Source of the DNA: Bacteroidales bacterium
GTDB lineage: Bacteria > Bacteroidota > Bacteroidia > Bacteroidales > F082
Direction: 5' to 3'
Assembly (NCBI GenBank): GCA_024400395.1
Contig: JAKSMW010000012.1
Coordinates: 1-61,874, forward strand
DNA: 61,874 bases
Shown one piece after another: positions 1-61,874 of this stretch (positions are counted from its first letter, which is position 1; every line of letters starts with the position of its first letter). The notes under the pieces were generated by a model. The model was given only the letters and a program-made list of their open reading frames with translations, had not been told where the DNA came from and searched no databases. A program made the position numbers and the translations under genes.

Positions 1-150
1 CTATTTCTTTAGACCATTTTGTTGCCAGGTTAAGGTGATAAATCCTCGCTGGTTTCACATTGCAAAATTACATTTTAAATTTATACATTTCCAAATTTCA
101 ATGAAAAAAAGTATCCATGTCTGGAAGATCCATGATTCCAATCATCAGAA

Positions 151-320
151 TCATACCACCCGTTTCTTCATGTAAACCGTCGCGGGACACTGGTAGCCAA
201 GGCTTTGGTGCAGGCGGCGGTTGTTGTAGAAGTCGAAAATACGGCAAGGGTTCTCGTACACGTACTCCTGCTTCACGCTGCGCCACAGGCGTTCGATGTA
301 GATGTCTAAAGACTGATAAA
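151..320 (-). pseudogene. IS3-family transposase fragment (end of the integrase ORF)
   Basis: Reading leftwards from about 320 to a TGA at 153-151 gives LDIYIERLWRSVKQEYVY, then YNNRRLHQSLGY and a short tail. This is the conserved end of the DDE integrase of IS3-type elements, where the glutamate of the triad lies in IERLWRS. Only about 55 codons remain. The first ORF, the two upstream aspartates and convincing terminal repeats are all missing, so it is a dead remnant. It lies just before a host gene that itself shows a reading-frame problem at its start. Confidence 0.75.
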
Positions 321-406
321 ACCTTTTCGAGGTGATAAATTATGTTTAGAGAAATATATGTCATCGTTTTTTTTAGCTGATGATAGTCTGATTTTGAATT
401 TAATTG

Positions 407-414
407 TATTTTTG
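407..414 (+). promoter_or_regulatory. Bacteroidetes -7 promoter element (TATTTTTG)
   Basis: TATTTTTG matches the TAnnTTTG consensus and lies about 35 bases before the ATG at 449 of the AlbA_2 gene. Confidence 0.5.
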
Positions 415-448
415 CAAACAGAAATTTTTTAGAAAAACATAACTTGCT

Positions 449-2114
449 ATGACAGAACCGGGAACTGACAGATTATATCCGTGTTAATTACCCTCGGGAA
501 AATGAAAACTGCGAATGGAAAGAGTTCAAGAATCTGAAAAACGATTTCAACGGCCATGAGAAAAATGACGTGATTTCTTACGTTTCAGCTCTTTCTAACA
601 TGGAGGGCGGTGACCTTGTCATAGGTGTGAAAGACAAAAGTCTTGAAATCGTCGGCATTGACACATATAATTATGACCGAGATAAAGCGAGACTAAGACT
701 CAATGAATTTTGTACAAACCTGCCGACCGAAGGATTGACGGTTGAAGAATTTGTGACAAGCGACACGAGGAAAACGGTATGGATTATCCATGTCCCTAAA
801 CACATGAGACGCAGACCTGTATATGCCCACAGTAAGGGTTGGCAAAGGATTGATGATTCTTTGGTTGAACTGACAGATTCGCGTCGCGACTCAATATTGG
901 AAGAGGTAGAAGTGTCGTCTGACTGGACGGCACAAGTGGTTGAAAATGCGACGCTTGACGACATTGACCCACAGGCGATACTTCTTGCAAGAGAGGGTTA
1001 CAAACAACGTTATCCGAAATTTGCCGAGGAATGTGACAAATGGACTGACCAAGTTTTTCTTGACAAATCGGGACTCACAATCGGTGGAAAAATAACTCGC
1101 ACCACATTGCTTCTGGCTGGTCGTGAGGAGAGTGCACACAAACTAAACCATATAGCGCAAATTGTTTGGAAATGTTTTCAAGACGGACAGACATTCGGTG
1201 ACATATACACAGTGCCTTTTGTGAAAACCACAAGTGAATTGCTTGGCAGAATCCGCAACTACAGATTTAAGATATATCCTAAGAACTCGCTCATCCCAGC
1301 CGAAGTCTGGAAATATGACACTGAAAGTATTCTTGAGGGATTACATAATGCAATAGCTCACCAAAAATATGAGGATGGTTCACGTATTATCGTCACAGAA
1401 GACAAAGACAAACTGACCTTCCAGAATGATGGCAGTTTCTACGACGGTGACTACAAACAATATATAACAGGCGAAAAAACTCCGAAACGATACAGGAATC
1501 CTGCTTTAGTCAAAGCGATGGTAAACATCAAAATGATTGATACGCAAGGATATGGCATTCACAAAATGTTCCAAAGTCAGAAAGACCGTTTCCTGCCTAT
1601 GCCCGATTATGACAAATCAACCGACAAGGAGGTTGTGCTCACACTGCCAGGATCGGTAATTGATGAGAATTACAGTCTTGTGCTGCTCGCCAACCAGGAA
1701 TTATCACTGACAGACGTTGTGCTTCTCGACAACGTGCAAAAAGGTGAGAAAATAACAATGGAAGCTGCTTCAATGTTGAGGAAACGTAATCTTATTGAAG
1801 GAAGAATGCCGCACATCTATGTGTCGAAACAGATTGCACAGGCGACCGATCAGAAAATTGACTACACCAAACACAAAGGTCTTGACGAAAAGAAATGCGA
1901 GATTTTGCTGATGGACGCATTGCGAGACCACGGTTCGCTCACAAAATCGGAGATAAAGAGTCTGCTTTGGAACATCCTGCCAGACCAACTTGACGACAAA
2001 CAAAAAGAATACAAAATAAACAACATCCTACGAAAATTGAGGGTAAAAGACCTGATTGAGAACAGGACGACAGCTGGAAACAAATCGACATGGGGGCTTG
2101 TAAACCGCTTGTAA
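449..2114 (+). CDS. AlbA_2/HATPase_c_4 domain ATP-binding protein; start region frameshifted
   Basis: The N-terminal part carries an AlbA_2 (Schlafen AAA_4-like) domain with the landmark GGDLVIGVKDKSLEIVGID. The middle has the HATPase_c_4-like segment LEGLHNAIAHQKYEDGSRII followed by FQNDGSF, as in RecG-related and transcription-regulator-like proteins. A winged-helix-like segment closes the protein. Homology clearly extends upstream of the first in-frame GTG (570) through CEWKEFKNLKNDFNGHEKNDV, back to an ATG at 449. That ATG is one base out of phase: the run GGG at 460-462 has one G too many for the reading MTEPELTDYIRVNY. Either a frameshift or a non-ATG start must be invoked. The family occurs in regulatory and defence settings; the role here is unknown. 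Confidence 0.7.
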
Positions 2115-2312
2115 AAAATAAAAATTACAAGGGCTTACAAGCGGATTTACAAGCGTGTAGAGAATGGTATGGCGAATTTCCATACAAATTTATTTGTTAT
2201 AATATGCTGTAAATGAATTGTTTATAATTTTCAAAACCCAGTGACATTTTTTCAATTGCGCTTGTAAAAAAATAAAAATTACAAGCGGTTACGCGCAAAT
2301 TTACAAGCGCAT
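2107..2312 (+). repeat. Two imperfect ~50-bp direct repeats after the AlbA_2 gene
   Basis: The segment starting at the gene's last codons (about 2107-2156) is repeated at about 2262-2312. Both read CTTGTAAAAAA(A)TAAAAATTAC followed by a CAAG-rich part ending in ATTTACAAGCG. The first copy overlaps the 3' end of the gene. The rest of the 2115-2508 gap is AT-rich and shows no gene. Confidence 0.7.
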
Positions 2313-2472
2313 GTGATTCTGAATTTAACTTGCCGTGAAGATGCTTGTTTTTGGGATGGTGGTGTAAATGTCTGATTTACATATTTTCTGTGGCAAAAAT
2401 CTTTCTATAGTGAAGATGAGCCATATATTGCTTTATTGTCATTTTAGCTTTATAATTTTGTGATATATACAA

Positions 2473-2480
2473 TAACTTTG
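2473..2480 (+). promoter_or_regulatory. -7 promoter element (TAACTTTG)
   Basis: TAACTTTG fits TAnnTTTG and precedes the leucine-rich-repeat gene by about 30 bases (68 if translation begins at 2548). Confidence 0.45.
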
Positions 2481-2508
2481 CATTAACGAATGGCTTGAAA
2501 CATTCGGG

Positions 2509-3180
2509 ATGACAGTTTACCAATTGTTAAATTATTACGAAGTTATTATGTGTAGAATTACAATCACAAAACGTCAACAACTGATAATCAACATGCTTGC
2601 GTTAAATGAGCGGATGACGCTCAATGAAATTATGCAGAAACTTAACAAGGCTTCAAACGGCGCGTTCACCGCCTGTGAAATGCATGGACACATCAGAATT
2701 GGTCGCGGCGTGGAACGTATAGGTGACTATGCCTTCAGCCTCTGCCGGAAACTGAAAAGCGTGGAGATAACGGACTCGGTTAAGCACATCGGCTTCCGTG
2801 CCTTCAGCGGATGCTTCTCACTCGAAAGGATTGTTATTCCAAACTCGGTTACCCGAATATGTGACTTCGCCTTTGAACATTGCCGCTCGTTGAAGGAAAT
2901 TGTAATTCCTGACAAAGTAAAAACAATAGGTCGTGGGATGTTCAACGGCTGCTGCTTGCTTGAAAGCATAACGTTGCCAGATTCTGTTGCCTCAATACAT
3001 GAAAAGAGGGTTGACCCGACGAAATCGATGAAAGGCATAGTGGTGCCGAAAGCACCTGGCGATGACGGCTACGACCTGCAACGTGACATTGACGAATGGG
3101 CGCGGATGGTGAGCCGCTACTACATCGGCGGAGCTCAGCTGACGTTGCTTTCCTGCCAGTCGCTTGCCAGTCGTTTTTGA
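2509..3180 (+). CDS. BspA-like leucine-rich repeat (LRR_5) protein
   Basis: About four tandem LRR_5 units of ~23 residues are visible, with the pattern IGDYAFSLCRKLKSVEI, IGFRAFSGCFSLERIVIP, ICDFAFEHCRSLKEIVIP and IGRGMFNGCCLLESITLP. This is the treponemal/BspA type common in Bacteroidales. The 223-residue product is short and has no signal peptide. The first ~60 residues (KRQQLIINMLALNERMTLNEIMQKL) look like a helix-turn-helix rather than a secretion signal. An alternative ATG lies at 2548. The C-terminal 50 residues are not repeat-like. Family members are often surface adhesins, but lack of a signal argues for a cytoplasmic role here. Confidence 0.75.
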   Translation: MTVYQLLNYYEVIMCRITITKRQQLIINMLALNERMTLNEIMQKLNKASNGAFTACEMHGHIRIGRGVERIGDYAFSLCRKLKSVEITDSVKHIGFRAFSGCFSLERIVIPNSVTRICDFAFEHCRSLKEIVIPDKVKTIGRGMFNGCCLLESITLPDSVASIHEKRVDPTKSMKGIVVPKAPGDDGYDLQRDIDEWARMVSRYYIGGAQLTLLSCQSLASRF

Positions 3181-3448
3181 ATTTCTTACCTCTGAATTTC
3201 ACGTTTTCCATCTTCGTTTTTCGGGATTTCTGCTGAAAAGTTTTTGGAAATTTTTCGGTAAATGGCGTAATTTTGGCGTGATTTTTTGGGAAAAAGAGAG
3301 CGTTTTGGAGTAAAAAACTGTGAAAAATGACGTTTTTAAGCGGAAATTGAAGGAAAAGGAAAATAAAAAATTTGCCAGTAATATGCCAGCTGTTTAAAAC
3401 AAAAATCTCGCAACTCTCTGAAATCAAGTGAGTTGCGAGATTGTTCCG
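3181..3448. other. Intergenic, no gene seen
   Basis: AT-rich stretch with runs of A and T between the LRR gene and the tRNA. No open frame with family features and no clear hairpin was found. Confidence 0.5.
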
Positions 3449-3522
3449 TGCTCCCACAAGGACTTGAACCTTGGACCAACTGATTATGAGTCAGCTACTC
3501 TAACCGACTGAGCTATAGGAGC
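3449..3522 (-). tRNA. tRNA-Met (anticodon CAT)
   Basis: The minus strand folds as a full cloverleaf: acceptor GCTCCTA pairs with TGGGAGC, D-arm TAGCTCAG...GAGTA, anticodon stem GCTGA/TCAGT around loop CTCATAA, T-arm CAAGG-TTCAAGT-CCTTG, discriminator A. No CCA is encoded. CAT could be elongator Met or the lysidine-modified Ile2 isoacceptor; Met is preferred from overall resemblance. Confidence 0.92.
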
Positions 3523-3618
3523 CGCAACAGGCCTGAAAATTTGTTTCAGAAAACCCTTGCTTTTTCGGCTGCAAATTTACAACTTTGCAACGAATTTTCA
3601 ACAAAAATTTTAAAAAAA

Positions 3619-4275
3619 ATGAAAACAGCTCATTCTGACATAAAAAACATCATCTTCGACCTCGGCGGGGTGATCATTGACATCGATACTCAAGCCATTG
3701 TGAATCAAATGAATAAGATGGGATTCACTAACGTTGAAAAACTGCATGACCCGGAATTTATAACAATATTGGAACGCTTCGAAAAAGGCATCGTCAAGGC
3801 CTCGACGTTCAGAAATGAGGTGAAAGATTTCCTGAAAATCAGCGTGACCGACGCCGTTTTTGACGAAATCTGGAACTCGATGCTCTTCGACATCCCGCAG
3901 CGACGCATCGATTTGGTGAAACAGTTGAAACAGAATTACCACGTCTTCCTGCTCAGCAACTCCAACGAGATACACTACGACATGTACGTCCGCGACCTCC
4001 AGCTGCGCTACGGCTACCGCGAGTTCGACAGCCTCTTCGACAAGGCGTTCTTCTCGTTTGCGCTGCACCTTTCAAAACCCGACCTTGACATTTTCCGCTA
4101 CGCCCTCGACTCCGAGAACCTGAACCCCGACGAGACGCTTTTCATCGACGACCTCGAGGAAAACCGCGCCGCCGCACGCAAACTCGGCATCCACACCATC
4201 GACGTCGCGACAGGCTCGCGAATCGTTGACCTCTTCGAGAACGGACTGCTGAAAAATGACCTGAAAATCGACTGA
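3619..4275 (+). CDS. HAD-superfamily phosphatase (HAD-IA, YihX-like)
   Basis: The 218-residue protein shows all four HAD motifs in order: motif I FDLGGVIIDID near residue 15, motif II LLSNSN, motif III lysine in HLSKPDLDIF, and motif IV LFIDDLEENRAAA. The FDLGGVIxD form groups it with the glucose-1-phosphatase/epoxide-hydrolase N-terminal subset, which hydrolyses small phosphorylated metabolites; the substrate cannot be told. The start at 3619 follows an A-rich stretch and places motif I correctly. A longer frame back to 3541 adds residues that are not family-like. The gene converges on dusB and sits next to the tRNA. Confidence 0.85.
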   Translation: MKTAHSDIKNIIFDLGGVIIDIDTQAIVNQMNKMGFTNVEKLHDPEFITILERFEKGIVKASTFRNEVKDFLKISVTDAVFDEIWNSMLFDIPQRRIDLVKQLKQNYHVFLLSNSNEIHYDMYVRDLQLRYGYREFDSLFDKAFFSFALHLSKPDLDIFRYALDSENLNPDETLFIDDLEENRAAARKLGIHTIDVATGSRIVDLFENGLLKNDLKID

Positions 4276-4353
4276 CCACGGAAAAGCGGACACGAATCCG
4301 GCAAACGTTAAATCCGTCAGATTCGTGTCCGAATATTCTTTATATGCATACGG

Positions 4354-5340
4354 CTATTCCGGATGATTTGAATAATATTCTTGAATCTTATCTAAAATCT
4401 CCGTGATTTCCGGTATGGTCATCACCTGCATAAGCGGCATCTTGAACTGCTTGAAGTTCGGGAAGCCCTTGAAATACAAGCCCCAGTGCTTGCGCATCTC
4501 GATGACGGCGTAGTGTTCGTCTTTGTAGTTGAGAGAGTCGTTGAGGTGAATCTTCGCTATCCTCACCCTTTCCTCGACGGAAGGCAGCGTGGCGACCGCA
4601 CCGCTTTCGAGGTAGTCGTGTATCTCCTTGAAAATCCATGGGTTGCCGTAGGTGGCGCGGCCGATCATGAGGCCATCGACGCCGAATGTGTCCTTGAAAT
4701 ATTTCGCTGACGGGCCATCGACCACGTCGCCGTTGCCGATGATGGGTATCGTCATGCGCGGGTTGTTCTTCACCTCGCCGATGAGTGTCCAGTCGGCGGG
4801 CTCGCCCCATTTCGTGGTGCGCAGACGGCCGTGTATCGTCAGCGCCTGGATCCCGACGTCTTGCAGCCTCTCCGCGATCTCCACTATGTCTTTGTGCTCG
4901 CTGTCGTAGCCGAGCCGCGTCTTCACCGTCACTGGTTTGTCCACGGCCTTCACCACCGCCTCGGTGATCGCCACCATCTTCGGGATGTCGTTCATGATGC
5001 CTGACCCCGCGCCTTTTGAGGCGACTTTCTTCACCGGACAGCCGAAGTTGATGTCGATGATGTCGGGGTCGTAACGCTCGGCATATCGTGCAGCCTCGAC
5101 CATCGGTCCGACGGCGTTGCCGAAGATCTGGACACCGAACGGCTGCTCCGATGCTGTGTAACGTAACTTATTGACACTCTTTACCGCATCGCGTATCAGG
5201 CCGTCGGAAGAGATGAATTCGGAATATACGATGTCGGCGCCGAACATCTTGCATACGTGACGGAACGGCGGGTCGGTGACGCCTTCCATCGGCGCCAGCA
5301 ACAGCGGGTAACGCTCAAAGTTTAAACCTGCAATTTTCAT
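4354..5340 (-). CDS. dusB: tRNA-dihydrouridine synthase (DusB/NifR3 type)
   Basis: This 328-residue FMN enzyme reduces specific uridines in tRNA to dihydrouridine. It shows the TIM-barrel start LLAPMEGVTDPPFRHV, the catalytic cysteine segment DINFGCPVKKVASKGAGSGIM, KTRLGYD, the FMN-phosphate region IIGNGDV, and GLMIGRATYGNPWIF. The C-terminal helical domain with RKHWGLYFKGFPNF follows the NifR3/DusB layout. It is transcribed divergently from mfd across a 40-bp gap. The ATG at 5340 begins the barrel strand directly. The family is certain; the exact uridine position it modifies is not visible. Confidence 0.92.
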   Translation of the reverse strand: MKIAGLNFERYPLLLAPMEGVTDPPFRHVCKMFGADIVYSEFISSDGLIRDAVKSVNKLRYTASEQPFGVQIFGNAVGPMVEAARYAERYDPDIIDINFGCPVKKVASKGAGSGIMNDIPKMVAITEAVVKAVDKPVTVKTRLGYDSEHKDIVEIAERLQDVGIQALTIHGRLRTTKWGEPADWTLIGEVKNNPRMTIPIIGNGDVVDGPSAKYFKDTFGVDGLMIGRATYGNPWIFKEIHDYLESGAVATLPSVEERVRIAKIHLNDSLNYKDEHYAVIEMRKHWGLYFKGFPNFKQFKMPLMQVMTIPEITEILDKIQEYYSNHPE

Positions 5341-5344
5341 GGCG

Positions 5345-5373
5345 CAAAAATAGAGATTTTTTTCGTATCTTTG
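5345..5373. promoter_or_regulatory. Overlapping divergent -7 elements for dusB and mfd
   Basis: On the plus strand TATCTTTG (5366-5373) precedes mfd. On the minus strand TATTTTTG (5352-5345) precedes dusB so closely that the dusB transcript would be almost leaderless. Confidence 0.45.
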
Positions 5374-5380
5374 CGGCTTT

Positions 5381-8300
5381 ATGAAAAACGACCCGAAATC
5401 ATATTACAAAGACGATGCGCGTGTTGCGGAAGTCGTTGGTTTTCTTAATGATAGGAAAGACGTCTTCTGCAAAAACCTCATCGGTTCGGCGCGAGCCTAC
5501 GTCACCGCGGCGGCGGCGGAACGGCTCGGCGGACAGCATTTCGTCGTGTGCCCCGACAAGGAACATGCGGCGTATTTTTACAACGACCTCGAAAACATCT
5601 ACGGCGAACGCGAGACCGACTACGCCAAGAAGATGATTCTCTTCTACCCGACATCGTACAAACGACCGTACGAGCCGGAAAAGGCCGACAACACGTATAT
5701 ATTGTCGCGCACCGAAGTCTTGCAACGCGTCTCCACATCGGAACGTAAGACCATAATAGTCTCTTATCCCGAAGCCCTCTGCGAGAAGATAGTGACGCGT
5801 AAGATAATGAACAAGAACACTTTGAAGCTCGCCGTCGGAGATAAGTACGACATGGATTTCATCACCGACACGCTCCTCGAATATAACTTCGAGCACGTTG
5901 ATTTTGTCGTCGAGCCCGGACAGTTCGCCATCCGCGGCGGCATCGTCGATGTGTTCTCCTTCGCCAACGACAACCCATACCGCATCGTCTTCGACTTCGA
6001 CGAGATTGAGTCGATACGCTCGTTCAACCCCGTTGACCAGCTTTCGATAGAGAAACTCAACCGCATCATCCTCCTGCCTAATCTTCAGGACCATAAACTT
6101 GATGAAGAACGCGAGACGATTTTTCAATATCTTAACAGTCAGACCGTTGTGTGGCTTGAGGAGACCGATTTCCTCAAAGAGAGAATCGATATTGAATACA
6201 AAAAGGCTCTCACAGCCTACGATGCGCTCGAAGAGCAGGAAAGCCTCCCTGAACCGGAGGACGTCTTTGCGGAAAGCAATGAGATATTAACGCAACTTGA
6301 TGATTTCAAGACGGTTACATTCGAGACCTACTCTGATTCCACAGGCAAGGCGGTTGTCGATTTCGACACCACGATGCAGCCTGTCTTCAGCAAGAACTTC
6401 GACATGCTTCTTGAAAGCATCAACACGCTGAAAGACAAAGGCTACCGCGTGCTTTTCTTCTCGGAAAGCAAGAAACAGCTCGAGCGCATCCAGAGTATCC
6501 TCAACGACCTTCAGAAGAAAGGCGATGACGTCGATGAACTTGCGGGCGATTTCGAGCCTGTGCTTTACGCCATAAACTCGGGTTTCATCGATAACGTGCT
6601 GAAACTGTGTTGTTTCACCGATCATCAGGTCTTCGAGCGTTATCACCGTTTCCATCTCCGTGAAGGATATGCTGCCAATCAGGCGCTCACGATAAAAGAG
6701 CTGTACAACCTGAAGCCTGGCGATTATGTCACTCATATCGACTACGGCATCGGGCGTTTCGACGGCTTGGAAATCGTTGAGAGTCAAGGGAAACAACATG
6801 AGTCGATGCGGCTGGTATATCAGAACGGCGACCTGCTTTATGTGAGCATCCACTCGCTTCACCGCATCGCGAAATATTCGAGCAAGGACGGTGCGGAGCC
6901 GACGCTGAGCAAACTCGGCTCGAACGCGTGGAACAAACTGAAATCCAAGACGAAAGGCAAGGTCAAGGACATCGCGCGAGAACTGATAAAACTTTACGCC
7001 GAGCGCAAGAAGTCGGCGGGGTTCCAGTTCGGTCCCGACACTTATCTCCAGACCGAACTCGAAGCGTCGTTCATGTACGAGGACACGCCCGACCAGCTCA
7101 AGGCGACCATCGACGTGAAACGCGACATGGAGAAGGAAAGCCCGATGGACCGTCTCGTGTGCGGCGACGTGGGTTTCGGCAAGACGGAAGTCGCCATCCG
7201 CGCGGCGTTCAAGGCGGTGTGCGACGGCAAACAGGTCGCCGTGCTCGTCCCGACGACAGTCCTCGCCCTGCAACATTACAACACGTTCACCAACCGTCTG
7301 CGCGGCTTTCCGGTGACGGTTGACTACATGAACCGTTTCAAGTCGGCAAAGGAACTGAAAAAGACTCTCGAGGATGTCAAGGCCGGACACGTTGATATTT
7401 TGATAGGAACGCACCGTATCATCTCCAAGGACGTGGAGTTCAAGGACCTCGGGCTTCTTGTCATCGACGAGGAGCAGAAGTTCGGTGTCTCCGCCAAGGA
7501 GAAACTCAAACAGCTGAAGACCAACGTCGATACGCTTACTCTGACGGCCACGCCGATACCGCGTACGCTTCAGTTCTCGATGATGGGCGCGCGCGACATG
7601 AGCGTCATCACCACGCCGCCGCCGAACCGCTATCCCGTTGAGACTGAATTGCGTTCGTTCTCGCCGGAGATAGTGCGCGACGCCATACAATATGAGCTTT
7701 CCCGCGACGGACAGGTGTTCTTCGTGCATAACCGCGTGCAGAACATCCTCGACGTGCGCGACCTCGTGCAGAGCTGCGTGCCGGGCGCGAAAATCGCCGT
7801 CGGACACGGACAGATGGACGGCGAGGAACTTGAACGGATCATGCTCGACTTCATCGACGGGAAATACGACGTGCTTCTGTGCACCACCATCATTGAGGCG
7901 GGACTCGACATCCCGAACGCCAACACCATCATCATCAACGACGCGCACAAATTCGGGCTGAGCGACCTGCATCAGCTGCGCGGCCGCGTGGGACGCTCCA
8001 ACAAGAAAGCGTTCTGCTATCTGCTCACGCCTCCGCTACCGTCGTTGAGCGACGAGGCGCAGAAACGCCTTCACGCCCTCGAAGAGTTCTCCGACCTCGG
8101 AAGCGGCTTCAGCATCGCCATGCGTGACCTCGACATCCGCGGCGCAGGCAACCTCCTCGGAGCGGAACAAAGCGGTTTCATCAACGACATCGGCTTCGAG
8201 ACATATCATAAAATCCTCGACGAAGCCATCGCGGAACTGAAAGAAACGGAGTTCAAAGACATCTTCGAGACACCCGACACGGAGAAAGTGTTTGTGCGTG

Positions 8301-8770
8301 AATGCGTTATCGAGTCAGACCTCGAAATTCTGCTGCCTAACGAATATGTCGATTCGTCGGCAGAACGTATCAGCCTCTACAACGAACTCGACCACATCGA
8401 GACAGAGGAAGGCCTCATGCGCTTCACCGACCACCTCATCGACCGCTTCGGACCCGTGCCGCCGCAAGCCAACGACCTGCTGAACACCGTCAGGCTCAGA
8501 TGGCTCGCCCGTGACCTCGGTTTTGAAAAAATCACACTGAAACACAACGACTTGACATGCTATTTCCTTTCCGACCAGAACTCCGATTATTTCAAGACGG
8601 ACACATTTCAGAAGATAATCGCCTACGCCTCAAGCCACATCAAACGCTGCCAGTTCAAAGAACTGAACGGCAAGAACATATTGGTTCTGAAGGCGATAGA
8701 CCGGGTGAAGGATGCGCTGGTGCTGCTGAAGGAGATTTCGGGGATGGAGAGTAGAGAGGGTAAAGGGTAA
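5381..8770 (+). CDS. mfd: Transcription-repair coupling factor Mfd
   Basis: This is a full-length 1129-residue Mfd, which removes RNA polymerase stalled at DNA lesions and recruits UvrA. Domains in order: UvrB-like N-terminal region; RNA-polymerase-interacting CarD-like domain near residue 445 (LKPGDYVTHIDYGIGRFDGL); superfamily-2 helicase with Walker A GDVGFGKTE near 594, Walker B LVIDEEQKFGV, and TLTATPIPRTLQFSMMG; second helicase lobe with IIEAGLDIPNANTII and QLRGRVGRS; C-terminal TRCF domain (RISLYNELDHIETEEGL). The start at 5381 follows a TATCTTTG promoter. Long frames on the opposite strand are shadows of its codon bias. Confidence 0.97.
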   Translation: MKNDPKSYYKDDARVAEVVGFLNDRKDVFCKNLIGSARAYVTAAAAERLGGQHFVVCPDKEHAAYFYNDLENIYGERETDYAKKMILFYPTSYKRPYEPEKADNTYILSRTEVLQRVSTSERKTIIVSYPEALCEKIVTRKIMNKNTLKLAVGDKYDMDFITDTLLEYNFEHVDFVVEPGQFAIRGGIVDVFSFANDNPYRIVFDFDEIESIRSFNPVDQLSIEKLNRIILLPNLQDHKLDEERETIFQYLNSQTVVWLEETDFLKERIDIEYKKALTAYDALEEQESLPEPEDVFAESNEILTQLDDFKTVTFETYSDSTGKAVVDFDTTMQPVFSKNFDMLLESINTLKDKGYRVLFFSESKKQLERIQSILNDLQKKGDDVDELAGDFEPVLYAINSGFIDNVLKLCCFTDHQVFERYHRFHLREGYAANQALTIKELYNLKPGDYVTHIDYGIGRFDGLEIVESQGKQHESMRLVYQNGDLLYVSIHSLHRIAKYSSKDGAEPTLSKLGSNAWNKLKSKTKGKVKDIARELIKLYAERKKSAGFQFGPDTYLQTELEASFMYEDTPDQLKATIDVKRDMEKESPMDRLVCGDVGFGKTEVAIRAAFKAVCDGKQVAVLVPTTVLALQHYNTFTNRLRGFPVTVDYMNRFKSAKELKKTLEDVKAGHVDILIGTHRIISKDVEFKDLGLLVIDEEQKFGVSAKEKLKQLKTNVDTLTLTATPIPRTLQFSMMGARDMSVITTPPPNRYPVETELRSFSPEIVRDAIQYELSRDGQVFFVHNRVQNILDVRDLVQSCVPGAKIAVGHGQMDGEELERIMLDFIDGKYDVLLCTTIIEAGLDIPNANTIIINDAHKFGLSDLHQLRGRVGRSNKKAFCYLLTPPLPSLSDEAQKRLHALEEFSDLGSGFSIAMRDLDIRGAGNLLGAEQSGFINDIGFETYHKILDEAIAELKETEFKDIFETPDTEKVFVRECVIESDLEILLPNEYVDSSAERISLYNELDHIETEEGLMRFTDHLIDRFGPVPPQANDLLNTVRLRWLARDLGFEKITLKHNDLTCYFLSDQNSDYFKTDTFQKIIAYASSHIKRCQFKELNGKNILVLKAIDRVKDALVLLKEISGMESREGKG

Positions 8771-8830
8771 AGGGTAAAGGGAGATGGCTTTTTAGTTAAA
8801 AGTTCATAAAGTTTTTAAAGTAGAAAGCGG

Positions 8831-8870
8831 CTGGCGCACGAGGGTTTTTCTTCCTTGTGCGCCGGTTTTT
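8831..8870 (+). terminator. Rho-independent terminator after mfd
   Basis: GGCGCACGAGG (8833-8843) pairs with CCTTGTGCGCC (8853-8863), then the sequence runs into TTTTTT. It is preceded by a short GGGTAAA tandem run at about 8757-8781. Confidence 0.75.
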
Positions 8871-8943
8871 TGTCCGTGCCCGGCAGACACATCACTCGTG
8901 CAAAAAAAATTAAAAAAAATGTCCGCGGTATTGAAAAAAGTTG

Positions 8944-8951
8944 TACTTTTG
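8944..8951 (+). promoter_or_regulatory. -7 promoter element (TACTTTTG)
   Basis: TACTTTTG matches TAnnTTTG and lies 8 bases before a small ORF at 8960. It probably drives the small-peptide/fimbrillin-like transcript. Confidence 0.55.
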
Positions 8952-8959
8952 CCGCCAAC

Positions 8960-9046
8960 ATGAAAAAGGTATATTCACAATATCAAGAACAAGGTTGCTG
9001 TCTGCCGAATCCGGCGGATAGGGATATTGTAATCCCCCGTTTGTAA
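8960..9046 (+). CDS. 28-residue leader-peptide-like ORF
   Basis: ATG to TAA encodes MKKVYSQYQEQGCCLPNPAD and eight more residues. It follows directly after a good -7 element, so its ribosome-binding region would be very short. No family is recognised. It is followed by a nested hairpin at 9086-9117 and then the small-peptide/lipoprotein genes, a layout compatible with a translated leader. Translation is not demonstrated and it may be chance. Confidence 0.3.
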   Translation: MKKVYSQYQEQGCCLPNPADRDIVIPRL

Positions 9047-9085
9047 CTCATTGTTTATCAACAGTTTACGAGAAAACATCAATTC

Positions 9086-9117
9086 CGCCGCTGACCGCAA
9101 GTCAGGGGCTTCCGGCG
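9086..9117 (+). other. Nested hairpin in the leader of the fimbrillin-like operon
   Basis: Outer arms CGCCG (9086-9090) and CGGCG (9113-9117) enclose an inner hairpin CTGAC-CGCAA-GTCAG (9091-9105). It lies in the 158-bp gap between two small ORFs. No known riboswitch class is recognised. Confidence 0.4.
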
Positions 9118-9204
9118 TTTTCAGGGGATCTTTTTTCAAGACATTAATGACATTAATCGACACTAACGACATTAAAAATAATTAGAAACTAAAAAAAAGG
9201 TAAA

Positions 9205-9333
9205 ATGAAAACCAGCAAAAAAACGGGCTACGAAGCCCCAAGAATCGAAGCCGCGGGCTTCGTCACAGAGAGCGGCTACGCCGCGAGCGTACAGCAACAG
9301 GTGAAAATCGGCGTGGGCAGCGGCTCGCTCTAA
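9205..9333 (+). CDS. Small conserved-type Bacteroidales peptide (42 aa)
   Basis: The product starts MKTSKKTGYEAPRIEAAGF and ends in a Gly/Ser-rich tail. It has a purine-rich ribosome-binding region (AAAAAAAAGG) just upstream. Short peptides of this style (YxAPxIE near the start, a Gly-rich end) often precede fimbrillin-like lipoprotein genes in Bacteroidales, as here, where a lipoprotein gene follows after 69 bp. The function is unknown. Confidence 0.55.
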   Translation: MKTSKKTGYEAPRIEAAGFVTESGYAASVQQQVKIGVGSGSL

Positions 9334-9402
9334 AGCCATGAAAACGCATGAAGCGGTTAAAATCTTTAAATCTTTGAATTATTAAATCAAACTAAAACAA
9401 AA

Positions 9403-10146
9403 ATGAAAAAGTTATTATTGTTATTATCGGCTTTCGCATTGGTGATGGGACTGTCACAGTGCAGGAAGCCTAACATGCCGGTGCTGAACATCGGCGAGAC
9501 ACAGCATGTGGTGCTCAACGCATCGTGGGACAACGGCGGCGCGAAGCTCGTGCAGGACGTCGCGAACCTCAAATGGAAAGTAGGTGACTCACTCATGGTG
9601 AGTGGCGGCGCGGAAGGTAAACTGTACTGCTCATTTCCTGACGGCACCTTTGAAGGGAACATCAAAAAAATTTCCAAGGATAAAATCACTTTCACATTCA
9701 AGAGTAAGTACTACCGTGAAGACTTCAAGGGACAGAGTGGTGAATTGAACGACGCCGTGATGCTATTAGGAGAGTCAGAACACATAGCCTCCGGCAAGTA
9801 CAACGTTTCAATGACAATGCCTCACGCGGTGCTTCTGCTCAACCTGAGCGCATTCGCCGACGCCAGCACCAAACCAGACGGTGTAGCAGTGGAAATTACG
9901 GCGGCAGTCAGCGAGACATCCAGCGAGACATCCAGCGAGACAGTTGCGAGCGTTGCAGGCGTGACGACCGATTCAAAGAATGTGTATGTTGCAGTTAAAG
10001 TTGATGAAACTCCAAGTACAAAATCATACAAGTTCAGCGGCAACGGTAAGGTTGCAAGTTGCAAATGGACACTTAAAACCAACGCATTCTACACGTTACT
10101 TGATGGTGAGGATCCTACCGGCGATGCGATAGTGATTACGCCGTAG
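9403..10146 (+). CDS. Fimbrillin-like lipoprotein, N-terminal part of an amber-split gene
   Basis: The 247-residue ORF begins MKKLLLLLSAFALVMGLSQC, a signal peptide with lipobox LSQC, so the mature protein would be lipid-anchored at Cys20. The body is beta-rich and fimbrillin-like (LNASWDNGGAKLVQDV; SKDKITFTFKSKYY) with a Ser/Glu/Thr repeat (ETSSETSSET). It ends at a TAG (10144-10146), after which the very same frame continues without interruption into a FISUMP domain. It is best read as the first part of a ~458-residue surface protein cut by one nonsense codon. Confidence 0.7.
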   Translation: MKKLLLLLSAFALVMGLSQCRKPNMPVLNIGETQHVVLNASWDNGGAKLVQDVANLKWKVGDSLMVSGGAEGKLYCSFPDGTFEGNIKKISKDKITFTFKSKYYREDFKGQSGELNDAVMLLGESEHIASGKYNVSMTMPHAVLLLNLSAFADASTKPDGVAVEITAAVSETSSETSSETVASVAGVTTDSKNVYVAVKVDETPSTKSYKFSGNGKVASCKWTLKTNAFYTLLDGEDPTGDAIVITP

Positions 10147-10779
10147 CATCACGAGTACGTTGACCTCGGTCTCCCGAACGGCACGCTGTGGGCGACATGC
10201 AACCTCGGTGCGAGTAAGCCCGAGGAATACGGCTGGTACTTCATGTGGGACAGCGTTACGGAAGGCGGAGACCCTGACTGCAGCTGGGCGAACTACCCGT
10301 TCACCAGAGGCAATTTCACCGTCACTAACACGAATGTCTTCACGAAGTACGTTCCGTATGCTCAGGCCTACACGTATGGCTATAATAATTCCTACGATGG
10401 TAAGACCACTCTCGAACCTGCAGACGACGCGGCCACCCAAGCGTGGGGCGGCGGCTGGCGCATGCCTACGATGGAAGAGTGGAAGGCCTTGTGCGACAAC
10501 ACTACGAGTACTTGGGTTACCAGTTACAAAGGAAAGTCCGTAAGTGGCTTTCTGTTCCAGAGGAAGAACGACGATTCGAAGGAGCTGTTCCTTCCGGCTG
10601 CCGGCAGCTACCTTGGCTCGGGCCTCGTCTTTTCGGGTTCCCGCAGCTACTACTGGTCGAGTTCGCTCTACTCGTCCAGTCCCAACTGCGCGTACGAAAT
10701 GTACTTCGAATCGGGCAATGTCAATCCGCAGGCCACCAACGGTCGGTGCAACGGGTGTACAGTGCGCCCGGTGCGGTAG
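10147..10779 (+). pseudogene. FISUMP (Fib_succ_major) domain, downstream part of the amber-split gene
   Basis: Directly after the TAG the same frame reads HHEYVDLGLPNGTLWATCNL, the textbook start of a Fibrobacter succinogenes major paralogous (FISUMP) domain. It continues through WGGGWRMPTMEEWKALCDN to CAYEMYFESGN and a TVRPVR end. In intact relatives this domain follows a lipoprotein or fimbrillin-like N-terminus. An internal ATG at 10243 could start a 178-residue fragment, but that would lack the first domain strand and the export signal. The domain is C-type-lectin-like and surface-exposed in its family. Confidence 0.75.
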
Positions 10780-10831
10780 TTCTTAGAATTTAACCTGCCT
10801 TGTCAAGAAGCGAGGCAGTCTGAAGAAAAGA

Positions 10832-10859
10832 GAAAACCTCACGAAAAAGTGAGGCTTTC
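10832..10859 (+). terminator. Terminator hairpin after the FISUMP gene
   Basis: CCTCAC (10837-10842) and GTGAGG (10849-10854) pair around GAAAAA, and CTTTCCCTTTT follows. Confidence 0.6.
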
Positions 10860-10861
10860 CC

Positions 10862-10898
10862 TTTTAGTTTTTAGTTTTTAGTTTTTAGTTTTTAGTTT
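10862..10898. repeat. Tandem TTTTTAG heptamer array (about 5 copies)
   Basis: TTTTTAG repeats head to tail about five times just after the terminator. Such runs can slip during replication. Confidence 0.8.
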
Positions 10899-10998
10899 TG
10901 AGAGTGGAGTTGGCTGGCGCATCAAAAAATAATCTGTGCTCAATCCGCATGTCAGAATAAAAATTTTAACAAATACAACACATTAAACATTTTATGTG

Positions 10999-11006
10999 TA
11001 CCTTTG
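10999..11006 (+). promoter_or_regulatory. -7 promoter element (TACCTTTG)
   Basis: TACCTTTG fits TAnnTTTG, 15 bases before the DUF4160 start at 11022. Confidence 0.5.
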
Positions 11007-11021
11007 CAAAAAATTAACATT

Positions 11022-11279
11022 ATGCCACAAATCAGTAATTTTTACGGGATTATCATTCTCATGAATTTCACGGATCATGCGCCGGCACATTTCCATGCAT
11101 GGTATAACGAATACAAGATAAGTGTTGAGATTGAAAATGGAGTTGTCAAAGGGGAGATGCCAGCAAGAGCCTTGAGAATGGTTTTAGAATGGCTCGACTT
11201 GCACCGCGAAGAACTGATGTCAAACTGGGAGAAGGCACAAAACGGCCTCCCACTCGCCAAAATAGAATCGTTAAAATAA
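11022..11279 (+). CDS. DUF4160 family protein
   Basis: The 85-residue protein starts MPQISNFYGIIILMNFTDHA and contains the DUF4160 hallmarks HAPAHFHAWYNEYK and LHREELMSNWEKAQ. DUF4160 genes are usually paired with DUF2442 genes, as here (5-bp gap). The pair has been suspected of being a toxin-antitoxin-like module, but no activity can be claimed from this sequence. ATG 11022 is preferred over an upstream TTG because the family begins MPxI. Confidence 0.8.
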   Translation: MPQISNFYGIIILMNFTDHAPAHFHAWYNEYKISVEIENGVVKGEMPARALRMVLEWLDLHREELMSNWEKAQNGLPLAKIESLK

Positions 11280-11284
11280 ACGCC

Positions 11285-11530
11285 ATGTTTTTTCTTGAAG
11301 TCATAAAAGCCGAATATCTTGGCGAATACCGCGTGAAATTGTGGTTCAACAACGATGTGATAAAATGTGTTGACCTGAAGGACTCATTGGTCGGCCTTGT
11401 CTTTGAGCCTCTCAAGAATGTTGATTACTTCAAGCGTTTCTCGGTGAAATTCAATACAATCGAGTGGAGCAACGGGGCGGATTTCGCGCCGGAATACCTT
11501 TATGAATTACCTGAAGTTTCACCCTTGTAG
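11285..11530 (+). CDS. DUF2442 family protein
   Basis: The 81-residue protein (MFFLEVIKAEYLGEYRVKLW ... FNTIEWSNGADFAPEYLYEL) matches the DUF2442 layout, in which a conserved IxWxNGxDxxPExLY segment closes the fold. It follows DUF4160 in the same transcript after 5 bases. The function is unknown. The short imperfect repeats outside the pair suggest it moved as a unit. Confidence 0.8.
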   Translation: MFFLEVIKAEYLGEYRVKLWFNNDVIKCVDLKDSLVGLVFEPLKNVDYFKRFSVKFNTIEWSNGADFAPEYLYELPEVSPL

Positions 11531-11626
11531 TGAGTTTTGAGAGTTGAGAGTGGAGTCGGCTGCCGCATCAAAAAAACTCCACACTTTAAAAACTTTATGA
11601 ACTTTCCAACTTTATAAACTTTTTAC

Positions 11627-11634
11627 TATCTTTG
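11627..11634 (+). promoter_or_regulatory. -7 promoter element (TATCTTTG)
   Basis: TATCTTTG precedes tatA by about 27 bases. Confidence 0.55.
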
Positions 11635-11660
11635 CAACCGATTTTTAAATTGAAGAAATT

Positions 11661-11864
11661 ATGACGACATTATTCCTTGGCGGTCTCGGCACCGGTGAAC
11701 TTCTCCTTATAGTATTGGTGATTCTGCTGCTTTTCGGCGGCAAGAAACTTCCTGAAATGATGCGCGGCATGGGTCGCGGCGTCAAGGAATTCAAAGACGC
11801 GATGGAAAAACCGATTTCAGACGACGAAAAGAAAGAAGAGAAGAAGGACGATAAGAAAGACTGA
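11661..11864 (+). CDS. tatA: Sec-independent translocase subunit TatA
   Basis: The 67-residue protein has the TatA layout: one N-terminal membrane helix (TGELLLIVLVILLLFGGKKL) with the FGxxxLPE hinge, an amphipathic helix (GMGRGVKEFKDAM), and a highly charged Lys/Glu/Asp tail. TatA multimers form the pore of the twin-arginine export system for folded proteins. tatC follows after 2 bases, which together with the single TatA-type gene suggests a minimal TatA-TatC system without a TatB here. Confidence 0.93.
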   Translation: MTTLFLGGLGTGELLLIVLVILLLFGGKKLPEMMRGMGRGVKEFKDAMEKPISDDEKKEEKKDDKKD

Positions 11865-11866
11865 CA

Positions 11867-12682
11867 ATGTCTGAAAAGAAGGTCGTGGAGCAGGAAGATG
11901 TTGAGATGACCTTCGGGGAACATCTTGATGAGCTTCGCAAAGTGTTGATACACATTGCGGTGGCGTTTCTTGTGCTTTTCACGGTACTTTTCATTTTCTT
12001 CAAAGGCGACATCATCGACATTGTTTTTTATCCCGCTCAAAGCGATTTCATCTCCAACCGCCTGATGGCAAAATTGGCCTCGCTGACAGGTGTGGAGGCG
12101 TTGAGAATCAACGCTAATCAGGTCCAGATTTACAACACGAAGATGGCGGGGCAGTTCATGCTTCACATCAAGGCGTCGGCGGTGGGTGCGCTCGTCGTCG
12201 GGTTCCCGTACATCATCGGGCAGCTCTGGGGTTTCATCAAGCCGGCACTCGGCAAAGAGATAAAAAGACGCAGCCGCCGCATCGTCTGGAAAATCGTGTT
12301 CTGGTTCTTCCTCGGTGTCGGGTTCAGCTACTTCATCATCGCGCCGCTCGGCATCAACTTCCTCGTCACCTACGAGGCCAACGGCAGAATCGACAACATC
12401 ATCGACGTGAGTTCGTATGTCAGCACGGTGATGGGAGTGTGCTTCGCCGGAGGTCTTGTGTTCCAGCTTCCGTTGCTGATCAGGCTGCTGGCTTCCGTCG
12501 GGATCGTCAATTCGGCGTGGCTGAAGAAAAACAGGAAGATCGCAATCGTCGTCTTGCTGGTCATCTCGGCCATGATCACGCCGCCTGATGTCATGAGCCA
12601 GATCCTCATTTTCCTGCCGTTCTACCTTCTTTACGAATATGGGATCACCATTGCAAAGAAAATAGAGAAACAAGATGTCTGA
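11867..12682 (+). CDS. tatC: Sec-independent translocase subunit TatC
   Basis: The 271-residue multi-pass membrane protein carries the TatC signature MTFGEHLDELRKVLIHIAVA at its cytoplasmic N-terminus, FPYIIGQLWGFIKPAL, the paired SRR region before the next helix, and ISAMITPPDVMSQ near the last helices. TatC is the receptor for twin-arginine signal peptides. It is translated in line with tatA (start 2 bases after the tatA stop). The C-terminus ends in a short charged tail. Confidence 0.95.
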   Translation: MSEKKVVEQEDVEMTFGEHLDELRKVLIHIAVAFLVLFTVLFIFFKGDIIDIVFYPAQSDFISNRLMAKLASLTGVEALRINANQVQIYNTKMAGQFMLHIKASAVGALVVGFPYIIGQLWGFIKPALGKEIKRRSRRIVWKIVFWFFLGVGFSYFIIAPLGINFLVTYEANGRIDNIIDVSSYVSTVMGVCFAGGLVFQLPLLIRLLASVGIVNSAWLKKNRKIAIVVLLVISAMITPPDVMSQILIFLPFYLLYEYGITIAKKIEKQDV

Positions 12683-12684
12683 TA

Positions 12685-12960
12685 CTATTTGAACAAGTCT
12701 GAATGAGTACCGGTATTTGTGAATAACATTAACAATTCGTCGTCGTATTGTTTCCAAATTAAGAGCCAGTCAGGTTTTATATGGCACTCCCAGCAGTTTG
12801 AATATTTTCCTGAAAGTTTATGTTGTTGATATTCACCGGGTAAACGACCATCTCTCACGAGAATCTTCATGGCTTTATCAATCAAATCCATGTTTAGTCC
12901 CCGTTTTTTACATAAAGAATAATCTCTTTCAAATTGGTTTGTGGTTCTAAATTTGTACAT
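12685..12960 (-). CDS. YafQ-family type II toxin (mRNA interferase)
   Basis: The 91-residue protein shows the RelE/YafQ fold signatures: FERDYSLCKKRGLNMDLI, a middle HKLSGKYSNCWECHIKPDW, and the C-terminal TNTGTHSDLF with the His used for ribosome-dependent mRNA cleavage in the family. It is encoded downstream of the antitoxin, with ATG and TAA sharing one base at 12960, a typical coupled toxin-antitoxin arrangement. The pair lies tail-to-tail with tatC. Confidence 0.88.
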   Translation of the reverse strand: MYKFRTTNQFERDYSLCKKRGLNMDLIDKAMKILVRDGRLPGEYQQHKLSGKYSNCWECHIKPDWLLIWKQYDDELLMLFTNTGTHSDLFK

Positions 12961-13154
12961 TATGAATTCATTTTTTTGATGAAGTCGTCGAGGCTGTCGT
13001 ATGAGTTTACAAGCCCCATTTTTTCTTCTTCCAAGGATATGTCAATTTTGTTTTGTTTGCTTGAAACCTTGAAAAATCCGCTTGTGAGGATTTGCTCAAG
13101 CATTTTAATGGCAAGTGAATTTGAGTTGTCGTACTCCAAAGTTATAGTATTCAT
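12960..13154 (-). CDS. Antitoxin of the YafQ-type pair
   Basis: The 64-residue protein begins MNTITLEYDNSNSLAIKMLE and ends YDSLDDFIKKMNS. Size, acidity, the helical C-terminus and position before the toxin fit a RelB/DinJ-like or DUF2683-like antitoxin, which neutralises the toxin and represses the operon. No strong DNA-binding motif can be seen. A TATTTTTG element on the same strand lies at 13181-13174. Confidence 0.75.
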   Translation of the reverse strand: MNTITLEYDNSNSLAIKMLEQILTSGFFKVSSKQNKIDISLEEEKMGLVNSYDSLDDFIKKMNS

Positions 13155-13173
13155 ATTTAAACGAATTTGTTTG

Positions 13174-13181
13174 CAAAAATA
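13174..13181 (-). promoter_or_regulatory. -7 promoter element for the toxin-antitoxin pair
   Basis: The minus strand reads TATTTTTG, 20 bases before the antitoxin ATG. Confidence 0.5.
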
Positions 13182-13241
13182 ATGTAAATAAACGATTTGA
13201 GATGCTTTTCTGAAAAATATTTTTCATGTTTCTTTTTTTGT

Positions 13242-13249
13242 TATCTTTG
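13242..13249 (+). promoter_or_regulatory. -7 promoter element (TATCTTTG)
   Basis: TATCTTTG about 55 bases before the MATE gene. Confidence 0.5.
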
Positions 13250-13304
13250 CCAGAATTTTTTCGGAACGATATTATTGTGTTGAATTTTATTTTGATTTTG
13301 GAAA

Positions 13305-14669
13305 ATGCAGATAGACAAAACTAAAGAATTGGAGACCAAAGGCATTGGTTCTCTTTTGCTTGCGTACGCGATACCGTCGGTGGTGAGTCAGGTCATCGCG
13401 TCGGTTTATAACATTTGTGACAGAATCTTCATCGGGCAGGGTGTCGGTGCCTTGGCCATCGCGGGTCTCGCCATCACGATGCCGGTGATGAACATCGTGC
13501 ACGCTTTCGGCGCGCTCGTCGGGGTCGGCGCAGGCGCGAGGATGTCGATAGTGCTCGGCAAGAAAGACGTCAACTGGGCGGAGAACATCCTTGGCAACAG
13601 CGTCATCTTCACCACGATATTGAGCGGACTCGTGATGTTGTTCGGCTATCTCTTCATGGATAAGATATTGATTCTCTTCGGCGCCACGCCCGACACCGTG
13701 GCGTATGCGCACGAATACATGGTCATCGTGCTGCCGGGAATGTTCCTGCTGACGATGGCGTTCAACCTCGCCTCGCTGATACGCGCGAGCGGTTATCCGA
13801 CCAAGTCGATGCTCATCCTCGGAAGCGGCGCGATACTGAACATTGTCCTCGACGCGCTTTTCATCTTCAGGTTCAAGATGGGCATCGCGGGCGCGGCGTG
13901 GGCGACGACGATCTCGATGGCGTTCGCCACTTTGCTGTCGGCAATGCATTTCCTGAAGAAAGACTCGTTTATCAGGTTCAGGCGTCACGGCTTCAAGCCG
14001 CGCGGTTATATCTTCAAGAACATCTTCATGATAGGCATGAGTCCGTTCCTGATGAACGTGGCGGCGGCGGGTGTCGTGGCGATTCTCAACAGCCAGCTCA
14101 TCAGGTTCGGCGGCGACTTCGCTGTCGGGGCGTACGGCATCACCAACAGTTTCATGAACTTCATGGTTCTGATTATCATCGGCGTATGCCAGGGGATGCA
14201 GCCCATCGCCGGATACAACTACGGCGCCGGCCATCCTCAAAGGCTGAAACGCGTTTACAGGCTGACGATGAAGGTGTGCGTGGCACTTGGAATCCTGTCG
14301 GCGGTCTTGGGCTGCGCCATGCCGCGTCTCATCTCGATGGCGTTCACGAGCGACACGGCTCTGCTCGACATCTCGCAGAAGGCCCTGCCGCTCATCTCGG
14401 TGATGTCGCCGCTCATCGCGTTCACCATCGTCAACTCCAACTTCTTCCAGAGCATCGACAAGCCGTGGATCGCCATCGCTACGAGTCTCTCGCGCCAGGT
14501 CATCTTCCTGATCCCGATGATGTTCCTTGTGCCGATGCTGTTCACGAAACTCGGCTATGACCCGCTGTTCGGCGTGTTCGCGTCGTGCACGGCGTCCGAC
14601 ATTTTCGGTGCCATTCTCGCCTTCGTGCTGATGCTCACGCAGAGGAAGGTGTTCAAGGTGAAGGAATAA
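13305..14669 (+). CDS. MATE-family multidrug/sodium efflux transporter
   Basis: The 454-residue protein is hydrophobic with about twelve membrane segments and the MATE signatures IPSVVSQVIASVYNICDRIF near the N-terminus, AGLAITMPVMNIVHAFGALV, and the mirrored second half with VMSPLIAFTIVNSNFFQSID. MATE proteins export cationic drugs and metabolites against Na+ or H+. The TAA stop (14667-14669) overlaps the first two bases of the last CRISPR repeat, so the array grew or settled right up to this gene. The substrate is unknown. Confidence 0.93.
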   Translation: MQIDKTKELETKGIGSLLLAYAIPSVVSQVIASVYNICDRIFIGQGVGALAIAGLAITMPVMNIVHAFGALVGVGAGARMSIVLGKKDVNWAENILGNSVIFTTILSGLVMLFGYLFMDKILILFGATPDTVAYAHEYMVIVLPGMFLLTMAFNLASLIRASGYPTKSMLILGSGAILNIVLDALFIFRFKMGIAGAAWATTISMAFATLLSAMHFLKKDSFIRFRRHGFKPRGYIFKNIFMIGMSPFLMNVAAAGVVAILNSQLIRFGGDFAVGAYGITNSFMNFMVLIIIGVCQGMQPIAGYNYGAGHPQRLKRVYRLTMKVCVALGILSAVLGCAMPRLISMAFTSDTALLDISQKALPLISVMSPLIAFTIVNSNFFQSIDKPWIAIATSLSRQVIFLIPMMFLVPMLFTKLGYDPLFGVFASCTASDIFGAILAFVLMLTQRKVFKVKE

Positions 14670-16379
14670 CTACAAATAGTAGAAATTTTTTTCGTCTTTA
14701 GACTTATTGAAACAGGTTATACAATTATTCCCGAATCTACAAATAGTAGAAATTTTTTTCGTCTTTAGACTGGAAAAGCGTGGAAATTTAGTTCATCTCA
14801 ATCTACAAATAGTAGAAATTTTTTTCGTCTTTAGACTTTTTAACATTGTAAGTGTCTGACAAAATCTACAAATAGTAGAAATTTTTTTCGTCTTTAGACC
14901 TCCAAAAGTAATCGCAGAACGTGAACAATCTACAAATAGTAGAAATTTTTTTCGTCTTTAGACAAGGGATATACTTTCAGGGATGACATCTTATCTACAA
15001 ATAGTAGAAATTTTTTTCGTCTTTAGACCAAGATCATATCTCCAACGGATGGATAAATCTACAAATAGTAGAAATTTTTTTCGTCTTTAGACCCTGGAGC
15101 GTGTTGTTCTCTACGTAATTGATCTACAAATAGTAGAAATTTTTTTCGTCTTTAGACAAATACAGAGAAGAACCAATCGAACCAAATCTACAAATAGTAG
15201 AAATTTTTTTCGTCTTTAGACTTATAGGGGGATAAAAGAACTTATGTATATCTACAAATAGTAGAAATTTTTTTCGTCTTTAGACACGGCGTGACAAACG
15301 TATGCGGAGGAGTTATCTACAAATAGTAGAAATTTTTTTCGTCTTTAGACTTATAACATTGTGCAAATGCTCGACTTGAATCTACAAATAGTAGAAATTT
15401 TTTTCGTCTTTAGACCAAATTACTCGGTATTCAAATCATTGATTTATCTACAAATAGTAGAAATTTTTTTCGTCTTTAGACTAGAGGTGAGTTTCTTAAG
15501 CCATTCTTATCTACAAATAGTAGAAATTTTTTTCGTCTTTAGACGCGGGGTCTGTCATAGGACACGCACGAATCTACAAATAGTAGAAATTTTTTTCGTC
15601 TTTAGACTGAAGTTGTTAACGTCAATCAGGATACCGCTTATCTACAAATAGTAGAAATTTTTTTCGTCTTTAGACAATACGTTGAGAAAGATAGTTACTT
15701 TAATCTACAAATAGTAGAAATTTTTTTCGTCTTTAGACTTTGCACGTGTTTATACCGATTGGTATTATCTACAAATAGTAGAAATTTTTTTCGTCTTTAG
15801 AACTGCACTCCCCAATTGCTACGATATTATCTACAAATAGTAGAAATTTTTTTCGTCTTTAGACTAAATTTCGGATCGCTACCATATTCAGAGATCTACA
15901 AATAGTAGAAATTTTTTTCGTCTTTAGACAAACCATCACATTTTCAGATGTTTAGAGCCAATCTACAAATAGTAGAAATTTTTTTCGTCTTTAGACCATT
16001 AACCACTCAAGAGAAATTTCCGGATCTACAAATAGTAGAAATTTTTTTCGTCTTTAGACCATCTGCTTGCGGACGGACGTCGCCCCCTATCTACAAATAG
16101 TAGAAATTTTTTTCGTCTTTAGACACTCTTCGTGCTCAGGCGTGACGACCTATCTACAAATAGTAGAAATTTTTTTCGTCTTTAGACAATAAAGACGAAA
16201 ATTCAGACAACGATATCTACAAATAGTAGAAATTTTTTTCGTCTTTAGACCCGTTTGCCCGATGCCCATTTGAACCGCTATCTACAAATAGTAGAAATTT
16301 TTTTCGTCTTTAGACCATTGATTGAACATAATTTAAACGGTAAATCTACAAATAGTAGAAATTTTTTTCGTCTTTAGAC
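14668..16379 (-). CRISPR. Type V-A CRISPR array, leader-distal part (27 repeats, 26 spacers)
   Basis: The 36-bp repeat reads, on the minus strand, GTCTAAAGACGAAAAAAATT then TCTACTATTTGTAGAT, the Cas12a-type crRNA stem-loop end. Spacers are 26-32 bp. crRNAs read leftwards, so the spacer belonging to each repeat lies at lower coordinates. The repeat at 14668 has one change in its second base, as expected at the old end; the repeat ending at 15802 has a changed last base. This part is now separated from the leader (52451-52606) by the prophage. Spacer 16188-16214 shares its 20 seed-side bases with prophage site 44801-44820. Confidence 0.99.
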
Positions 16380-16406
16380 TCTCGATGTATTTCTGCGCGT
16401 ATGTCA
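16380..16406 (-). other. Spacer split by the prophage; matches the phage's own transposase gene
   Basis: These 27 bp after the repeat ending at 16379 are identical to 47464-47490 in the prophage transposase gene. The minus strand there is preceded by TTTA (47494-47491), a canonical Cas12a PAM. The last four bases, GTCA (16403-16406), recur at 50813-50816 on the other side of the prophage, directly before the next repeat. GTCA is thus the target-site duplication, and the original 27-bp spacer is recovered by joining the flanks. 27 bp is within the length range of neighbouring spacers. Confidence 0.97.
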
Positions 16407-16457
16407 TATAATCAAAAAATTAAAAAATCCACTTTTTAAAATTAAAAAGTACATTTT
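16407..16457. other. Prophage left end with transposase-binding-like sites
   Basis: After TATAATCAAAA come AATTAAAAAATCCACTTTT (16418-16436) and AATTAAAAAGTACATTTT (16440-16457). The second site is an exact inverted copy of 50784-50801 at the right end. They are in the place of MuA binding sites L1 and L2. Confidence 0.7.
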
Positions 16458-16468
16458 CAGACAAAAAT

Positions 16469-16499
16469 ATAAGGCTGTGTTTTAGTTGCACAGCCTTAT
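16469..16499 (-). terminator. Terminator at the left prophage end
   Basis: ATAAGGCTGTG (16469-16479) pairs perfectly with CACAGCCTTAT (16489-16499). On the minus strand the stem is followed by ATTTTTG, so it would end the leftward modification-gene transcript before the phage end. Confidence 0.75.
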
Positions 16500-16526
16500 T
16501 TGTTTAATGACTTTAAATGCCTTTTG

Positions 16527-17165
16527 TCAGACGTTTAAATCGAATTTGACACCTGCTTCACCGGCTAACAGCTGCTTGGTTCTCTCTATATTGTTTTCAT
16601 ATATGTGAACATTCCCAAGATAAAGCGTTATAGAGTTTAAAGGCAAGTTTATTTGACGTGAAATCAAATATAAGTGATACATGTCAGCTGGCAAACCCAA
16701 ATTCGCGTCACTGCTTCTTTGGTATGCTGTCATAACAAGTTCACCGTTTTCTATCTGGAACTGCACAAGCGAAATACAAGGCGCCTGGTTGCTCTCTGCA
16801 TCGGTGGCACCGAGAAACAGCACGTAGTTTTTGCTGTTGCGCTTCTCCCTGTTAATTTTTGCAATTAACGGAGGCAGTTTCTCCATATAAGTCGGGTAAC
16901 TGTTGACCAGTACTGAACCGCAATAGTCCCACCACGTTATTCCGGCTTCGCGGTAGCGTTCTGTCATACGTTCGCCTTCCATAAAAAGCTGCAACTCGCT
17001 TTTCAGCTTGCCTCGCGCTATCGGATGGCCTTCAAATATTTCCAGAAGGTCGGCAGGTGTCAGAACCATGCTCTCATTGATGAGATATCGAATATTACCC
17101 TTCTTGTTCGTCTGGCTTTTGCCTTCAGTCAGAATCTTTTCGAGAATATCATGGTATTTGTTCAT
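16527..17165 (-). CDS. Thymidylate synthase-like protein (possible nucleotide hydroxymethylase)
   Basis: The 212-residue product follows the thymidylate-synthase pattern: N-terminal helix MNKYHDILEKILTEG, ELQLFMEGERMTERYREAGI, then WWDYC. It continues with the catalytic region QAPCISLVQFQIENGEL (Cys about 130), the substrate motif AYQRSSDANLGLPADMYHLY, and LGNVHIYENNIE. It is shorter than the usual ~264 residues, and the phosphate-binding Arg-Thr-Gly segment is replaced by NKKGN, so it is divergent. It could make dTMP or hydroxymethylate a pyrimidine nucleotide. It overlaps the methylase gene by 4 bp at the end of the phage where Mu carries mom, which suggests DNA modification rather than nucleotide supply. 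Confidence 0.75.
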   Translation of the reverse strand: MNKYHDILEKILTEGKSQTNKKGNIRYLINESMVLTPADLLEIFEGHPIARGKLKSELQLFMEGERMTERYREAGITWWDYCGSVLVNSYPTYMEKLPPLIAKINREKRNSKNYVLFLGATDAESNQAPCISLVQFQIENGELVMTAYQRSSDANLGLPADMYHLYLISRQINLPLNSITLYLGNVHIYENNIERTKQLLAGEAGVKFDLNV

Positions 17166-18004
17166 ACAATCTCCTTTCTCTTGTACATCATGATGTCAAG
17201 ATACGATGTGTTGTAATTCATGTTTTCCTTGACGGTAATCTTCTCGGCTCCGATAAACGGATTGGCGGTCACACGGCCGTCACCAAGCCACTCGCACAAT
17301 TCGACGATGGAACTCTTGTTAGAGGTGAAGTAAACGTAACTGGTGCCCTGTAAAACGCGCAGAACGTCAAGATAGTCGCCAAGTTTCCAGTAGAGGTTGT
17401 TGTAGGTGGTGCAGTCGGTGCTCAAATACGGAGGGTCAACGAGCCAAAGCACGTTTTTCTCATTTTTGAACCGCTCAAATATTTCCTTGTAGTCGCCTTT
17501 CACAACCTCTATGCCGTCAAGGTAACCGTCTGCAGGGCTGTAATCGTTAAGGCGCACATTGTTGTAGAAGGTCTGCTTTTTCAGTCCCTCAAGCGAGGTT
17601 TCGTACTTCATTGAGAATAACAGGGATGACGAAATCGACACAAAGTCAACAAAGCCAGTCTCTTTTTCAAGAATTGAAATAATGGCTTCCTTTTTCTCCT
17701 TCGGGATCAGCGAATGCCTCTTCAGTCCGGCCACAACCTCCCTGAAGGCGTGCAGCAGACGGTTTGTGTTCGGGATGTTTCTGACCCTGTCGGCAAAGTT
17801 GTCGAAATCGTTGAAGATGACTCTCGCATCAGGCCTTTCGTCCTTTGATATGCGTGCCAGAAGCCCGGAGCCGCCGAACAGGTCAACGATTGTTGTACAC
17901 TCTGGATACAGCTTCAGAACCTCTCTGTAAGCCGATGCGAAGTTCCGCTTCTGCCCTTGGAACGGCAATGGTGCGGACGACCAATTTTTGGTTTTTGCTG
18001 TCAT
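17162..18004 (-). CDS. D12-class N6-adenine DNA methyltransferase (Dam-like)
   Basis: The 280-residue protein has the alpha-class order: motif X PFQGQKRNFASAY, the AdoMet-binding motif I IVDLFGGSGLLARIS, a target-recognition middle, and catalytic motif IV DPPYLST (as VDPPYLS). These enzymes methylate adenine at N6 in short sites, often to protect phage DNA from restriction. It is translated ahead of the thymidylate-synthase-like gene with a 4-bp overlap. It begins after a strong hairpin terminator that closes the tail operon, so it probably has its own late or moron promoter. Confidence 0.9.
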   Translation of the reverse strand: MTAKTKNWSSAPLPFQGQKRNFASAYREVLKLYPECTTIVDLFGGSGLLARISKDERPDARVIFNDFDNFADRVRNIPNTNRLLHAFREVVAGLKRHSLIPKEKKEAIISILEKETGFVDFVSISSSLLFSMKYETSLEGLKKQTFYNNVRLNDYSPADGYLDGIEVVKGDYKEIFERFKNEKNVLWLVDPPYLSTDCTTYNNLYWKLGDYLDVLRVLQGTSYVYFTSNKSSIVELCEWLGDGRVTANPFIGAEKITVKENMNYNTSYLDIMMYKRKEIV

Positions 18005-18132
18005 TTTTTGTTTTGGTTTTAAGTTATTGTATATGCGGTTTCAAAATTTTGGTTTTGGCTCTGAAAAAATTTTGGTTTCTGTTTCCGGAAAAATGCTTAT
18101 TTTTGCAGTCTCCTACCATTTTAATGAAAAAA

Positions 18133-18184
18133 GGTGCATGCACACCATGAAGACTTACGCCTTCTGTCGTGGTGTGCATGCACC
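18133..18184 (-). terminator. Strong terminator between tail operon and methylase
   Basis: GGTGCATGCACACCA (18133-18147) pairs perfectly with TGGTGTGCATGCACC (18170-18184). On the minus strand the stem runs into TTTTTT, as expected for the end of the leftward tail operon. Confidence 0.85.
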
Positions 18185-18234
18185 TTTGTCGTTGCTCTGG
18201 GGTAGGAGCCGAGCAACGGAGATGGAGGGCTTTT

Positions 18235-18450
18235 TCATGTCCCAACAGGGACAATGTTGTTTTCGGTATAGTATTTCACAACCTTCTTGTTTGTCGGATC
18301 AGGCACTTTCAATGTGCTGCCTGCACTGACCGGACTGATGGGCAGTTCGCCGTTCAGGGCTGCAATATCGAAAGCCGCTTCAGCCGAACCGCAATGCTGC
18401 ACGGCAACATCCCAAATGTTTTGTCGCGCCTGTACTGTTATTTTCTTCAT
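18235..18450 (-). CDS. LysM-domain tail protein
   Basis: The 71-residue protein starts MKKITVQARQNIWDVAVQHC and continues GSAEAAFDIAALNGELPIS, with VSAGSTLKVPDP near the end: a single LysM-like fold. In contractile phages small LysM proteins sit at the baseplate or tail tube and may bind peptidoglycan. It is the last gene of the leftward tail operon, just before the terminator. Confidence 0.8.
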   Translation of the reverse strand: MKKITVQARQNIWDVAVQHCGSAEAAFDIAALNGELPISPVSAGSTLKVPDPTNKKVVKYYTENNIVPVGT

Positions 18451-18455
18451 AACAA

Positions 18456-19247
18456 CTAACTAATAGGGGGTTCGGGTGTTTGTTGTTCATTGTCATTGAT
18501 AGTGTTGGTGTCTCGTATTTCGTATGGCGTGGCTGCGACATAGATCAGACCGCTGATTCTATCTTCCTGCTCACCTCGCCATGTACCAGACCCATTATAA
18601 ATGTGAAGATAACCACTGGGAGTTGACAGATATGTGTCATTCTGTATCGGCGACGGCAGTCCTGTTATCGTCTCGTTGTCATATACAACGCCACGTAGCA
18701 CGACAAGTCTGCCGATACGTTTAAATTGCACGTACTCACTTGAGGTGTCAATCCAATCGCTTTCGGCTTCTGCGTGGTTGTATTGGATGATGTCTCTCAA
18801 TGTCCATGCACCTACACCGAGACGTATTCCTGAATTATATGCCGCTGACCTCTCCACCACAGTAGGGGTCAGGTAATCATCACGCCACACATTGGCGACA
18901 TTTTCAGTTGTCAAGTCGGCGTGTATGAAGTCTTTAGCTCCGTTCGGGTCATAATATGTGGTGCGTGTAAGTTTGACAACAGGGTTGGTGAACGATGTCA
19001 CATTTGTTGTGGGCAATGCCCTCACCGGCAGAATTTCACCTCCCCACCAGAACCAGCCCGCAGGCATGGCAAGGGTGCCTCTGGTCGGGTTGTGTGGTGA
19101 GCAACCGCTTATTATGAAATAGCTTTTTGACAACCCAAGTTCACCCACAATGGCTTCTATGACCTCTTTGAAACCGTCTTGGATGAATTTGATGTCCGAC
19201 TGCCACAATGGCATTCTGCCTGCGCTGTTTATTTCAAGTCTTTTCAT
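18456..19247 (-). CDS. Putative tail fibre/baseplate-associated protein
   Basis: The 263-residue protein begins MKRLEINSAGRMPLWQSDIK and has the segments GLSKSYFIISGCSPHNPTRG, LAMPAGWFWWGGEILPV and a C-terminal YLSTPSGYLHIYNGSGTWRG. Proteins with this ISGC-then-GWFWWGGE pattern are common near baseplate genes of Bacteroides phages and look fibre- or connector-like. No enzyme motif is seen. It sits 12 bp after the preceding tail gene and 5 bp before the LysM gene. It is separate from the DGR-diversified fibre at 38055-41504. Confidence 0.55.
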   Translation of the reverse strand: MKRLEINSAGRMPLWQSDIKFIQDGFKEVIEAIVGELGLSKSYFIISGCSPHNPTRGTLAMPAGWFWWGGEILPVRALPTTNVTSFTNPVVKLTRTTYYDPNGAKDFIHADLTTENVANVWRDDYLTPTVVERSAAYNSGIRLGVGAWTLRDIIQYNHAEAESDWIDTSSEYVQFKRIGRLVVLRGVVYDNETITGLPSPIQNDTYLSTPSGYLHIYNGSGTWRGEQEDRISGLIYVAATPYEIRDTNTINDNEQQTPEPPIS

Positions 19248-19259
19248 TTTATTTGTGTT

Positions 19260-19865
19260 TTAATTTGTTTGATCCTGAATCACTGTGTATTGTTTCCCTG
19301 CAAGTTTGTATGTGTCCACAATTTTTCTCAGAGCGGCAACGCCGCCGTTGTTGTCGAATGCCAGCTTCGCCTGGTTGTTCATGGCGGTCAGCCTTAAAAC
19401 CTCGGTCAAGTGCACCTCGAATCCGAAGCCTGACGCGCCTTTCGACCGGTCAAATACCATGCTGTAGTCTTCCGGCGGTTCCTCGGGGTCATGGTTCTGC
19501 ATATCCCAATCCTGTTTGCCTGCGACATCATAGTGTATGGAATTCTGCAAGTCCCAACTGCCGTCTGGTGAGATGTAGAATTCCTTCACCATTTCGGGCT
19601 CGCTCAGGTAGATGACAGGCGAATCCACGTCGTAACTGCCGATCATAAGCCTGTTAATGATATTTTCAAGCAGCCGCACTTGGCCGTTGTACGACATACG
19701 CTGTCTTTTATTGGACACAAACAAATTGAAATGTGCGTTAATGCTCTTTATTGGCGCAAGAAGCGCTTTGATGAAGGCAAGCAATACCGGCTTCCTTATG
19801 GCAATTGGTGTCAACTGTTCCGCCAAAGTGTCATAGTTCATGTCTGTGCTTATATTTTTCGGCAT
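19260..19865 (-). CDS. Baseplate wedge-region protein (Mu gp48 position)
   Basis: The 201-residue protein (MPKNISTDMNYDTLAEQLTP ... VIYLSEPEMVKEFYISPDGS) has no recognised catalytic motif. Its position directly after the gpJ-like gene is that of Mu gp48/P2 gpI, which joins the baseplate wedge to the tail fibres. The assignment rests on gene order and size only. Confidence 0.5.
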   Translation of the reverse strand: MPKNISTDMNYDTLAEQLTPIAIRKPVLLAFIKALLAPIKSINAHFNLFVSNKRQRMSYNGQVRLLENIINRLMIGSYDVDSPVIYLSEPEMVKEFYISPDGSWDLQNSIHYDVAGKQDWDMQNHDPEEPPEDYSMVFDRSKGASGFGFEVHLTEVLRLTAMNNQAKLAFDNNGGVAALRKIVDTYKLAGKQYTVIQDQTN

Positions 19866-19880
19866 TGTATTACTGGTTTA

Positions 19881-20717
19881 TCATATCATATCATAACAAA
19901 CAATTTCATCCAATAGGAAATGACCGCTGTTTGAACGGTGGTTCTGGATGAAATCACCAAAGCTGCGTGTTGTGTCGTTCGACGGGCTGTATATGCTGCC
20001 GTCCGCTATGGTGACATCTTCAACGCCGTCAACAGACTGTATGGCATCCAGCAGCTTCGTTTTATTGAACACACCGCCGTACACTATACCGTTAAGATAT
20101 TCGAGGACGGCGTTCTCAATGACCGATTCGCCGTCACTGATGCGATTCATGTTTGAATCAAGCACCATCGGATTTCGCCAAATGTTCAATTCAATGGCTA
20201 CCTCGTCAGGGTCATAGCTGTAGCACACGGCGTATGTACCCGCAAACTTTATCTCATTGACATAGTTTTGCAGAGCCGCCAGTTCCGTGGCAGTCAGAGC
20301 CTCGTATGTGCTGTCGCCTTTGTTGACTTTGACAAGGATTCCGTTTTCGACTTCCAATACGGCGCAATGTGTGATGATGCGCTTGGTCTCATCAACCACG
20401 TCGTAAGTGCCGTTTTCATTGAGTTCGTCGCCGTACTGGAACTGCATGACTTTATTCCAATACCACGACACGGTACCCGGTAAGGCGGCGGCTATGCGTT
20501 CCTCAACTTCCTCGCAAAACTGGCCATAGAGCCATTCGACGGTACGTGCCGCCATCGCCATAATGTAAATGAGAAGGTTAAGTATGGAAACAGACGAGAC
20601 CTGGCTGTCCCATTCCTCATTGGAACTGAGTCCAAAAGCGGTGCGGAGTGTCTCATCGGCAAGCACCGCATCCGTTATTTCTTTTTTAATCTCTTCTTTC
20701 GTTCTCATATTCAGCAT
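19881..20717 (-). CDS. Baseplate J-like protein (Mu gp47 position)
   Basis: The 278-residue protein contains AARTVEWLYGQFCEEVEERI and the baseplate-J-like run EVENGILVKVNKGDS ... ELNIWRNPMVLDSNMNRISD ... VIENAVLEYLNGIVYGGVFN, ending with VDGVEDVTIADGSIYSPSND. The family builds the inner wedge of contractile-tail baseplates. Its start overlaps the preceding gene by 32 bp; a second ATG nine bases downstream is possible. Confidence 0.75.
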   Translation of the reverse strand: MLNMRTKEEIKKEITDAVLADETLRTAFGLSSNEEWDSQVSSVSILNLLIYIMAMAARTVEWLYGQFCEEVEERIAAALPGTVSWYWNKVMQFQYGDELNENGTYDVVDETKRIITHCAVLEVENGILVKVNKGDSTYEALTATELAALQNYVNEIKFAGTYAVCYSYDPDEVAIELNIWRNPMVLDSNMNRISDGESVIENAVLEYLNGIVYGGVFNKTKLLDAIQSVDGVEDVTIADGSIYSPSNDTTRSFGDFIQNHRSNSGHFLLDEIVCYDMI

Positions 20718-20997
20718 CTATTTTTATATGGTCATTTGTTATCTCAAGCGAACGCACCTTGATTCCGTCTCTTGACAGTTCCTCGCGTATCTGGCGCTTC
20801 CAATGGCTGCCGTCGTCATCATTCAGCGCATCGTCAATGCCGCAGCCAATCATGGGCTTTTCCTTCCATTCCCCCTTGTTTGACTTGAGTATCAGAGCCT
20901 GGTTCTGTACCGTGACATCACCGACGACAAGGTCATGTGCGCTTGGGTCGGCCAGCAACCCATATTCATCAGTAAGCAGTATGTCCGTTCCTTTCAT
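20686..20997 (-). CDS. Baseplate wedge protein (GP46/gpW, gp25-like)
   Basis: The 103-residue protein shows ADPSAHDLVVGDVTVQNQAL, then KGEWKEKPMIGCGIDDALND and REELSRDGIKVRSLEI. This is the GP46/gp25 lysozyme-like wedge pattern, including the conserved Q(A/N)xxLxxxKGE(W/F)xxxPxxG. It overlaps both neighbours by a few bases, as usual in this operon. Confidence 0.75.
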   Translation of the reverse strand: MKGTDILLTDEYGLLADPSAHDLVVGDVTVQNQALILKSNKGEWKEKPMIGCGIDDALNDDDGSHWKRQIREELSRDGIKVRSLEITNDHIKIDAEYENERRD

Positions 20998-21194
20998 GAT
21001 ACCGCACCATTTAGGGTTGCAGGCTTTGTTTCGCCAACGCCTGTTTTCGGATCGACAGTCACAGGAAGTGACGGCACCGTAATAGTTGCCGATTTAAGCC
21101 AGTTCTCAAAAGCTGTTGCCATCGCATCAATAATATCCGATGTCAATGGGTCAATGTTCCTCAATGCGGTTTTTAATGAATCAGTGTTTAGCAT
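20994..21194 (-). CDS. Small tail protein of unknown function
   Basis: The 66-residue protein starts MLNTDSLKTALRNIDPLTSD. No domain is recognised. It lies between the baseplate spike gene and the GP46-like gene and overlaps the next start by 4 bp, so it is certainly part of the operon. Confidence 0.6.
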   Translation of the reverse strand: MLNTDSLKTALRNIDPLTSDIIDAMATAFENWLKSATITVPSLPVTVDPKTGVGETKPATLNGAVS

Positions 21195-21198
21195 GTTA

Positions 21199-21759
21199 TC
21201 AGTGTTTTACTTTTTCGTTCTCCAGATCTTGATATTTTGTTATCGGCTGCAGCTGCTTTGCCGCCCACGGCGTTATGGCCGTTTTGAGTGCGGCGCCGCC
21301 GTCGTAAACAACAGGCGCCCATCCGTTGATTTTGTTCTTCAGATCGTTGATGTCTTTTTCAATGGCGCTGATCTTGTCGGCGACGGCTTCCACCTTCGCC
21401 ATCCCGTGGTTGTCGCCGCCGTTAATGACAACAGTGCCTTTGCAGTTTATGTTGATGTCGCTGCCTGTCTCGATGTCGATTTTCTCTATCTCCGACCAGC
21501 CGATTACTTCAAGCTGCCTCAATTCGCCGCTGATGTCCACGGCTGTAACATAACTGCCTGTCTTGGGCGTGACAAGCAGCTGTGATTCCTCGCCGTTGAC
21601 GACGGAACGCAGCCGGACTTTCGTCAGCTTGAGTTCCCCGACTGATATGGTGCATGTGTCACCATCGACGCTTTCAACCTTCCCGGTGAGAAGCAACGGG
21701 GTGTTCTTCCCGTTCATCGCGCGGATGGACCGCTTTATTTGCCCGTAAACATCACCCAT
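21199..21759 (-). CDS. Baseplate spike/puncturing protein (Mu gp45/gpV-like)
   Basis: The 186-residue protein has an OB-fold-like N-terminal part (LLLTGKVESVDGDTCTISVG; SQLLVTPKTGSYVTAVDISG) followed by a beta-helix-like stretch (IETGSDININCKGTVVINGG) typical of spike proteins that pierce the outer membrane. A short coiled-coil (AVADKISAIEKDINDLKNKI) follows, then WAPVVYDGGAALKTAI near the end. It is adjacent to the hub protein, as in Mu. Confidence 0.75.
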   Translation of the reverse strand: MGDVYGQIKRSIRAMNGKNTPLLLTGKVESVDGDTCTISVGELKLTKVRLRSVVNGEESQLLVTPKTGSYVTAVDISGELRQLEVIGWSEIEKIDIETGSDININCKGTVVINGGDNHGMAKVEAVADKISAIEKDINDLKNKINGWAPVVYDGGAALKTAITPWAAKQLQPITKYQDLENEKVKH

Positions 21760-22715
21760 CAGCCGATTCTCCTTCCAAGTTTAACAATGCGCTTGCCGCC
21801 GTTGGCCGAAAAATCTATTTCCGTGCCTGTCACGTAGTAAACGCCTTCTTTGTATTCGTAATCCTTGTCGCACAGTTTCACCGCGGAACCGGGTTCAACG
21901 TAAGGAATCAACCAGCCCGTGAACGAGCCTTCATACCCGTCGTAGCACCACATGTCAAACTCATTCTCGGCCACATTTTGGGCTTGCGACTCTGATATGC
22001 CACTGACTATCCTCTTGACTGACCTGCCGCCTGTGCTGCCGTGTTTTATCTCTTTCTTTGTGCCGTCAGGATTGGTTATTTCAATAGTGACCTCAACCTT
22101 GCGGTCGCTCGCCTTGCGGTATTTCAGGTTTGAAGTCTCAATGTTTCTCGTGAAGTCATAGACAACCGTGTCACCCGACACATCGGCATATTGCGGCTGA
22201 ACATGGAGCGTCTGCCCGTCGAAAAAGATGTTAGCCTTGGTTTCCTCCTGGATTTTTTGGAGGACGTCACAGCCGGTCGCCCTGTATATGGTGAATTTCT
22301 CCCATGTGAAGTCAAATGCGCATTCGACGTTGTATGACGGGTCTATCTGCGAACAGACTTTGTCAAGCAGGGCGTTTAGGCTTATTTCCGTCATTTCCTC
22401 GTCTTTCAGCGACCTGTCAAACAGATAGATGGCGTCCTCGCATTCCAATGTGAGATTCCCCGCATCCGTGTTTATGGCTTTCAAATAGCCCTTAAACTCT
22501 GTTTTAAGGTCGTCATCATAACCGAGGTTGATTGTGACTTCATCACCGGCGGTCAGCTTGTCTTCGACTTTCAAAGCGCTTCCCTCCACCATTGCCGGCA
22601 ATGTGATTGTCGCGGTGTCGCTTAACTGTTCCACTGAATGTTTGATTTTCACGGAATCAATCATTTTAAGGCGGTACCTGCCAATGGTTATGTCGAAATC
22701 CATCCTCAACATCAT
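21759..22715 (-). CDS. Baseplate hub protein (Mu gp44/gpD-like)
   Basis: The 318-residue protein opens with the hub beta-barrel pattern RYRLKMIDSVKIKHSVEQLS and TATITLPAM, DKLTAGDEVTINLGYDDDLK, and continues with FTIYRATGCDVLQKIQEET, QTLHVQPQY and RSVKRIVSGISESQAQNVAE. It ends KRIVKLGRRIG. This is the late-control gpD/gp44 fold that caps the tail tube. ATGs of neighbouring genes overlap by 1-4 bases on both sides. Confidence 0.75.
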   Translation of the reverse strand: MMLRMDFDITIGRYRLKMIDSVKIKHSVEQLSDTATITLPAMVEGSALKVEDKLTAGDEVTINLGYDDDLKTEFKGYLKAINTDAGNLTLECEDAIYLFDRSLKDEEMTEISLNALLDKVCSQIDPSYNVECAFDFTWEKFTIYRATGCDVLQKIQEETKANIFFDGQTLHVQPQYADVSGDTVVYDFTRNIETSNLKYRKASDRKVEVTIEITNPDGTKKEIKHGSTGGRSVKRIVSGISESQAQNVAENEFDMWCYDGYEGSFTGWLIPYVEPGSAVKLCDKDYEYKEGVYYVTGTEIDFSANGGKRIVKLGRRIG

Positions 22716-23212
22716 GCCTCCTCCAGCAACTCATAGCTTGAGTCGCTCAATGCGGTTATTGTGAACTGTTGGTTGAGCACGCCTGGCGTGAAAGGGAGTT
22801 CCAGCCCCTTGATCGCAATGCGCGTGACGTCATATTGCTCATTCACCGGCGGACAGGTTATCTCGACGGATTCCCTCAAAGAACATATCTCGGCGAGTTC
22901 TTTAATGGCCGACGCCAGCTCCTCTGATGTTTTGCAGATGATAACGCCGCTGATGTTGATACTCCAGTCACCGACAGCCCAGCTTTCTTTTATCGTGCCT
23001 TGTTGCCGGGGTTTCGCAACCTGACGGCATACAATGGTGTTTTCCCTTGACACTGCAATCAACGGGTCGCTTTGCAGGTTGCAGCGCTTACCGCCGCCTT
23101 CAAGGGTGACCGGGCATACATATTCAGCAAAGCCTTTGTCCCCCATACCCTCCGGCAGCGGGAATTCTTTGGCTATCGCAGCCCTGACCAAATTCAAACC
23201 ACCTACCAACAT
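22712..23212 (-). CDS. Phage tail protein (DUF6046-like)
   Basis: The 166-residue protein has PLPEGMGDKGFAEYVCPVTL, IVCRQVAKPRQQGTIKESWA and VGDWSINISGVIIC, the pattern of tail/baseplate DUF6046 proteins found next to tape-measure genes in Bacteroides phages. By position it may be the Mu gp43 (DNA circulation protein) counterpart. The exact role is unknown. Confidence 0.55.
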   Translation of the reverse strand: MLVGGLNLVRAAIAKEFPLPEGMGDKGFAEYVCPVTLEGGGKRCNLQSDPLIAVSRENTIVCRQVAKPRQQGTIKESWAVGDWSINISGVIICKTSEELASAIKELAEICSLRESVEITCPPVNEQYDVTRIAIKGLELPFTPGVLNQQFTITALSDSSYELLEEA

Positions 23213-23213
23213 A

Positions 23214-24809
23214 TCAACCGGCTGTTGTTTCCGCCATGCCTAAAATGCGTGCCAGCATAGAAGCAAGGCGCTGTTCCATATCCTGTTCGTTCTCATCATA
23301 ACCCCCGCTGAAGTTGATGCTCTCCACCATCTTCCCGAGGTTGATATTCACCGTGGTGTTACGTGTGCCGCCCGTGGCTGTGGCTGAAACGCTTTTGTCA
23401 AGCGTAACATCAAGTTCCTTGCCGCCGCCACCTCCGAGTCCGCCATTGGCGGCACCCATAAGACCTTCCATTGTTCCGGCAAGACCGGGCTTGCTTTTTT
23501 CATCAAACTCTTTCCATTTCACCTGCCAGATGTCAATGTCCTGACGAGCCTGTCTCAATTCATCGATCTTGCCCTGCGCCTCGGCGATGGCTTCAAGACG
23601 TTTATTTCGTTGTTCCTCAATCCTGGCGAGACCTTCACCGGCACCCTCCGAATCCCAAAGCGCCTGTACTTTATACCATCCCTCTGCAATGGTTTCAAAG
23701 CCTGTCAAGAAAAAGTTCTCGATCTCAAGCCATTTCTTGTGGAGCCATGCGCCGCACTGCTCGAACGTAACCTTCAGATACTCCATCAGGTTGCCCCATG
23801 TCTCGCCCCAGCCTTTTGTTTTGCTCACGACAGCCACAATGGCCGCTATGAGTGCCGCGACAAGAATGATGACAACACCTATGGGGTTGGCTGCCAGCAC
23901 GGCGTTGAGGATGCCTTGCACGAGCACCCAGCCTTTTACGACCACAACGATTGTGCCTATGACGGCCGCAAGCGTCGCGAACAACGTCTGGTGATCTTCG
24001 ATATAACCAATGACATTGTTGACCAGATTCATGACCTTTTCCACCGTCGGCATCAAATCAGCCTTGACTTTCACCCACAATGCGCCGATACGCTCCTGAA
24101 TGTCGCCAAGGTTGTTGTCAACCTGCTTTATTTGCCCTTCCGGCGTGGCCGCGAGGGCCTCGTTCATGCCGCCGACACTTTGCCCGATGACTTCCGCGAG
24201 CGTCTCGACCCTTTTGGCTTCCGTGCCGTATTTGAGAATCTGCTCCTGAGCTTCGTCGAATTTGTACCCGTAACGGCTCAACGCGCCGACCTGCCCTTCC
24301 ATAACCTTACCCATCATGCTGCCGATGGTGACGGCCTGCTCCTGCGAGGCGTTAAGGCCGTATTGCTGCGCCAGCATGTCGTTCATCACGGGGAGAAGCT
24401 TCTGCAGGCTCTCCGTCTTGGAAAGGTACGTGCCGAGTTCCTGGGCGCCGGCGAGCTGGACCTCGTCGCCGATCACGCCGAGCTGCTGCTGCGCCGACGC
24501 CAGATCTTTTATGGATTGTATCTCCTCGTCGGTCGCACCCATGGTGTTACGCATGACACGCGCCAGCTTGGCTTCCGCCTCCTGTTGGATGTTGTTGGCG
24601 GACGTGCATTGGTCCAATGTCGAGGTAAGACGCCCGAACATGTTGTTGACCGCCTCGAAAGCCAGGCCCGCATCGCGTATCTTGGCCATCGACTCAGAGA
24701 AGTTGTTGACCTTCTTCGTGGCCTCCACCGCGCGTTTGATGATGGCGTTTATGGACTGCTCCGCATTTCCTACAACCTTTATTACAAATTGAACGAAACC
24801 GTTTGACAT
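23214..24809 (-). CDS. Tail tape measure protein
   Basis: The 531-residue protein is helical at its start (VVGNAEQSINAIIKRAVEAT; long coiled region). Two hydrophobic helices follow in the middle (VLVQGILNAVLAANPIGVVI; ILVAALIAAIVAVV), then a WGETW/KKWLEI region and a Gly-rich linker (GLGGGGG) near the end. The membrane-insertion helices, the position after the frameshifted chaperone and the order before baseplate genes identify a tape measure, which fixes tail length. A 398-codon frame on the opposite strand is a shadow. Confidence 0.85.
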   Translation of the reverse strand: MSNGFVQFVIKVVGNAEQSINAIIKRAVEATKKVNNFSESMAKIRDAGLAFEAVNNMFGRLTSTLDQCTSANNIQQEAEAKLARVMRNTMGATDEEIQSIKDLASAQQQLGVIGDEVQLAGAQELGTYLSKTESLQKLLPVMNDMLAQQYGLNASQEQAVTIGSMMGKVMEGQVGALSRYGYKFDEAQEQILKYGTEAKRVETLAEVIGQSVGGMNEALAATPEGQIKQVDNNLGDIQERIGALWVKVKADLMPTVEKVMNLVNNVIGYIEDHQTLFATLAAVIGTIVVVVKGWVLVQGILNAVLAANPIGVVIILVAALIAAIVAVVSKTKGWGETWGNLMEYLKVTFEQCGAWLHKKWLEIENFFLTGFETIAEGWYKVQALWDSEGAGEGLARIEEQRNKRLEAIAEAQGKIDELRQARQDIDIWQVKWKEFDEKSKPGLAGTMEGLMGAANGGLGGGGGKELDVTLDKSVSATATGGTRNTTVNINLGKMVESINFSGGYDENEQDMEQRLASMLARILGMAETTAG

Positions 24810-24816
24810 TTTTTAT

Positions 24817-24824
24817 TACTTTTG
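24817..24824 (+). promoter_or_regulatory. Plus-strand -7 promoter element inside the tail operon
   Basis: TACTTTTG, a perfect TAnnTTTG, 21 bases before the small plus-strand ORF at 24846 and opposite to the direction of the tail genes. Confidence 0.55.
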
Positions 24825-24845
24825 CAGCGTTATTGGATACTGGTT

Positions 24846-24998
24846 ATGAAAATAGGTGCTTCTTTTTGGATATTCATGCTGTTGTCGGTGGCTTCGATTA
24901 TAACTCTTGTAATCGCCGCCATCCGCATCCGCCGCAGACAAAGACGTCAGAAACAGGGTACATCTTCCCAGATAATCATCACTATTAGAAAAAACTGA
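24846..24998 (+). CDS. 50-residue single-span membrane protein on the opposite strand (moron-like)
   Basis: The ORF reads MKIGASFWIFMLLSVASIIT and LVIAAIRIRRRQRRQ, then a polar tail to TGA. This is one membrane helix followed by a strongly basic cytoplasmic stretch. It occupies the gap between the tape-measure start (24809) and the chaperone extension end (25003) but runs against the tail operon and has its own promoter. These are the marks of a moron, a gene expressed from the prophage. The function is unknown; superinfection exclusion or membrane effects are only guesses. Confidence 0.6.
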   Translation: MKIGASFWIFMLLSVASIITLVIAAIRIRRRQRRQKQGTSSQIIITIRKN

Positions 24999-25002
24999 AC
25001 CG

Positions 25003-25182
25003 TCACGCCTTTTGCCGCGCCTTTTCAGTCTCTCTGATCCATTCCAGGTCCCTGATCCTCATCGCCCATTCCTGATCGTCGAGGCTCTCGGGGTCTTCGA
25101 TGTGCAGGTAATAACGCAGTTGCGCATCCGCCTTCCTGATGTATTCCCCGGCCCCTATCCTGGCGGACTCTAAAGCTTTTTT
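25003..25182 (-). CDS. Tail chaperone -1 frameshift extension (gpGT-type)
   Basis: From the slippery run at 25176-25182 the -1 frame stays open to a TGA at 25005-25003. It reads ALESARIGAGEYIRKADAQL and then RYYLHIEDPESLDDQEWAMR, about 58 residues. It has no start codon of its own. In many tailed phages two chaperone forms, G and G-T, are made from such overlapping frames just upstream of the tape measure. Position, length and slippery site all fit. Confidence 0.75.
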   Translation of the reverse strand, partial: KKALESARIGAGEYIRKADAQLRYYLHIEDPESLDDQEWAMRIRDLEWIRETEKARQKA

Positions 25183-25484
25183 ATCGCAGCGGCTTTGATG
25201 TCTATAAGCGATGCCATCTGGCCGCTTGCGCCCATGAACTTGCCGTCATCGGTGATGATTGTCTCGTCGCCGCCGAGTTTGCAGTTTTTCATAAGAGTTT
25301 CGATATAGTCCAATCCGACGTTCTTTGCGGATGCCGAAGCATAGCTCAGGTCTCTTCGTGTGGGTTTGCGCACATAAAGCACGCTGTCTTCCACGATGAT
25401 GGCGTACACTTCGCCATGTTCCTCTTTCCAGGCTTCAATTTGTTCCGGTGTCGCCTGTCCCACCATCTGTTTTGTTTCGTCCAT
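25170..25484 (-). CDS. Tail assembly chaperone (gpG-like, zero-frame product)
   Basis: The 104-residue protein (MDETKQMVGQATPEQIEAWK ... GEVYAIIVEDSVLYVRKPTR) ends ...AAAIKKL at a TAG (25172-25170). It lies between the tail tube gene and the tape measure, the standard place for chaperones that coat the tape measure during tail assembly. Its last codons contain A-AAA-AAG, giving a longer fused form by -1 slippage. Confidence 0.8.
   Translation of the reverse strand: MDETKQMVGQATPEQIEAWKEEHGEVYAIIVEDSVLYVRKPTRRDLSYASASAKNVGLDYIETLMKNCKLGGDETIITDDGKFMGASGQMASLIDIKAAAIKKL
25176..25182 (-). promoter_or_regulatory. Slippery heptamer A AAA AAG for -1 frameshifting
   Basis: On the minus strand A-AAA-AAG lies in frame two codons before the chaperone stop. 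Shifting back one base opens the 58-codon extension frame. Confidence 0.75.
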
Positions 25485-25502
25485 GATTTTTTTGTTTATT
25501 GA

Positions 25503-25522
25503 CCCCCGCCAAAAGACGGGGG
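25503..25522 (-). terminator. Hairpin between tail tube and chaperone genes
   Basis: CCCCCG (25503-25508) pairs with CGGGGG (25517-25522). On the minus strand it is followed by TCAATAAAC, with no strong T-run, so it may lower rather than stop downstream expression. Confidence 0.4.
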
Positions 25523-25528
25523 CGTGTT

Positions 25529-25933
25529 TTACATTTTGCGCAGGAAAATGAACGGAAGCGCATGTTCGCTGTGGTCATCGCCCTGTTTGATTTCCTGAGG
25601 TTCTTCGGTGAACTGTACGCCAAGCAGCTTGTCGGTGTGCATGATGTCCCCCTTCAAAGGGTTGCCGTAACAAACCGTGATGTTGATTTGCAGGTCAAGG
25701 ATCGATTTTGTCGGGCTCGCCTCCTGCAAGGCAAGTAGCTCACTCATGTTCACGGTCAACTCCCCCGAATGGGATTTGTTGCCTTTCTGGATGGCGTAAG
25801 GCTCGTTGCCCTTGCCATAAATGGGTGTTTTAGCCTGACTGGTGCTGTACTTCACACCACGTGCGGCGACAAGCAATCTTGTCCCGATAAGGATTGAAAC
25901 GTCAGACCATTCGTATTCTCTTGTGTCAAACAT
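25529..25933 (-). CDS. Tail tube protein
   Basis: The 134-residue protein (MFDTREYEWSDVSILIGTRL ... KTPIYGKGNEPYAIQKGNKS) has the tube-protein pattern of a VxxARGVKYSTSQAKTPIYGKG strand and a final FIFLRKM. It follows the sheath gene directly, as in Mu and other contractile phages, and would form the inner tube for DNA delivery. Confidence 0.75.
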   Translation of the reverse strand: MFDTREYEWSDVSILIGTRLLVAARGVKYSTSQAKTPIYGKGNEPYAIQKGNKSHSGELTVNMSELLALQEASPTKSILDLQINITVCYGNPLKGDIMHTDKLLGVQFTEEPQEIKQGDDHSEHALPFIFLRKM

Positions 25934-25947
25934 AATGTCTCCTTTCT

Positions 25948-27147
25948 TTATGCTGTTGTTTGGAATCCGAGTTCAACTTCGATATAATCGCTGTAACCGT
26001 ACGGTCTCACCCTCAACGATGCGCCAAGCCTTGATGTGGCGACAATGTTCTGGTCGGGGTTGACGTATGCCTCGACACCCGTGTCGTTGTCATCTTCCGG
26101 ATTGACACCGAGATTGCCGACGCTTGTCATCTGGTTGATGATGGCGCTTTCCATCAAAGTCTCAAGGTTCTTTGCGATGGTAGGGTCAATCTTGCCGTCG
26201 CCGGTGACTGCTATTTCGTCGCTCACCTGCTCGAGCATGGCGATATAGGCGACGCGGTAGGCCTTGTCGATGGTCCTCCTGCGCGAGATCAGGCAGTAAT
26301 CATCCGAGGCCGCGGTGGCCAGTTTGTCACCGCTCCAGTAGTAACCGCCCTTGCCGACGAATGTGCGGGGGCAGATGAATCCGGCATCGTGGATAACATC
26401 AGGCTGTGCGCTTTCGGCAACGGCAGAGCCGATATACATTGTGGTGGCTTTGATGGCGCCGTTTTTGACGCGCGACACCTTGCGGTGCACCGGGATTCTG
26501 GCAATCAGGCCGCCGAGAAGCCCAACGGCGGCGCCTTTCGAGTTCGCCACGGTGTCGCCGATGACGACACAGACGCGGTTGTTTGTGAGCTGCGACAGGT
26601 TAGGCAGACTGGCTGCCGTGCCTGTATAGTGGCGGCCTTCAAGGATAACGATGACAGGTGACATAAGGCTTTCTGTAGCCTCTTCAGCCAAGGCTTGCGC
26701 CTTGGTTATGGCGGTTTCGACTTTGGCATCGATGGCGTGTGTCGTCGTCGCCGTGTAGCCTGTCGCGTCAGTGACCTTGACAAGGAGGGTGCGTATGTTA
26801 CCGGCCGCATACTCGATCAACGGCCATGCATACGGCTTTGTCTTGTCAACAAGGTTTTCCACTGTCACGCTGGCGGCTGCGCCGCGGAGATACAGTTTGG
26901 TGCCTTTCGGCGCCGTTTCGTAAAACTCCTTGACGCATTTATATACGTTGGCATTGGGCCCTGTGGATTCCGGGGTGATACCCAACGCCTCAAGCTCCTT
27001 GAGCGATGTGATAAGATAGTTGGTGTCAAGGGCAAAGGCGTTTGGCACGGCAACAGCCGTGCAAATCAAGCCGGTGCACCCGTCATCCATCGCCTCCACC
27101 CCACCGATGGAGCCGTTGGCGAAATTGATTCTTACGTATGGTAGCAT
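25948..27147 (-). CDS. Contractile tail sheath protein
   Basis: The 400-residue protein starts MLPYVRINFANGSIGGVEAM and contains GTKLYLRGAAASVTVENLVD, then NNRVCVVIGDTVANSKGAAV, GLLGGLIARIPVHRKVSRV and the C-terminal sheath landmarks RRRTIDKAYRVAYIAMLEQV with ASLRVRPYGYSDYIEVELGF. Start 27147 is chosen because the family begins with MLP; the frame upstream is not conserved. A sheath means the virion is a myophage. Confidence 0.85.
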   Translation of the reverse strand: MLPYVRINFANGSIGGVEAMDDGCTGLICTAVAVPNAFALDTNYLITSLKELEALGITPESTGPNANVYKCVKEFYETAPKGTKLYLRGAAASVTVENLVDKTKPYAWPLIEYAAGNIRTLLVKVTDATGYTATTTHAIDAKVETAITKAQALAEEATESLMSPVIVILEGRHYTGTAASLPNLSQLTNNRVCVVIGDTVANSKGAAVGLLGGLIARIPVHRKVSRVKNGAIKATTMYIGSAVAESAQPDVIHDAGFICPRTFVGKGGYYWSGDKLATAASDDYCLISRRRTIDKAYRVAYIAMLEQVSDEIAVTGDGKIDPTIAKNLETLMESAIINQMTSVGNLGVNPEDDNDTGVEAYVNPDQNIVATSRLGASLRVRPYGYSDYIEVELGFQTTA

Positions 27148-27164
27148 TTTGTGTATTTTTGAAT

Positions 27165-27680
27165 TTACCTTAAAAATCGTTTTATCGTTATCAAAACAGC
27201 CAGAGCCGCAGCTATCGCGAGGAACAGGCGGCCGAGCCGTACCTGTGTTGCTTCCCACCACGTGAGCGGCTTTTCCACCTCAATGTAATTGACGTTACGC
27301 TCCAGTCGCTCTATTGTCTGCTCCCTGATTCTCAGCAGCAGCTCTAAGCTGTCAGTGTTGCATCCGACCTCCATGAGCGAGCCGCGCCCCGCCGGCGTCA
27401 GGCTGACCACCGTGATGCCGGTGTTCCTGCCGTTCGCCGCCTCCAGCTCCTGAAGCATGACGTTGCCCGCGCTGTCGCATTCCAACCACGCCTTCAGCCA
27501 CGCCGAGTCGGCGGGTACGGTGACGACGCTGTCGCGCCACCTCTCCACGACGACCACGCTGTCACTCCTTTGCGGTGTCGGCATCCTGCTGCTTCTGCAG
27601 CTCGGCGCGGACAGGACAACTGTTGCGGTAATCGCAGTCGTTAACCTTGTCCACAGCCTTGCGTAGCTTTGTGACTTCAC
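27165..27680 (-). CDS. Membrane-anchored lipoprotein-like protein, possible outer spanin
   Basis: From a GTG at 27680 the product has a signal-like start (LTTAITATVVLSAPSC) with a lipobox ending in Cys. Then come several DSVVxV-type strands (RSDSVVVVERWRDSVVTVP), a coiled segment, and a C-terminal helix LGRLFLAIAAALAVLITIKR. The first 118 bp overlap the preceding gene in another frame, an Rz/Rz1-like nesting. Shorter starts at 27584 (ATG) or 27557 (GTG, after AAAGGAG) are possible and would lose the lipobox. Bacteroides phages commonly carry such genes in lysis modules. Confidence 0.5.
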   Translation of the reverse strand: MKSQSYARLWTRLTTAITATVVLSAPSCRSSRMPTPQRSDSVVVVERWRDSVVTVPADSAWLKAWLECDSAGNVMLQELEAANGRNTGITVVSLTPAGRGSLMEVGCNTDSLELLLRIREQTIERLERNVNYIEVEKPLTWWEATQVRLGRLFLAIAAALAVLITIKRFLR

Positions 27681-27906
27681 GTTTCAACCCTCCCATTTCA
27701 GTCTGTAATGGTTTGACAATCGTTTCACGGAACTCGTCAACGTACATCTTGCCGAGCTCCATCTCCTTCTTCTTGTTGTCGGCGGCGATGGACTCAGTCT
27801 CCCTGCGGTGTTTCCGCCCGCTGGTAAACCATCCGCACAGCCCGAGAAGCGTCGTGGCCGCGAGGATTATCTGTGTCATGTCGATTCTGTCCATTGTCGC
27901 TGTCAT
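27562..27906 (-). CDS. Single-span membrane protein with coiled coil (holin or inner-spanin candidate)
   Basis: The 114-residue protein has an N-terminal membrane helix (MTQIILAATTLLGLCGWF) and a charged coiled region (ADNKKKEMELGKMYVDEFRE ... LKREVTKLRKAVDKVNDCDY). This Rz-like layout fits an inner-membrane spanin or a holin accessory. Its ATG overlaps the lysozyme stop (ATGA), and the lipoprotein-like gene starts inside it. Lysis function is inferred from place and shape only. Confidence 0.55.
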   Translation of the reverse strand: MTATMDRIDMTQIILAATTLLGLCGWFTSGRKHRRETESIAADNKKKEMELGKMYVDEFRETIVKPLQTEMGGLKREVTKLRKAVDKVNDCDYRNSCPVRAELQKQQDADTAKE

Positions 27907-28340
27907 TTGGAGAAATACATCCCGGCCTCCTTCGCGCGGCGTTTCTCTAATCCCGGAAGGACTTTCCTTACACCGTTGACCGTGACGTATTTCCATTTCA
28001 TCATTTCACTGTATATCGCCTTGTCGTCGGGATTCTTCATCACCATCTTCTTCAGTGTCGAAGACCTGAACGCGGCGTAACCCACGTTGAAGACGAACGA
28101 CACGAGGGCGTCGAACCGGTTCTGCACGAGGCTGCCGCAGCGCGACACCTCCGCTTCGGGGATCAGCAGGTCTGATGCAAGCATCTTCTCGGCTTCGGCC
28201 TTCGTTATCACGTCGCCCGGTGCCACGCCGCGCGTGTGTCCGTAGCCTATCGTCCACACGCCCGCGGCGCACCTGTACGCCTCAAGGCGCAGACCCTCGA
28301 AGTCCTTGATCATTTCCATGCCCCTGTCGCTTGTCTTCAT
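27903..28340 (-). CDS. Phage lysozyme (GH24 endolysin)
   Basis: The 145-residue muramidase has the T4-lysozyme-type catalytic start DFEGLRLEAYRCAAGVWTIG and YGHT, with catalytic Glu in DFEG, then NRFDALVSFVFNVGYAAFRS. It cleaves peptidoglycan for host lysis. No signal peptide is visible, so export needs the holin. It lies in a lysis cassette with the two downstream membrane genes. ATG 28340 is the start nearest to the conserved N-terminus. Confidence 0.9.
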   Translation of the reverse strand: MKTSDRGMEMIKDFEGLRLEAYRCAAGVWTIGYGHTRGVAPGDVITKAEAEKMLASDLLIPEAEVSRCGSLVQNRFDALVSFVFNVGYAAFRSSTLKKMVMKNPDDKAIYSEMMKWKYVTVNGVRKVLPGLEKRRAKEAGMYFSK

Positions 28341-28375
28341 GGTTATACGATTAACATAACATGTCTTTGGTTTAA

Positions 28376-29270
28376 CTATGGTGTCACCTGATAGATGACG
28401 GCCACACCTTTCTTGTCGTTGCGGATATACTTGCCGCCGGCGCGTACAAGAGCGCTCATGACATCGCCGTAGTACAGGGCGTCCTTTTCGTTCTCGAACA
28501 GCTCGTGGTTGCCCAATGCACGGCTGACGCAGTCTTCCTGCCATGCGAGACCGGCAGCCGAGTCGGTCGCCCCTGCGCTTGATGGCATGGAAGTGCCGGC
28601 CGCGACAACACGGAAGACAGTTGAACGCATGTAGAAGTCGAAGCCATAAAGCCTGCCGACGACACCGCGCTGCGCGTCAACGGAGGCGTTGAAGGCGGCC
28701 GCCTCGCTTTCGCTCAGGCTCGCCAGAAGCTGGTTGTACATTACGGCGTCAAGAAGGATGCAGCGGCCTTCCTGCGGGACATCGTCAAGGTCAAAGAGGT
28801 TCTTGACGGCGAGGACATCCGCTTTGGTCATTGCCTGGCGGTTGCCCGTGGTCGTTGCGAGGTGTGACGGGGTCGCCGCGCCTGATGTGCCGACTTTCGC
28901 ATAGCCCGACGGCACCCATGACAGGGCGAGGTCTATGTGGACGCTGTCAGCCAGAGCAGCCTTCATCTGCTTCAGGACGCTTTCTCTCTTGTTGTAGGAA
29001 AGTTCAACCTGTTCGGCGTTCTGGATGTGCACCGGGTTGGTCGAGTACTCGTTGATGTCGTATGTCAGGTCGTAGTCGGTGCGCTGGGAAGCCGATGCCG
29101 GGAATACGGAGCGGTTTTTCGTCACCGACGGTGCGCTGCCCGCGTTTGGCACGTGAACGGTTTTGTTGGTCACGAATGCCGAGTGGTCGATTGATCTTGC
29201 AGCGAACGTGTTGCTCGCAAACAGGAGTTCAACAATACTGTTGAGCCAGATTTGTCTCTGTAGTGCCATG
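28376..29270 (-). CDS. Major capsid protein
   Basis: The 297-residue protein (MALQRQIWLNSIVELLFASN ... HVPNAGSAPSVTKNRSVFPA) shows VELSYNKRESVLKQMKAALA, then DVLAVKNLFDLDDVPQEGRC and CVSRALGNHELFENEKDALY. It fits an HK97-fold capsid encoded right after the protease/scaffold gene, as in Mu and Bacteroides transposable phages. Size is normal. The start at 29270 follows the protease stop by 4 bp. Confidence 0.75.
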
Positions 29271-29273
29271 TTG

Positions 29274-30233
29274 TTAGTGTTTTTCGTTAAACTTCTCTTG
29301 GTATTTCTGATTGTAGATCTCCGGGAATTTCGTCTTGAGTTCATACAGGCGGTCCGCCTTGTCAAGCTCGTCCCAGCTCATCTTGCACAGGTTGCCGGCC
29401 TCTGTTCCGGAAGGTGCGGCCTCCATGGGTTTCCTGTCAGGCAGTGAGGCCAATACGGCTTTTGTGCCCTCATGGTCAAGCTCAAAGAGCTTTTCAAAGT
29501 GCGGTTTCGCTTTTGCGTCGATGCGGCCTTTTTTGACCGCTTCATTCAGCAAACTTTCCATCTCATTCTTTTTTGCTGCAGCTTCAGCCTCTTCATGTCT
29601 TTTAAGTCTGAGCTTCAGTGATGCGTTCTCGTCTGTCAATGTCTTGATTCTGTCATCCTTCAACTGGATGGCGTCAACGCATGACTGCGAGTCGGCATTT
29701 TCGGCTAAACCGAGTTTCAATGCGATTTCTTTTGACATATTATTGATTTTAGGCCCTATCGCCAAATTCGGCAATTCGGACAGGTTAACAATTTCGCTGT
29801 TGTCATCATACAAAACAACCGTGGCGTTTGGGTTCGACGGTATGTCGCAGATGGATATTTCCAGCAGCAGGCTTTTTATTACGGTGGCGGCTGTCTGGCC
29901 CTCTTTCAGCAACGATGGCTCTGACGACCATTCCAACGCCCTGAAACCCATCGAACATGCGCTGAGTATCCCGGCTTCGTACTTCTGTTTGATCTTGACG
30001 GCGAACTCATCGTTCTCGTCAAAAACAGGTTCACCGGTCAACACGCCGTTCTCAACACGCAGATCCTTCCATTTCCCGATTGGAAGCTGGTCGTGCACCG
30101 TGCCCCCGCCATAGCGGTTGTGGTTGTAAAGCATCACCGGATTCCTCGAAAAAGCCTCCATATCTATGCCGTCGGTCTTCACCCAGAATCCGTAACTGTT
30201 GATGCTCTCATCGCTTATTACAATTCGTTTCAT
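29274..30233 (-). CDS. Prohead protease with C-terminal scaffold
   Basis: The 320-residue protein opens MKRIVISDESINSYGFWVKT and carries the prohead protease pattern: NPVMLYNHNR, IGKWKDLRVENGVLTGEP, AGILSACSMGFRALEW (probable catalytic Ser) and LLLEISICDIPSNPNATVVL. A long coiled segment (DRIKTLTDENASLKLRLKRH) follows and would act as scaffold. Mu similarly fuses protease I and scaffold Z. It is the first gene of the leftward capsid-tail operon, starting at the divergent control region. Confidence 0.85.
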   Translation of the reverse strand: MKRIVISDESINSYGFWVKTDGIDMEAFSRNPVMLYNHNRYGGGTVHDQLPIGKWKDLRVENGVLTGEPVFDENDEFAVKIKQKYEAGILSACSMGFRALEWSSEPSLLKEGQTAATVIKSLLLEISICDIPSNPNATVVLYDDNSEIVNLSELPNLAIGPKINNMSKEIALKLGLAENADSQSCVDAIQLKDDRIKTLTDENASLKLRLKRHEEAEAAAKKNEMESLLNEAVKKGRIDAKAKPHFEKLFELDHEGTKAVLASLPDRKPMEAAPSGTEAGNLCKMSWDELDKADRLYELKTKFPEIYNQKYQEKFNEKH

Positions 30234-30367
30234 AGCTGTTTTTCGCTGTTTTTCGCTGCAAAAGTCCCGCTTTTCACACAATGCGACAAAAAGTGTGAAC
30301 ATTTTATTCACACTTTTTTATAAATCAAATGTTTAGATGGAATTTTGCAGCACAAAACTCACAAAAA
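30234..30367. promoter_or_regulatory. Divergent late control region with 12-bp dyad
   Basis: Between the leftward protease gene and the rightward terminase gene lies a perfect dyad AAAAAGTGTGAA (30288-30299) / TTCACACTTTTT (30307-30318), with an extra half-site CTTTTCACAC around 30270-30279. Both sides have an imperfect -7 (minus GGGACTTTTGC; plus GGAATTTTGC) lacking the TA, so activator-dependent late promoters like those served by Mu C are likely. Confidence 0.6.
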
Positions 30368-30850
30368 ATGGCTTCGAGAAAAGAATTGACAGAAAAAAAG
30401 GCGCAGGCCTACCGCCTCTTTATGGCGGGATACTCACAAAAAGAAATTGCCGAACAATATGGCTTGACTGAAGCGACGGTGTCGCGCTGGGTCAACGGCG
30501 AGGGATGGAGAGACCGGCTCGCCGAGGAGAAGACCTCCAGCGTGGAGTTGGCAAACTCCATGATGCTCGCCGCCAAGAAAATGACAGAGGTCATCATCAC
30601 CGAGATAAACAAGCCCGAATACAACATTGACTCTATAACAAAGTGTTCCGACAATGTTGTAAAAATCATGGCGAGTGCCGAACGTATCGCCAACACCATA
30701 AACAAGGCGATGGTCATCGATGTTCTGACATCACTTGACAAATGGCTGCTTGAACGTTCCAAAACGGACAAGAACCTCACCCCTGAATTGCTGTCCCTCA
30801 TCAACCGCTACCACCAGGAGTACATTATTCACATCCAAAACCGCAGCTGA
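30368..30850 (+). CDS. Terminase small subunit-like protein
   Basis: The 160-residue protein (MASRKELTEKKAQAYRLFMA) has an N-terminal helix-turn-helix, YSQKEIAEQYGLTEATVSRW, followed by a helical body. It is 2 bp upstream of the large terminase gene. Small terminases recognise phage DNA for packaging; Mu places a DNA-binding gp27 here. The start at 30368 puts the HTH at residues 20-40. Confidence 0.75.
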   Translation: MASRKELTEKKAQAYRLFMAGYSQKEIAEQYGLTEATVSRWVNGEGWRDRLAEEKTSSVELANSMMLAAKKMTEVIITEINKPEYNIDSITKCSDNVVKIMASAERIANTINKAMVIDVLTSLDKWLLERSKTDKNLTPELLSLINRYHQEYIIHIQNRS

Positions 30851-30852
30851 CC

Positions 30853-32364
30853 ATGGCAAACGCCGCCAGAAGGAAACAACAGGAAGCCGAATGGCTGGAA
30901 TTGTGCTCGCGCATACAAGCCGCCACATCAACATTGGCTGGTGTCACGTCGCCTGACCGTGACAAGCGCATTGCCAAAGCCCGCAAGGATTACGACTGTT
31001 TCGTCAAGACCTACTACCCGCACCTTGCAGCCAAACCGACTTCCAAGTTCCAGAAAGAGGCGGCCAACTATGTGCTTAAAAACGACAGGGCGCGTGCCGT
31101 CTTCGAATGGGCGCGCGGACATGCGAAGTCAACGCATATCTCCATGATGATACCGATGTGGATATTGTCGCAGGAGAGCCACACACCGCTGACGATGGTG
31201 CTTGTCTCCAAATCGCAGGATGCCGCCAAACAGCTTCTGGCAGACCTCCAGGCGGAGTTTGAATCCAATGAGCTCTACAAAACCGATTATGACATCAGGC
31301 GCGGTGACGGCATCTGGAGCGACGGGCGTTTCTCGACATCAGACGGCTCAATGTTCATTGCTCTCGGCCGCGGCCAGTCCCCGCGTGGCATCAAGAAATC
31401 AGGCCGCCGTGTCAATTACATCGTAATCGACGACATTGACGATGACGAAATGGTTCTCAACCCCGCACGTGTGGAGAAAACGACCGACTGGTGCCTGTCG
31501 GCCCTGTACGGTACTATGGACGCAGGCCGCGGACGTTTCGTGCTTGTCGGCAACCGCATAGGCAAAAAATCAGTACTCGGCAACATAGCCGAACGCCCGG
31601 GTTTCCACCACACCGTTGTCAACATCCTTGACAAACAGGGCAACCCGTCATGGAAAGAGAACTTCACCAAAAAAGAGGTTGAACAGATGCGCCTTGAGAT
31701 AGGGGAAAGACGTTTCCAGAAGGAGTACATGAACAACCCTGTCAACGAAGGCACGATATTTGAAAAGAAATATATCCGTTACGGCAAGATGCTCCCGTTG
31801 CGCCAGTACCGCGCAATCGTGGCGTACACCGACCCTTCGTTCAAGGCGTCATCGACAAACGACTACAAAGCCACAATGCTTGTGGGCATCACGAAAGAAG
31901 GCGCATACCACGTATTACGCGCATTCGCCGACCAGACCAAAGTAACCGTCATGGTCGGGTGGCACTACGAAATAAGGTCGTTCATCGGCGACACACCCAT
32001 TAAATATTACATGGAGGCCAACTTCATCCAGGACATGATTCTCGACGAGTTCAAGCGTGTCGGCGGTGAGGTTGGTGTCCAGATACCCATCATCGGCGAC
32101 AGGCGCAGCAAGCCCGACAAATTCGCGCGTATCGAGGCTATGCAGCCTTTGTTCCAACGCGGCGAAGTCGTCTTCAACGAAGACTGCAAAGGCGAACAGG
32201 GATTTGAGGTGCTCGAGGAGCAGCTGCTGCTGTTTGAGAAAGGCTCGAAAGTCCATGACGACGCACCGGACGCCCTTGAGGGTGCGATATGGATATTGTC
32301 TAACAGAATAAGAATCAGCGACAGCCGCTATGTTGTGGGACGTCGCGCAAATTGGAAATACTAA
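30853..32364 (+). CDS. Terminase large subunit
   Basis: The 503-residue packaging ATPase/nuclease shows the Walker-A-like segment WARGHAKSTHISMMIPMW, motif LVSKSQDAAKQLLADLQ, Walker B VNYIVIDDIDDDEMV, and a nuclease domain with VAYTDPSFKASSTNDYKATM and VHDDAPDALEGAIWIL. This is the Mu gp28-like class. Its TAA overlaps the next ATG. It is transcribed rightwards with the portal and head genes. Confidence 0.92.
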   Translation: MANAARRKQQEAEWLELCSRIQAATSTLAGVTSPDRDKRIAKARKDYDCFVKTYYPHLAAKPTSKFQKEAANYVLKNDRARAVFEWARGHAKSTHISMMIPMWILSQESHTPLTMVLVSKSQDAAKQLLADLQAEFESNELYKTDYDIRRGDGIWSDGRFSTSDGSMFIALGRGQSPRGIKKSGRRVNYIVIDDIDDDEMVLNPARVEKTTDWCLSALYGTMDAGRGRFVLVGNRIGKKSVLGNIAERPGFHHTVVNILDKQGNPSWKENFTKKEVEQMRLEIGERRFQKEYMNNPVNEGTIFEKKYIRYGKMLPLRQYRAIVAYTDPSFKASSTNDYKATMLVGITKEGAYHVLRAFADQTKVTVMVGWHYEIRSFIGDTPIKYYMEANFIQDMILDEFKRVGGEVGVQIPIIGDRRSKPDKFARIEAMQPLFQRGEVVFNEDCKGEQGFEVLEEQLLLFEKGSKVHDDAPDALEGAIWILSNRIRISDSRYVVGRRANWKY

Positions 32365-32801
32365 TGTCATTCATCACAGTAGAAGAAATGAAGACCGTCA
32401 TCTATGAACACGTCATGGATGACATATCGGCCGAAGACGACGCTACGGTACAGCAGTGCATCGAAGCCGCCACCGAAGAAATGGAGGCATACCTGTCAAG
32501 CCGCTATGATGTCGCCGCCATATTCTCAGCCACGGGCGACGACCGCAACAAGCTCATCCTTGAGAACACCAAAGTCATTGCGGTATGGCATCTCATCCGC
32601 CTCTCCAACTCGGAACTGATCTACGAGCAGTGGAAGGACCGCTACGACCGTGTTATCAGCTTTATGGAAAAAGTGGCGGACGGCACCCTCACACCGGTAT
32701 TGCCGATCGCAACCGCCACCGACGGCACACCGCTGATCAAGGCGCGTTTCGGCTCAAACCCTAAGTTCAACCACGATTACAATCAAAACCATGGCTATTG
32801 A
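32364..32801 (+). CDS. DUF1320 family protein (Mu gp36-like)
   Basis: The 145-residue protein (MSFITVEEMKTVIYEHVMDD; AATEEMEAYLSSRYDVAAIF; WHLIRLSNSELIYEQWKDRY) matches DUF1320, a head-tail connector candidate in Mu-like phages. The start at 32364 overlaps the terminase stop (TAATG), and its end overlaps the portal start by 11 bp. Confidence 0.8.
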   Translation: MSFITVEEMKTVIYEHVMDDISAEDDATVQQCIEAATEEMEAYLSSRYDVAAIFSATGDDRNKLILENTKVIAVWHLIRLSNSELIYEQWKDRYDRVISFMEKVADGTLTPVLPIATATDGTPLIKARFGSNPKFNHDYNQNHGY

Positions 32802-34032
32802 TTTGTTGAATTTATCAAGACTGTTCGGTTTCTTCAACAGGGAAGAGACCGCAGGCGCCGGCAGGACCGAGCGTCTTTCGAGGTCAGAAAAAAGAACCGC
32901 CATGCGTGTGATACGCAGGCAGGAGGCCATTGTCAGGCAGGATATAGCCAGATGGCGGTCAGCCCGCCTCGAGGCGACAAGAACCGACGAACCGCGCCAG
33001 CATCTTCTCCAGACATTATACGATGAAGTCATGCTCGACGCCAAGATGACATCACAGACAGGGCTGCGCATCAGCAAATCGCAGTCGGCCGACTGGGCGA
33101 TGAAGAGCGGCGACACTATCGACGAAGAGGCCACAAAGAACTTGCAGGACACCTGCATCTACGACAAACTCGCACGGTATATCATCGAAGCCAAGTTCTA
33201 CGGCCATTCCGTGGTGCAGTTCTCATTCGACAAGAACGGAAGCCCCGACCTGGAGCTTGTGCCGCGCCGGAACATATCGCCCGCGACCGGTTATTTCTAC
33301 CCGGATGTTTACAGCTTCGAGAAAGAACCCTACCGCGACCGTCCTGATTTCGGACGGTGGATCCTGGAATTCTGTCCGGACAAGTTCGACCTCGGCCTTC
33401 TCAACAAAGCAACGCCATACGTCCTGATGAAGAAGTTCGCGCTGAGCTGCTGGAGCGAGCTGTGCGAAATCTACGGCATCCCGCCCCGTGTCATGAAGAC
33501 GAACACATCGGACACCGCCATGCTTGACCGCGCAGAGCTGATGATGAAGGAGATCGGATCAGCCGCCTATTTCATCATCGACACCGAAGAGGATTTTGAG
33601 TTCGCCGAAGCCAGCAACACCAACGGCGATGTATATAAGAACTTCATCTCAACATGCGATGAACAGATATCGCTTCTGAACCTCGGCGCCGTCCTCGGAC
33701 AGGACACCATCAACGGCAACCGTTCCAAAGAGGAATCATCCACAGGCCTCATGGAAATCATCGTTGAGGCCGACAAAAGGCAAATTCAGTATTATATCAA
33801 CCAGGTTGCCATACCGGCCCTCGAAAGTCTTGGCATAATCAAACCGGGGCTGCGTTTTGAGTACGCCAAAGCCACCGACACCGAGAGACTCTGGAATATG
33901 GTCTTCCAGGCATCAGCCTATTATGAATTCGATGTCGAGTGGCTGAAGCAGACATTCGGCATGGAGATCACGGGACCTCGCATGGCTACCACCAACCAGA
34001 ATGAGGGGCTGAAGTTCAATTTTTTCGGCTGA
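32791..34032 (+). CDS. Portal protein (DUF935, Mu gp29-like)
   Basis: The 413-residue protein contains MLDAKMTSQTGLRISKSQSA, YIIEAKFYGHSVVQFSFDKN, ELCEIYGIPPRVMKTNTSD and the DUF935 hallmark LGAVLGQDTINGNRSKEESS. Portals form the DNA entry ring of the head. Its TGA stop overlaps a CTG from which the MuF gene can start (CTGA), suggesting translational coupling. Confidence 0.9.
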   Translation: MAIDLLNLSRLFGFFNREETAGAGRTERLSRSEKRTAMRVIRRQEAIVRQDIARWRSARLEATRTDEPRQHLLQTLYDEVMLDAKMTSQTGLRISKSQSADWAMKSGDTIDEEATKNLQDTCIYDKLARYIIEAKFYGHSVVQFSFDKNGSPDLELVPRRNISPATGYFYPDVYSFEKEPYRDRPDFGRWILEFCPDKFDLGLLNKATPYVLMKKFALSCWSELCEIYGIPPRVMKTNTSDTAMLDRAELMMKEIGSAAYFIIDTEEDFEFAEASNTNGDVYKNFISTCDEQISLLNLGAVLGQDTINGNRSKEESSTGLMEIIVEADKRQIQYYINQVAIPALESLGIIKPGLRFEYAKATDTERLWNMVFQASAYYEFDVEWLKQTFGMEITGPRMATTNQNEGLKFNFFG

Positions 34033-35273
34033 GCCCCTTCTACAAGGGGCTGCACAATGCCATCCGGGAACTGTACGGCAATGACGCGGTGACTCTTTCA
34101 GATGATGATAAAAAGATTTTCAACAGGGTTTCAAACGCCTTTCAAACAGCCGCCAAATGGCTGTACGACAAAAAAACTTTCACGCCAGACATGTTGTCAG
34201 AACCGGAACCGGTTGAGCTGATTAAGGCTACACATGATGTGCTTGCCTCCGAACTGTCCGCAATCGGATTCAAGATCCCGGACGAGATGACGCAGACGCT
34301 GGATGACGACATCTTCCTGTTCTCCGGCTTCAAGACCTACCACGAAATGAACGACGCCTCGCGCCTCCTGAAAGACGATGACGGCGGCTTCAAGCCTTTC
34401 GGCTCTTTCCTTCAGGACATCCAGTCGATAGACTCGCAATACAACCGGAACTATCTTTATGCCGAATACAATTTTGCCAAAGCAAGTACGCAAATGGCCG
34501 TGAAATGGCATGATATAGAAAAGGACGGCGATGATTACAACCTGCAATACCGCACGGCTTCCGACGGCCTCGTCCGCCCGGAACATGCAACCCTCGAGGG
34601 GGTGACGCTCCCGCCTTCAGATAAGTTCTGGAATGAATACTATCCGCCTAACGGATGGAACTGCAGATGCACGGCGGTACAGGTGCTCAAAGATAAATAC
34701 GCTGCAAGCGATTCGGACCAGGCGTGCGCGGCGGGTGAACGCGCCACCACACAGATAGGCAAAAACGGCGCGAACAAAGCCGAAATGTTCCGCTTCAACC
34801 CCGGCAAGGCCGGCAAGATATTCCCTCCGAAGCATCCGTACTACAAAGCACCAGACGAGGCAAGGAAAGAAATCGGCGATGCAATCGAAAACGTGAGGAT
34901 GGAAAAGGCAAGAGCACGCAGAAAGCAGATTAAGGCGGAGGCAATGAGCCTTAGAGATGAAAAACCAATCATAAACAAGCAATCCGGACTTTCGATAAGC
35001 ATAACCGGAGGCGGCATTGACGAGTTCCTAAACCAGCCACACAAGCATTACGCTGAAAAGAACGAAATGCTGCTGAATATCCGCACCGTAGTGGAAGAGT
35101 CAACATACATGGGTGTATCAACGCACAAGGGGAAGACCGCGCACATTTTTGAGACGGAACTGTATGGAGAAAAAACCTATATAATTGCAACGGAGGTAAA
35201 AGGAAGAGGAATAAGCCTTTACAGTATATCAGACAGTGACAACGTACTAAAAGGAATTAAAAAACCCACCTGA
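34029..35273 (+). CDS. MuF head morphogenesis protein fused to a C-terminal toxin-like domain
   Basis: The N-terminal ~280 residues are phage Mu gpF-like (FQTAAKWLYDKKTF; the conserved cluster EYYPPNGWNCRCTAVQVL). After a basic linker (RMEKARARRKQIKAEAMSL) comes a ~95-residue beta-rich domain, LSISITGGGIDEFLNQPHKH through GKTAHIFETELYGEKTYIIA to GISLYSISDSDNVLK. It resembles barnase/EndoU/RelE-like (BECR) nuclease domains found as MuF C-terminal toxins. The first conventional start is GTG 34089. The frame SPFYKGLHNAIRELYGND just upstream is clearly family sequence, so CTG 34029, overlapping the portal stop, is preferred. Confidence 0.75.
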   Translation: MSPFYKGLHNAIRELYGNDAVTLSDDDKKIFNRVSNAFQTAAKWLYDKKTFTPDMLSEPEPVELIKATHDVLASELSAIGFKIPDEMTQTLDDDIFLFSGFKTYHEMNDASRLLKDDDGGFKPFGSFLQDIQSIDSQYNRNYLYAEYNFAKASTQMAVKWHDIEKDGDDYNLQYRTASDGLVRPEHATLEGVTLPPSDKFWNEYYPPNGWNCRCTAVQVLKDKYAASDSDQACAAGERATTQIGKNGANKAEMFRFNPGKAGKIFPPKHPYYKAPDEARKEIGDAIENVRMEKARARRKQIKAEAMSLRDEKPIINKQSGLSISITGGGIDEFLNQPHKHYAEKNEMLLNIRTVVEESTYMGVSTHKGKTAHIFETELYGEKTYIIATEVKGRGISLYSISDSDNVLKGIKKPT

Positions 35274-35374
35274 GACTGGTTCTTGGAATTACAATCCAAG
35301 GCAACATCACAAGTGGATTCCACTTGGCAAAAATACATCTTTTTTTTAACATACAAACAAAAAAATTTAAAAAA

Positions 35375-35548
35375 ATGGAAAAATTTACAACAAAAGTCGT
35401 CGATAATGAGATATTCACGACGGAAGCACCTCTCAATGAGGTGGAACTGAAGGAAAGAGCCGAGGCGCTCGGCAGGAAATACGGCGGCGAGGTGCGCCTG
35501 GCGCAGGTGGTGGCTTACGTACCCATACTTGTAAAAGACGGCGACTGA
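35375..35548 (+). CDS. Small conserved phage protein (57 aa)
   Basis: The product MEKFTTKVVDNEIFTTEAPL continues NEVELKERAEALGRKYGGEV and ends VPILVKDGD. No domain is recognised. It follows the MuF-toxin gene after a 100-bp gap and has an A-rich leader. Because the MuF protein ends in a toxin-like domain, this gene is a candidate immunity protein, though its size and conserved style could equally be structural. Confidence 0.5.
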   Translation: MEKFTTKVVDNEIFTTEAPLNEVELKERAEALGRKYGGEVRLAQVVAYVPILVKDGD

Positions 35549-35559
35549 TGCCGCCGTCT
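35536..35559. terminator. Weak terminator-like hairpin
   Basis: AGACGGCG (35536-35543) pairs with CGCCGTCT (35552-35559) across the stop of the 57-residue ORF and before the convergent gene ending at 35565. The T-run is distant. Confidence 0.35.
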
Positions 35560-35564
35560 GATAA

Positions 35565-35774
35565 TCACTTGAACATTTTTTTCAATTGGTTTTCAATCTC
35601 CTTCTTGGCTTGCTCGGCTACCAACTGCCGTTGCCTTTCAATGAGTTTGGCTTTAAATGCTTCACAGCAGCATTTAATCTCCAACTTGTCACGAAGGACA
35701 GCAACTTCAGGATGACTGCCATGAATAGGACACGACATCCGTTCAAGTGATTGTTTAACAGGTTTTAAATCCAT
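35565..35774 (-). CDS. Small Cys-containing phage protein (69 aa)
   Basis: From MDLKPVKQSLERMSCPIHGS the product continues to LEIKCCCEAFKAKLIERQRQ and ends in a charged helix. The pattern CPIHG...CCxxF recurs in small Bacteroides phage proteins and could bind metal. It is the only minus-strand gene inside the rightward packaging block. A longer frame upstream is not family-like. Function unknown. Confidence 0.55.
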   Translation of the reverse strand: MDLKPVKQSLERMSCPIHGSHPEVAVLRDKLEIKCCCEAFKAKLIERQRQLVAEQAKKEIENQLKKMFK

Positions 35775-35818
35775 AACTGTAAAATTTTTAGTTAAACAAT
35801 TCCGCAAAAGTAAAAAAA

Positions 35819-36289
35819 ATGACAGACTTGCGAAAAAAAATCCTGAATGACCTGCGTGTGGAGCTGTCGGAAGAGTTTGACAGGAACTTCCAGCGCAAGG
35901 CCTTCTTCGACAGAAGATGGCCGCCGCGCAAGATAAACCGGCCGGGGTCACTGCTCATGGTCACAGGCACGTTGCGCCGCTCCATCAGATGTCAGGTCAA
36001 CGCCGACAGTGTCATGTGGGAATCGTCAGAAAAATACGCGTCATTGCATAACTACGGCGGAACCCTGACGGTGACCGCGAAGATGAAGCGTTTTTTCTGG
36101 TACAAATATAAAGCCACCAATGATGAAAGCTGGAAATGGATGGCGCTTATGAAAACAGGCACTGTCATCACCATACCGCAGAGACAGTTTCTCGGCGACC
36201 ACCCTCAAGTAAGGAAAACCGCCGAAAGAATAATAAATGACAACCTGCAAAATGCGGCGAACGCCATCATCAAGAACTTCAAGCCCTAA
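35819..36289 (+). CDS. Phage virion morphogenesis protein (Mu gpG-like)
   Basis: The 156-residue protein shows the family pattern FFDRRWPPRKINRPGSLLMV, TGTLRRSIRCQV, YASLHNYGGTLTVTAKMKRF and IPQRQFLGDHPQVRKTAERI. The protein completes tails or heads in Mu-like phages. It converges on the reverse transcriptase gene, with a 4-bp tail overlap at 36286-36289. Confidence 0.88.
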   Translation: MTDLRKKILNDLRVELSEEFDRNFQRKAFFDRRWPPRKINRPGSLLMVTGTLRRSIRCQVNADSVMWESSEKYASLHNYGGTLTVTAKMKRFFWYKYKATNDESWKWMALMKTGTVITIPQRQFLGDHPQVRKTAERIINDNLQNAANAIIKNFKP

Positions 36290-37620
36290 CCGATGTACTC
36301 CATCTGGTTGGTCGAGCCCTTGAAAATGTATCCGCACTGGTTCTCGATCTCCATCTCCTCAAGCGGCAGCATGTTCCGCTTGCCGAATGTCTGTTCCGCG
36401 ATGGTCATGAACTCGACGATGTACATGTATGAACCGTGGAATTCATAAGCCTTGTTTCTGCCCGTCGGGTTGCCTTCTTCGTCACGCTCCTCGATTCCTA
36501 TGAGACACTTTATCCAGTTAGGATTGCCCTTCGCGTCCGATTTCATCTCATAGTCGTAGATGGTGAACTGCTTCCCCTCCAATTCTTTCGGCGCTATGTT
36601 GGGCGCATCAAGCTTGCGGTTGATCTTGATTTTCTCTGTGAGTTGTCTGAGTTTCATTTTCCGTTCTATTTTAAGCATTAGATTATATCCGTCAGCATGG
36701 CGGAGAAGTCCGTAATAGCTGGCCCACGAATCGTCGCTCCTGCACCTTGCGGCACGGTCGCGTATGTTACGCCTCAATGACGTGTAGCCTTTATCGTGGC
36801 TTGTTTTCGTGGCATCCGTATTTCGTCTCACCACATAGCCGCAGAACGACACTTCCTTCTCGAGAGGCTGAAGCCTGACGGCCGATGCCTTGGCCCTTAT
36901 GTGCAGCTTGTACCACCAGAAGTTCTGCACCCTCCATTTAAGCCTGCTGGCATCCTCCTTTGTATATGTCGCAAAGAAGCAGTCGTCTGCGTAGCGAAGC
37001 GAAAAAGGAGCGTTCTGCTTGCACCAGTGGTCGAACTCCATCATCACGATGTGGTGCATCAGCGGCGATGTGGGCGTACCGATTGGAAGGTGTCCGTCCA
37101 CGAAGCCGACGGCGATGCCGAACTCTATCAGTTCGCGGTCGTCAGTTATCTTGCGCATCGCCTTTCTGAACACCTTCGGCGTGATGTGTTCGTAACATTT
37201 TCGCTGGTCTATTATGAGACAGTACCGCAAATCGCGGCGGTCATACATCAGGTGCTTGAGCCTGTGGATGACCGAATTCTTTTTGTCGGACGATGTTATG
37301 CCGCAGCCGGGCTTGCAGTTGATGCCGTTGTAGTTGTCATGTCTGTGGTAAAGTGGCAGCGTCATGCAGTTGAACAGGTGCTGCATCACGAAAGTGAAGA
37401 GGAACGGCGAATCTATCTTCCTGACCTTTCCGTTCGGATTCTTCTTGGTAAGTTTCCTGTATTTGATTTGGTTCTTGTACTCGCCGCTTGATATGGCGGC
37501 AATGACCGACTCGGCATACACATCCTTGTCGGCCATCATCCTGTCGGCCTGTCTTTTGTCGCTGTGACCTTTGGCGGCGTTCTCCATCGCCGCCAAAACG
37601 ATTTCTCTTGTCAAATTCAT
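36286..37620 (-). CDS. Reverse transcriptase of a diversity-generating retroelement
   Basis: The 444-residue protein has the RT palm in order: domain A YCLIIDQRKCYEHITPKVFR, motif GHLPIGTPTSPLMHHIVMME, and the catalytic FSLRYADDCFFATY (YADD). The last ~130 residues are an extension without an obvious nuclease. It lies downstream of template repeat 37767-37877 and target gene 38055-41504. Comparison of those repeats shows adenine-only changes, the mark of DGR activity. Motif 4 reads IGTPTSP where most DGR enzymes have an (I/L)GxxxSQ form. No accessory Avd gene was found beside it. Confidence 0.9.
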   Translation of the reverse strand: MNLTREIVLAAMENAAKGHSDKRQADRMMADKDVYAESVIAAISSGEYKNQIKYRKLTKKNPNGKVRKIDSPFLFTFVMQHLFNCMTLPLYHRHDNYNGINCKPGCGITSSDKKNSVIHRLKHLMYDRRDLRYCLIIDQRKCYEHITPKVFRKAMRKITDDRELIEFGIAVGFVDGHLPIGTPTSPLMHHIVMMEFDHWCKQNAPFSLRYADDCFFATYTKEDASRLKWRVQNFWWYKLHIRAKASAVRLQPLEKEVSFCGYVVRRNTDATKTSHDKGYTSLRRNIRDRAARCRSDDSWASYYGLLRHADGYNLMLKIERKMKLRQLTEKIKINRKLDAPNIAPKELEGKQFTIYDYEMKSDAKGNPNWIKCLIGIEERDEEGNPTGRNKAYEFHGSYMYIVEFMTIAEQTFGKRNMLPLEEMEIENQCGYIFKGSTNQMEYIG

Positions 37621-37766
37621 TATACCATATCAAGTTTGAGCGTCTGGCAAGACGCAGGCGTCTCTTCCTGTGCTTGCCGGCGGCCTCTTTCGCCGCCTTG
37701 TCTTATATTTCTGCCGCTTCTGGGCAAGAACGACGGGTATTTACATCTTTTGATTGCTCAATCTTC

Positions 37767-37877
37767 AGCAGAACCGCAATAGTAAGTGTTCGTGTTGCCT
37801 GCGGAGTTGTTCGCGTTCAGATAGCGAGCCGACAAGTTGCTGTTGTTAGCGTTGTTGCCTGAACGGACACCCACCCG
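37767..37877 (-). repeat. DGR template repeat (TR)
   Basis: About 105-111 bp, aligned without gaps to 38079-38189. On the minus strand it is rich in AAC codons (AAC AAC GCT AAC AAC AGC) and carries A wherever the variable copy differs. It lies between the target gene and the RT gene, on the same strand. It contains no gene of its own. Confidence 0.92.
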
Positions 37878-37980
37878 CCGTCCTTTTTTTGTCCTCGCAC
37901 CATCAGAGGTCGCGGTCACTGTGCCGGACTTGTGCGCTGCGACGCTGCAAAATTAGTCAAATTTATTTTAACTTTTAAAA

Positions 37981-38004
37981 AAAAACCGCCATGAGGCGGT
38001 TTTT
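37981..38004. terminator. Terminator between target gene and DGR template
   Basis: AAAAACCGCC (37981-37990) pairs with GGCGGTTTTT (37995-38004) around ATGA. It can act in both directions and closes the leftward fibre transcript 51 bp after its stop. The template RNA must start beyond it or read through. Confidence 0.85.
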
Positions 38005-38054
38005 AATGTCCCGGGCGATTGCATCGCCCTTGCAGTTGCTGCGCAACGTTGCAC

Positions 38055-41000
38055 TCATTGCACGTCAAGCAAAACTTGAGCAGAACCGCAATAGCAAGTG
38101 TTCGTGTTGCCTGCGGAGGAGTACGCGTCCAGATAGCGAGCCGACAAGTAGCTGGAGTTAGCGTTGTAGCCTGAACGGACACCGACACGGGTTCGTTTGC
38201 CAGCTGAACCCCAATAGTTAGCCATGTAGCCATAGCCGCTTTCTCCTTTAAGGAGACCGCCGCCTTGCGAAACAGGAAGCGGCGTGTGAGGCAATCTCCT
38301 CCTGATGTAGTTGTTCGCTCTCGTCACCACCGACCCTGCAAATCTGTACTTGTCTTCGAAGCTGAACTTCTGGCCGATGTCGATGCTGGTGTTGCCTTCA
38401 TTTGTCCATTTCGTCTGGTCAGGTTCAATGTAAGCCTTCAGCTCATAACCGTAGCTGCCGCTTGCAGGGGTTGTTTCGCACTCGCCTACTATTTCGCATC
38501 CGCCGCCCCAATATGGGCCGCCGTCACCGCTCATGTTGCATCCGAGCATCAATCCGGTGCAAAGCACGCATTCCACATCGAAATTTTGTGCTGTGCCGTC
38601 TGAATTGTATGCGCTGAATGTGCCTTTCACGGTTTTGTATGAACGGCAGTTCATTTCGCCCTGTGCCACCGTCTTCGGATTGAATGTTCCTGATGGGGTT
38701 ACGTTCTCGTATCTCCATTCGCAGTCGTTGAATATGTAAGTTTCGCCAGCAGCGATTCCGAACTCTACGGCAAACGAAACGGCAATCTGGTCTTCCAGCA
38801 CCTTGCTGTGGAACGAATAGTTGTTCAGGGTGGCGACCATCACTTCCTTGCCGCCTGTCGCATTCTTGTAGATTCCGTGAGTGTTGCCAGCCCATGAAGA
38901 ATAGCCCCATTCAGAGTCCTCGCTCTTTTTCCATCGCACGCCACCATACACGCTGATTGTCGTCTCATCTGTGGCTGCATTGTTGCTGTTGATGCCGCCC
39001 GAAAATCTTGTTGCAGCGCAAAGGTTTTTTGTCCCCATAGCCGTTTCAATGCAGCGCAGGAACGTGTTGCGCGCGTGCCAGCCTCCTTCTGCCACTGGGA
39101 AAGGAGCGGTTGTGTCGCTGTTGTTGTTCCTGGCATAAGTCTTCGATCCGATTTGCGAAATGATGTACGGATAGTGCCCGTTCCCATAGAACAGTTCGCA
39201 ATCTGTTGCCAATCCCTTATAGCCAGTTGTGCCGCTCAAATTCGATGCATAGTTGAAGAAGAAGCATCTGCTTTTCACCGTGCCGTTGTCGGAAATTGCC
39301 GTAATCGGCGATGGGCAGATGCCTGTCGGTTTCAGTGCGTACATCTTCAGGTCCGCTCCGTCCCAGAAATTGCAGTTGCTCCCAAGGATGCCGTTCCATT
39401 CCTTCCCGCTGGCGCCGATCAGATTATCCAGCAGATACACCTCGTCCTTGCGCCCGACAAAGATGGAATATTTCTTTTCAACCGTCTCCCAAGGCATGAG
39501 GTAGTGGGAGACTTCCGTATATGTGGTCACATCGTCAACTGTCACGGCTTTGTACAGTTTCGGGTGGTTCAGTCTCTTCACGCCGTCTTCTGTCACAATG
39601 GAGCAGAGCGCGAGGAAGGCCCCGGGGTCGAACGCACCTGAAGCGCAGTATTGCGTCTGCCCTTCGTCGTCGCTGTAGAGTGCGTTGGCCATGCACTCGT
39701 CACGCATCGCCGCGGTTATGCCGACAACGGGGGCCCAGTTCCCGTATATGTCCCTCAGCCAGTTGTTTTTCTTCAGCTCCATAACCGGACGTTTCTTGGT
39801 CTCGCCTTCAACGGCGGTCATATCGACAAGGAACGGCCGCCAGTCCATCGCCCATTCCTTATTGCCGAACACTGCGAGTGCATCCGGGTTGTCTTGAGCC
39901 GCCGGCGACGCTGTATTGGCGTTTTCAAGCCACTCGCCGACGCAGTAGTTCGGCTGCATGAGCTTCAGAAGGTCTAATTCGGCGGAAGCCTTCTTGAAAT
40001 CAGCAATGACGGCGCGTGTGGTATCCTTGAAACCGCGCATGTATGAAATGACGATGGTGCCTGAAGCGTAACCGCCGCCGATAACCTCTTCAGTACCCAT
40101 GTCATCAGGCTTTTTGCCGGTCGGGTTGATGCTGTGTGTCCCGGTGACAGGTGTAGCCATCTGATAGTCAACATACTTCCCGGCAAACGCTGTGGCAGGT
40201 ATGATTTGCTCCGCGGACTCATAAATGAGGTCGTAACCAGCGACGGCTATGCCCTCAACATCCGAACGGACAAGGGCATCGCGCATAGCCGCATAAGTTC
40301 CGGTGGTCGGCAGAGATGCGCTGTAACGGTATCCGGAAACGATAGGTTCTTCACCGTCAACGGATTCACTGTTAATCACCTCCTCAGTCCATGTAAGGCC
40401 TGTCAGAAGCTGTGACGCGATATTGCGCTCATACGTTCCGCCGCCTTCAGGATAAATAATAACATTGTCGAAGATGCCGCCGTTGCCCTGTTCGATGCCG
40501 CGTAAGACGATGCAAGTCTTGCCGTTGACCGTCTCTGTCTGGAACTTCGACGTGAGCGCGGACACGGCCAGTGATATTTCCGCAGGCGACGAATATGCCG
40601 AGAACTCGCCGTAGTCCTTGCTCCATGCAAGATGGGCGCTAAGTTCCGAAAGGTTCGTATCACCGGCGACCTCCACAATCATGTATCCCTCAACAGGTAC
40701 ATAAAATCGCTCCGGATGGCCGCTGAACACATGTTCGGTGACGGCTGTGACTTCGGTGCCGACAGCCGGCAGTGTGGCGGAGTGCCAGACACCGACAACC
40801 GTGCCGTCGCCGACCTTCTTGTTGTTGCCGCCGCCGTCTGTCAGAAGATAGCCGTTGCTCTTTTCGGCTGTCCCGTATTCACCAACCTCACACTTCGGGC
40901 ATCTGATGATGCAGAGCTTGTGCTGCCCCGACACGATGGTGCCTTCAGTCACTGCACCGAGAATGTAACCGCTCGTCTTGCCCGAAGCCCATGCCGACGG

Positions 41001-41504
41001 GTCAAGCTGGTTTTTCCTGTTCCATCTGAGGGCGTTGATTTTGAAAGCCTTGTCTTCAGTGTCACCGCAGCCTCCGATAATCTGTAACAGCAGCGCGTCA
41101 TTGCCGCTGTCGATACTCTCGCTGCCAGCCGTGGTACGCACGACAAATTTGTCGGCAACCTCAACCCTGTCGTTGAGGCTTACGATGTCACCGGCGACAA
41201 GCTCTTCATACGTGCCTTTAGTATTCGCCTTCGCGCTGAAACGCGCCTCACCGGCCGCCGACAGGTCGTTCAGATCTTTGCTGGCTTTTGTCTGCGCCAG
41301 CTTCTTTCCCATCTGGGCGCTGAGCGCTTTTTCAGCGCCGCCGTCGTTGAGGTTGTTGACTACCTCAAGTTCGCCTTCCCCACCCTGGTAGCCGCTGTTG
41401 CCTTGGAGGGAGGCAAGGAAATCCGCCTCGCTCCCGGTGTTGCCCTGGTCAAGCCAAATCTCATAGGCCGACCTTCCTTCGTTCAAGTTGATTGCCTCGC
41501 TCAT
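38055..41504 (-). CDS. DGR-diversified tail fibre / receptor-binding protein
   Basis: The 1149-residue protein starts MSEAINLNEGRSAYEIWLDQ and GNTGSEADFLASLQG, a fibre-type N-terminus. A large beta-rich body follows. The C-terminal ~90 residues (LPHTPLPVSQGGGLLKGESG; YGYMANYWGSAGKRTRVGVR) look like the C-type-lectin fold that displays DGR-variable residues, and hold the variable repeat. It would bind the host surface. The ATG at 41504 overlaps the previous stop (ATGA); a 31-codon upstream extension is not family-like. It is far longer than usual fibres of such phages, so it may span fibre shaft and adhesin. Confidence 0.85.
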   Translation of the reverse strand: MSEAINLNEGRSAYEIWLDQGNTGSEADFLASLQGNSGYQGGEGELEVVNNLNDGGAEKALSAQMGKKLAQTKASKDLNDLSAAGEARFSAKANTKGTYEELVAGDIVSLNDRVEVADKFVVRTTAGSESIDSGNDALLLQIIGGCGDTEDKAFKINALRWNRKNQLDPSAWASGKTSGYILGAVTEGTIVSGQHKLCIIRCPKCEVGEYGTAEKSNGYLLTDGGGNNKKVGDGTVVGVWHSATLPAVGTEVTAVTEHVFSGHPERFYVPVEGYMIVEVAGDTNLSELSAHLAWSKDYGEFSAYSSPAEISLAVSALTSKFQTETVNGKTCIVLRGIEQGNGGIFDNVIIYPEGGGTYERNIASQLLTGLTWTEEVINSESVDGEEPIVSGYRYSASLPTTGTYAAMRDALVRSDVEGIAVAGYDLIYESAEQIIPATAFAGKYVDYQMATPVTGTHSINPTGKKPDDMGTEEVIGGGYASGTIVISYMRGFKDTTRAVIADFKKASAELDLLKLMQPNYCVGEWLENANTASPAAQDNPDALAVFGNKEWAMDWRPFLVDMTAVEGETKKRPVMELKKNNWLRDIYGNWAPVVGITAAMRDECMANALYSDDEGQTQYCASGAFDPGAFLALCSIVTEDGVKRLNHPKLYKAVTVDDVTTYTEVSHYLMPWETVEKKYSIFVGRKDEVYLLDNLIGASGKEWNGILGSNCNFWDGADLKMYALKPTGICPSPITAISDNGTVKSRCFFFNYASNLSGTTGYKGLATDCELFYGNGHYPYIISQIGSKTYARNNNSDTTAPFPVAEGGWHARNTFLRCIETAMGTKNLCAATRFSGGINSNNAATDETTISVYGGVRWKKSEDSEWGYSSWAGNTHGIYKNATGGKEVMVATLNNYSFHSKVLEDQIAVSFAVEFGIAAGETYIFNDCEWRYENVTPSGTFNPKTVAQGEMNCRSYKTVKGTFSAYNSDGTAQNFDVECVLCTGLMLGCNMSGDGGPYWGGGCEIVGECETTPASGSYGYELKAYIEPDQTKWTNEGNTSIDIGQKFSFEDKYRFAGSVVTRANNYIRRRLPHTPLPVSQGGGLLKGESGYGYMANYWGSAGKRTRVGVRSGYNANSSYLSARYLDAYSSAGNTNTCYCGSAQVLLDVQ
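38079..38189 (-). repeat. DGR variable repeat (VR)
   Basis: Aligned to the template, nine positions differ within 38079-38182, and every one is an adenine in the template coding strand (A to T, C or G), changing seven codons: four Asn to Tyr/Asp, two Asn to Ser, one Tyr to Cys. The conserved GC-rich stretch beside the gene end (TTGCGGTTCTGCT on the minus strand) is in the place of the initiation-of-homing site. The match fades after 38182. Confidence 0.93.
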
Positions 41505-41812
41505 TTCGATAACATTTTGATGGTTGTTAATTCGCCGCCCGCAGCACCCACGACAAGACGGAGCCAGATGCCTTCCGGAAGTATGTTTTCGTTCCACATC
41601 TGTTCGCCCTGACCTTCATCGAGCATGATGGATGACCTTGGAACATCCGACCACACGCGGCATTCAACGGATTGCTGAAGCTTGGCTGTCGGCGTACCGG
41701 TTAAATTGGAGAATGTGGCAACGAATGTCGTATTCTTGCCGTCTTTTTGGAAAGCCTCGGATACATAACCCGTTTCAAGGCTTTCATTCAGTGTTTTTGT
41801 GTTTAAACCCAT
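41501..41812 (-). CDS. Conserved tail/fibre-region protein (103 aa)
   Basis: The protein MGLNTKTLNESLETGYVSEA continues with a beta-rich middle (TTFVATFSNLTGTPTAKLQQ; VWSDVPRSSIMLDEGQGEQM). No family is recognised. It is coupled to the fibre gene by an ATGA overlap. The beta-sandwich look suggests a capsid or tail decoration protein or fibre partner. It is too acidic and beta-rich to be an Avd accessory protein. Confidence 0.5.
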   Translation of the reverse strand: MGLNTKTLNESLETGYVSEAFQKDGKNTTFVATFSNLTGTPTAKLQQSVECRVWSDVPRSSIMLDEGQGEQMWNENILPEGIWLRLVVGAAGGELTTIKMLSK

Positions 41813-41836
41813 GTCTTTTAATTTTAAATTGGTTTT

Positions 41837-42355
41837 TTATTGTTGTCCGGTGTGTGGGGAAAACTCAACGTCAACCCCGACACCTCCGATGGCCATTTTG
41901 GTCTGTGCCGCAGGCGGCTCTTTCCATTGTGTCTTGTATGTGATGGCATAGCACTCATATTTAAGGCCGTTTTCCTGTTTGTAGAAGCCCCTCCTAACAA
42001 GTGGCGCGTATTCGCTGGGCGTGTGCAAGCCGTTGAACCCGTTAAGGGCAAGATGTACCGCGTCGCACAGCTCAAGAGTGGTGTAGCTGTTGTTTTTGGC
42101 CGTTGACGGCGCATGGGCGCTCGACGAGTTGGTGCGCTGGTTGGCGACCTTGACGGTGAACGTCCCCGATGCGAGCTGCCACCCTGCTGACAAATCTGTA
42201 TAATCGACATCAGTTATGTCAATGAGGGCGCAAGGGAAGCCGACCGCAGGATTATCCTTGTCAAGTTGCCCCCAGTCCTTATCCACATATTTAAGCTGTG
42301 GCAAGGCTAACGGCAATGCGGCCACAATGTCTTTTAATATCATAGTCTTTTTCAT
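41837..42355 (-). CDS. Minor tail / tail-terminator-like protein
   Basis: The 172-residue protein (MKKTMILKDIVAALPLALPQ; NPAVGFPCALIDITDVDYTD; GTFTVKVANQRTNSSSAHAP) follows the pattern of small head-tail joining or tail-terminator proteins common in Bacteroides phages. It is the first structural-type gene downstream of the early/middle block. Its start overlaps the end of the upstream gene by 4 bp. Confidence 0.5.
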   Translation of the reverse strand: MKKTMILKDIVAALPLALPQLKYVDKDWGQLDKDNPAVGFPCALIDITDVDYTDLSAGWQLASGTFTVKVANQRTNSSSAHAPSTAKNNSYTTLELCDAVHLALNGFNGLHTPSEYAPLVRRGFYKQENGLKYECYAITYKTQWKEPPAAQTKMAIGGVGVDVEFSPHTGQQ

Positions 42356-42603
42356 AAGTCAAATAGTGTTAGTTGGTTTGGATCGTCTTTTTCCTCTTCG
42401 TTTTCTTTCGGCAAAGGTGTTGATATATACCTCAACATTGTATGATAGCACATCGGATACACCGGGTTGACATATAAACGCCACACCTGATAGTAGTTCT
42501 TTGACTGGCAGCCTGGCTCATAGTGCTCCTGCACTATGCGACATACCAGCCTGACCCGGTTCAAATAGTTCCGATGATGTTTCCGTTTGCCCATTTTAAT
42601 CAT
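42352..42603 (-). CDS. Small basic phage protein (83 aa)
   Basis: The protein starts MIKMGKRKHHRNYLNRVRLV and has YYQVWRLYVNPVYPMCYHTM. The C-terminus ends PNQLTLFDL, a QLTLFDL sequence that looks like a sliding-clamp-binding peptide. Similar short proteins are frequent in Bacteroides transposable phages. A second start, three codons in, is possible. Function unknown. Confidence 0.55.
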   Translation of the reverse strand: MIKMGKRKHHRNYLNRVRLVCRIVQEHYEPGCQSKNYYQVWRLYVNPVYPMCYHTMLRYISTPLPKENEEEKDDPNQLTLFDL

Positions 42604-42802
42604 TGTATGGTCTGATATTTATGATGACAGTCTTCATCTTTATCACCCTGCCGCTGCCATTGCACACCGGGCAGCGGTCTTCCGGACGTAACAGCGATTC
42701 CCCGTCCGCCACGCCTGTCCCGTGGCAGTTGCGGCATACCTCGATGCGCGGCTGCTGGGTGTAATTCCTGGTCTTTTCCGATATTTCTGTATTGTCTTTC
42801 AT
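42596..42802 (-). CDS. Small zinc-finger protein with DnaJ-like CxxCxGxG motifs
   Basis: The 68-residue protein has CRNCHGTGVADG and CPVCNGSGRV, two CxxCxGxG knuckles like those of the DnaJ zinc domain, so it probably binds one zinc ion. It overlaps both neighbours by a few bases in the middle operon. Function unknown. Confidence 0.65.
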   Translation of the reverse strand: MKDNTEISEKTRNYTQQPRIEVCRNCHGTGVADGESLLRPEDRCPVCNGSGRVIKMKTVIINIRPYND

Positions 42803-43371
42803 TGATGCTTGTTTTTATTGATTTGCTCTGTGTAATGTCTCACCGCCTCGCGGTGAAGTTCCATCTCCTTTTCCTTCGCCAGCTCCGCCAGACGCGGCGT
42901 GTTGCTGTCGTATTGTCGCGACTTCTCGATGTTGTACCGCACGTATTCCTCGGATTTCTCGCTGATGTAGCTGTTGAACCAACCGAGTATGTCGGCGCAG
43001 CCGATGCCGCCGTAGAACGCGCCGTATGCGCCTTGCTTGGCACGTTTGAAAACAATCTCGATGTCGGCGGCGTTGATGTTGATGCCGCTTTCAAGACAGG
43101 TGTCGATGACAGTCTTCGCGGTCTCGGCCATCGCCTCCGGCTGCATCGGGCGCGACACATTGAGCATTGTCTCGAGCCTTGCGATGTGCGCCACCATCAA
43201 CGCCGCCGTCTCCTTGTAGCCCAGCTGCCTGACGATGCTGCCGATCGAAGGGAAGCCGCTCTCAATCGACCGGCGCACCGTGGTGATGCCGGCCTCACGG
43301 ACAGCCATCGACAATGCCGCAGGTGTCAGCGTCTCCTTAGAGACAATCGATAGCGCGTTTTGCTCTGTCAT
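42799..43371 (-). CDS. Conserved phage protein (190 aa, DUF6633-like)
   Basis: The protein (MTEQNALSIVSKETLTPAAL) contains IGSIVRQLGYKETAALMVAH, then FKRAKQGAYGAFYGGIGCAD and ILGWFNSYISEKSEEYVRYN. The AYGxFYGGIxxxDIxGWxxxY pattern recurs in proteins beside replication or early genes of Bacteroides mobile elements. The role is unknown; helicase-loader or accessory functions have been suggested for similar proteins, but nothing here proves it. Confidence 0.5.
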   Translation of the reverse strand: MTEQNALSIVSKETLTPAALSMAVREAGITTVRRSIESGFPSIGSIVRQLGYKETAALMVAHIARLETMLNVSRPMQPEAMAETAKTVIDTCLESGININAADIEIVFKRAKQGAYGAFYGGIGCADILGWFNSYISEKSEEYVRYNIEKSRQYDSNTPRLAELAKEKEMELHREAVRHYTEQINKNKHQ

Positions 43372-43813
43372 AACCGTTCACGTTTGTCAATTGACCGTAG
43401 ATTTTGTCGAAGTCCGTCGCGAGTGCCTGAATGGTGAACCTGTTGTCGAAATACCATTTGTTAGGCATCGAGGCGACCGCCAGCATGAATGCGTCAAGGT
43501 TGTTCATCAGCTCGTCGGAAGTGGCGGCGGTGATTGTCGGGTCGTCATAATGGGCGACGATTTTGGCGTTGAGCTTTTCCAGCAGCGACTTCATATACCT
43601 GAAGTCCGCCTTGCTGAAGCTGTCGCTGTAGTCAGTGTGTTTAAGGCGTTTGTACATGTCGGCGAACTCCAGAAGGCCGTTATACACCGGCATTGACGTT
43701 TTCCCTTCAGTCTTCGCCTTGGTTGACATCGACTGGAGAAGTGCGTTGATAAGCGCGTTCTTCTCTTTCTTCGACAGCTTCATCGCCTCTTCAGTTATCT
43801 CTTTCAGTTCCAT
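43337..43813 (-). CDS. Phage protein of unknown function (158 aa)
   Basis: MELKEITEEAMKLSKKEKNA begins a mostly helical protein with FADMYKRLKHTDYSDSFSKA and WYFDNRFTIQALATDFDKIY. No family recognised. It sits between the zinc-ribbon ORF (22-bp overlap) and the DUF6633-like gene (35-bp overlap) in the early/middle operon. Confidence 0.5.
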   Translation of the reverse strand: MELKEITEEAMKLSKKEKNALINALLQSMSTKAKTEGKTSMPVYNGLLEFADMYKRLKHTDYSDSFSKADFRYMKSLLEKLNAKIVAHYDDPTITAATSDELMNNLDAFMLAVASMPNKWYFDNRFTIQALATDFDKIYGQLTNVNGYDRAKRAIDCL

Positions 43814-43949
43814 TTCTTCTCCTTTTTATTGAGTTTACGACGCGGCCGGCGCAGCGGGGGCAGGTGTCGCCCCACACGCGCCTGTCGTACTCCGTCCCGC
43901 AGACGGGGCACACCGCCCAGATCTCGTGGTTGTTGGTGATGTAAGACAT
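43791..43949 (-). CDS. Zinc-ribbon micro-protein (52 aa)
   Basis: The ORF reads MSYITNNHEIWAVCPVCGTE and continues with WGDTCPRCAGR: two CPxC knuckles 17 residues apart, a minimal zinc ribbon. Its ATG shares its A with the TGA of the Gam gene (43949), strong evidence for coupled translation. Its 3' end runs 22 bp into the next gene. Confidence 0.6.
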   Translation of the reverse strand: MSYITNNHEIWAVCPVCGTEYDRRVWGDTCPRCAGRVVNSIKRRRNGTERDN

Positions 43950-44467
43950 CACGCATCCTCCTTCTTGGGTTCTACATAAAACGTCTCATCCTGCACCACG
44001 CTCAAGCCCACCTTTTTGAGATTCTCTTGTATGTCTTTGGTGTCGCGGTCGGCAAGCAGTTTGTCTTTAGCTGGCTCATCGACGGTGCGGACGTATGAAG
44101 GCAGAAACTCCTTCAGTAGGTTGGTGACAGCTCCCCATGTGAAGCCTTTCAAGGTCTTCAACTTCGGGGTGCCAGTGCGGAACCCGATGGTACCGTGGAT
44201 GGTGTCGAGGCTCTTCTTTTTAGTGAAGAGGGTGTCTTTCTGCTCAACGGCGAATGTCTGGAGGACATCGAAGGCTTTCTCCTTCTCTTCTGCAAGCTTC
44301 GCCAGCTCATCCTGATACTTCTCACGAAGCCTTGTCATCTCAACATCCAAAGTCGCGTTGATTTTCTGAATGCGTGCATCTGCACGTGCGTAGTCGGCCA
44401 TCGCCGATTCCATTGTTTCGTTGGTCACATTGCTGACCAGCACTTTCTTTTGTCTTGTCTGTGCCAT
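43949..44467 (-). CDS. Mu Gam-like host-nuclease inhibitor
   Basis: The 172-residue protein has a long coiled coil (RIQKINATLDVEMTRLREKY; AEEKEKAFDVLQTFAVEQKD) followed by the Gam core KSLDTIHGTIGFRTGTPKLK and LKGFTWGAVTNLLKEFL. Gam binds DNA ends and blocks RecBCD-type nucleases, protecting phage DNA. Family and place in the early operon agree. Confidence 0.9.
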   Translation of the reverse strand: MAQTRQKKVLVSNVTNETMESAMADYARADARIQKINATLDVEMTRLREKYQDELAKLAEEKEKAFDVLQTFAVEQKDTLFTKKKSLDTIHGTIGFRTGTPKLKTLKGFTWGAVTNLLKEFLPSYVRTVDEPAKDKLLADRDTKDIQENLKKVGLSVVQDETFYVEPKKEDA

Positions 44468-44498
44468 GATTAATTGTTATTTGAATTTTGAAGGTTAT

Positions 44499-44774
44499 TT
44501 AATTTTTGTTATTGAAATTGTCGATACAACCATCGACGAAAAATTCGCCGTCAATCTTATAGGTGGATCTGAGTATATATCCGTTATCGACGATAGTTTT
44601 GTTTTCCGACAGTATCTTTCTATCTTTGTTGATTTCGTCAATGATTACATCTTCAATGTTTTTTTGAGATCCGATGATTATAAATTTATCGACAACCGTG
44701 TTGGTTGACTTCTTGACGCCATTATATCCTGCATGTCTAATTGATACTAATGTGATTTTCGTTCTCTTTGTCAT
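44499..44774 (-). CDS. Phage early protein of unknown function (91 aa)
   Basis: MTKRTKITLVSIRHAGYNGV starts a small acidic-basic mixed protein with VVDKFIIIGSQKNIEDVIID and NGYILRSTYKIDGEFFVDGC. No family is recognised. Its base composition is more AT-rich than its neighbours, suggesting a separate origin. As an unknown small early gene in a phage facing Cas12a it is a fair anti-defence candidate, without direct evidence. Confidence 0.5.
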   Translation of the reverse strand: MTKRTKITLVSIRHAGYNGVKKSTNTVVDKFIIIGSQKNIEDVIIDEINKDRKILSENKTIVDNGYILRSTYKIDGEFFVDGCIDNFNNKN

Positions 44775-44793
44775 TTTTAATGGTTTTTAAAGG

Positions 44794-45135
44794 TTAATTA
44801 ATCGTTGTCTGAATTTTCGTTTCTGTGTTAATGACACATCTTGGTGTATGCCTTTCTACAGGCAGTTTTTCAGCACGTATGAGTATGTTGTCTTCCATGC
44901 GTATTTCATTGTTTAACCTGTATATCTGCGGCATCTTCACGCCGCCGCTGCCGGCTGCCGCAAACACGGCATCATCCATTATTTTTTTTAGGGCGTTGAC
45001 AACCTCATCAGGATACACAATTTTCCTGTCGTGTTTTTTCGCCTCCTCGTACGCCGCCCTCATCGCCTTGGTCTTGAGGTCGGTCAGCGTCCAGTATCCT
45101 TTTTCAAGGATATACATGAATTTCTCTTTTTCCAT
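44794..45135 (-). CDS. Phage early protein of unknown function (113 aa)
   Basis: The protein MEKEKFMYILEKGYWTLTDL has a helical first half (MRAAYEEAKKHDRKIVYPDE) and a beta-like end (LIRAEKLPVERHTPRCVINT). No domain is recognised. Its last codons (44801-44820) are the site matched by the 20-nt seed of array spacer 16188-16214, so this gene end is a Cas12a target in a related or ancestral phage. Confidence 0.5.
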   Translation of the reverse strand: MEKEKFMYILEKGYWTLTDLKTKAMRAAYEEAKKHDRKIVYPDEVVNALKKIMDDAVFAAAGSGGVKMPQIYRLNNEIRMEDNILIRAEKLPVERHTPRCVINTETKIQTTIN

Positions 45136-45174
45136 GATTTTGAATTTTTAATTATTGTAGTTGTAATATTCCTT

Positions 45175-45648
45175 TCAGTTAAGAGATATTGTTGGTATCG
45201 ATGATTTCACCCCCTGCACGCTCTGCTTGCGGCAGAACTCGTTGTAGATCCGCGTGAGCGTTGCGCCGTCAATGCGGTTGAAGTCGTGTCCAACTTCGGT
45301 CGGCACCAGTCCGGCTGCGCGAACCGCCACGCCTTTGATATAGTCCGCCGTGTGCTGGATGCCGCAAAGCTCCAGATAGCGGCCGATGGCACGCATCACG
45401 CCTTTGCGCTTGCGGTCAAGGTCGTCGCGGCGTTTGCGCTCCTGCGGGTTGCGGCGAAGCTCCTGCAGGTAACGGAGCATATCCTGAGCCTCGATGTAGC
45501 CGAGGTCTTTCAGGCTGTCGGTCCGGCCGTCGGTGAAGTCGCTGACGAAGCAGTGACGTCCGTCGTCGTCAAGACCCAGAGCCTTAAAGTTGAAGAACAG
45601 GCTTCTGCGCTGCTCGTCGGTCATTGTGTCTTTCTCTATTGTCTCCAT
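45175..45648 (-). CDS. GemA/Gp16-like protein (DUF1018)
   Basis: The 157-residue protein has the DUF1018 pattern: RKRKGVMRAIGRYLELCGIQ, TADYIKGVAVRAAGLVPTEV and FNRIDGATLTRIYNEFC. Mu GemA alters host gene expression and gyrase function early in infection. It lies between the RecA-like ATPase gene and the Gam group, as in other transposable phages. Confidence 0.75.
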   Translation of the reverse strand: METIEKDTMTDEQRRSLFFNFKALGLDDDGRHCFVSDFTDGRTDSLKDLGYIEAQDMLRYLQELRRNPQERKRRDDLDRKRKGVMRAIGRYLELCGIQHTADYIKGVAVRAAGLVPTEVGHDFNRIDGATLTRIYNEFCRKQSVQGVKSSIPTISLN

Positions 45649-45690
45649 GATGTCTTATTGTTACTGTATTACTGTTTAAGTCCTGTTTAA

Positions 45691-46320
45691 TCAACGATTT
45701 GTGTCCGTATCAAAGCCCCAATACTCCTTTGCCTTCTCCGGATAGATGTCAATATGTTCGCCGCCGCCGTACCTCGACATAGGGAAAGCCCTGAATCCCT
45801 CGATGCTGAAATACACGTTGGAGTCTCTCCAGATGCGGCGTGCCGTGTTGCCTTCCGGCTGACTGCCTTCAACATGGCTGATGTATATGAAAAGCTTCTC
45901 GCGGAATGTCTCCTTCAGCTGTTTGTATTCCGAGAACTTCAAGTCAAGGAACTGCACAGAGTCGATGACGATGATGTCGGGGCTTTTGTGGCGTTTCAGA
46001 CGCGCCGTCAGCTCGCCGACATCCTCCTTTTCAAGAAGCACGAACCGCGAGCCGGCTTCCGTCATCTTCACGCGATCCATCGCCATCTGCATCGTCAGCG
46101 ACAAGCCTTCCTCAACACTGTCGTATGCCACACGTCCGAAATTGGTGAGATACTTGGCGAGCTGAAGGGCGAACGTCGTCTTGCCGTTTTTTGGCGCGCC
46201 GTATATGAACCAAGAACCGGTGAGTTCCGGCGTGCCGATGGCGGATCTCCACTCACCGTCCAATTGGAGTGTGTTGAACCTCGCATCGGCCACGTTCTTG
46301 ACTGAATAGGCGCGTTTCAT
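45691..46320 (-). CDS. RecA/RadA-like AAA ATPase
   Basis: The 209-residue protein shows Walker A WFIYGAPKNGKTTFALQLAK, a Walker-B-like SPDIIVIDSVQFLDL, and the sensor-like FIYISHVEGSQPEGNTARRI. This single-domain RecA-type fold is widespread beside MuB genes in Bacteroides transposable phages and may load replication proteins or act on DNA ends. The ATG at 46320 is right after the MuB-like stop. Confidence 0.75.
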   Translation of the reverse strand: MKRAYSVKNVADARFNTLQLDGEWRSAIGTPELTGSWFIYGAPKNGKTTFALQLAKYLTNFGRVAYDSVEEGLSLTMQMAMDRVKMTEAGSRFVLLEKEDVGELTARLKRHKSPDIIVIDSVQFLDLKFSEYKQLKETFREKLFIYISHVEGSQPEGNTARRIWRDSNVYFSIEGFRAFPMSRYGGGEHIDIYPEKAKEYWGFDTDTNR

Positions 46321-46322
46321 GA

Positions 46323-47174
46323 CTATCTTGCGTTTTTCTTGTTGATTGCGAATACCTTTCTGCGGACACGGCGCAAATCGTCGTCGCTGTTGTCGATAAC
46401 GGCCTTGATGTCGCTCCTTTCGGTCAGTCCGTTGGCCATGCACACCTCAATTATGTCCTGCTGCGATGTGGATTGCAGCCGGACAAACCTGCGACCGATA
46501 CGGCTGAAAATCTCCTTGTAACCCTTTTTGTTGAGCCGGAGCCCCTTGCTGACTTTCTTTTCCAGATAGTCGGTCGCCATCAGGATGATGCCGCAGTGGT
46601 CTTCCAACTGGTTGTAAAGCGTGATGAAGAAGTAGAATACCTGGTCTGAAAGCTTGTCGGCCTCGTCCATGATGATGATCGGGCTGTCAAGGCGTTTCAA
46701 GGTCGAAACGATGTCGGCCATCATATCACCGACGGTGTCGCCTGCGGGGTTCCTGCCCATCTCGCGGAGCAACTCCTGCATGAAGAGCTTGCGGTTCCAA
46801 AACTCGTTGCAGCAAAGTATGAATACATTGGCGTTGCTCTCCTGGTAGTGTTTGGCCGCCGCCGTCTTTCCGCATCCGGCATCGCCGGTGATGGCCATCA
46901 CCAGGCTGTTGTCCTGGGCGTCGGCGAACATCTCTGTCAAATCTTTAAAATTGGTTGTCTCCACAATGTGCCATGTTTTGTTCTTGAGGTTAAGCTGCGC
47001 CGCCAGATTGCGCCACATTTCGTCGCTGATGAGCTCCCAGTTGCCGTTCATAATCTGCGACACGGTAGCCGTGCTGATGCCCTTGAGCGCGTTGCCGGCT
47101 TTGTTCTGGCTTCCTTTCACCCTGATGAAGGCGTCGAGTGCCTCTTTGATTTTTTGTTTTTCCCTGACTTCCAT
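46323..47174 (-). CDS. MuB-like transposition ATPase
   Basis: The 283-residue AAA+ protein has an N-terminal helix-turn-helix (GSQNKAGNALKGISTATVSQ), Walker A MAITGDAGCGKTAAAKHY at about 97-104, Walker B PIIIMDEADKLSDQ, and arginine-rich sensor region IFSRIGRRFVRLQ. MuB captures target DNA for the transposase and keeps it away from the phage's own DNA. It directly follows the transposase gene, as in Mu. Confidence 0.92.
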   Translation of the reverse strand: MEVREKQKIKEALDAFIRVKGSQNKAGNALKGISTATVSQIMNGNWELISDEMWRNLAAQLNLKNKTWHIVETTNFKDLTEMFADAQDNSLVMAITGDAGCGKTAAAKHYQESNANVFILCCNEFWNRKLFMQELLREMGRNPAGDTVGDMMADIVSTLKRLDSPIIIMDEADKLSDQVFYFFITLYNQLEDHCGIILMATDYLEKKVSKGLRLNKKGYKEIFSRIGRRFVRLQSTSQQDIIEVCMANGLTERSDIKAVIDNSDDDLRRVRRKVFAINKKNAR

Positions 47175-47209
47175 AATGTTTAACTTTTAACTGTTTAATA
47201 TTTAATTCT

Positions 47210-49177
47210 TTAATACCTGTCTTCGACATCTGAAGTCATAAGCTGCGAGACTCGCTTGGTCATGCGCCCCACGTCCTCACGCGCCAGGTTGACGCCTTTC
47301 GGCTTCGGCATGTTCAGGCCGTGCTGCGCAGGGTGCATGCCGTGCTGTTCCATAATATCTTCTATGCTGTCAACCATATTGACGCGCAGCCGTTTGTTGG
47401 CCAGCTCGGTAGCTTTGATGAACTGGTGGTCAAACTCGGTCTGCTCATCCTTGGCGCGGTGGATCTCGATGTATTTCTGCGCGTATGTCATAAAGCGGTA
47501 GCCTTTCGCGTCTTTGGTGTAGAGTGCCACGATGCTCATGTCGTTGAGGTCGTAGCCGACATGGAATTTGCGGTCAACGTTTTCGCGCAGGAAGTCGAAA
47601 TCAGGCATGCCGTCCGATGTGAGAACCTCCCACCGGTAGTCGCGCTTCTTGACGGTCTTGGTGATGCCCGATGCGGTGTAGGTGTTAGGCACGGGGTCTA
47701 TCACCCCGAACATGTCGATCATCTCAAGCACGCCGACCTTGGTTGTGGCGTTGTTGACGCTCTCCTCGTACATCCTGATCCGCGGGATGCCGGTGTCGAA
47801 ATGCTCGGCATTGTTCCATTCCTCGCGGCGTTGCGCGTAGCGTTTCTTTATCTCATCAAGCGTGGGGAGGTTGTTCTTGTTGGCCATGATGAACTCGTAG
47901 TTCTCGCGGCTCTCGTTTCTCTTTGTTGTGATGTTCTGTCCGGTGAAGTACCAGTCGCGGTGAAGGAACTGCGCCTGGAAGCGTCCGAACGCCGACTCGA
48001 TGGTTTTTGATTTTCCGTTATACGGCGCGGTGGGTATGTTGAGGTGGGCGAGCTTGCCGAAGAAGTCGCCGGAAGCGAGCTTCTTGTGTCCGCCCTGGTT
48101 GTCGTAGCGAATCTCGTTGGGTCTGCGCCCCGCTTTCTGCATAGCCATCCTATAGGCGAAGTATTGGGCCTCGAAATCCTCCGAATCGCTGATATGGTAG
48201 CCGAGCAGCACCTCCGAATACACATCCATCACCTCATATACATTGCAGGTGGCGATTTCGCCTTTGTCGTTGCGGTAGTAGTAGTTGAGCTTCGTGCCGT
48301 CGCCGTACCAGATTGAGTCGCGACGTGTCGGAAGCAACGTCTTTTGCTGGCGTGTGTATTTCTCCTTGCTCTTCAGCTCGCCGTAGCGCATACCGTACCA
48401 TAGAGGCTTTATTTCAGGGCGGTTCAGGAAGGCGTATATGGTCTGTTCGCTCTCCACGCGCTTCCAGTCTTCGTGTTTCTCCACCTCATTGTTGTATTCG
48501 ACAAACAGCTGCTGTATTGTGAGCTTTTCGATCGGGGTGGCAAACCTCGCTATGAGCCAGTATTTTGCCTCTTCTGTGAGCTTGGCGCTGTTGGTCTTGC
48601 CATACAGCCCGGTAACGAGCGACTCGTAGCCTTTCTTGTGGTATTCGTCGTATTTGCGCTCCATCGAGCGTGAGTTCGACGGCAGATGGCTTGGGTGGTC
48701 TGCGTTGAGGGCTTTGGCCTGCATCACGCACTCGGCGAAAAAGTCTTTTTTGGTCTTACGCCTGCCATTGGCGGCGCGGGCCGTAACCTGGCGTTGGTAA
48801 ACACGGCGGAACATGTTGAGGATCGAGGCCTCGTTCACATACTGCGCCTGTGTGTCTTCTGGCAGATGGAGTGTCTTGCCGGTGCCGTCAGTGTAGGTGT
48901 ATGCGCGGAAAAACTCGCGTGCCTGGTCGTCGATGACAACATCCATAAACGACTGCTTCTTCTCCTCCTCGTCTATCCTGCCGAATTTAGCCTCAATAGC
49001 AGCGCGGCGGTCAGGTCGCCTGATCGACTTCACATCTATTAAGGTGTTGCCATTGATGCCGCGCTTCACTATGGTAAGATTATTTTTGCTGTCATAATGA
49101 AATTGCCTTTCTGTCAGACCTGCCGCCATCCAATCGTTAACACTTATTGCCAATATGTCGCCGTATTTCTGATACAT
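47210..49177 (-). CDS. MuA-like DDE transposase
   Basis: The 655-residue protein shows the catalytic triad D293 (SIWYGDGTKLNYYY), D359 (EIRYDNQGGHKK) and E394 (TIESAFGRFQAQF), spacing 65 and 34. N-terminal DNA-binding domains precede (VNDWMAAGLTERQF) and a C-terminal domain for MuB contact follows. It carries out integration and replicative transposition. Start ATG 49177 begins MYQKYGDILAISVND; an extension to 49231 would overlap a tRNA-like sequence and is rejected. Codons 563-571 (DNA 47490-47464) are the exact target of the CRISPR spacer that this prophage split. Confidence 0.95.
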   Translation of the reverse strand: MYQKYGDILAISVNDWMAAGLTERQFHYDSKNNLTIVKRGINGNTLIDVKSIRRPDRRAAIEAKFGRIDEEEKKQSFMDVVIDDQAREFFRAYTYTDGTGKTLHLPEDTQAQYVNEASILNMFRRVYQRQVTARAANGRRKTKKDFFAECVMQAKALNADHPSHLPSNSRSMERKYDEYHKKGYESLVTGLYGKTNSAKLTEEAKYWLIARFATPIEKLTIQQLFVEYNNEVEKHEDWKRVESEQTIYAFLNRPEIKPLWYGMRYGELKSKEKYTRQQKTLLPTRRDSIWYGDGTKLNYYYRNDKGEIATCNVYEVMDVYSEVLLGYHISDSEDFEAQYFAYRMAMQKAGRRPNEIRYDNQGGHKKLASGDFFGKLAHLNIPTAPYNGKSKTIESAFGRFQAQFLHRDWYFTGQNITTKRNESRENYEFIMANKNNLPTLDEIKKRYAQRREEWNNAEHFDTGIPRIRMYEESVNNATTKVGVLEMIDMFGVIDPVPNTYTASGITKTVKKRDYRWEVLTSDGMPDFDFLRENVDRKFHVGYDLNDMSIVALYTKDAKGYRFMTYAQKYIEIHRAKDEQTEFDHQFIKATELANKRLRVNMVDSIEDIMEQHGMHPAQHGLNMPKPKGVNLAREDVGRMTKRVSQLMTSDVEDRY

Positions 49178-49194
49178 TTCTGTTTCCTTTCTTT

Positions 49195-49273
49195 TGCTCG
49201 GAAGGGCGGAGTCGAACCGCCTTCGCGCCAAATCTTAGTTATGCTGATTGCCACCATCAGCCGGCATCCGAGT
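49195..49273 (-). ncRNA. tRNA-like sequence upstream of the transposase
   Basis: The minus strand has a perfect T-arm (GGCGG-TTCGACT-CCGCC), a 6-bp acceptor pairing CTCGGA/TCCGAG followed by discriminator A, and a D-arm-like GCC...GGC. The anticodon arm is poorly paired (AATC...GATT with mismatches) and the first acceptor pair is A-C. It may be a decayed tRNA or a tRNA mimic. It fills the gap between two genes. Confidence 0.45.
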
Positions 49274-49289
49274 CACCGAGGCTTTTTTT

Positions 49290-49496
49290 TTATTGAACGT
49301 GATTTTGAGTGTTCCTCAACTTCCGGTTCTCGCTGCGGAACGCCAGGCACATCGCTGTGCCTATCGCCATCGTGACGATGTGGTGGGTCGCCCCGCAGAA
49401 CAGAACCCCGTATGCCGCCACGGCCGCCAGAACCCCGAATGTCCAGCCGAACGCCGTGTTCATTGCCAATTCGATTTTTGTGTCTCTTTCTGTCAT
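49290..49496 (-). CDS. Small two-span membrane protein (68 aa)
   Basis: The protein MTERDTKIELAMNTAFGWTF continues GVLAAVAAYGVLFCGATHHI and VTMAIGTAMCLAFRSENRKL, forming two hydrophobic helices with a short charged C-terminus. No family is recognised. It is the second gene of the early leftward operon, between the Ner-like regulator and the transposase. Confidence 0.6.
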   Translation of the reverse strand: MTERDTKIELAMNTAFGWTFGVLAAVAAYGVLFCGATHHIVTMAIGTAMCLAFRSENRKLRNTQNHVQ

Positions 49497-49519
49497 ATTA
49501 CCTATTATTTAAATTGTTG

Positions 49520-49711
49520 TTAATCGTTGTTTGTATGTTCATCCTTCGACTCTAACATTACACCGCCGTGACTAAGGGCGTACATGCGCATCCTCTTTGC
49601 ATTCTGCGAGTGACGGCGGTAGTTGAGTGCCTGGCTCACGTTGGGCTGGGTTACTCCGAAAATCTCCTGTATCTTCTTGTTCACTTCAGGACTTACAATT
49701 ATCTTTTTCAT
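49520..49711 (-). CDS. Ner/Cro-like HTH regulator
   Basis: The 63-residue protein MKKIIVSPEVNKKIQEIFGV continues TQPNVSQALNYRRHSQNAKR, a compact helix-turn-helix with TQPNVSQALN as recognition region. It is the first gene of the early operon, where Mu carries ner. The start at 49711 places the HTH normally; an ATG at 49744 in the same frame is an alternative. It would down-regulate early and repressor transcription. Confidence 0.75.
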   Translation of the reverse strand: MKKIIVSPEVNKKIQEIFGVTQPNVSQALNYRRHSQNAKRMRMYALSHGGVMLESKDEHTNND

Positions 49712-49729
49712 CGTTCCAATTTTTTTTCT

Positions 49730-49772
49730 TATTTTTGCCGCCATGTTATATCTTAACAGCACTGCAAAGATA
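49730..49772. promoter_or_regulatory. Face-to-face early and repressor promoters
   Basis: Plus-strand TATTTTTG (49730-49737) would start repressor transcription near 49744. Minus-strand TATCTTTG (49772-49765) would start early transcription near 49758. The two transcripts start a few bases inside each other, so occupancy of one would block the other. Operators presumably lie within 49712-49790. Confidence 0.55.
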
Positions 49773-49790
49773 GTAAAATATTCACAATAT

Positions 49791-50219
49791 ATGCAAGAAA
49801 AAAGTGAAAATATTACGTGCATCAAACAGAAAATATTATATTTTATTGATACACAATCGATTAAAAAAGAAGATTTCTATAAAAAAGTAGGAATTGATGG
49901 TGCGAATTTTAGGGGCAAGAACCTAAAATCCGAACTTTCAGCCGACAAAATCGTGAATATTTTACGCCAATATACTGAAATTTCTCCAGATTGGTTATTA
50001 TTGGATTCGGGCGAAATGCTGCGATCAGAGCATAATGGACAGCCGAATTATTCCGGCTCGGCAACCGAAATCGAGTTGCTGAAGGCGGCAATACGTGACA
50101 AGGAGACTATTATTGATAGTCAGAATAAAAACATCAAGCTGTTAGAGGAGAAAATCGAATTTTTGGAGGAGGAGCTTGCCCGTTGCGATGGCATGTCCGC
50201 CGGTGCTGCGGCGGGCTGA
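49791..50219 (+). CDS. Prophage repressor (XRE-like HTH with C-terminal coiled coil)
   Basis: The 142-residue protein starts MQEKSENITCIKQKILYFID. Its N-terminal domain (SIKKEDFYKKVGIDGANFRG; ADKIVNILRQYTEISPDWLL, LDSGEML) is the HTH type widespread in Bacteroides prophage repressors. A coiled coil follows (NKNIKLLEEKIEFLEEELAR). It is divergent from the early operon, at the right end, like Mu c. Upstream in-frame ATG 49743 is possible but lies at the predicted transcription start. It should maintain lysogeny. Confidence 0.8.
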   Translation: MQEKSENITCIKQKILYFIDTQSIKKEDFYKKVGIDGANFRGKNLKSELSADKIVNILRQYTEISPDWLLLDSGEMLRSEHNGQPNYSGSATEIELLKAAIRDKETIIDSQNKNIKLLEEKIEFLEEELARCDGMSAGAAAG

Positions 50220-50812
50220 TCCGCCGCAAGTGCGTGATTGTACCTCTGTATAATAAGTAGAGTAAATTCGGCAAAATATGCATTTTTTCTGATATTTTAG
50301 CACAAATCATTGATTTTTAATTATTTAATACAAAAGCAACCTGCCAAAATCTGGTATTAAAGGGGGTGCAATCGCTGTTTTTCGGGCATTTTCGGGGTGT
50401 TTTTCGGTCGTAAAGGTCTTTTAATCGGATAATTTTTGTTACAATTTTTGTCATAACTTTGTCACAACTCGTTCAATTTTGCAATTTCTGGGTAAAAGAG
50501 AAACGGCCTCCGGGGTATATGTCCGGAGGCCGTTTCTGGTTGGCTTAAACGCTCGTTTAAACGGCGTTTTTGTATCGTTTAAATGGTGCTAAAGCATTGT
50601 TTTTAATGGTGTTTTTAGCTGTTTTGGCGGTCGAAGCCGGCGTTTATTATAATAAGGTTGTCGCATAGTTGAGCTTTTCATGCAATTAATTATAGCAAAA
50701 CTGCGCAAAATTAAAGCAAATTGTACTTTTTATTTTTTATCCCTCAAATATAAAGCGTTGTAAATCAAAAATTTGCGCTTTTTAAAATGTACTTTTTAAT
50801 TTATACCCCATA
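50220..50812. other. Non-coding right end of the prophage
   Basis: About 590 bp without a credible gene. It holds the hairpin at 50499-50537, palindromic GTTTAAAC copies near 50550-50560, an R2-like site around 50719-50734 (AATTGTACTTTTTATT), and AAAATGTACTTTTTAATT (50784-50801), the exact inverse of the left-end site, 11 bp from the end. Confidence 0.65.
50499..50537 (+). terminator. 15-bp perfect hairpin after the repressor gene
   Basis: AGAAACGGCCTCCGG (50499-50513) pairs with CCGGAGGCCGTTTCT (50523-50537) around a 9-base loop. No T-run follows on the plus strand, so it may be a terminator of another kind or a structural or binding element. Confidence 0.55.
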
Positions 50813-50816
50813 GTCA

Positions 50817-52450
50817 ATCTACAAATAGTAGAAATTTTTTTCGTCTTTAGACTCGTCAAGGCTTTGACGATTCCAGGATATCTACAAATAGTAGAAATTT
50901 TTTTCGTCTTTAGACCTTCGCCGCTGGTGGAAATAAGTCAGTATCTACAAATAGTAGAAATTTTTTTCGTCTTTAGACTTGGAAATCAACGGTGAGACCT
51001 GCACGCTATCTACAAATAGTAGAAATTTTTTTCGTCTTTAGACGAATAAAGCACAAGAGACAGCATTTAAAATCTACAAATAGTAGAAATTTTTTTCGTC
51101 TTTAGACAGAGTTTTTGATATAACGCAAGTTATGTATCTACAAATAGTAGAAATTTTTTTCGTCTTTAGACTAACATAACTTAATCTTTTGGGATTTTAT
51201 CTACAAATAGTAGAAATTTTTTTCGTCTTTAGACAAGTGGCAATTACACTGACGCTACAGTTGATCTACAAATAGTAGAAATTTTTTTCGTCTTTAGACA
51301 AAGTTAAAGGATTGTCTTACAATCAGTATCTACAAATAGTAGAAATTTTTTTCGTCTTTAGACATGGCTGATAAACACGTGGCTGTCAAATCTACAAATA
51401 GTAGAAATTTTTTTCGTCTTTAGACGCGCGCGCAATTTTTATGTGTGCTTGAATCTACAAATAGTAGAAATTTTTTTCGTCTTTAGACACAAATGGAACA
51501 AAATGGAACAAATGGAAATCTACAAATAGTAGAAATTTTTTTCGTCTTTAGACAACTTGAAAGAAATGCGGAGGGAACTCCATCTACAAATAGTAGAAAT
51601 TTTTTTCGTCTTTAGACCAGGCATATTGAAGAACATCAAAGTATAAATCTACAAATAGTAGAAATTTTTTTCGTCTTTAGACCTTGAAAGTTTTACCCTT
51701 TCCATGTCTGAATCTACAAATAGTAGAAATTTTTTTCGTCTTTAGACAATAAATCATCATGACAATGACAAAGGAATCTACAAATAGTAGAAATTTTTTT
51801 CGTCTTTAGACCGGCACACGCCATGAGTTTAATATGATAGATCTACAAATAGTAGAAATTTTTTTCGTCTTTAGACAGTGTTTGATATTCATTTAGTTTG
51901 ACGATGATCTACAAATAGTAGAAATTTTTTTCGTCTTTAGACCCCGATATGACATTGATAGACATTTGAATCTACAAATAGTAGAAATTTTTTTCGTCTT
52001 TAGACACAACCCTTAACGCTGCGCAGACTTCTATCTACAAATAGTAGAAATTTTTTTCGTCTTTAGACTGAGAAAGGAGGCGAGGAATGAGCATCTTATC
52101 TACAAATAGTAGAAATTTTTTTCGTCTTTAGACGCGCGCGCAATTATAATGTGTGCGTGAATCTACAAATAGTAGAAATTTTTTTCGTCTTTAGACAAAC
52201 ACATTACTTCTTTAGGTTGGATGATCTACAAATAGTAGAAATTTTTTTCGTCTTTAGACTATGTTGATGCCAAGTGTAATTCATACAATCTACAAATAGT
52301 AGAAATTTTTTTCGTCTTTAGACGATGGTTGTTTACTCCGTGAAATCGCCGATCTACAAATAGTAGAAATTTTTTTCGTCTTTAGACATACTTCTCTACC
52401 TTGCTCGTTAAGCAATCTACAAATAGTAGAAATTTTTTTCGTCTTTAGAC
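50817..52450 (-). CRISPR. Type V-A CRISPR array, leader-proximal part (26 repeats, 25 spacers)
   Basis: Same 36-bp repeat and orientation as 14668-16379. Spacers are 26-30 bp. The first repeat next to the leader is 52415-52450; the last, 50817-50852, is separated from the prophage by the 4-bp remnant GTCA. Spacers at 51426-51452 and 52134-52160 are near copies (24/27). By eye no spacer of this still-transcribable part matches the prophage. Confidence 0.99.
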
Positions 52451-52606
52451 TTATCTTTCCAAAAACGTCTGCAAAAGTAATGATTTTCTTTAATATACAG
52501 ACAATATTTTTTTGTTCATTTACCCCACCCCAAAATATAATACAGTGTATGTTATTGATAATAAATCACATGTAATATGCAATTAAATAATTAACACTAT
52601 GGTTTG
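52451..52606 (-). promoter_or_regulatory. CRISPR leader with pre-crRNA promoter
   Basis: The AT-rich 156-bp gap between cas2 and the first repeat. The minus strand carries TACTTTTG (52479-52472), a perfect -7 element, with TTG at 52504-52502 in the -33 place. Transcription would start about 15 bases before the first repeat. New spacers are expected to enter here. Confidence 0.75.
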
Positions 52607-52879
52607 CTAAAGAAAAATCACGTCAGTGTCACGATGTATGGCATTACCATACTTGACAATTTTGTTTTCTCCCACCTCGAAAATGACAACACTATCTCCG
52701 CCACCGAATTTGCGGGAATAAAAGTTTTCAATCTTAATCTTCAGATTTTCAATGATTCTGTTGGTGTTGTTGACTTCATACACGGAATACTGTAACCTCA
52801 CGGCACCATTTTTTGTTAACATCTTGTTGAAATGATTCCTTAACTTGTCGTCCTCTATGTCATAACTGATGATTATCAT
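52607..52879 (-). CDS. cas2: CRISPR-associated endonuclease Cas2
   Basis: The 90-residue protein begins MIIISYDIEDDKLRNHFNKM, the ferredoxin-like Cas2 start with a conserved Asp after the first strand, and shows RLQYSVYEV and VVIFEVGENKIVKYGN. With Cas1 it forms the spacer-integration complex. Its ATG overlaps the cas1 stop by 4 bp. It is the last cas gene before the leader. Confidence 0.93.
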   Translation of the reverse strand: MIIISYDIEDDKLRNHFNKMLTKNGAVRLQYSVYEVNNTNRIIENLKIKIENFYSRKFGGGDSVVIFEVGENKIVKYGNAIHRDTDVIFL

Positions 52880-53859
52880 GCCTTCTGATAATTGAAAATC
52901 GGATAATATTCGGCTGGTTTACCTTGCATGAAGCATCTGTAATATTCTCTTACGTATTCAAAAACGTCGCGTTTTCTCTCGATAAGAGCCGTGTAGAAAA
53001 CTTTGTAATACTCACCGCTTTTTTCGAATTTTAATGAAAACTCTCCTTTCCGGCATTCAAAATCATCGGCCTTGAATTGTTTCAGATTGAAACCTTTCCT
53101 CGTCTGCACGTCAATGATGCACCTGAAAGGCTCCATCAAATCACATATCAGCGATTTCCTTCTGAACCAAAGCCTGTGATACACTCCGATGTATGGGTCA
53201 AATCCGAACATCCGCGCAAACACTTCAATGAAATTAAACAATACGGTGTATCCAATATCCAAAGTGGCGTTCAGAACATCGCATTTGGCCCTTGGCGCCC
53301 TTTGATGCCAATCAAATGCTTGAAAGTAAGCCGCAAAGAATTTCTTTGCGGTTATTCCTTCAATGCCCATGAGCGTTTCATATTTATCAACTGATTCCAT
53401 CTTGCCTATGGCATCCTTGCATTGTGAAATTGCATCTTTTGTCATTTCGTCATGCATCCTCGTGTTAAGCAGTAACTGGCATTGGTTTGATATTTTGCTT
53501 TTCATGATTATTTTGGCAATAGATATGTCGTCTTTTCTAAAGGCATATTGTCGCTGTCTCAATAGGTAATTCGCTTCGGCACTGTCGGCATGGAAAAACA
53601 CTGGGCGCAGGTTCTGTTTCATCACACATAGTGCGACGTTGTTCTTCCGGCATTTCTCTATCAGCGGGGTTGTTATCGTGATATGTCCGATTACGAAAAG
53701 AGCAAGTATCTTCTGGAATGGCAATTTTGTGAGGGTTTTCTTCTCTTCATCAATGGTCTCTTCGAGAAGCAGTTCGCCGTTGCTCACCCTTAAGTTTCTG
53801 TGTTCCAGACAGTTTATCACAAATATTGATCTGTACTCCAAGTCTTTATTAGTAAACAT
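52876..53859 (-). CDS. cas1: CRISPR-associated integrase Cas1
   Basis: The 327-residue protein has an N-terminal beta domain (RNLRVSNGELLLEE; ITITTPLIEKCRKNNVALCV) and a helical catalytic domain with LMGIEGITAKKFFAAYFQAF (metal-binding Glu), the His region FDPYIGVYHRLWFRRKSLI and the acid in LICDLMEPFRCIID. It integrates new spacers at the leader. It overlaps cas4 by 11 bp, in the usual type V-A gene order. Confidence 0.95.
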   Translation of the reverse strand: MFTNKDLEYRSIFVINCLEHRNLRVSNGELLLEETIDEEKKTLTKLPFQKILALFVIGHITITTPLIEKCRKNNVALCVMKQNLRPVFFHADSAEANYLLRQRQYAFRKDDISIAKIIMKSKISNQCQLLLNTRMHDEMTKDAISQCKDAIGKMESVDKYETLMGIEGITAKKFFAAYFQAFDWHQRAPRAKCDVLNATLDIGYTVLFNFIEVFARMFGFDPYIGVYHRLWFRRKSLICDLMEPFRCIIDVQTRKGFNLKQFKADDFECRKGEFSLKFEKSGEYYKVFYTALIERKRDVFEYVREYYRCFMQGKPAEYYPIFNYQKA

Positions 53860-54409
53860 AATCTACATTGGTTTTGTCGCATAGTGGATTGTAAATACAA
53901 TGAGCGCACTTATTCTCATTGATTTCGATTGATTCCGCCGGATTGAATGACTTAAACGCTCTGACAAAATTTTTCAGTTCCTCTTTCTCCTCCTCTCCTG
54001 GTATTTCCATCGGAATCATTTTGTTTGTTGAGATTTCGTAAAATGACAACCTGTCAATTTCGTAGCCCATCTCTTTCATGCAGAAATACTCACCCCAAAG
54101 TTGATACAATTGGCCTTGGTATATTTGAGTCAACTTGTATTTCCTTTCTATCAGATGTTTCTCTTCACTTTTATATAAGTCAATCTTACCCATTATGCCT
54201 ATTTCATTGCAAAACACAGGCATGGCCATGACATCTGTCTTTCGTGTTGATTTTTTGTTGTCTGTCGCTTCATGAGCGATCTTTCCCTTGGTTTGCGGTG
54301 TAGCATGATATGTCTCTTCGTCCGCATCCATATATATGTTGTGAAGATATATGGAATAAGGACAAAAGATGAAGTCGTTCAACATTGATAATGGTATATA
54401 ATCCCACAT
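53849..54409 (-). CDS. cas4: CRISPR-associated Cas4 nuclease
   Basis: The 186-residue protein has the iron-sulfur cysteine at FIFCPYSIYLHNIY, nuclease residues in EIGIMGKIDLYKSEEKHLIE and RKYKLTQIYQGQLYQLWGEY, and the C-terminal cluster cysteines CAHCIYNPLCD. Cas4 trims prespacers so that inserted spacers carry a correct PAM. It starts 2 bp after the cas12a stop. Confidence 0.94.
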   Translation of the reverse strand: MWDYIPLSMLNDFIFCPYSIYLHNIYMDADEETYHATPQTKGKIAHEATDNKKSTRKTDVMAMPVFCNEIGIMGKIDLYKSEEKHLIERKYKLTQIYQGQLYQLWGEYFCMKEMGYEIDRLSFYEISTNKMIPMEIPGEEEKEELKNFVRAFKSFNPAESIEINENKCAHCIYNPLCDKTNVDYVY

Positions 54410-54410
54410 A

Positions 54411-57400
54411 TCAACGCAAATATGGCTTGTTTTGGGCGAAATTCAGCCATTCTTTGTTTGTCATCGCAAGTCTCGGATATTTCTTGCCGTCATTCTCCCT
54501 GATTTGCTGTGCGACCCAAAGTCCTTTTCGTGCGATGTTGTATGCGCCATTGGCATCTGCATTTTCTGGCAGGTCGTCGCCACAAGTGCGGCTGTCGTAG
54601 AAATTCCCGTTTTCGTCTGCGACCGGCGAGATCATATAGTCGATTTCTGTCCCAGTTTTGCTGTTTCGCATTTGCAATGTCAGATGTAATAAGTGCAGCA
54701 GCCCCTCGAAGAAGTTCTTTTCAGTTTGGTTTGCAATGTCTTCTTTCAGATTTCCTTTGTAGTCGATTGAATATTGCTTGAAGAAGTCCTTGAATTTTTC
54801 TGTCAATTTAAATTCTTCGCTTACAAACTGGTTGTTTTGAGATGGGTCACGTTTTGTTTCGATTCTTTCGCCAAAGGTGCATATTGTCCACTTTGTACGT
54901 GTTCCTTCGGCCTTTGTTGTGAACTTGTCGTAATCAAACGAAAATTCAAACCAATCTTTTGTCGCATTGTATTTGATTGAATCGAATTTTGAGAAGAATG
55001 ATTTTGATTTTTCAATATTCTCGTATCTCGTGTCGAACAGATTTACAAATCCGGTCACGGGATCCATCTTACTTGTATTCCAGGCAGGAATGTAGAACAA
55101 GAAACCGTTCTGCTTGCCCATTTTCTTGAAACTCTCAAACTGGTTTGTCAACTGATATGCATGAAGCAATCCTCCGTCAACGTCGGCGGGCAGACCCTTG
55201 TTAACAAGGTAATTCAATTTGTCGATAAGACTTCTTTCAAACTGCTGATAGACAGAACTTTCAACTTTCTGCCGACCCTGCTTGAAACCCATGTTCAAGT
55301 CTTCAAGAATAACGACGGCGTTATATTTGACAATTAACTGTGCGATTTTGTGTACGACCTGACTCAAATAACCCTCCTTCAGTTCTTTGATGCTTTCGAT
55401 GGTCTGCCAGCTTTGGCGTTCTTTCAACCTGGCTTTTTCGCGTTCCTCAAGCAGGTCATGGTAATTTGTCGTGTATGTATTCCCATTGTATTCATTCACA
55501 ATCTCATTTAACGAATATTGTTCTTTTATGTTACCCTTAGAATCAATCACCGTCAGGTAAAGCAGATGACGCTCACCTCTGTCGATGCCGATAAAATGCA
55601 TATCGTCGGATTTCTTAATGTATTCATTGACAATTGAATTTATATTGCCGGAAGTGGACCCTTTGAAATTCATCGTGATTGGAACATGGAATTGGAATTT
55701 GTCAACGGTGAAACGACGGTCTTTAATAATTGGATATGCGAACTTGTCTTTCAGTTGTTCGTAGTGGTGTCCGTGTTTCATAACCTCTGGTTTCCACGTG
55801 ATAGACTTTTTACGGAAGAATACCTCAGCTTGTCCGTTAAGTTTGTAAACAACGTCTGCAAGATTACGTTCATCAAACAACATTTTCCAATATAACGTAT
55901 GCATATTCGGAGTGCCTTTGCTGGACGGCGAAAAGTCCTTGTTGTAGATTTGGAACAAATAGATTTTACCATCTTCAACAAGCTGATTCACATAATCAAC
56001 AGAAATATTGCTGAATGTAATGGAATACAATTTCAAATTAATAGCCGAATAAAAATCATTTAAATCTTTGTATGATTTCAAATTGTCATCATTTTCAAAC
56101 TCGCTGACATCGTATCCTTGTGTACTTTTATATGTTTTCAAGAATGCTATACAAAATTTCATCCATGCATATACTGCCGCCCTATATCCTCTCTCGTCGC
56201 CTGTTTTTCTTAAGTAGTCTATCTGAAATTTCTTTTTCCCGTCAAATGTAACATTGTTCAATTCATACACCTCTTTTGTTATTACAAAAGGTGATGCAAA
56301 AACCTTAGGATTGTTTATAGTAAAATCTGTAGTTTCTTTTGAGAAATGCTCTTTTACCACATTCAACTGTGTAGTACACTTTGGCACCATTGTAGTCAAA
56401 TCTTTAAAGAATTTATATTCCATTTTCTCATAGCATTCGCCATTGTCTTTGATTGATTTAGAAGCAAACACTTTATTGTATTTCTTGTTCATTATTGCTA
56501 AATAATACAATCCATTCTTGCGAAGAATAACAGAAGTATTGTCTGGTTCTTTATTCAAATCCCAACCACTGAGAAGCTGTGAATTTTCAAAGTTGAGTTT
56601 CATTTTCTCAATCGAATAAGGCTTGCGTGTCACATAACTACGCACCTTGTTGTACAGCGGCGTGATTTGGTCAATCACTTCCCACACGTAAGCCAGTTCG
56701 CCGTAAAACCTTTCGTCTTTGTCCGGTTCGTCGCCGTTGCCTAACAGAGGCTTGATGAAATGTTGCAGTTCCTTGATGCCGTCGAGCAATTCTTTGATGA
56801 GAGCGACATTTGCCTTGTCTTGCGCAAGATTGCTGTCTGACGGATATTCGCCACACAGTAAATCTTTCGCCTTCAGATATGACATCTTGATTCTTTCCAT
56901 AATGTCCATGGTTTGTTGCTCTTCGGTGTTCACCGCGCCAATGGCTGAAATATGGTCTTCAACTTTCTTGTGATATTTGTCGTCCAACAGCAGCAAACAT
57001 TCGTTGATATATGACAGGCTCACACTGTCAATTGATTTGATGTAATCGGCTTTCCGTTTCTCATAGACATCATCTTTCGTCTTGCCTTTTGGATTCGCCT
57101 TTTCATAGCCTTTTCCCATCGCTTGCTTTATCACGCCCCAGTCTCCGAACATTTTCTGTGAAATGTCGGTTAACTGTATATCATTTTTGAGATATATCTT
57201 TTCAAGGTCGTAGTCCGCGACAGACTGAAGAAGTGCTTTTGTTCTTTCGAGTACATCGTCATCAAGTATCAGATAATATTCGTTGATTGAAGATAATGCT
57301 TGCCTGTCATCCGAATATGTTTCAGGCAGCCATGATATTTGCTCTCTGTCGCTTAATATCTGCTTAAACAAAGGCTTGAACTTGGGAAGACGGTTCTCTT

Positions 57401-58244
57401 TCTTGGATTGCTTTTGATTGTATAGGTTTATGTATTCATTAAGTCCTTGTATTTTTGTCCCGTCTTTTTCCGTTTTTCCTCCGATAACAGCGTTGTAAAG
57501 TTCAATCTGTGTTTGAGTGAGAACGGTGCTGTAATAATCCAATGAAAACATTTCCGAAAGAGTGTTTACATTCATCAGACCGCGATCTTCGTATTCTTTG
57601 TACAGTTTTTCGATTTCTTCTGACAAAGCGGATTTGATTTTTGCAAATACGTTCATGTTGTCAATGAACTTCGGAAGATTCTCGTGTATCAGCCTGTATG
57701 CAATTGCGGTTGATTTTGATTCAGAAGAATACATGTTTCTCCTGTTTTCATGAAATCCGGTGAAATATGTTGTGAAATCTTTGAACTCTTTCACCAACTC
57801 CCTGTCTTCATTCTCGGTGACAAATTCGAGCAGGTCATTTCTTATGAGTTCGCTTTTGTCAATTGTTTTGAATTTGTCATCATCTGCCAAGGCGTTTGCA
57901 ATCTGTTTCCTGAGATTGTCTTGAATTGTCACGAACTCTTTCTTCTGCGCATCGTTTTTTGTCCGAATCTGATGTAATGCATAATATTCTTCGAGAGAAT
58001 TGCCCTTGCCGATATTTTCGTATCTCAATTTGAATGAAGATAGCACCCTCTCTATATATGCTTTGTGGTATTTGTCAATTATTTTCTTAACTTTACCATA
58101 GCTTTCGGCCCTGTGTTCATCCGTCTCGAGCAAACCTGATGACTGGATGTTTTCCAATGTCTTTCCAATAGGTTTCAGTTCGAAACGCAAAGTTTTTTGA
58201 ACGGGGTATAATCCCGTGAATTGGTGTAGTTTGTTTTCTTTCAT
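54411..58244 (-). CDS. cas12a: Type V-A effector nuclease Cas12a (Cpf1)
   Basis: The 1277-residue protein is full length. The WED/REC start reads FTGLYPVQKTLRFELKPIGK. RuvC residues are D888 (MHFIGIDRGERHLLYL), E981 (AVVILEDLNMGFKQGRQKVE) and D1230 (ENADANGAYNIARKG), with the Nuc-domain part between E981 and D1230. Cas12a processes its own pre-crRNA and cuts DNA next to a T-rich 5' PAM. All catalytic residues are present, so it is probably active. The gene starts 24 bp after the -7 element at 58268-58275. The single long frame has no interruption. Confidence 0.98.
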   Translation of the reverse strand: MKENKLHQFTGLYPVQKTLRFELKPIGKTLENIQSSGLLETDEHRAESYGKVKKIIDKYHKAYIERVLSSFKLRYENIGKGNSLEEYYALHQIRTKNDAQKKEFVTIQDNLRKQIANALADDDKFKTIDKSELIRNDLLEFVTENEDRELVKEFKDFTTYFTGFHENRRNMYSSESKSTAIAYRLIHENLPKFIDNMNVFAKIKSALSEEIEKLYKEYEDRGLMNVNTLSEMFSLDYYSTVLTQTQIELYNAVIGGKTEKDGTKIQGLNEYINLYNQKQSKKENRLPKFKPLFKQILSDREQISWLPETYSDDRQALSSINEYYLILDDDVLERTKALLQSVADYDLEKIYLKNDIQLTDISQKMFGDWGVIKQAMGKGYEKANPKGKTKDDVYEKRKADYIKSIDSVSLSYINECLLLLDDKYHKKVEDHISAIGAVNTEEQQTMDIMERIKMSYLKAKDLLCGEYPSDSNLAQDKANVALIKELLDGIKELQHFIKPLLGNGDEPDKDERFYGELAYVWEVIDQITPLYNKVRSYVTRKPYSIEKMKLNFENSQLLSGWDLNKEPDNTSVILRKNGLYYLAIMNKKYNKVFASKSIKDNGECYEKMEYKFFKDLTTMVPKCTTQLNVVKEHFSKETTDFTINNPKVFASPFVITKEVYELNNVTFDGKKKFQIDYLRKTGDERGYRAAVYAWMKFCIAFLKTYKSTQGYDVSEFENDDNLKSYKDLNDFYSAINLKLYSITFSNISVDYVNQLVEDGKIYLFQIYNKDFSPSSKGTPNMHTLYWKMLFDERNLADVVYKLNGQAEVFFRKKSITWKPEVMKHGHHYEQLKDKFAYPIIKDRRFTVDKFQFHVPITMNFKGSTSGNINSIVNEYIKKSDDMHFIGIDRGERHLLYLTVIDSKGNIKEQYSLNEIVNEYNGNTYTTNYHDLLEEREKARLKERQSWQTIESIKELKEGYLSQVVHKIAQLIVKYNAVVILEDLNMGFKQGRQKVESSVYQQFERSLIDKLNYLVNKGLPADVDGGLLHAYQLTNQFESFKKMGKQNGFLFYIPAWNTSKMDPVTGFVNLFDTRYENIEKSKSFFSKFDSIKYNATKDWFEFSFDYDKFTTKAEGTRTKWTICTFGERIETKRDPSQNNQFVSEEFKLTEKFKDFFKQYSIDYKGNLKEDIANQTEKNFFEGLLHLLHLTLQMRNSKTGTEIDYMISPVADENGNFYDSRTCGDDLPENADANGAYNIARKGLWVAQQIRENDGKKYPRLAMTNKEWLNFAQNKPYLR

Positions 58245-58267
58245 ATTTTATGCATATTTTAGGACAA

Positions 58268-58275
58268 CAAAATTA
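58268..58275 (-). promoter_or_regulatory. cas12a promoter -7 element (TAATTTTG)
   Basis: The minus strand reads TAATTTTG, matching TAnnTTTG, 23 bases before the cas12a ATG. Confidence 0.6.
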
Positions 58276-58320
58276 TGTATAAAAGTTTTGTTTTAATAAC
58301 GATTTGTTTAAAAGTTATCA

Positions 58321-58574
58321 ACAATTTGAAAGCAATTCACAACCTCTTGACATGATATAAAAGATTGTTGTAGTTGTTAGCGACTGCAAAAGTAGTCAAA
58401 ATTTGAAAGCAATTCACAACAAAGGAATATCAACATAGTTACGCAACTCGTTGTTTGCGACTGCAAAAACAGTCAAAATTTGAAAGCAATTCACAACCTC
58501 TTGACATGATATAAAAGATTGTTGTAGTTGTTAGCGACTGCAAAAGTAGTCAAAATTTGAAAGCAATTCACAAC
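58321..58574 (-). CRISPR. Remnant type II-C-like CRISPR array (one partial and three full repeats)
   Basis: Full 48-nt repeats lie at 58373-58420, 58450-58497 and 58527-58574; a partial one ends at 58343. The minus strand reads GTTGTGAATTGCTTTCAAAT then TTTGACTACTTTTGCAGTCG, like 47-nt repeats of Bacteroidetes type II-C systems. The three spacers are 29 nt (period 77); the first and third are identical. No cas9, cas1 or tracrRNA of that type is in the window. TACTTTTG inside the repeat is itself a -7 consensus (altered to TGTTTTTG in the middle copy). Confidence 0.8.
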
Positions 58575-58712
58575 ACTTGTAAAGCTGTTCCTGCGGTGTC
58601 AGTAAGCTGTTTTTCCTGCTGATTCTCTTCTTCCAAAATCAACAACGAACTGAAATAATTCGTCAAGGGCGGAAAAAACAATCTCATTGCCGCACGTTTC
58701 CGAAATAATGTG

Positions 58713-58720
58713 TATCTTTG
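58713..58720 (+). promoter_or_regulatory. -7 promoter element (TATCTTTG)
   Basis: TATCTTTG 27 bases before the antitoxin start at 58748. Confidence 0.55.
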
Positions 58721-58747
58721 CCGCGGAAAAATTCATAAAATAACACA

Positions 58748-58960
58748 ATGGCAACCTATACAGTAACATTAAACGAAAAAACTAACGACGGAAAAGCATT
58801 GCTCAATTATCTTCTGTCACTTGGGGTGGTGAATCCGAAACCGGAAAAGGAAAAGAACGGCAGTGAAGAGACACTTCAGGCTATCAAGGACGTGAAAGCC
58901 GGAAAAGGCAGACGCTACAAAAACCTCGATGAATTTAAGGAGAGAATGTATGCTCTATAA
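58748..58960 (+). CDS. Antitoxin of a YafQ-type pair
   Basis: The 70-residue protein MATYTVTLNEKTNDGKALLN continues YLLSLGVV, a charged linker and ETLQAIKDVKAGKGRRYKNL with DEFKERMY at the end. It fits DUF2683/RelB-like antitoxins coded before YafQ toxins. Its last 11 bases overlap the toxin gene, whose ribosome-binding site AAGGAG (58938-58943) lies inside it. Confidence 0.75.
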   Translation: MATYTVTLNEKTNDGKALLNYLLSLGVVNPKPEKEKNGSEETLQAIKDVKAGKGRRYKNLDEFKERMYAL

Positions 58961-59228
58961 CCTGTTTGCGTCTCCGAGGTATGAAAAGGATGTCGCAATA
59001 GCAAAGAAGCGCGGCATGAACATAGAAGACCTGATAGCCGTGGTCGAGAAACTTCAAAAAGGCGAGAAACTTGAGCGGAAGCATAAAGACCACCCGCTTC
59101 ACGGCAACTTCGAGGGGACGCGCGAATGCCACATTAAACCTGACTGGCTGTTGGTCTATTCAAAAGATGATGAAATCCGTCTGCTGTCATTGGTCAGGAC
59201 AGGCACACATTCAGACCTCTTCAAATAA
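58950..59228 (+). CDS. YafQ-family type II toxin
   Basis: The 92-residue protein MLYNLFASPRYEKDVAIAKK has the YafQ pattern KRGMNIEDLIAVVEKLQKGE, HPLHGNFEGTRECHIKPDWL and RTGTHSDLF with the catalytic His near the end. It is close in sequence to the toxin at 12685-12960 (same HIKPDWLL and TGTHSDLFK). ATG 58950 is chosen for its spacing to AAGGAG. The pair sits among type II-C repeat remnants beside cas12a and may stabilise the CRISPR region. Confidence 0.88.
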   Translation: MLYNLFASPRYEKDVAIAKKRGMNIEDLIAVVEKLQKGEKLERKHKDHPLHGNFEGTRECHIKPDWLLVYSKDDEIRLLSLVRTGTHSDLFK

Positions 59229-59821
59229 TCGGATGTCACACAACGAAGCCCGCGAGTTAGTGCCTGAAAGTCTCATCGAGCAAACATCACACATGTTGTT
59301 TCACATTATCTGAAACGACATGTTTCCTTTCATAAAATCCGGGGCAGAACCGCGGCGCCCTTTGCAGGTGCAACCCTCCTCATTGATAGGCTCTCTCGAT
59401 ACAAACATCGGGAGAAATATGAATACGAGACAGTTTATTAGATTTTTCAATTATTTTAATACGAACACCAAAAATGAAAAAAATGTTGCCAGCTACTGCA
59501 AAAGCAACCAAAATTTGAAAGCAATTCACAACCCATTCGCCCGATTCGTTCGATTCGTGGTGACACAATGACGTCCTTTGACATGATTTTAATTGTTAAA
59601 ATTGCAAGGCAAAGGTGCACGTTATTTCTGACTTGATTGACGGAACAAAAACAAGGTTCTTGCACGTTAAAAATAGATGTGTTTTATGACGGAATCCATG
59701 TTCTTGACATCGGTTTCGTAACTTTTTGCAGATGATTTTTTATTATGCTGACGCTTGTCAACTCGCGAATGTAGCGTGAAATAAAAATCGGTTAATCACT
59801 TGACATTTGGGAAATCATGCG
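59229..59821. other. Intergenic region with an orphan CRISPR repeat, no gene
   Basis: About 590 bp. Besides the orphan repeat at 59485-59532 it holds TTTGACATGAT near 59578, resembling the duplicated spacer start TTGACATGAT at 58347. No credible gene was seen. Confidence 0.5.
59485..59532 (-). repeat. Orphan type II-C-like CRISPR repeat
   Basis: A 48-nt sequence ending on the plus strand in CAAAATTTGAAAGCAATTCA-CAAC, clearly the same repeat as at 58373-58574 with several changes (for example GTTGCCAGCTACTGC at its start). It stands alone on the far side of the toxin-antitoxin pair. Confidence 0.75.
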
Positions 59822-59829
59822 TATCTTTG
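59822..59829 (+). promoter_or_regulatory. -7 promoter element (TATCTTTG)
   Basis: TATCTTTG 20 bases before the cupin lipoprotein start. Confidence 0.55.
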
Positions 59830-59849
59830 CAAATCTAATTTATAAACAG

Positions 59850-60302
59850 ATGAATATAAAATTATTCGTAATTATCTCATTGTCAATGTTTTTTGCAATG
59901 ACAGCCTGCAACAGCCAGGTCGAAAATCAAAATCAAAAGGAAAATGTGACCGAATGCAAACCTGTTGTCAGCACGGTGCGTTTCGACACCATGACCGCCA
60001 AGACGCTGCCGAACTTCAAGGGCGGCGACGGCGAAGTGTATATGAAAATGTTCACTGACGGCGAGGTGAGAGCGATGTATTGCACAATGCCTCCTGGGGC
60101 TTCTGTCGGCTGTCACTCACACGAGACGAATATGGAGACCGTCTATGTGCTCGCAGGTAAGGCGACCATTTTCTTCGACGGCAACGAGCAGGTTTATACG
60201 CCGGGAACACTCCATTACTGCCCGAAAGGACACAGCCACAGCATCCATAACTTCGGCGATGAAGACCTCGTGACTTTCAACGTTGTGGCGCTGCCGGAAT
60301 GA
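59850..60302 (+). CDS. Cupin-domain lipoprotein
   Basis: The 150-residue protein has a lipoprotein signal (MNIKLFVIISLSMFFAMTAC, lipobox MTAC). The single cupin_2 domain has PPGASVGCHSHETNMETVYV and TPGTLHYCPKGHSHSIHNFG, giving the metal-binding His/Glu set HSH...E and H. Such proteins bind a metal and small ligands; the substrate is unknown. ATG 59850 is chosen because it begins the signal peptide. Confidence 0.85.
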   Translation: MNIKLFVIISLSMFFAMTACNSQVENQNQKENVTECKPVVSTVRFDTMTAKTLPNFKGGDGEVYMKMFTDGEVRAMYCTMPPGASVGCHSHETNMETVYVLAGKATIFFDGNEQVYTPGTLHYCPKGHSHSIHNFGDEDLVTFNVVALPE

Positions 60303-60512
60303 CACGGCTTGAGCCGCGAGATGATTTAATGCGGAGCTTGCCATCAAGCGAACATCTGAATCGACGGGAAAACAGACACTCTGAAAATTGTCGGCGAAGT
60401 TGACTTTTAGGTCAAAACGCCGGCGATTTTTGAATTTGAAGATTGTCTTTTCAAATGAGAATCACACTTAAAACGCCAAAGACCTTGATGATGTTTTTAA
60501 ATCAAAAAAAAT
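60303..60512. other. Intergenic, no gene seen
   Basis: 210 bp between the cupin gene and the tRNA terminator without an open frame of known type. Confidence 0.4.
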
Positions 60513-60543
60513 AGCTAACATTTTGTAAGTTAAAATGTTAGCT
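60513..60543 (-). terminator. Terminator of the tRNA-Ala transcript
   Basis: AGCTAACATTTT (60513-60524) pairs perfectly with AAAATGTTAGCT (60532-60543). On the minus strand it runs into A then TTTTTTTT. Confidence 0.9.
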
Positions 60544-60552
60544 TTCGTTTTG

Positions 60553-60625
60553 TGGAGGTTACCGGACTCGAACCGGCCACCTTAAGATTGCGAACCTTAC
60601 GCTCTACCAGATGAGCTAAACCCCC
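60553..60625 (-). tRNA. tRNA-Ala (anticodon CGC)
   Basis: Full 73-nt cloverleaf: acceptor GGGGGTT with AACCTCC containing the G3-U70 pair that marks alanine tRNAs; D-arm TAGCTCATCTGGTAGAGC; anticodon loop TTCGCAA; T-arm GCCGG-TTCGAGT-CCGGT; discriminator A; no encoded CCA. Confidence 0.95.
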
Positions 60626-60694
60626 GCTTTTTTCACGCGGCAAAAATACAAAATTTTTGATAACGCCAAACATTTTTTTTATTAAAATTATTAG

Positions 60695-60702
60695 TATTTT
60701 TG
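60695..60702 (+). promoter_or_regulatory. -7 promoter element (TATTTTTG)
   Basis: TATTTTTG 19 bases before the kinase start; AAGGAG precedes the ATG. Confidence 0.6.
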
Positions 60703-60721
60703 CACGCTAAATTTTAAGGAG

Positions 60722-61579
60722 ATGGAAATAGAACTTTATATCTTGAGAAGAGTCAACGCCTTGCTGCATGCAACAGACGCCAGAATCGTGAAACGCCTCG
60801 AAGGTGGAATGAGTAACTATACGTATGTCGTTGAATGTCAAGGTGAAAAATATACGTACCGCGTGCCTGGCAAGTTCGCCGAGAAATTCGTGAACCGCGA
60901 TGAGGAATACGCAAACATCCGCGAAGTGGAACGACTCGGCCTCAACAACGAGACGGTTTATATCGAAATACAGTCGGGCGAGAAGCTCGCGAAATACGTC
61001 GATGGCACGATAATGTCAACGACCGACGTTGTTTCTTACAACGAGATGTCGGTGAAGGCGCTGAAGAAACTTCACGGCAGCGACCTGAAATTCTCCGACT
61101 ACAACGCTTTCGGCCGCCTCGACGACGACGAGCGTTTCTGCCGCGAGAACGGCTTCACGCATCCGCAGGAATATCTCGACCTCCGTCACAAACTCGACGA
61201 GATGCACAAGGAATATAAGAAGGTGAAGATGGTGCCGTGCCACTGCGACTACCAGCCGACGAACCTCGTCATCGGGAAGGACAGGTTCTACGTCCTCGAC
61301 TGGGAGTTCGCCGGGATGAACGATCCGTTCTACGACATCGCCTGCTACGGCAACGCCGGCTTCGACAAAGCACTCTCATTATTAGAGGCTTACGTCGGAC
61401 ATAAGCCGACCGAGGAAGAACTCCGTCGCCTCTGCTTCCACCGCGCCTTCCAGTGCCTGCAATGGTATAACGTCGCGATTTTCAAAGACAGAGTCGGACT
61501 CAGCAAAGACCTCAACCTCGACTTCACCGCCATCGCCCTGATGTTCCTCGGAATGGCTAAAGACTTATTAGAGAAATAG
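60722..61579 (+). CDS. Choline/ethanolamine kinase-family phosphotransferase (LicA-like)
   Basis: The 285-residue protein has a kinase-like fold: ATP-loop region KRLEGGMSNYTYVVECQG, the catalytic Brenner motif VPCHCDYQPTNLVIG (HxDxxxxN), and the metal-binding VLDWEFAGMNDPFYDIACYG. This subset phosphorylates choline, ethanolamine or similar small alcohols, often for phospholipid or surface decoration. The exact substrate is not visible. Start 60722 has AAGGAG five bases upstream. Confidence 0.88.
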   Translation: MEIELYILRRVNALLHATDARIVKRLEGGMSNYTYVVECQGEKYTYRVPGKFAEKFVNRDEEYANIREVERLGLNNETVYIEIQSGEKLAKYVDGTIMSTTDVVSYNEMSVKALKKLHGSDLKFSDYNAFGRLDDDERFCRENGFTHPQEYLDLRHKLDEMHKEYKKVKMVPCHCDYQPTNLVIGKDRFYVLDWEFAGMNDPFYDIACYGNAGFDKALSLLEAYVGHKPTEEELRRLCFHRAFQCLQWYNVAIFKDRVGLSKDLNLDFTAIALMFLGMAKDLLEK

Positions 61580-61665
61580 TTAAGAGAGTAGAGAGTGTGA
61601 AACGACGTGTGCAGACATACGCCGCTCTGCGCTCTTTTAACTTTGCTCTTTTAACTTTTAACTAA

Positions 61666-61874
61666 TCAGTACATCAGGTCCCCGATGCCGAAGCCGTCGT
61701 CGAGGCCGAGTTCTTCTTTCACGTCATCGGAGAGGTTTCTCGGATCCCATGCCGGCTCGAATGTCATCTCAATCTCGCACGACTTCACGCCAGTGATGGC
61801 CCCGACTTTCTCTTTGACGTAAAGCGGCATCTGGTCGGCGACAGGGCAGTTCGGCGCCGTCACCGTCATCACGA
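61666..61874 (-). CDS. MIP18/SufT-like (DUF59) metal-sulfur cluster assembly protein, 5' end missing
   Basis: The last 69 codons are inside the window: VMTVTAPNCPVADQMPLYVK, then EMTFEPAWDPRNLSDDVKEE and a tail to TAG at 61666. The conserved TxPxCP motif with its reactive Cys and the WDPRNLSDDxKEELG end identify the DUF59 family, which helps mature iron-sulfur proteins. The gene continues beyond the right edge of the window. Confidence 0.85.
   Translation of the reverse strand, partial: VMTVTAPNCPVADQMPLYVKEKVGAITGVKSCEIEMTFEPAWDPRNLSDDVKEELGLDDGFGIGDLMY

Follow-up and report, generated by a model that had tools for sequence, protein, structure and literature searches.

Can a transposable phage survive in an immunised host by landing in the very spacer that records it? 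The locus that raises this question belongs to a Bacteroidales bacterium (GTDB lineage F082; assembly GCA_024400395.1), and the window, by which we mean the whole stretch of contig JAKSMW010000012.1 that was analysed, spans 61,874 nucleotides. It is a single case from a metagenome-assembled genome that is 83% complete and distributed over 61 contigs.

A Cas12a array split within one spacer

Parsing of the type V-A (Cas12a) array returned 53 copies of a 36-bp repeat, of which 51 are exact. Its 52 spacers comprise 26 intact ones to the left of the prophage, 25 intact ones to its right and the one that the prophage interrupts. The left half (14668–16379, minus strand, 27 repeats) is the older, leader-distal part and the right half (50817–52450, minus strand, 26 repeats) the newer, leader-proximal part. 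The sequence AATTTCTACTATTTGTAGAT, with which the repeat terminates on the minus strand, is taken as the Cas12a form of the crRNA handle; given this orientation and the position of the cas genes to the right, transcription of the array should run from right to left. An AT-rich leader (52451–52606, minus strand) contains a weak promoter candidate at 52504–52472, where the Bacteroidota-type consensus was matched in its relaxed form (TTG ... TACTTTTG) and not in its strict form. Two leader-side spacers, 51426–51452 and 52134–52160, differ at only 3 of 27 positions, the kind of pair that would arise from renewed acquisition against a variant of one target.

The interrupted spacer (16380–16406, minus strand) measures 27 nt. 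This is the most frequent spacer length in the array (16 of 51), which suggests that the left side retains the complete spacer and that only its last 4 bp recur on the right. These 4 bp, GTCA, constitute a target-site duplication that can be read directly from the sequence at 16403–16406 and 50813–50816; the right copy lies directly before the next repeat and reads TGAC on the crRNA strand. The repeat that supplies the handle of the interrupted spacer (50817–50852) now precedes TGAC and the left end of the phage. The 4 nt at 50813–50816 are thus the sole remnant of the guide beside a repeat, and it follows from the anatomy of the array that the remaining 23 nt are no longer preceded by a handle.

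The machinery that would use such guides is encoded next to the leader on the minus strand, as open frames for cas2 (52607–52879), cas1 (52876–53859), cas4 (53849–54409) and a cas12a of 1277 aa (54411–58244). The last has no internal stop and retains IGIDRGE, EDLN and DANGA, the catalytic motifs of the RuvC domain. Pfam matches to REC1, REC2, NUC and RuvC identify the protein as a type V-A effector, and it matches 26 solved sequences, the top one being ReChb and nearly all others Cas12a/Cpf1. Cas12a was detected in 5 of 99 genomes of the genus, this one included.

A Mu-like prophage with probable transposition junctions

The inserted element is a Mu-like prophage of 34,406 bp (16407–50812, minus strand) carrying genes for transposition, head, tail and lysis; its ends were set by comparison with relatives. 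Genes were called by a PHROGs scan of 37 phage ORFs and by Pfam searches on parts of them. The MuA-type transposase gene (47210–49231, minus strand) matches PHROG 310 (E 1.6e-67), and its Pfam rve match is below threshold (25.8 bits vs a cut-off of 32.6). Together with a MuB-type ATPase, or DNA transposition protein (46323–47174, minus strand), and a Mu Gam-like end protection protein (43949–44467, minus strand), both identified by profile matches, it marks the element as a Mu-like phage. Further products include terminase, portal, head protease, major head proteins, tail sheath, baseplate hub, endolysin and reverse transcriptase. The reverse transcriptase ORF (36286–37620) adjoins a tail-like protein of 1180 aa (38055–41597), and the two likely form a diversity-generating retroelement of the sort reported for a Bacteroides phage (PMC6199706). 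At the phage right end (16527–18004), thymidylate synthase-like and DNA methyltransferase-like genes are possibly cargo.

Features of a CRISPR-associated transposon (CAST), i.e., a guide array and Cas effector of its own, were not found in the phage: copies of the array repeat are confined to the host array on either side of it, and the PHROGs scan gave no Cas-named hit among the 37 ORFs. No second phage copy was found in the own genome, at its 83% completeness; a MuA search there gave one match and a right-end search hit nothing beyond the known end and the protospacer. Relatives of the phage whose transposase is 81–98% identical occur in five genomes of the same genus.

The junctions look like those of a true transposition, given that the end sequences agree among relatives and that two relatives also duplicate 4 bp. 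The phage right end begins with TATAATC here and in eight other genomes, and the left end with TATGGGG here and in genome G044 or with TAAGGGG in G027 and G031. Near the ends, an 18-bp sequence is present in inverted orientation (AATTAAAAAGTACATTTT at 16440–16457, its counterpart at 50784–50801). The duplicated target is GTCA here and GATA/GATA in both G044 and G027, in each of which two contigs are assumed to border one prophage. No open frame of at least 150 aa spans the reconstructed empty site of G044, so that this site is defined by the duplication. Passages of PMC11406979 give a 5-bp duplication for Mu and Mu-like phages; the 4 bp found here and in two relatives mark a Mu-like group that duplicates 4 bp and is distinct from phage Mu itself. 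Flanks of the right end differ among the eight other genomes, indicating varied insertion sites, as expected of a Mu-like phage with a short duplication.

The interrupted spacer matches the phage's own transposase gene

The interrupted spacer is identical at 27 of 27 positions to 47464–47490 (minus strand), inside the transposase ORF. For 52 spacers against the phage, the chance expectation of such a match is approximately 2e-10. The bases in front of the protospacer on the crRNA-sense strand are CTTTA, which places a TTTA PAM at 47491–47494 (minus strand). Five other spacers of the array have protospacers with no or one mismatch among the fetched loci, and their PAMs (TTTG, TTTG, TTTG, TTTA and GTTA) together with TTTA display the T-rich motif 5' of the protospacer that is a feature of type V-A. 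Neither the protospacer nor the PAM in the prophage is mutated; escape of the phage was therefore not achieved by mutation at this place.

These results bear out most of what an earlier note on this DNA had read from the letters: that the phage splits one Cas12a spacer into 27 bp on the left and GTCA on the right, on which direct reading and array parsing agree; that only 4 nt of seed, TGAC, are left next to the repeat before the phage end; and that the 27-bp spacer recurs behind a TTTA PAM in the transposase gene. Its background statement that Mu-like phages insert nearly at random and duplicate a few bp is likewise in keeping with the differing flanks and 4-bp duplications.

Genome G043 of the same genus contains protospacers for four other spacers of the array, three of them exact (two in locus L062, one in L027) and one, in L072, with one mismatch; L062 and L072 lie on its contig 45 and L027 on its contig 67. 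The exact protospacer of the interrupted spacer is present in the phage of G044, and none was found in viral contigs. Other phage relatives (L031, L042) vary at the equivalent of 47464–47490, with a TTCG PAM in G081 and a changed seed position 2 in G031. This variation could reflect CRISPR pressure or plain divergence.

Arrays of relatives were compared with the phage group at four loci (L085, L022, L034 and L023, with 17, 15, 13 and 15 spacers), a count that leaves out L024 with its 8 units. They yielded no convincing match, the best being 20 of 27, and their repeats differ from the repeat of the array described here.

Other spacers and transcription across the insertion

Among the 51 intact spacers, the best matches to the phage have 4, 6, 7 and 7 mismatches, whereas the best in the controls, against host flanks and the reversed phage, has 8. 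The closest is the leader-distal spacer 16188–16214 (minus strand), which matches 44801–44827 (plus strand) at 23 of 27 positions. Its first 20 seed-side nucleotides are perfect, 0 of 400 shuffles reach 23, and the protospacer is preceded by ATTA. A second, weaker place for this spacer in the phage has an 8-nt seed, 19 of 27 identities and GTTA. Guide 16188 would cut the prophage if ATTA is accepted by this Cas12a. A further leader-distal spacer, 16316–16343 (minus strand), matches 22 of 28 positions at 45669–45696 with mismatches in the seed and a TGTA PAM, and is probably the trace of a relative of this phage. Both this spacer (6 mismatches) and 51812–51840 (7 mismatches) beat 400 of 400 shuffles but were rejected as active guides on account of seed mismatches and the absence of an NTTV PAM. 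Spacer 14704–14734 was rejected as a phage match, since 17 of 400 shuffles equal its 10 mismatches of 31.

We also scanned every NTTV place in the phage with all 52 spacers, counting seeds of at least 8 nt. Nine places emerged, with seeds of 27 (the interrupted spacer), 20 (16188), 11, 9 and 9 nt and four of 8 nt, against three in the reversed phage, all of 8 nt. The 11-nt seed belongs to the left array half and has 14 of 29 identities overall. The 25 leader-side spacers account for one of the nine places (8-nt seed, 15 of 28), which is the level of the reversed-phage control. The insertion point therefore divides leader-side spacers that ignore the phage from array spacers able to match it. 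This is the pattern expected if the split of the perfect guide and a loss of transcription downstream were both needed or useful.

Transcription of the leader-distal half may indeed have suffered: its 26 spacers are disconnected from the leader by the 34-kb phage, and loss of transcription may matter besides the split. A hairpin at the phage right end (16469–16499), with a T-rich stretch behind it when the minus strand is read, has a minus-strand folding energy of -16.1 kcal/mol and could stop phage transcripts before they reach the left half. A strong hairpin inside the phage left end (50499–50537; -29.6 and -33.7 kcal/mol) could stop leader transcripts that enter the phage. The terminator scan listed the former on the plus strand only and the latter not at all; with neither called on the minus strand, insulation of the left half is uncertain. 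No sigma-70-like minus-strand promoter was listed between 14600 and 16460. Between spacer 16188 and the phage end there is no full promoter-like match of either kind, only an isolated -7-like element in the T-rich stretch, and strict Bacteroidota-type matches appear further downstream in the left half, at 15323 and 14936.

One could propose that what selection favoured was polar silencing, i.e., that the leader-distal half was cut off from its promoter and the hit within the cognate spacer was incidental. Spacer 16188–16214 would remain a threat if it were transcribed and this Cas12a tolerated ATTA, and the protospacers of the array itself include one with a GTTA PAM. The hairpins near both phage ends and the distribution of promoter matches, none of the sigma-70-like kind in 14600–16460 and the strict Bacteroidota-type ones only further downstream, point in the same direction. 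However, this account does not predict the exact spot, as the cognate spacer makes up only approximately 0.3–0.5% of silencing sites by length, and the split of the seed by itself already removes the perfect guide. Full silencing is also not assured, with neither hairpin called a minus-strand terminator and with strict promoter-like matches in the left half where the leader has only a relaxed one. Polar silencing as the principal cause is therefore improbable in our view.

A probable route to survival of the lysogen

The most probable explanation is that an immunised host survived as a lysogen since the phage had landed in the cognate spacer, a reading to which we assign a probability of roughly 78%. 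The earlier note had arrived at the same scenario, which gains from the intact cas genes, the unmutated protospacer and PAM, the lack of a good guide on the leader side and a duplication as long as in the phage group; no feature of the sequence speaks against it. According to this scenario, the Cas12a array of the host was functional and one of its spacers targeted the transposase gene of the Mu-like phage; any lysogen formed in such a host should then suffer cleavage of the protospacer, barring loss of the guide. The phage then transposed into that spacer and, as the junctions show, came to lie 4 nt away from the handle-forming repeat. A crRNA made from this repeat should consist of TGAC followed by phage-end sequence, and with that composition its match to the transposase gene is lost. 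The same event put 34 kb of phage DNA, bearing a hairpin close to either end, in between the leader and the 26 older spacers, 16188 among them; what the cell retains is the prophage, uncut, together with an intact cas12a and the 25 newer spacers. Selection presumably acted on many near-random insertions, those that left the guide intact having died. We infer that the insertion occurred either during infection or as a later hop inside a lysogen; the sequence fits both.

Selection explains the survival of a silencing insertion, and the exact site only in part. The 27-bp target represents approximately 1.3e-5 of the assembled genome, which is the probability of a random landing per insertion. Insertions in the leader-side half of the array, the leader or cas12a should silence the guide as well; by length the in-spacer site amounts to approximately 0.3–0.5% of these silencing sites (right array half, leader and cas12a), leaving the hit within the spacer as a residual surprise beyond plain selection. 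Possible reasons for it are the benefit of retaining newer spacers and cas12a, incomplete polarity, chance, or a bias of transposition. The spacer may also have been the newest one beside the leader at that time, the other 25 having been added later.

A comparison across relatives provides context for this single event. Among the 98 other genomes of the genus, each of another species and mostly represented by three scored candidates, no sister genome with an uninterrupted array was seen. The earlier note had also proposed surveying other transposable prophages. Using a coarse detector (exact 20-mers in at least three copies, 50–85 bp apart, over 72 loci), by which degenerate or distant arrays are missed, we found no array beside other Mu-like left ends, with 61 of the 70 MuA matches outside the own genome covered. 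Of the 58 stretches in the main batch of left flanks, 43 measured at least 5 kb, and many flanks were truncated by contig ends. The detector recorded an array only in L085, the separate array contig of G044, and three-copy repeats within phage sequence at the tails of L080 and L162. The array repeat is also absent from the eight other right-end flanks, over 40 bp each.

Could the spacer instead have been harmless already, owing to a silent system or an anti-CRISPR, so that the phage landed there by chance? Many of the 37 scanned phage ORFs have no assigned function and could include an anti-CRISPR, and interference by this Cas12a is putative. Arrays are AT-rich and, by analogy with Mu, may attract Mu-like transposition. 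However, the cognate spacer would be hit with a probability of approximately 1.3e-5 genome-wide and of 0.8% even if an insertion within the array is granted, and the coarse survey shows no other Mu-like left end beside an array. We consider coincidence very improbable.

The residual surprise would be removed if insertion had been directed, with protospacer–spacer pairing, e.g., after Cas12a cutting, tethering phage DNA and raising local transposition. This would explain why the spacer was hit and not the rest of the larger silencing target, and a passage of PMC8616872, citing Varble 2019, treats recombination between spacers and the phage sequences they target as established. On the other hand, the case stands alone, a mechanism in Mu-like transpososomes would be hypothetical, the 27-bp homology is short, and selection does not need the step. 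We therefore give directed insertion scarcely any weight, and similarly little to the broader idea that the landing site was favoured as well as selected, in which a CRISPR memory would serve as homing site for the phage it records, possibly through pairing after Cas12a cleavage. An assembly or binning artefact is least credible of all: the genome is a draft and a 29-bp stretch common to the left junction and the protospacer is of the repeat type that can mislead an assembler, but 53 near-identical 36-bp repeats were resolved on the one contig, so that a 29-bp repeat should not break the assembly, a mis-join via the protospacer would continue with TAAAGCGG and not with the exact phage right end, and the duplication has the same length, 4 bp, as in two relatives.

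Comparison with known systems

The proposed survival by insertion into the cognate spacer has its closest counterpart in Streptococcus pyogenes, where phage AP1.1 reportedly employs a site-specific integrase. This phage inserts into CRISPR repeats (Varble 2021; PMC9379143, PMC10359306), and in both cases a temperate phage enters a CRISPR array and immunity is neutralised, or in the present case apparently so. In contrast to the repeat insertion of AP1.1, a MuA-type transposase is involved here, and the insertion point is not in a repeat but 4 bp from one, inside the one perfectly matching spacer of a type V-A array.

A second parallel comes from the Mu-like phage DMS3 and its self-targeted lysogens in P. 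aeruginosa PA14. In Table 1 of PMC11406979 all 18 isolates carry a change, which affects the targeting spacer in 7 and cas genes in 4; in the other 7, a deletion bounded by the phage removes the CRISPR region. As in the locus described here, a Mu-like phage faces a self-targeting spacer and, in 7 of the 18 isolates, the conflict is removed by phage transposition. Unlike in our case, the outcomes described there are large deletions or host mutations in spacer or cas genes, the system is type I-F and the match imperfect; the table contains no case of insertion into the cognate spacer. Insertion sequences that inactivate cas genes, as mentioned in a passage of PMC10359306, resemble our case in that transposition inactivates CRISPR immunity and the targeted element persists, yet there the cas genes and not the cognate spacer are hit and the targeted element is a plasmid.

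Other Mu-like phages of Bacteroidales, including the hankyphages, share MuA/MuB transposition with this phage (passages of PMC12135933). Hankyphages also carry a diversity-generating retroelement (PMC6199706), and the phage described here likewise has a reverse transcriptase ORF. It nevertheless belongs to a different phage group: a 3-kb MuA/MuB query matched 33 phage records at 60–80% identity (20 of Bacteroides, 10 of Porphyromonas and 3 others), with nucleotide identities of approximately 66–67% over 25–27% of the query among the 20 of 33 records listed. The passages of PMC12135933 concerned contain no link between hankyphages and CRISPR evasion.

The locus is a natural record of a transposable temperate phage that apparently survived a perfectly matching guide by destroying it with its own body. 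Effector, adaptation genes and 25 newer spacers are kept, which makes this a less costly exit than giving up the whole CRISPR locus. Public genomes lend themselves to a search for other cognate spacers broken in this way, and a simple lysogeny assay would reveal how often, and with what bias, such events arise. The earlier note regarded escape by transposition into the matching spacer as undescribed. For the in-spacer form this holds as far as the open-licence PMC literature is concerned, in which our searches turned up no phage residing within its own cognate spacer, but the integration of prophages into CRISPR loci had already been described. Overall, evasion by insertion into CRISPR loci is a known strategy to which the present case adds a new form, transposition into the spacer itself, and not a new kind of system.
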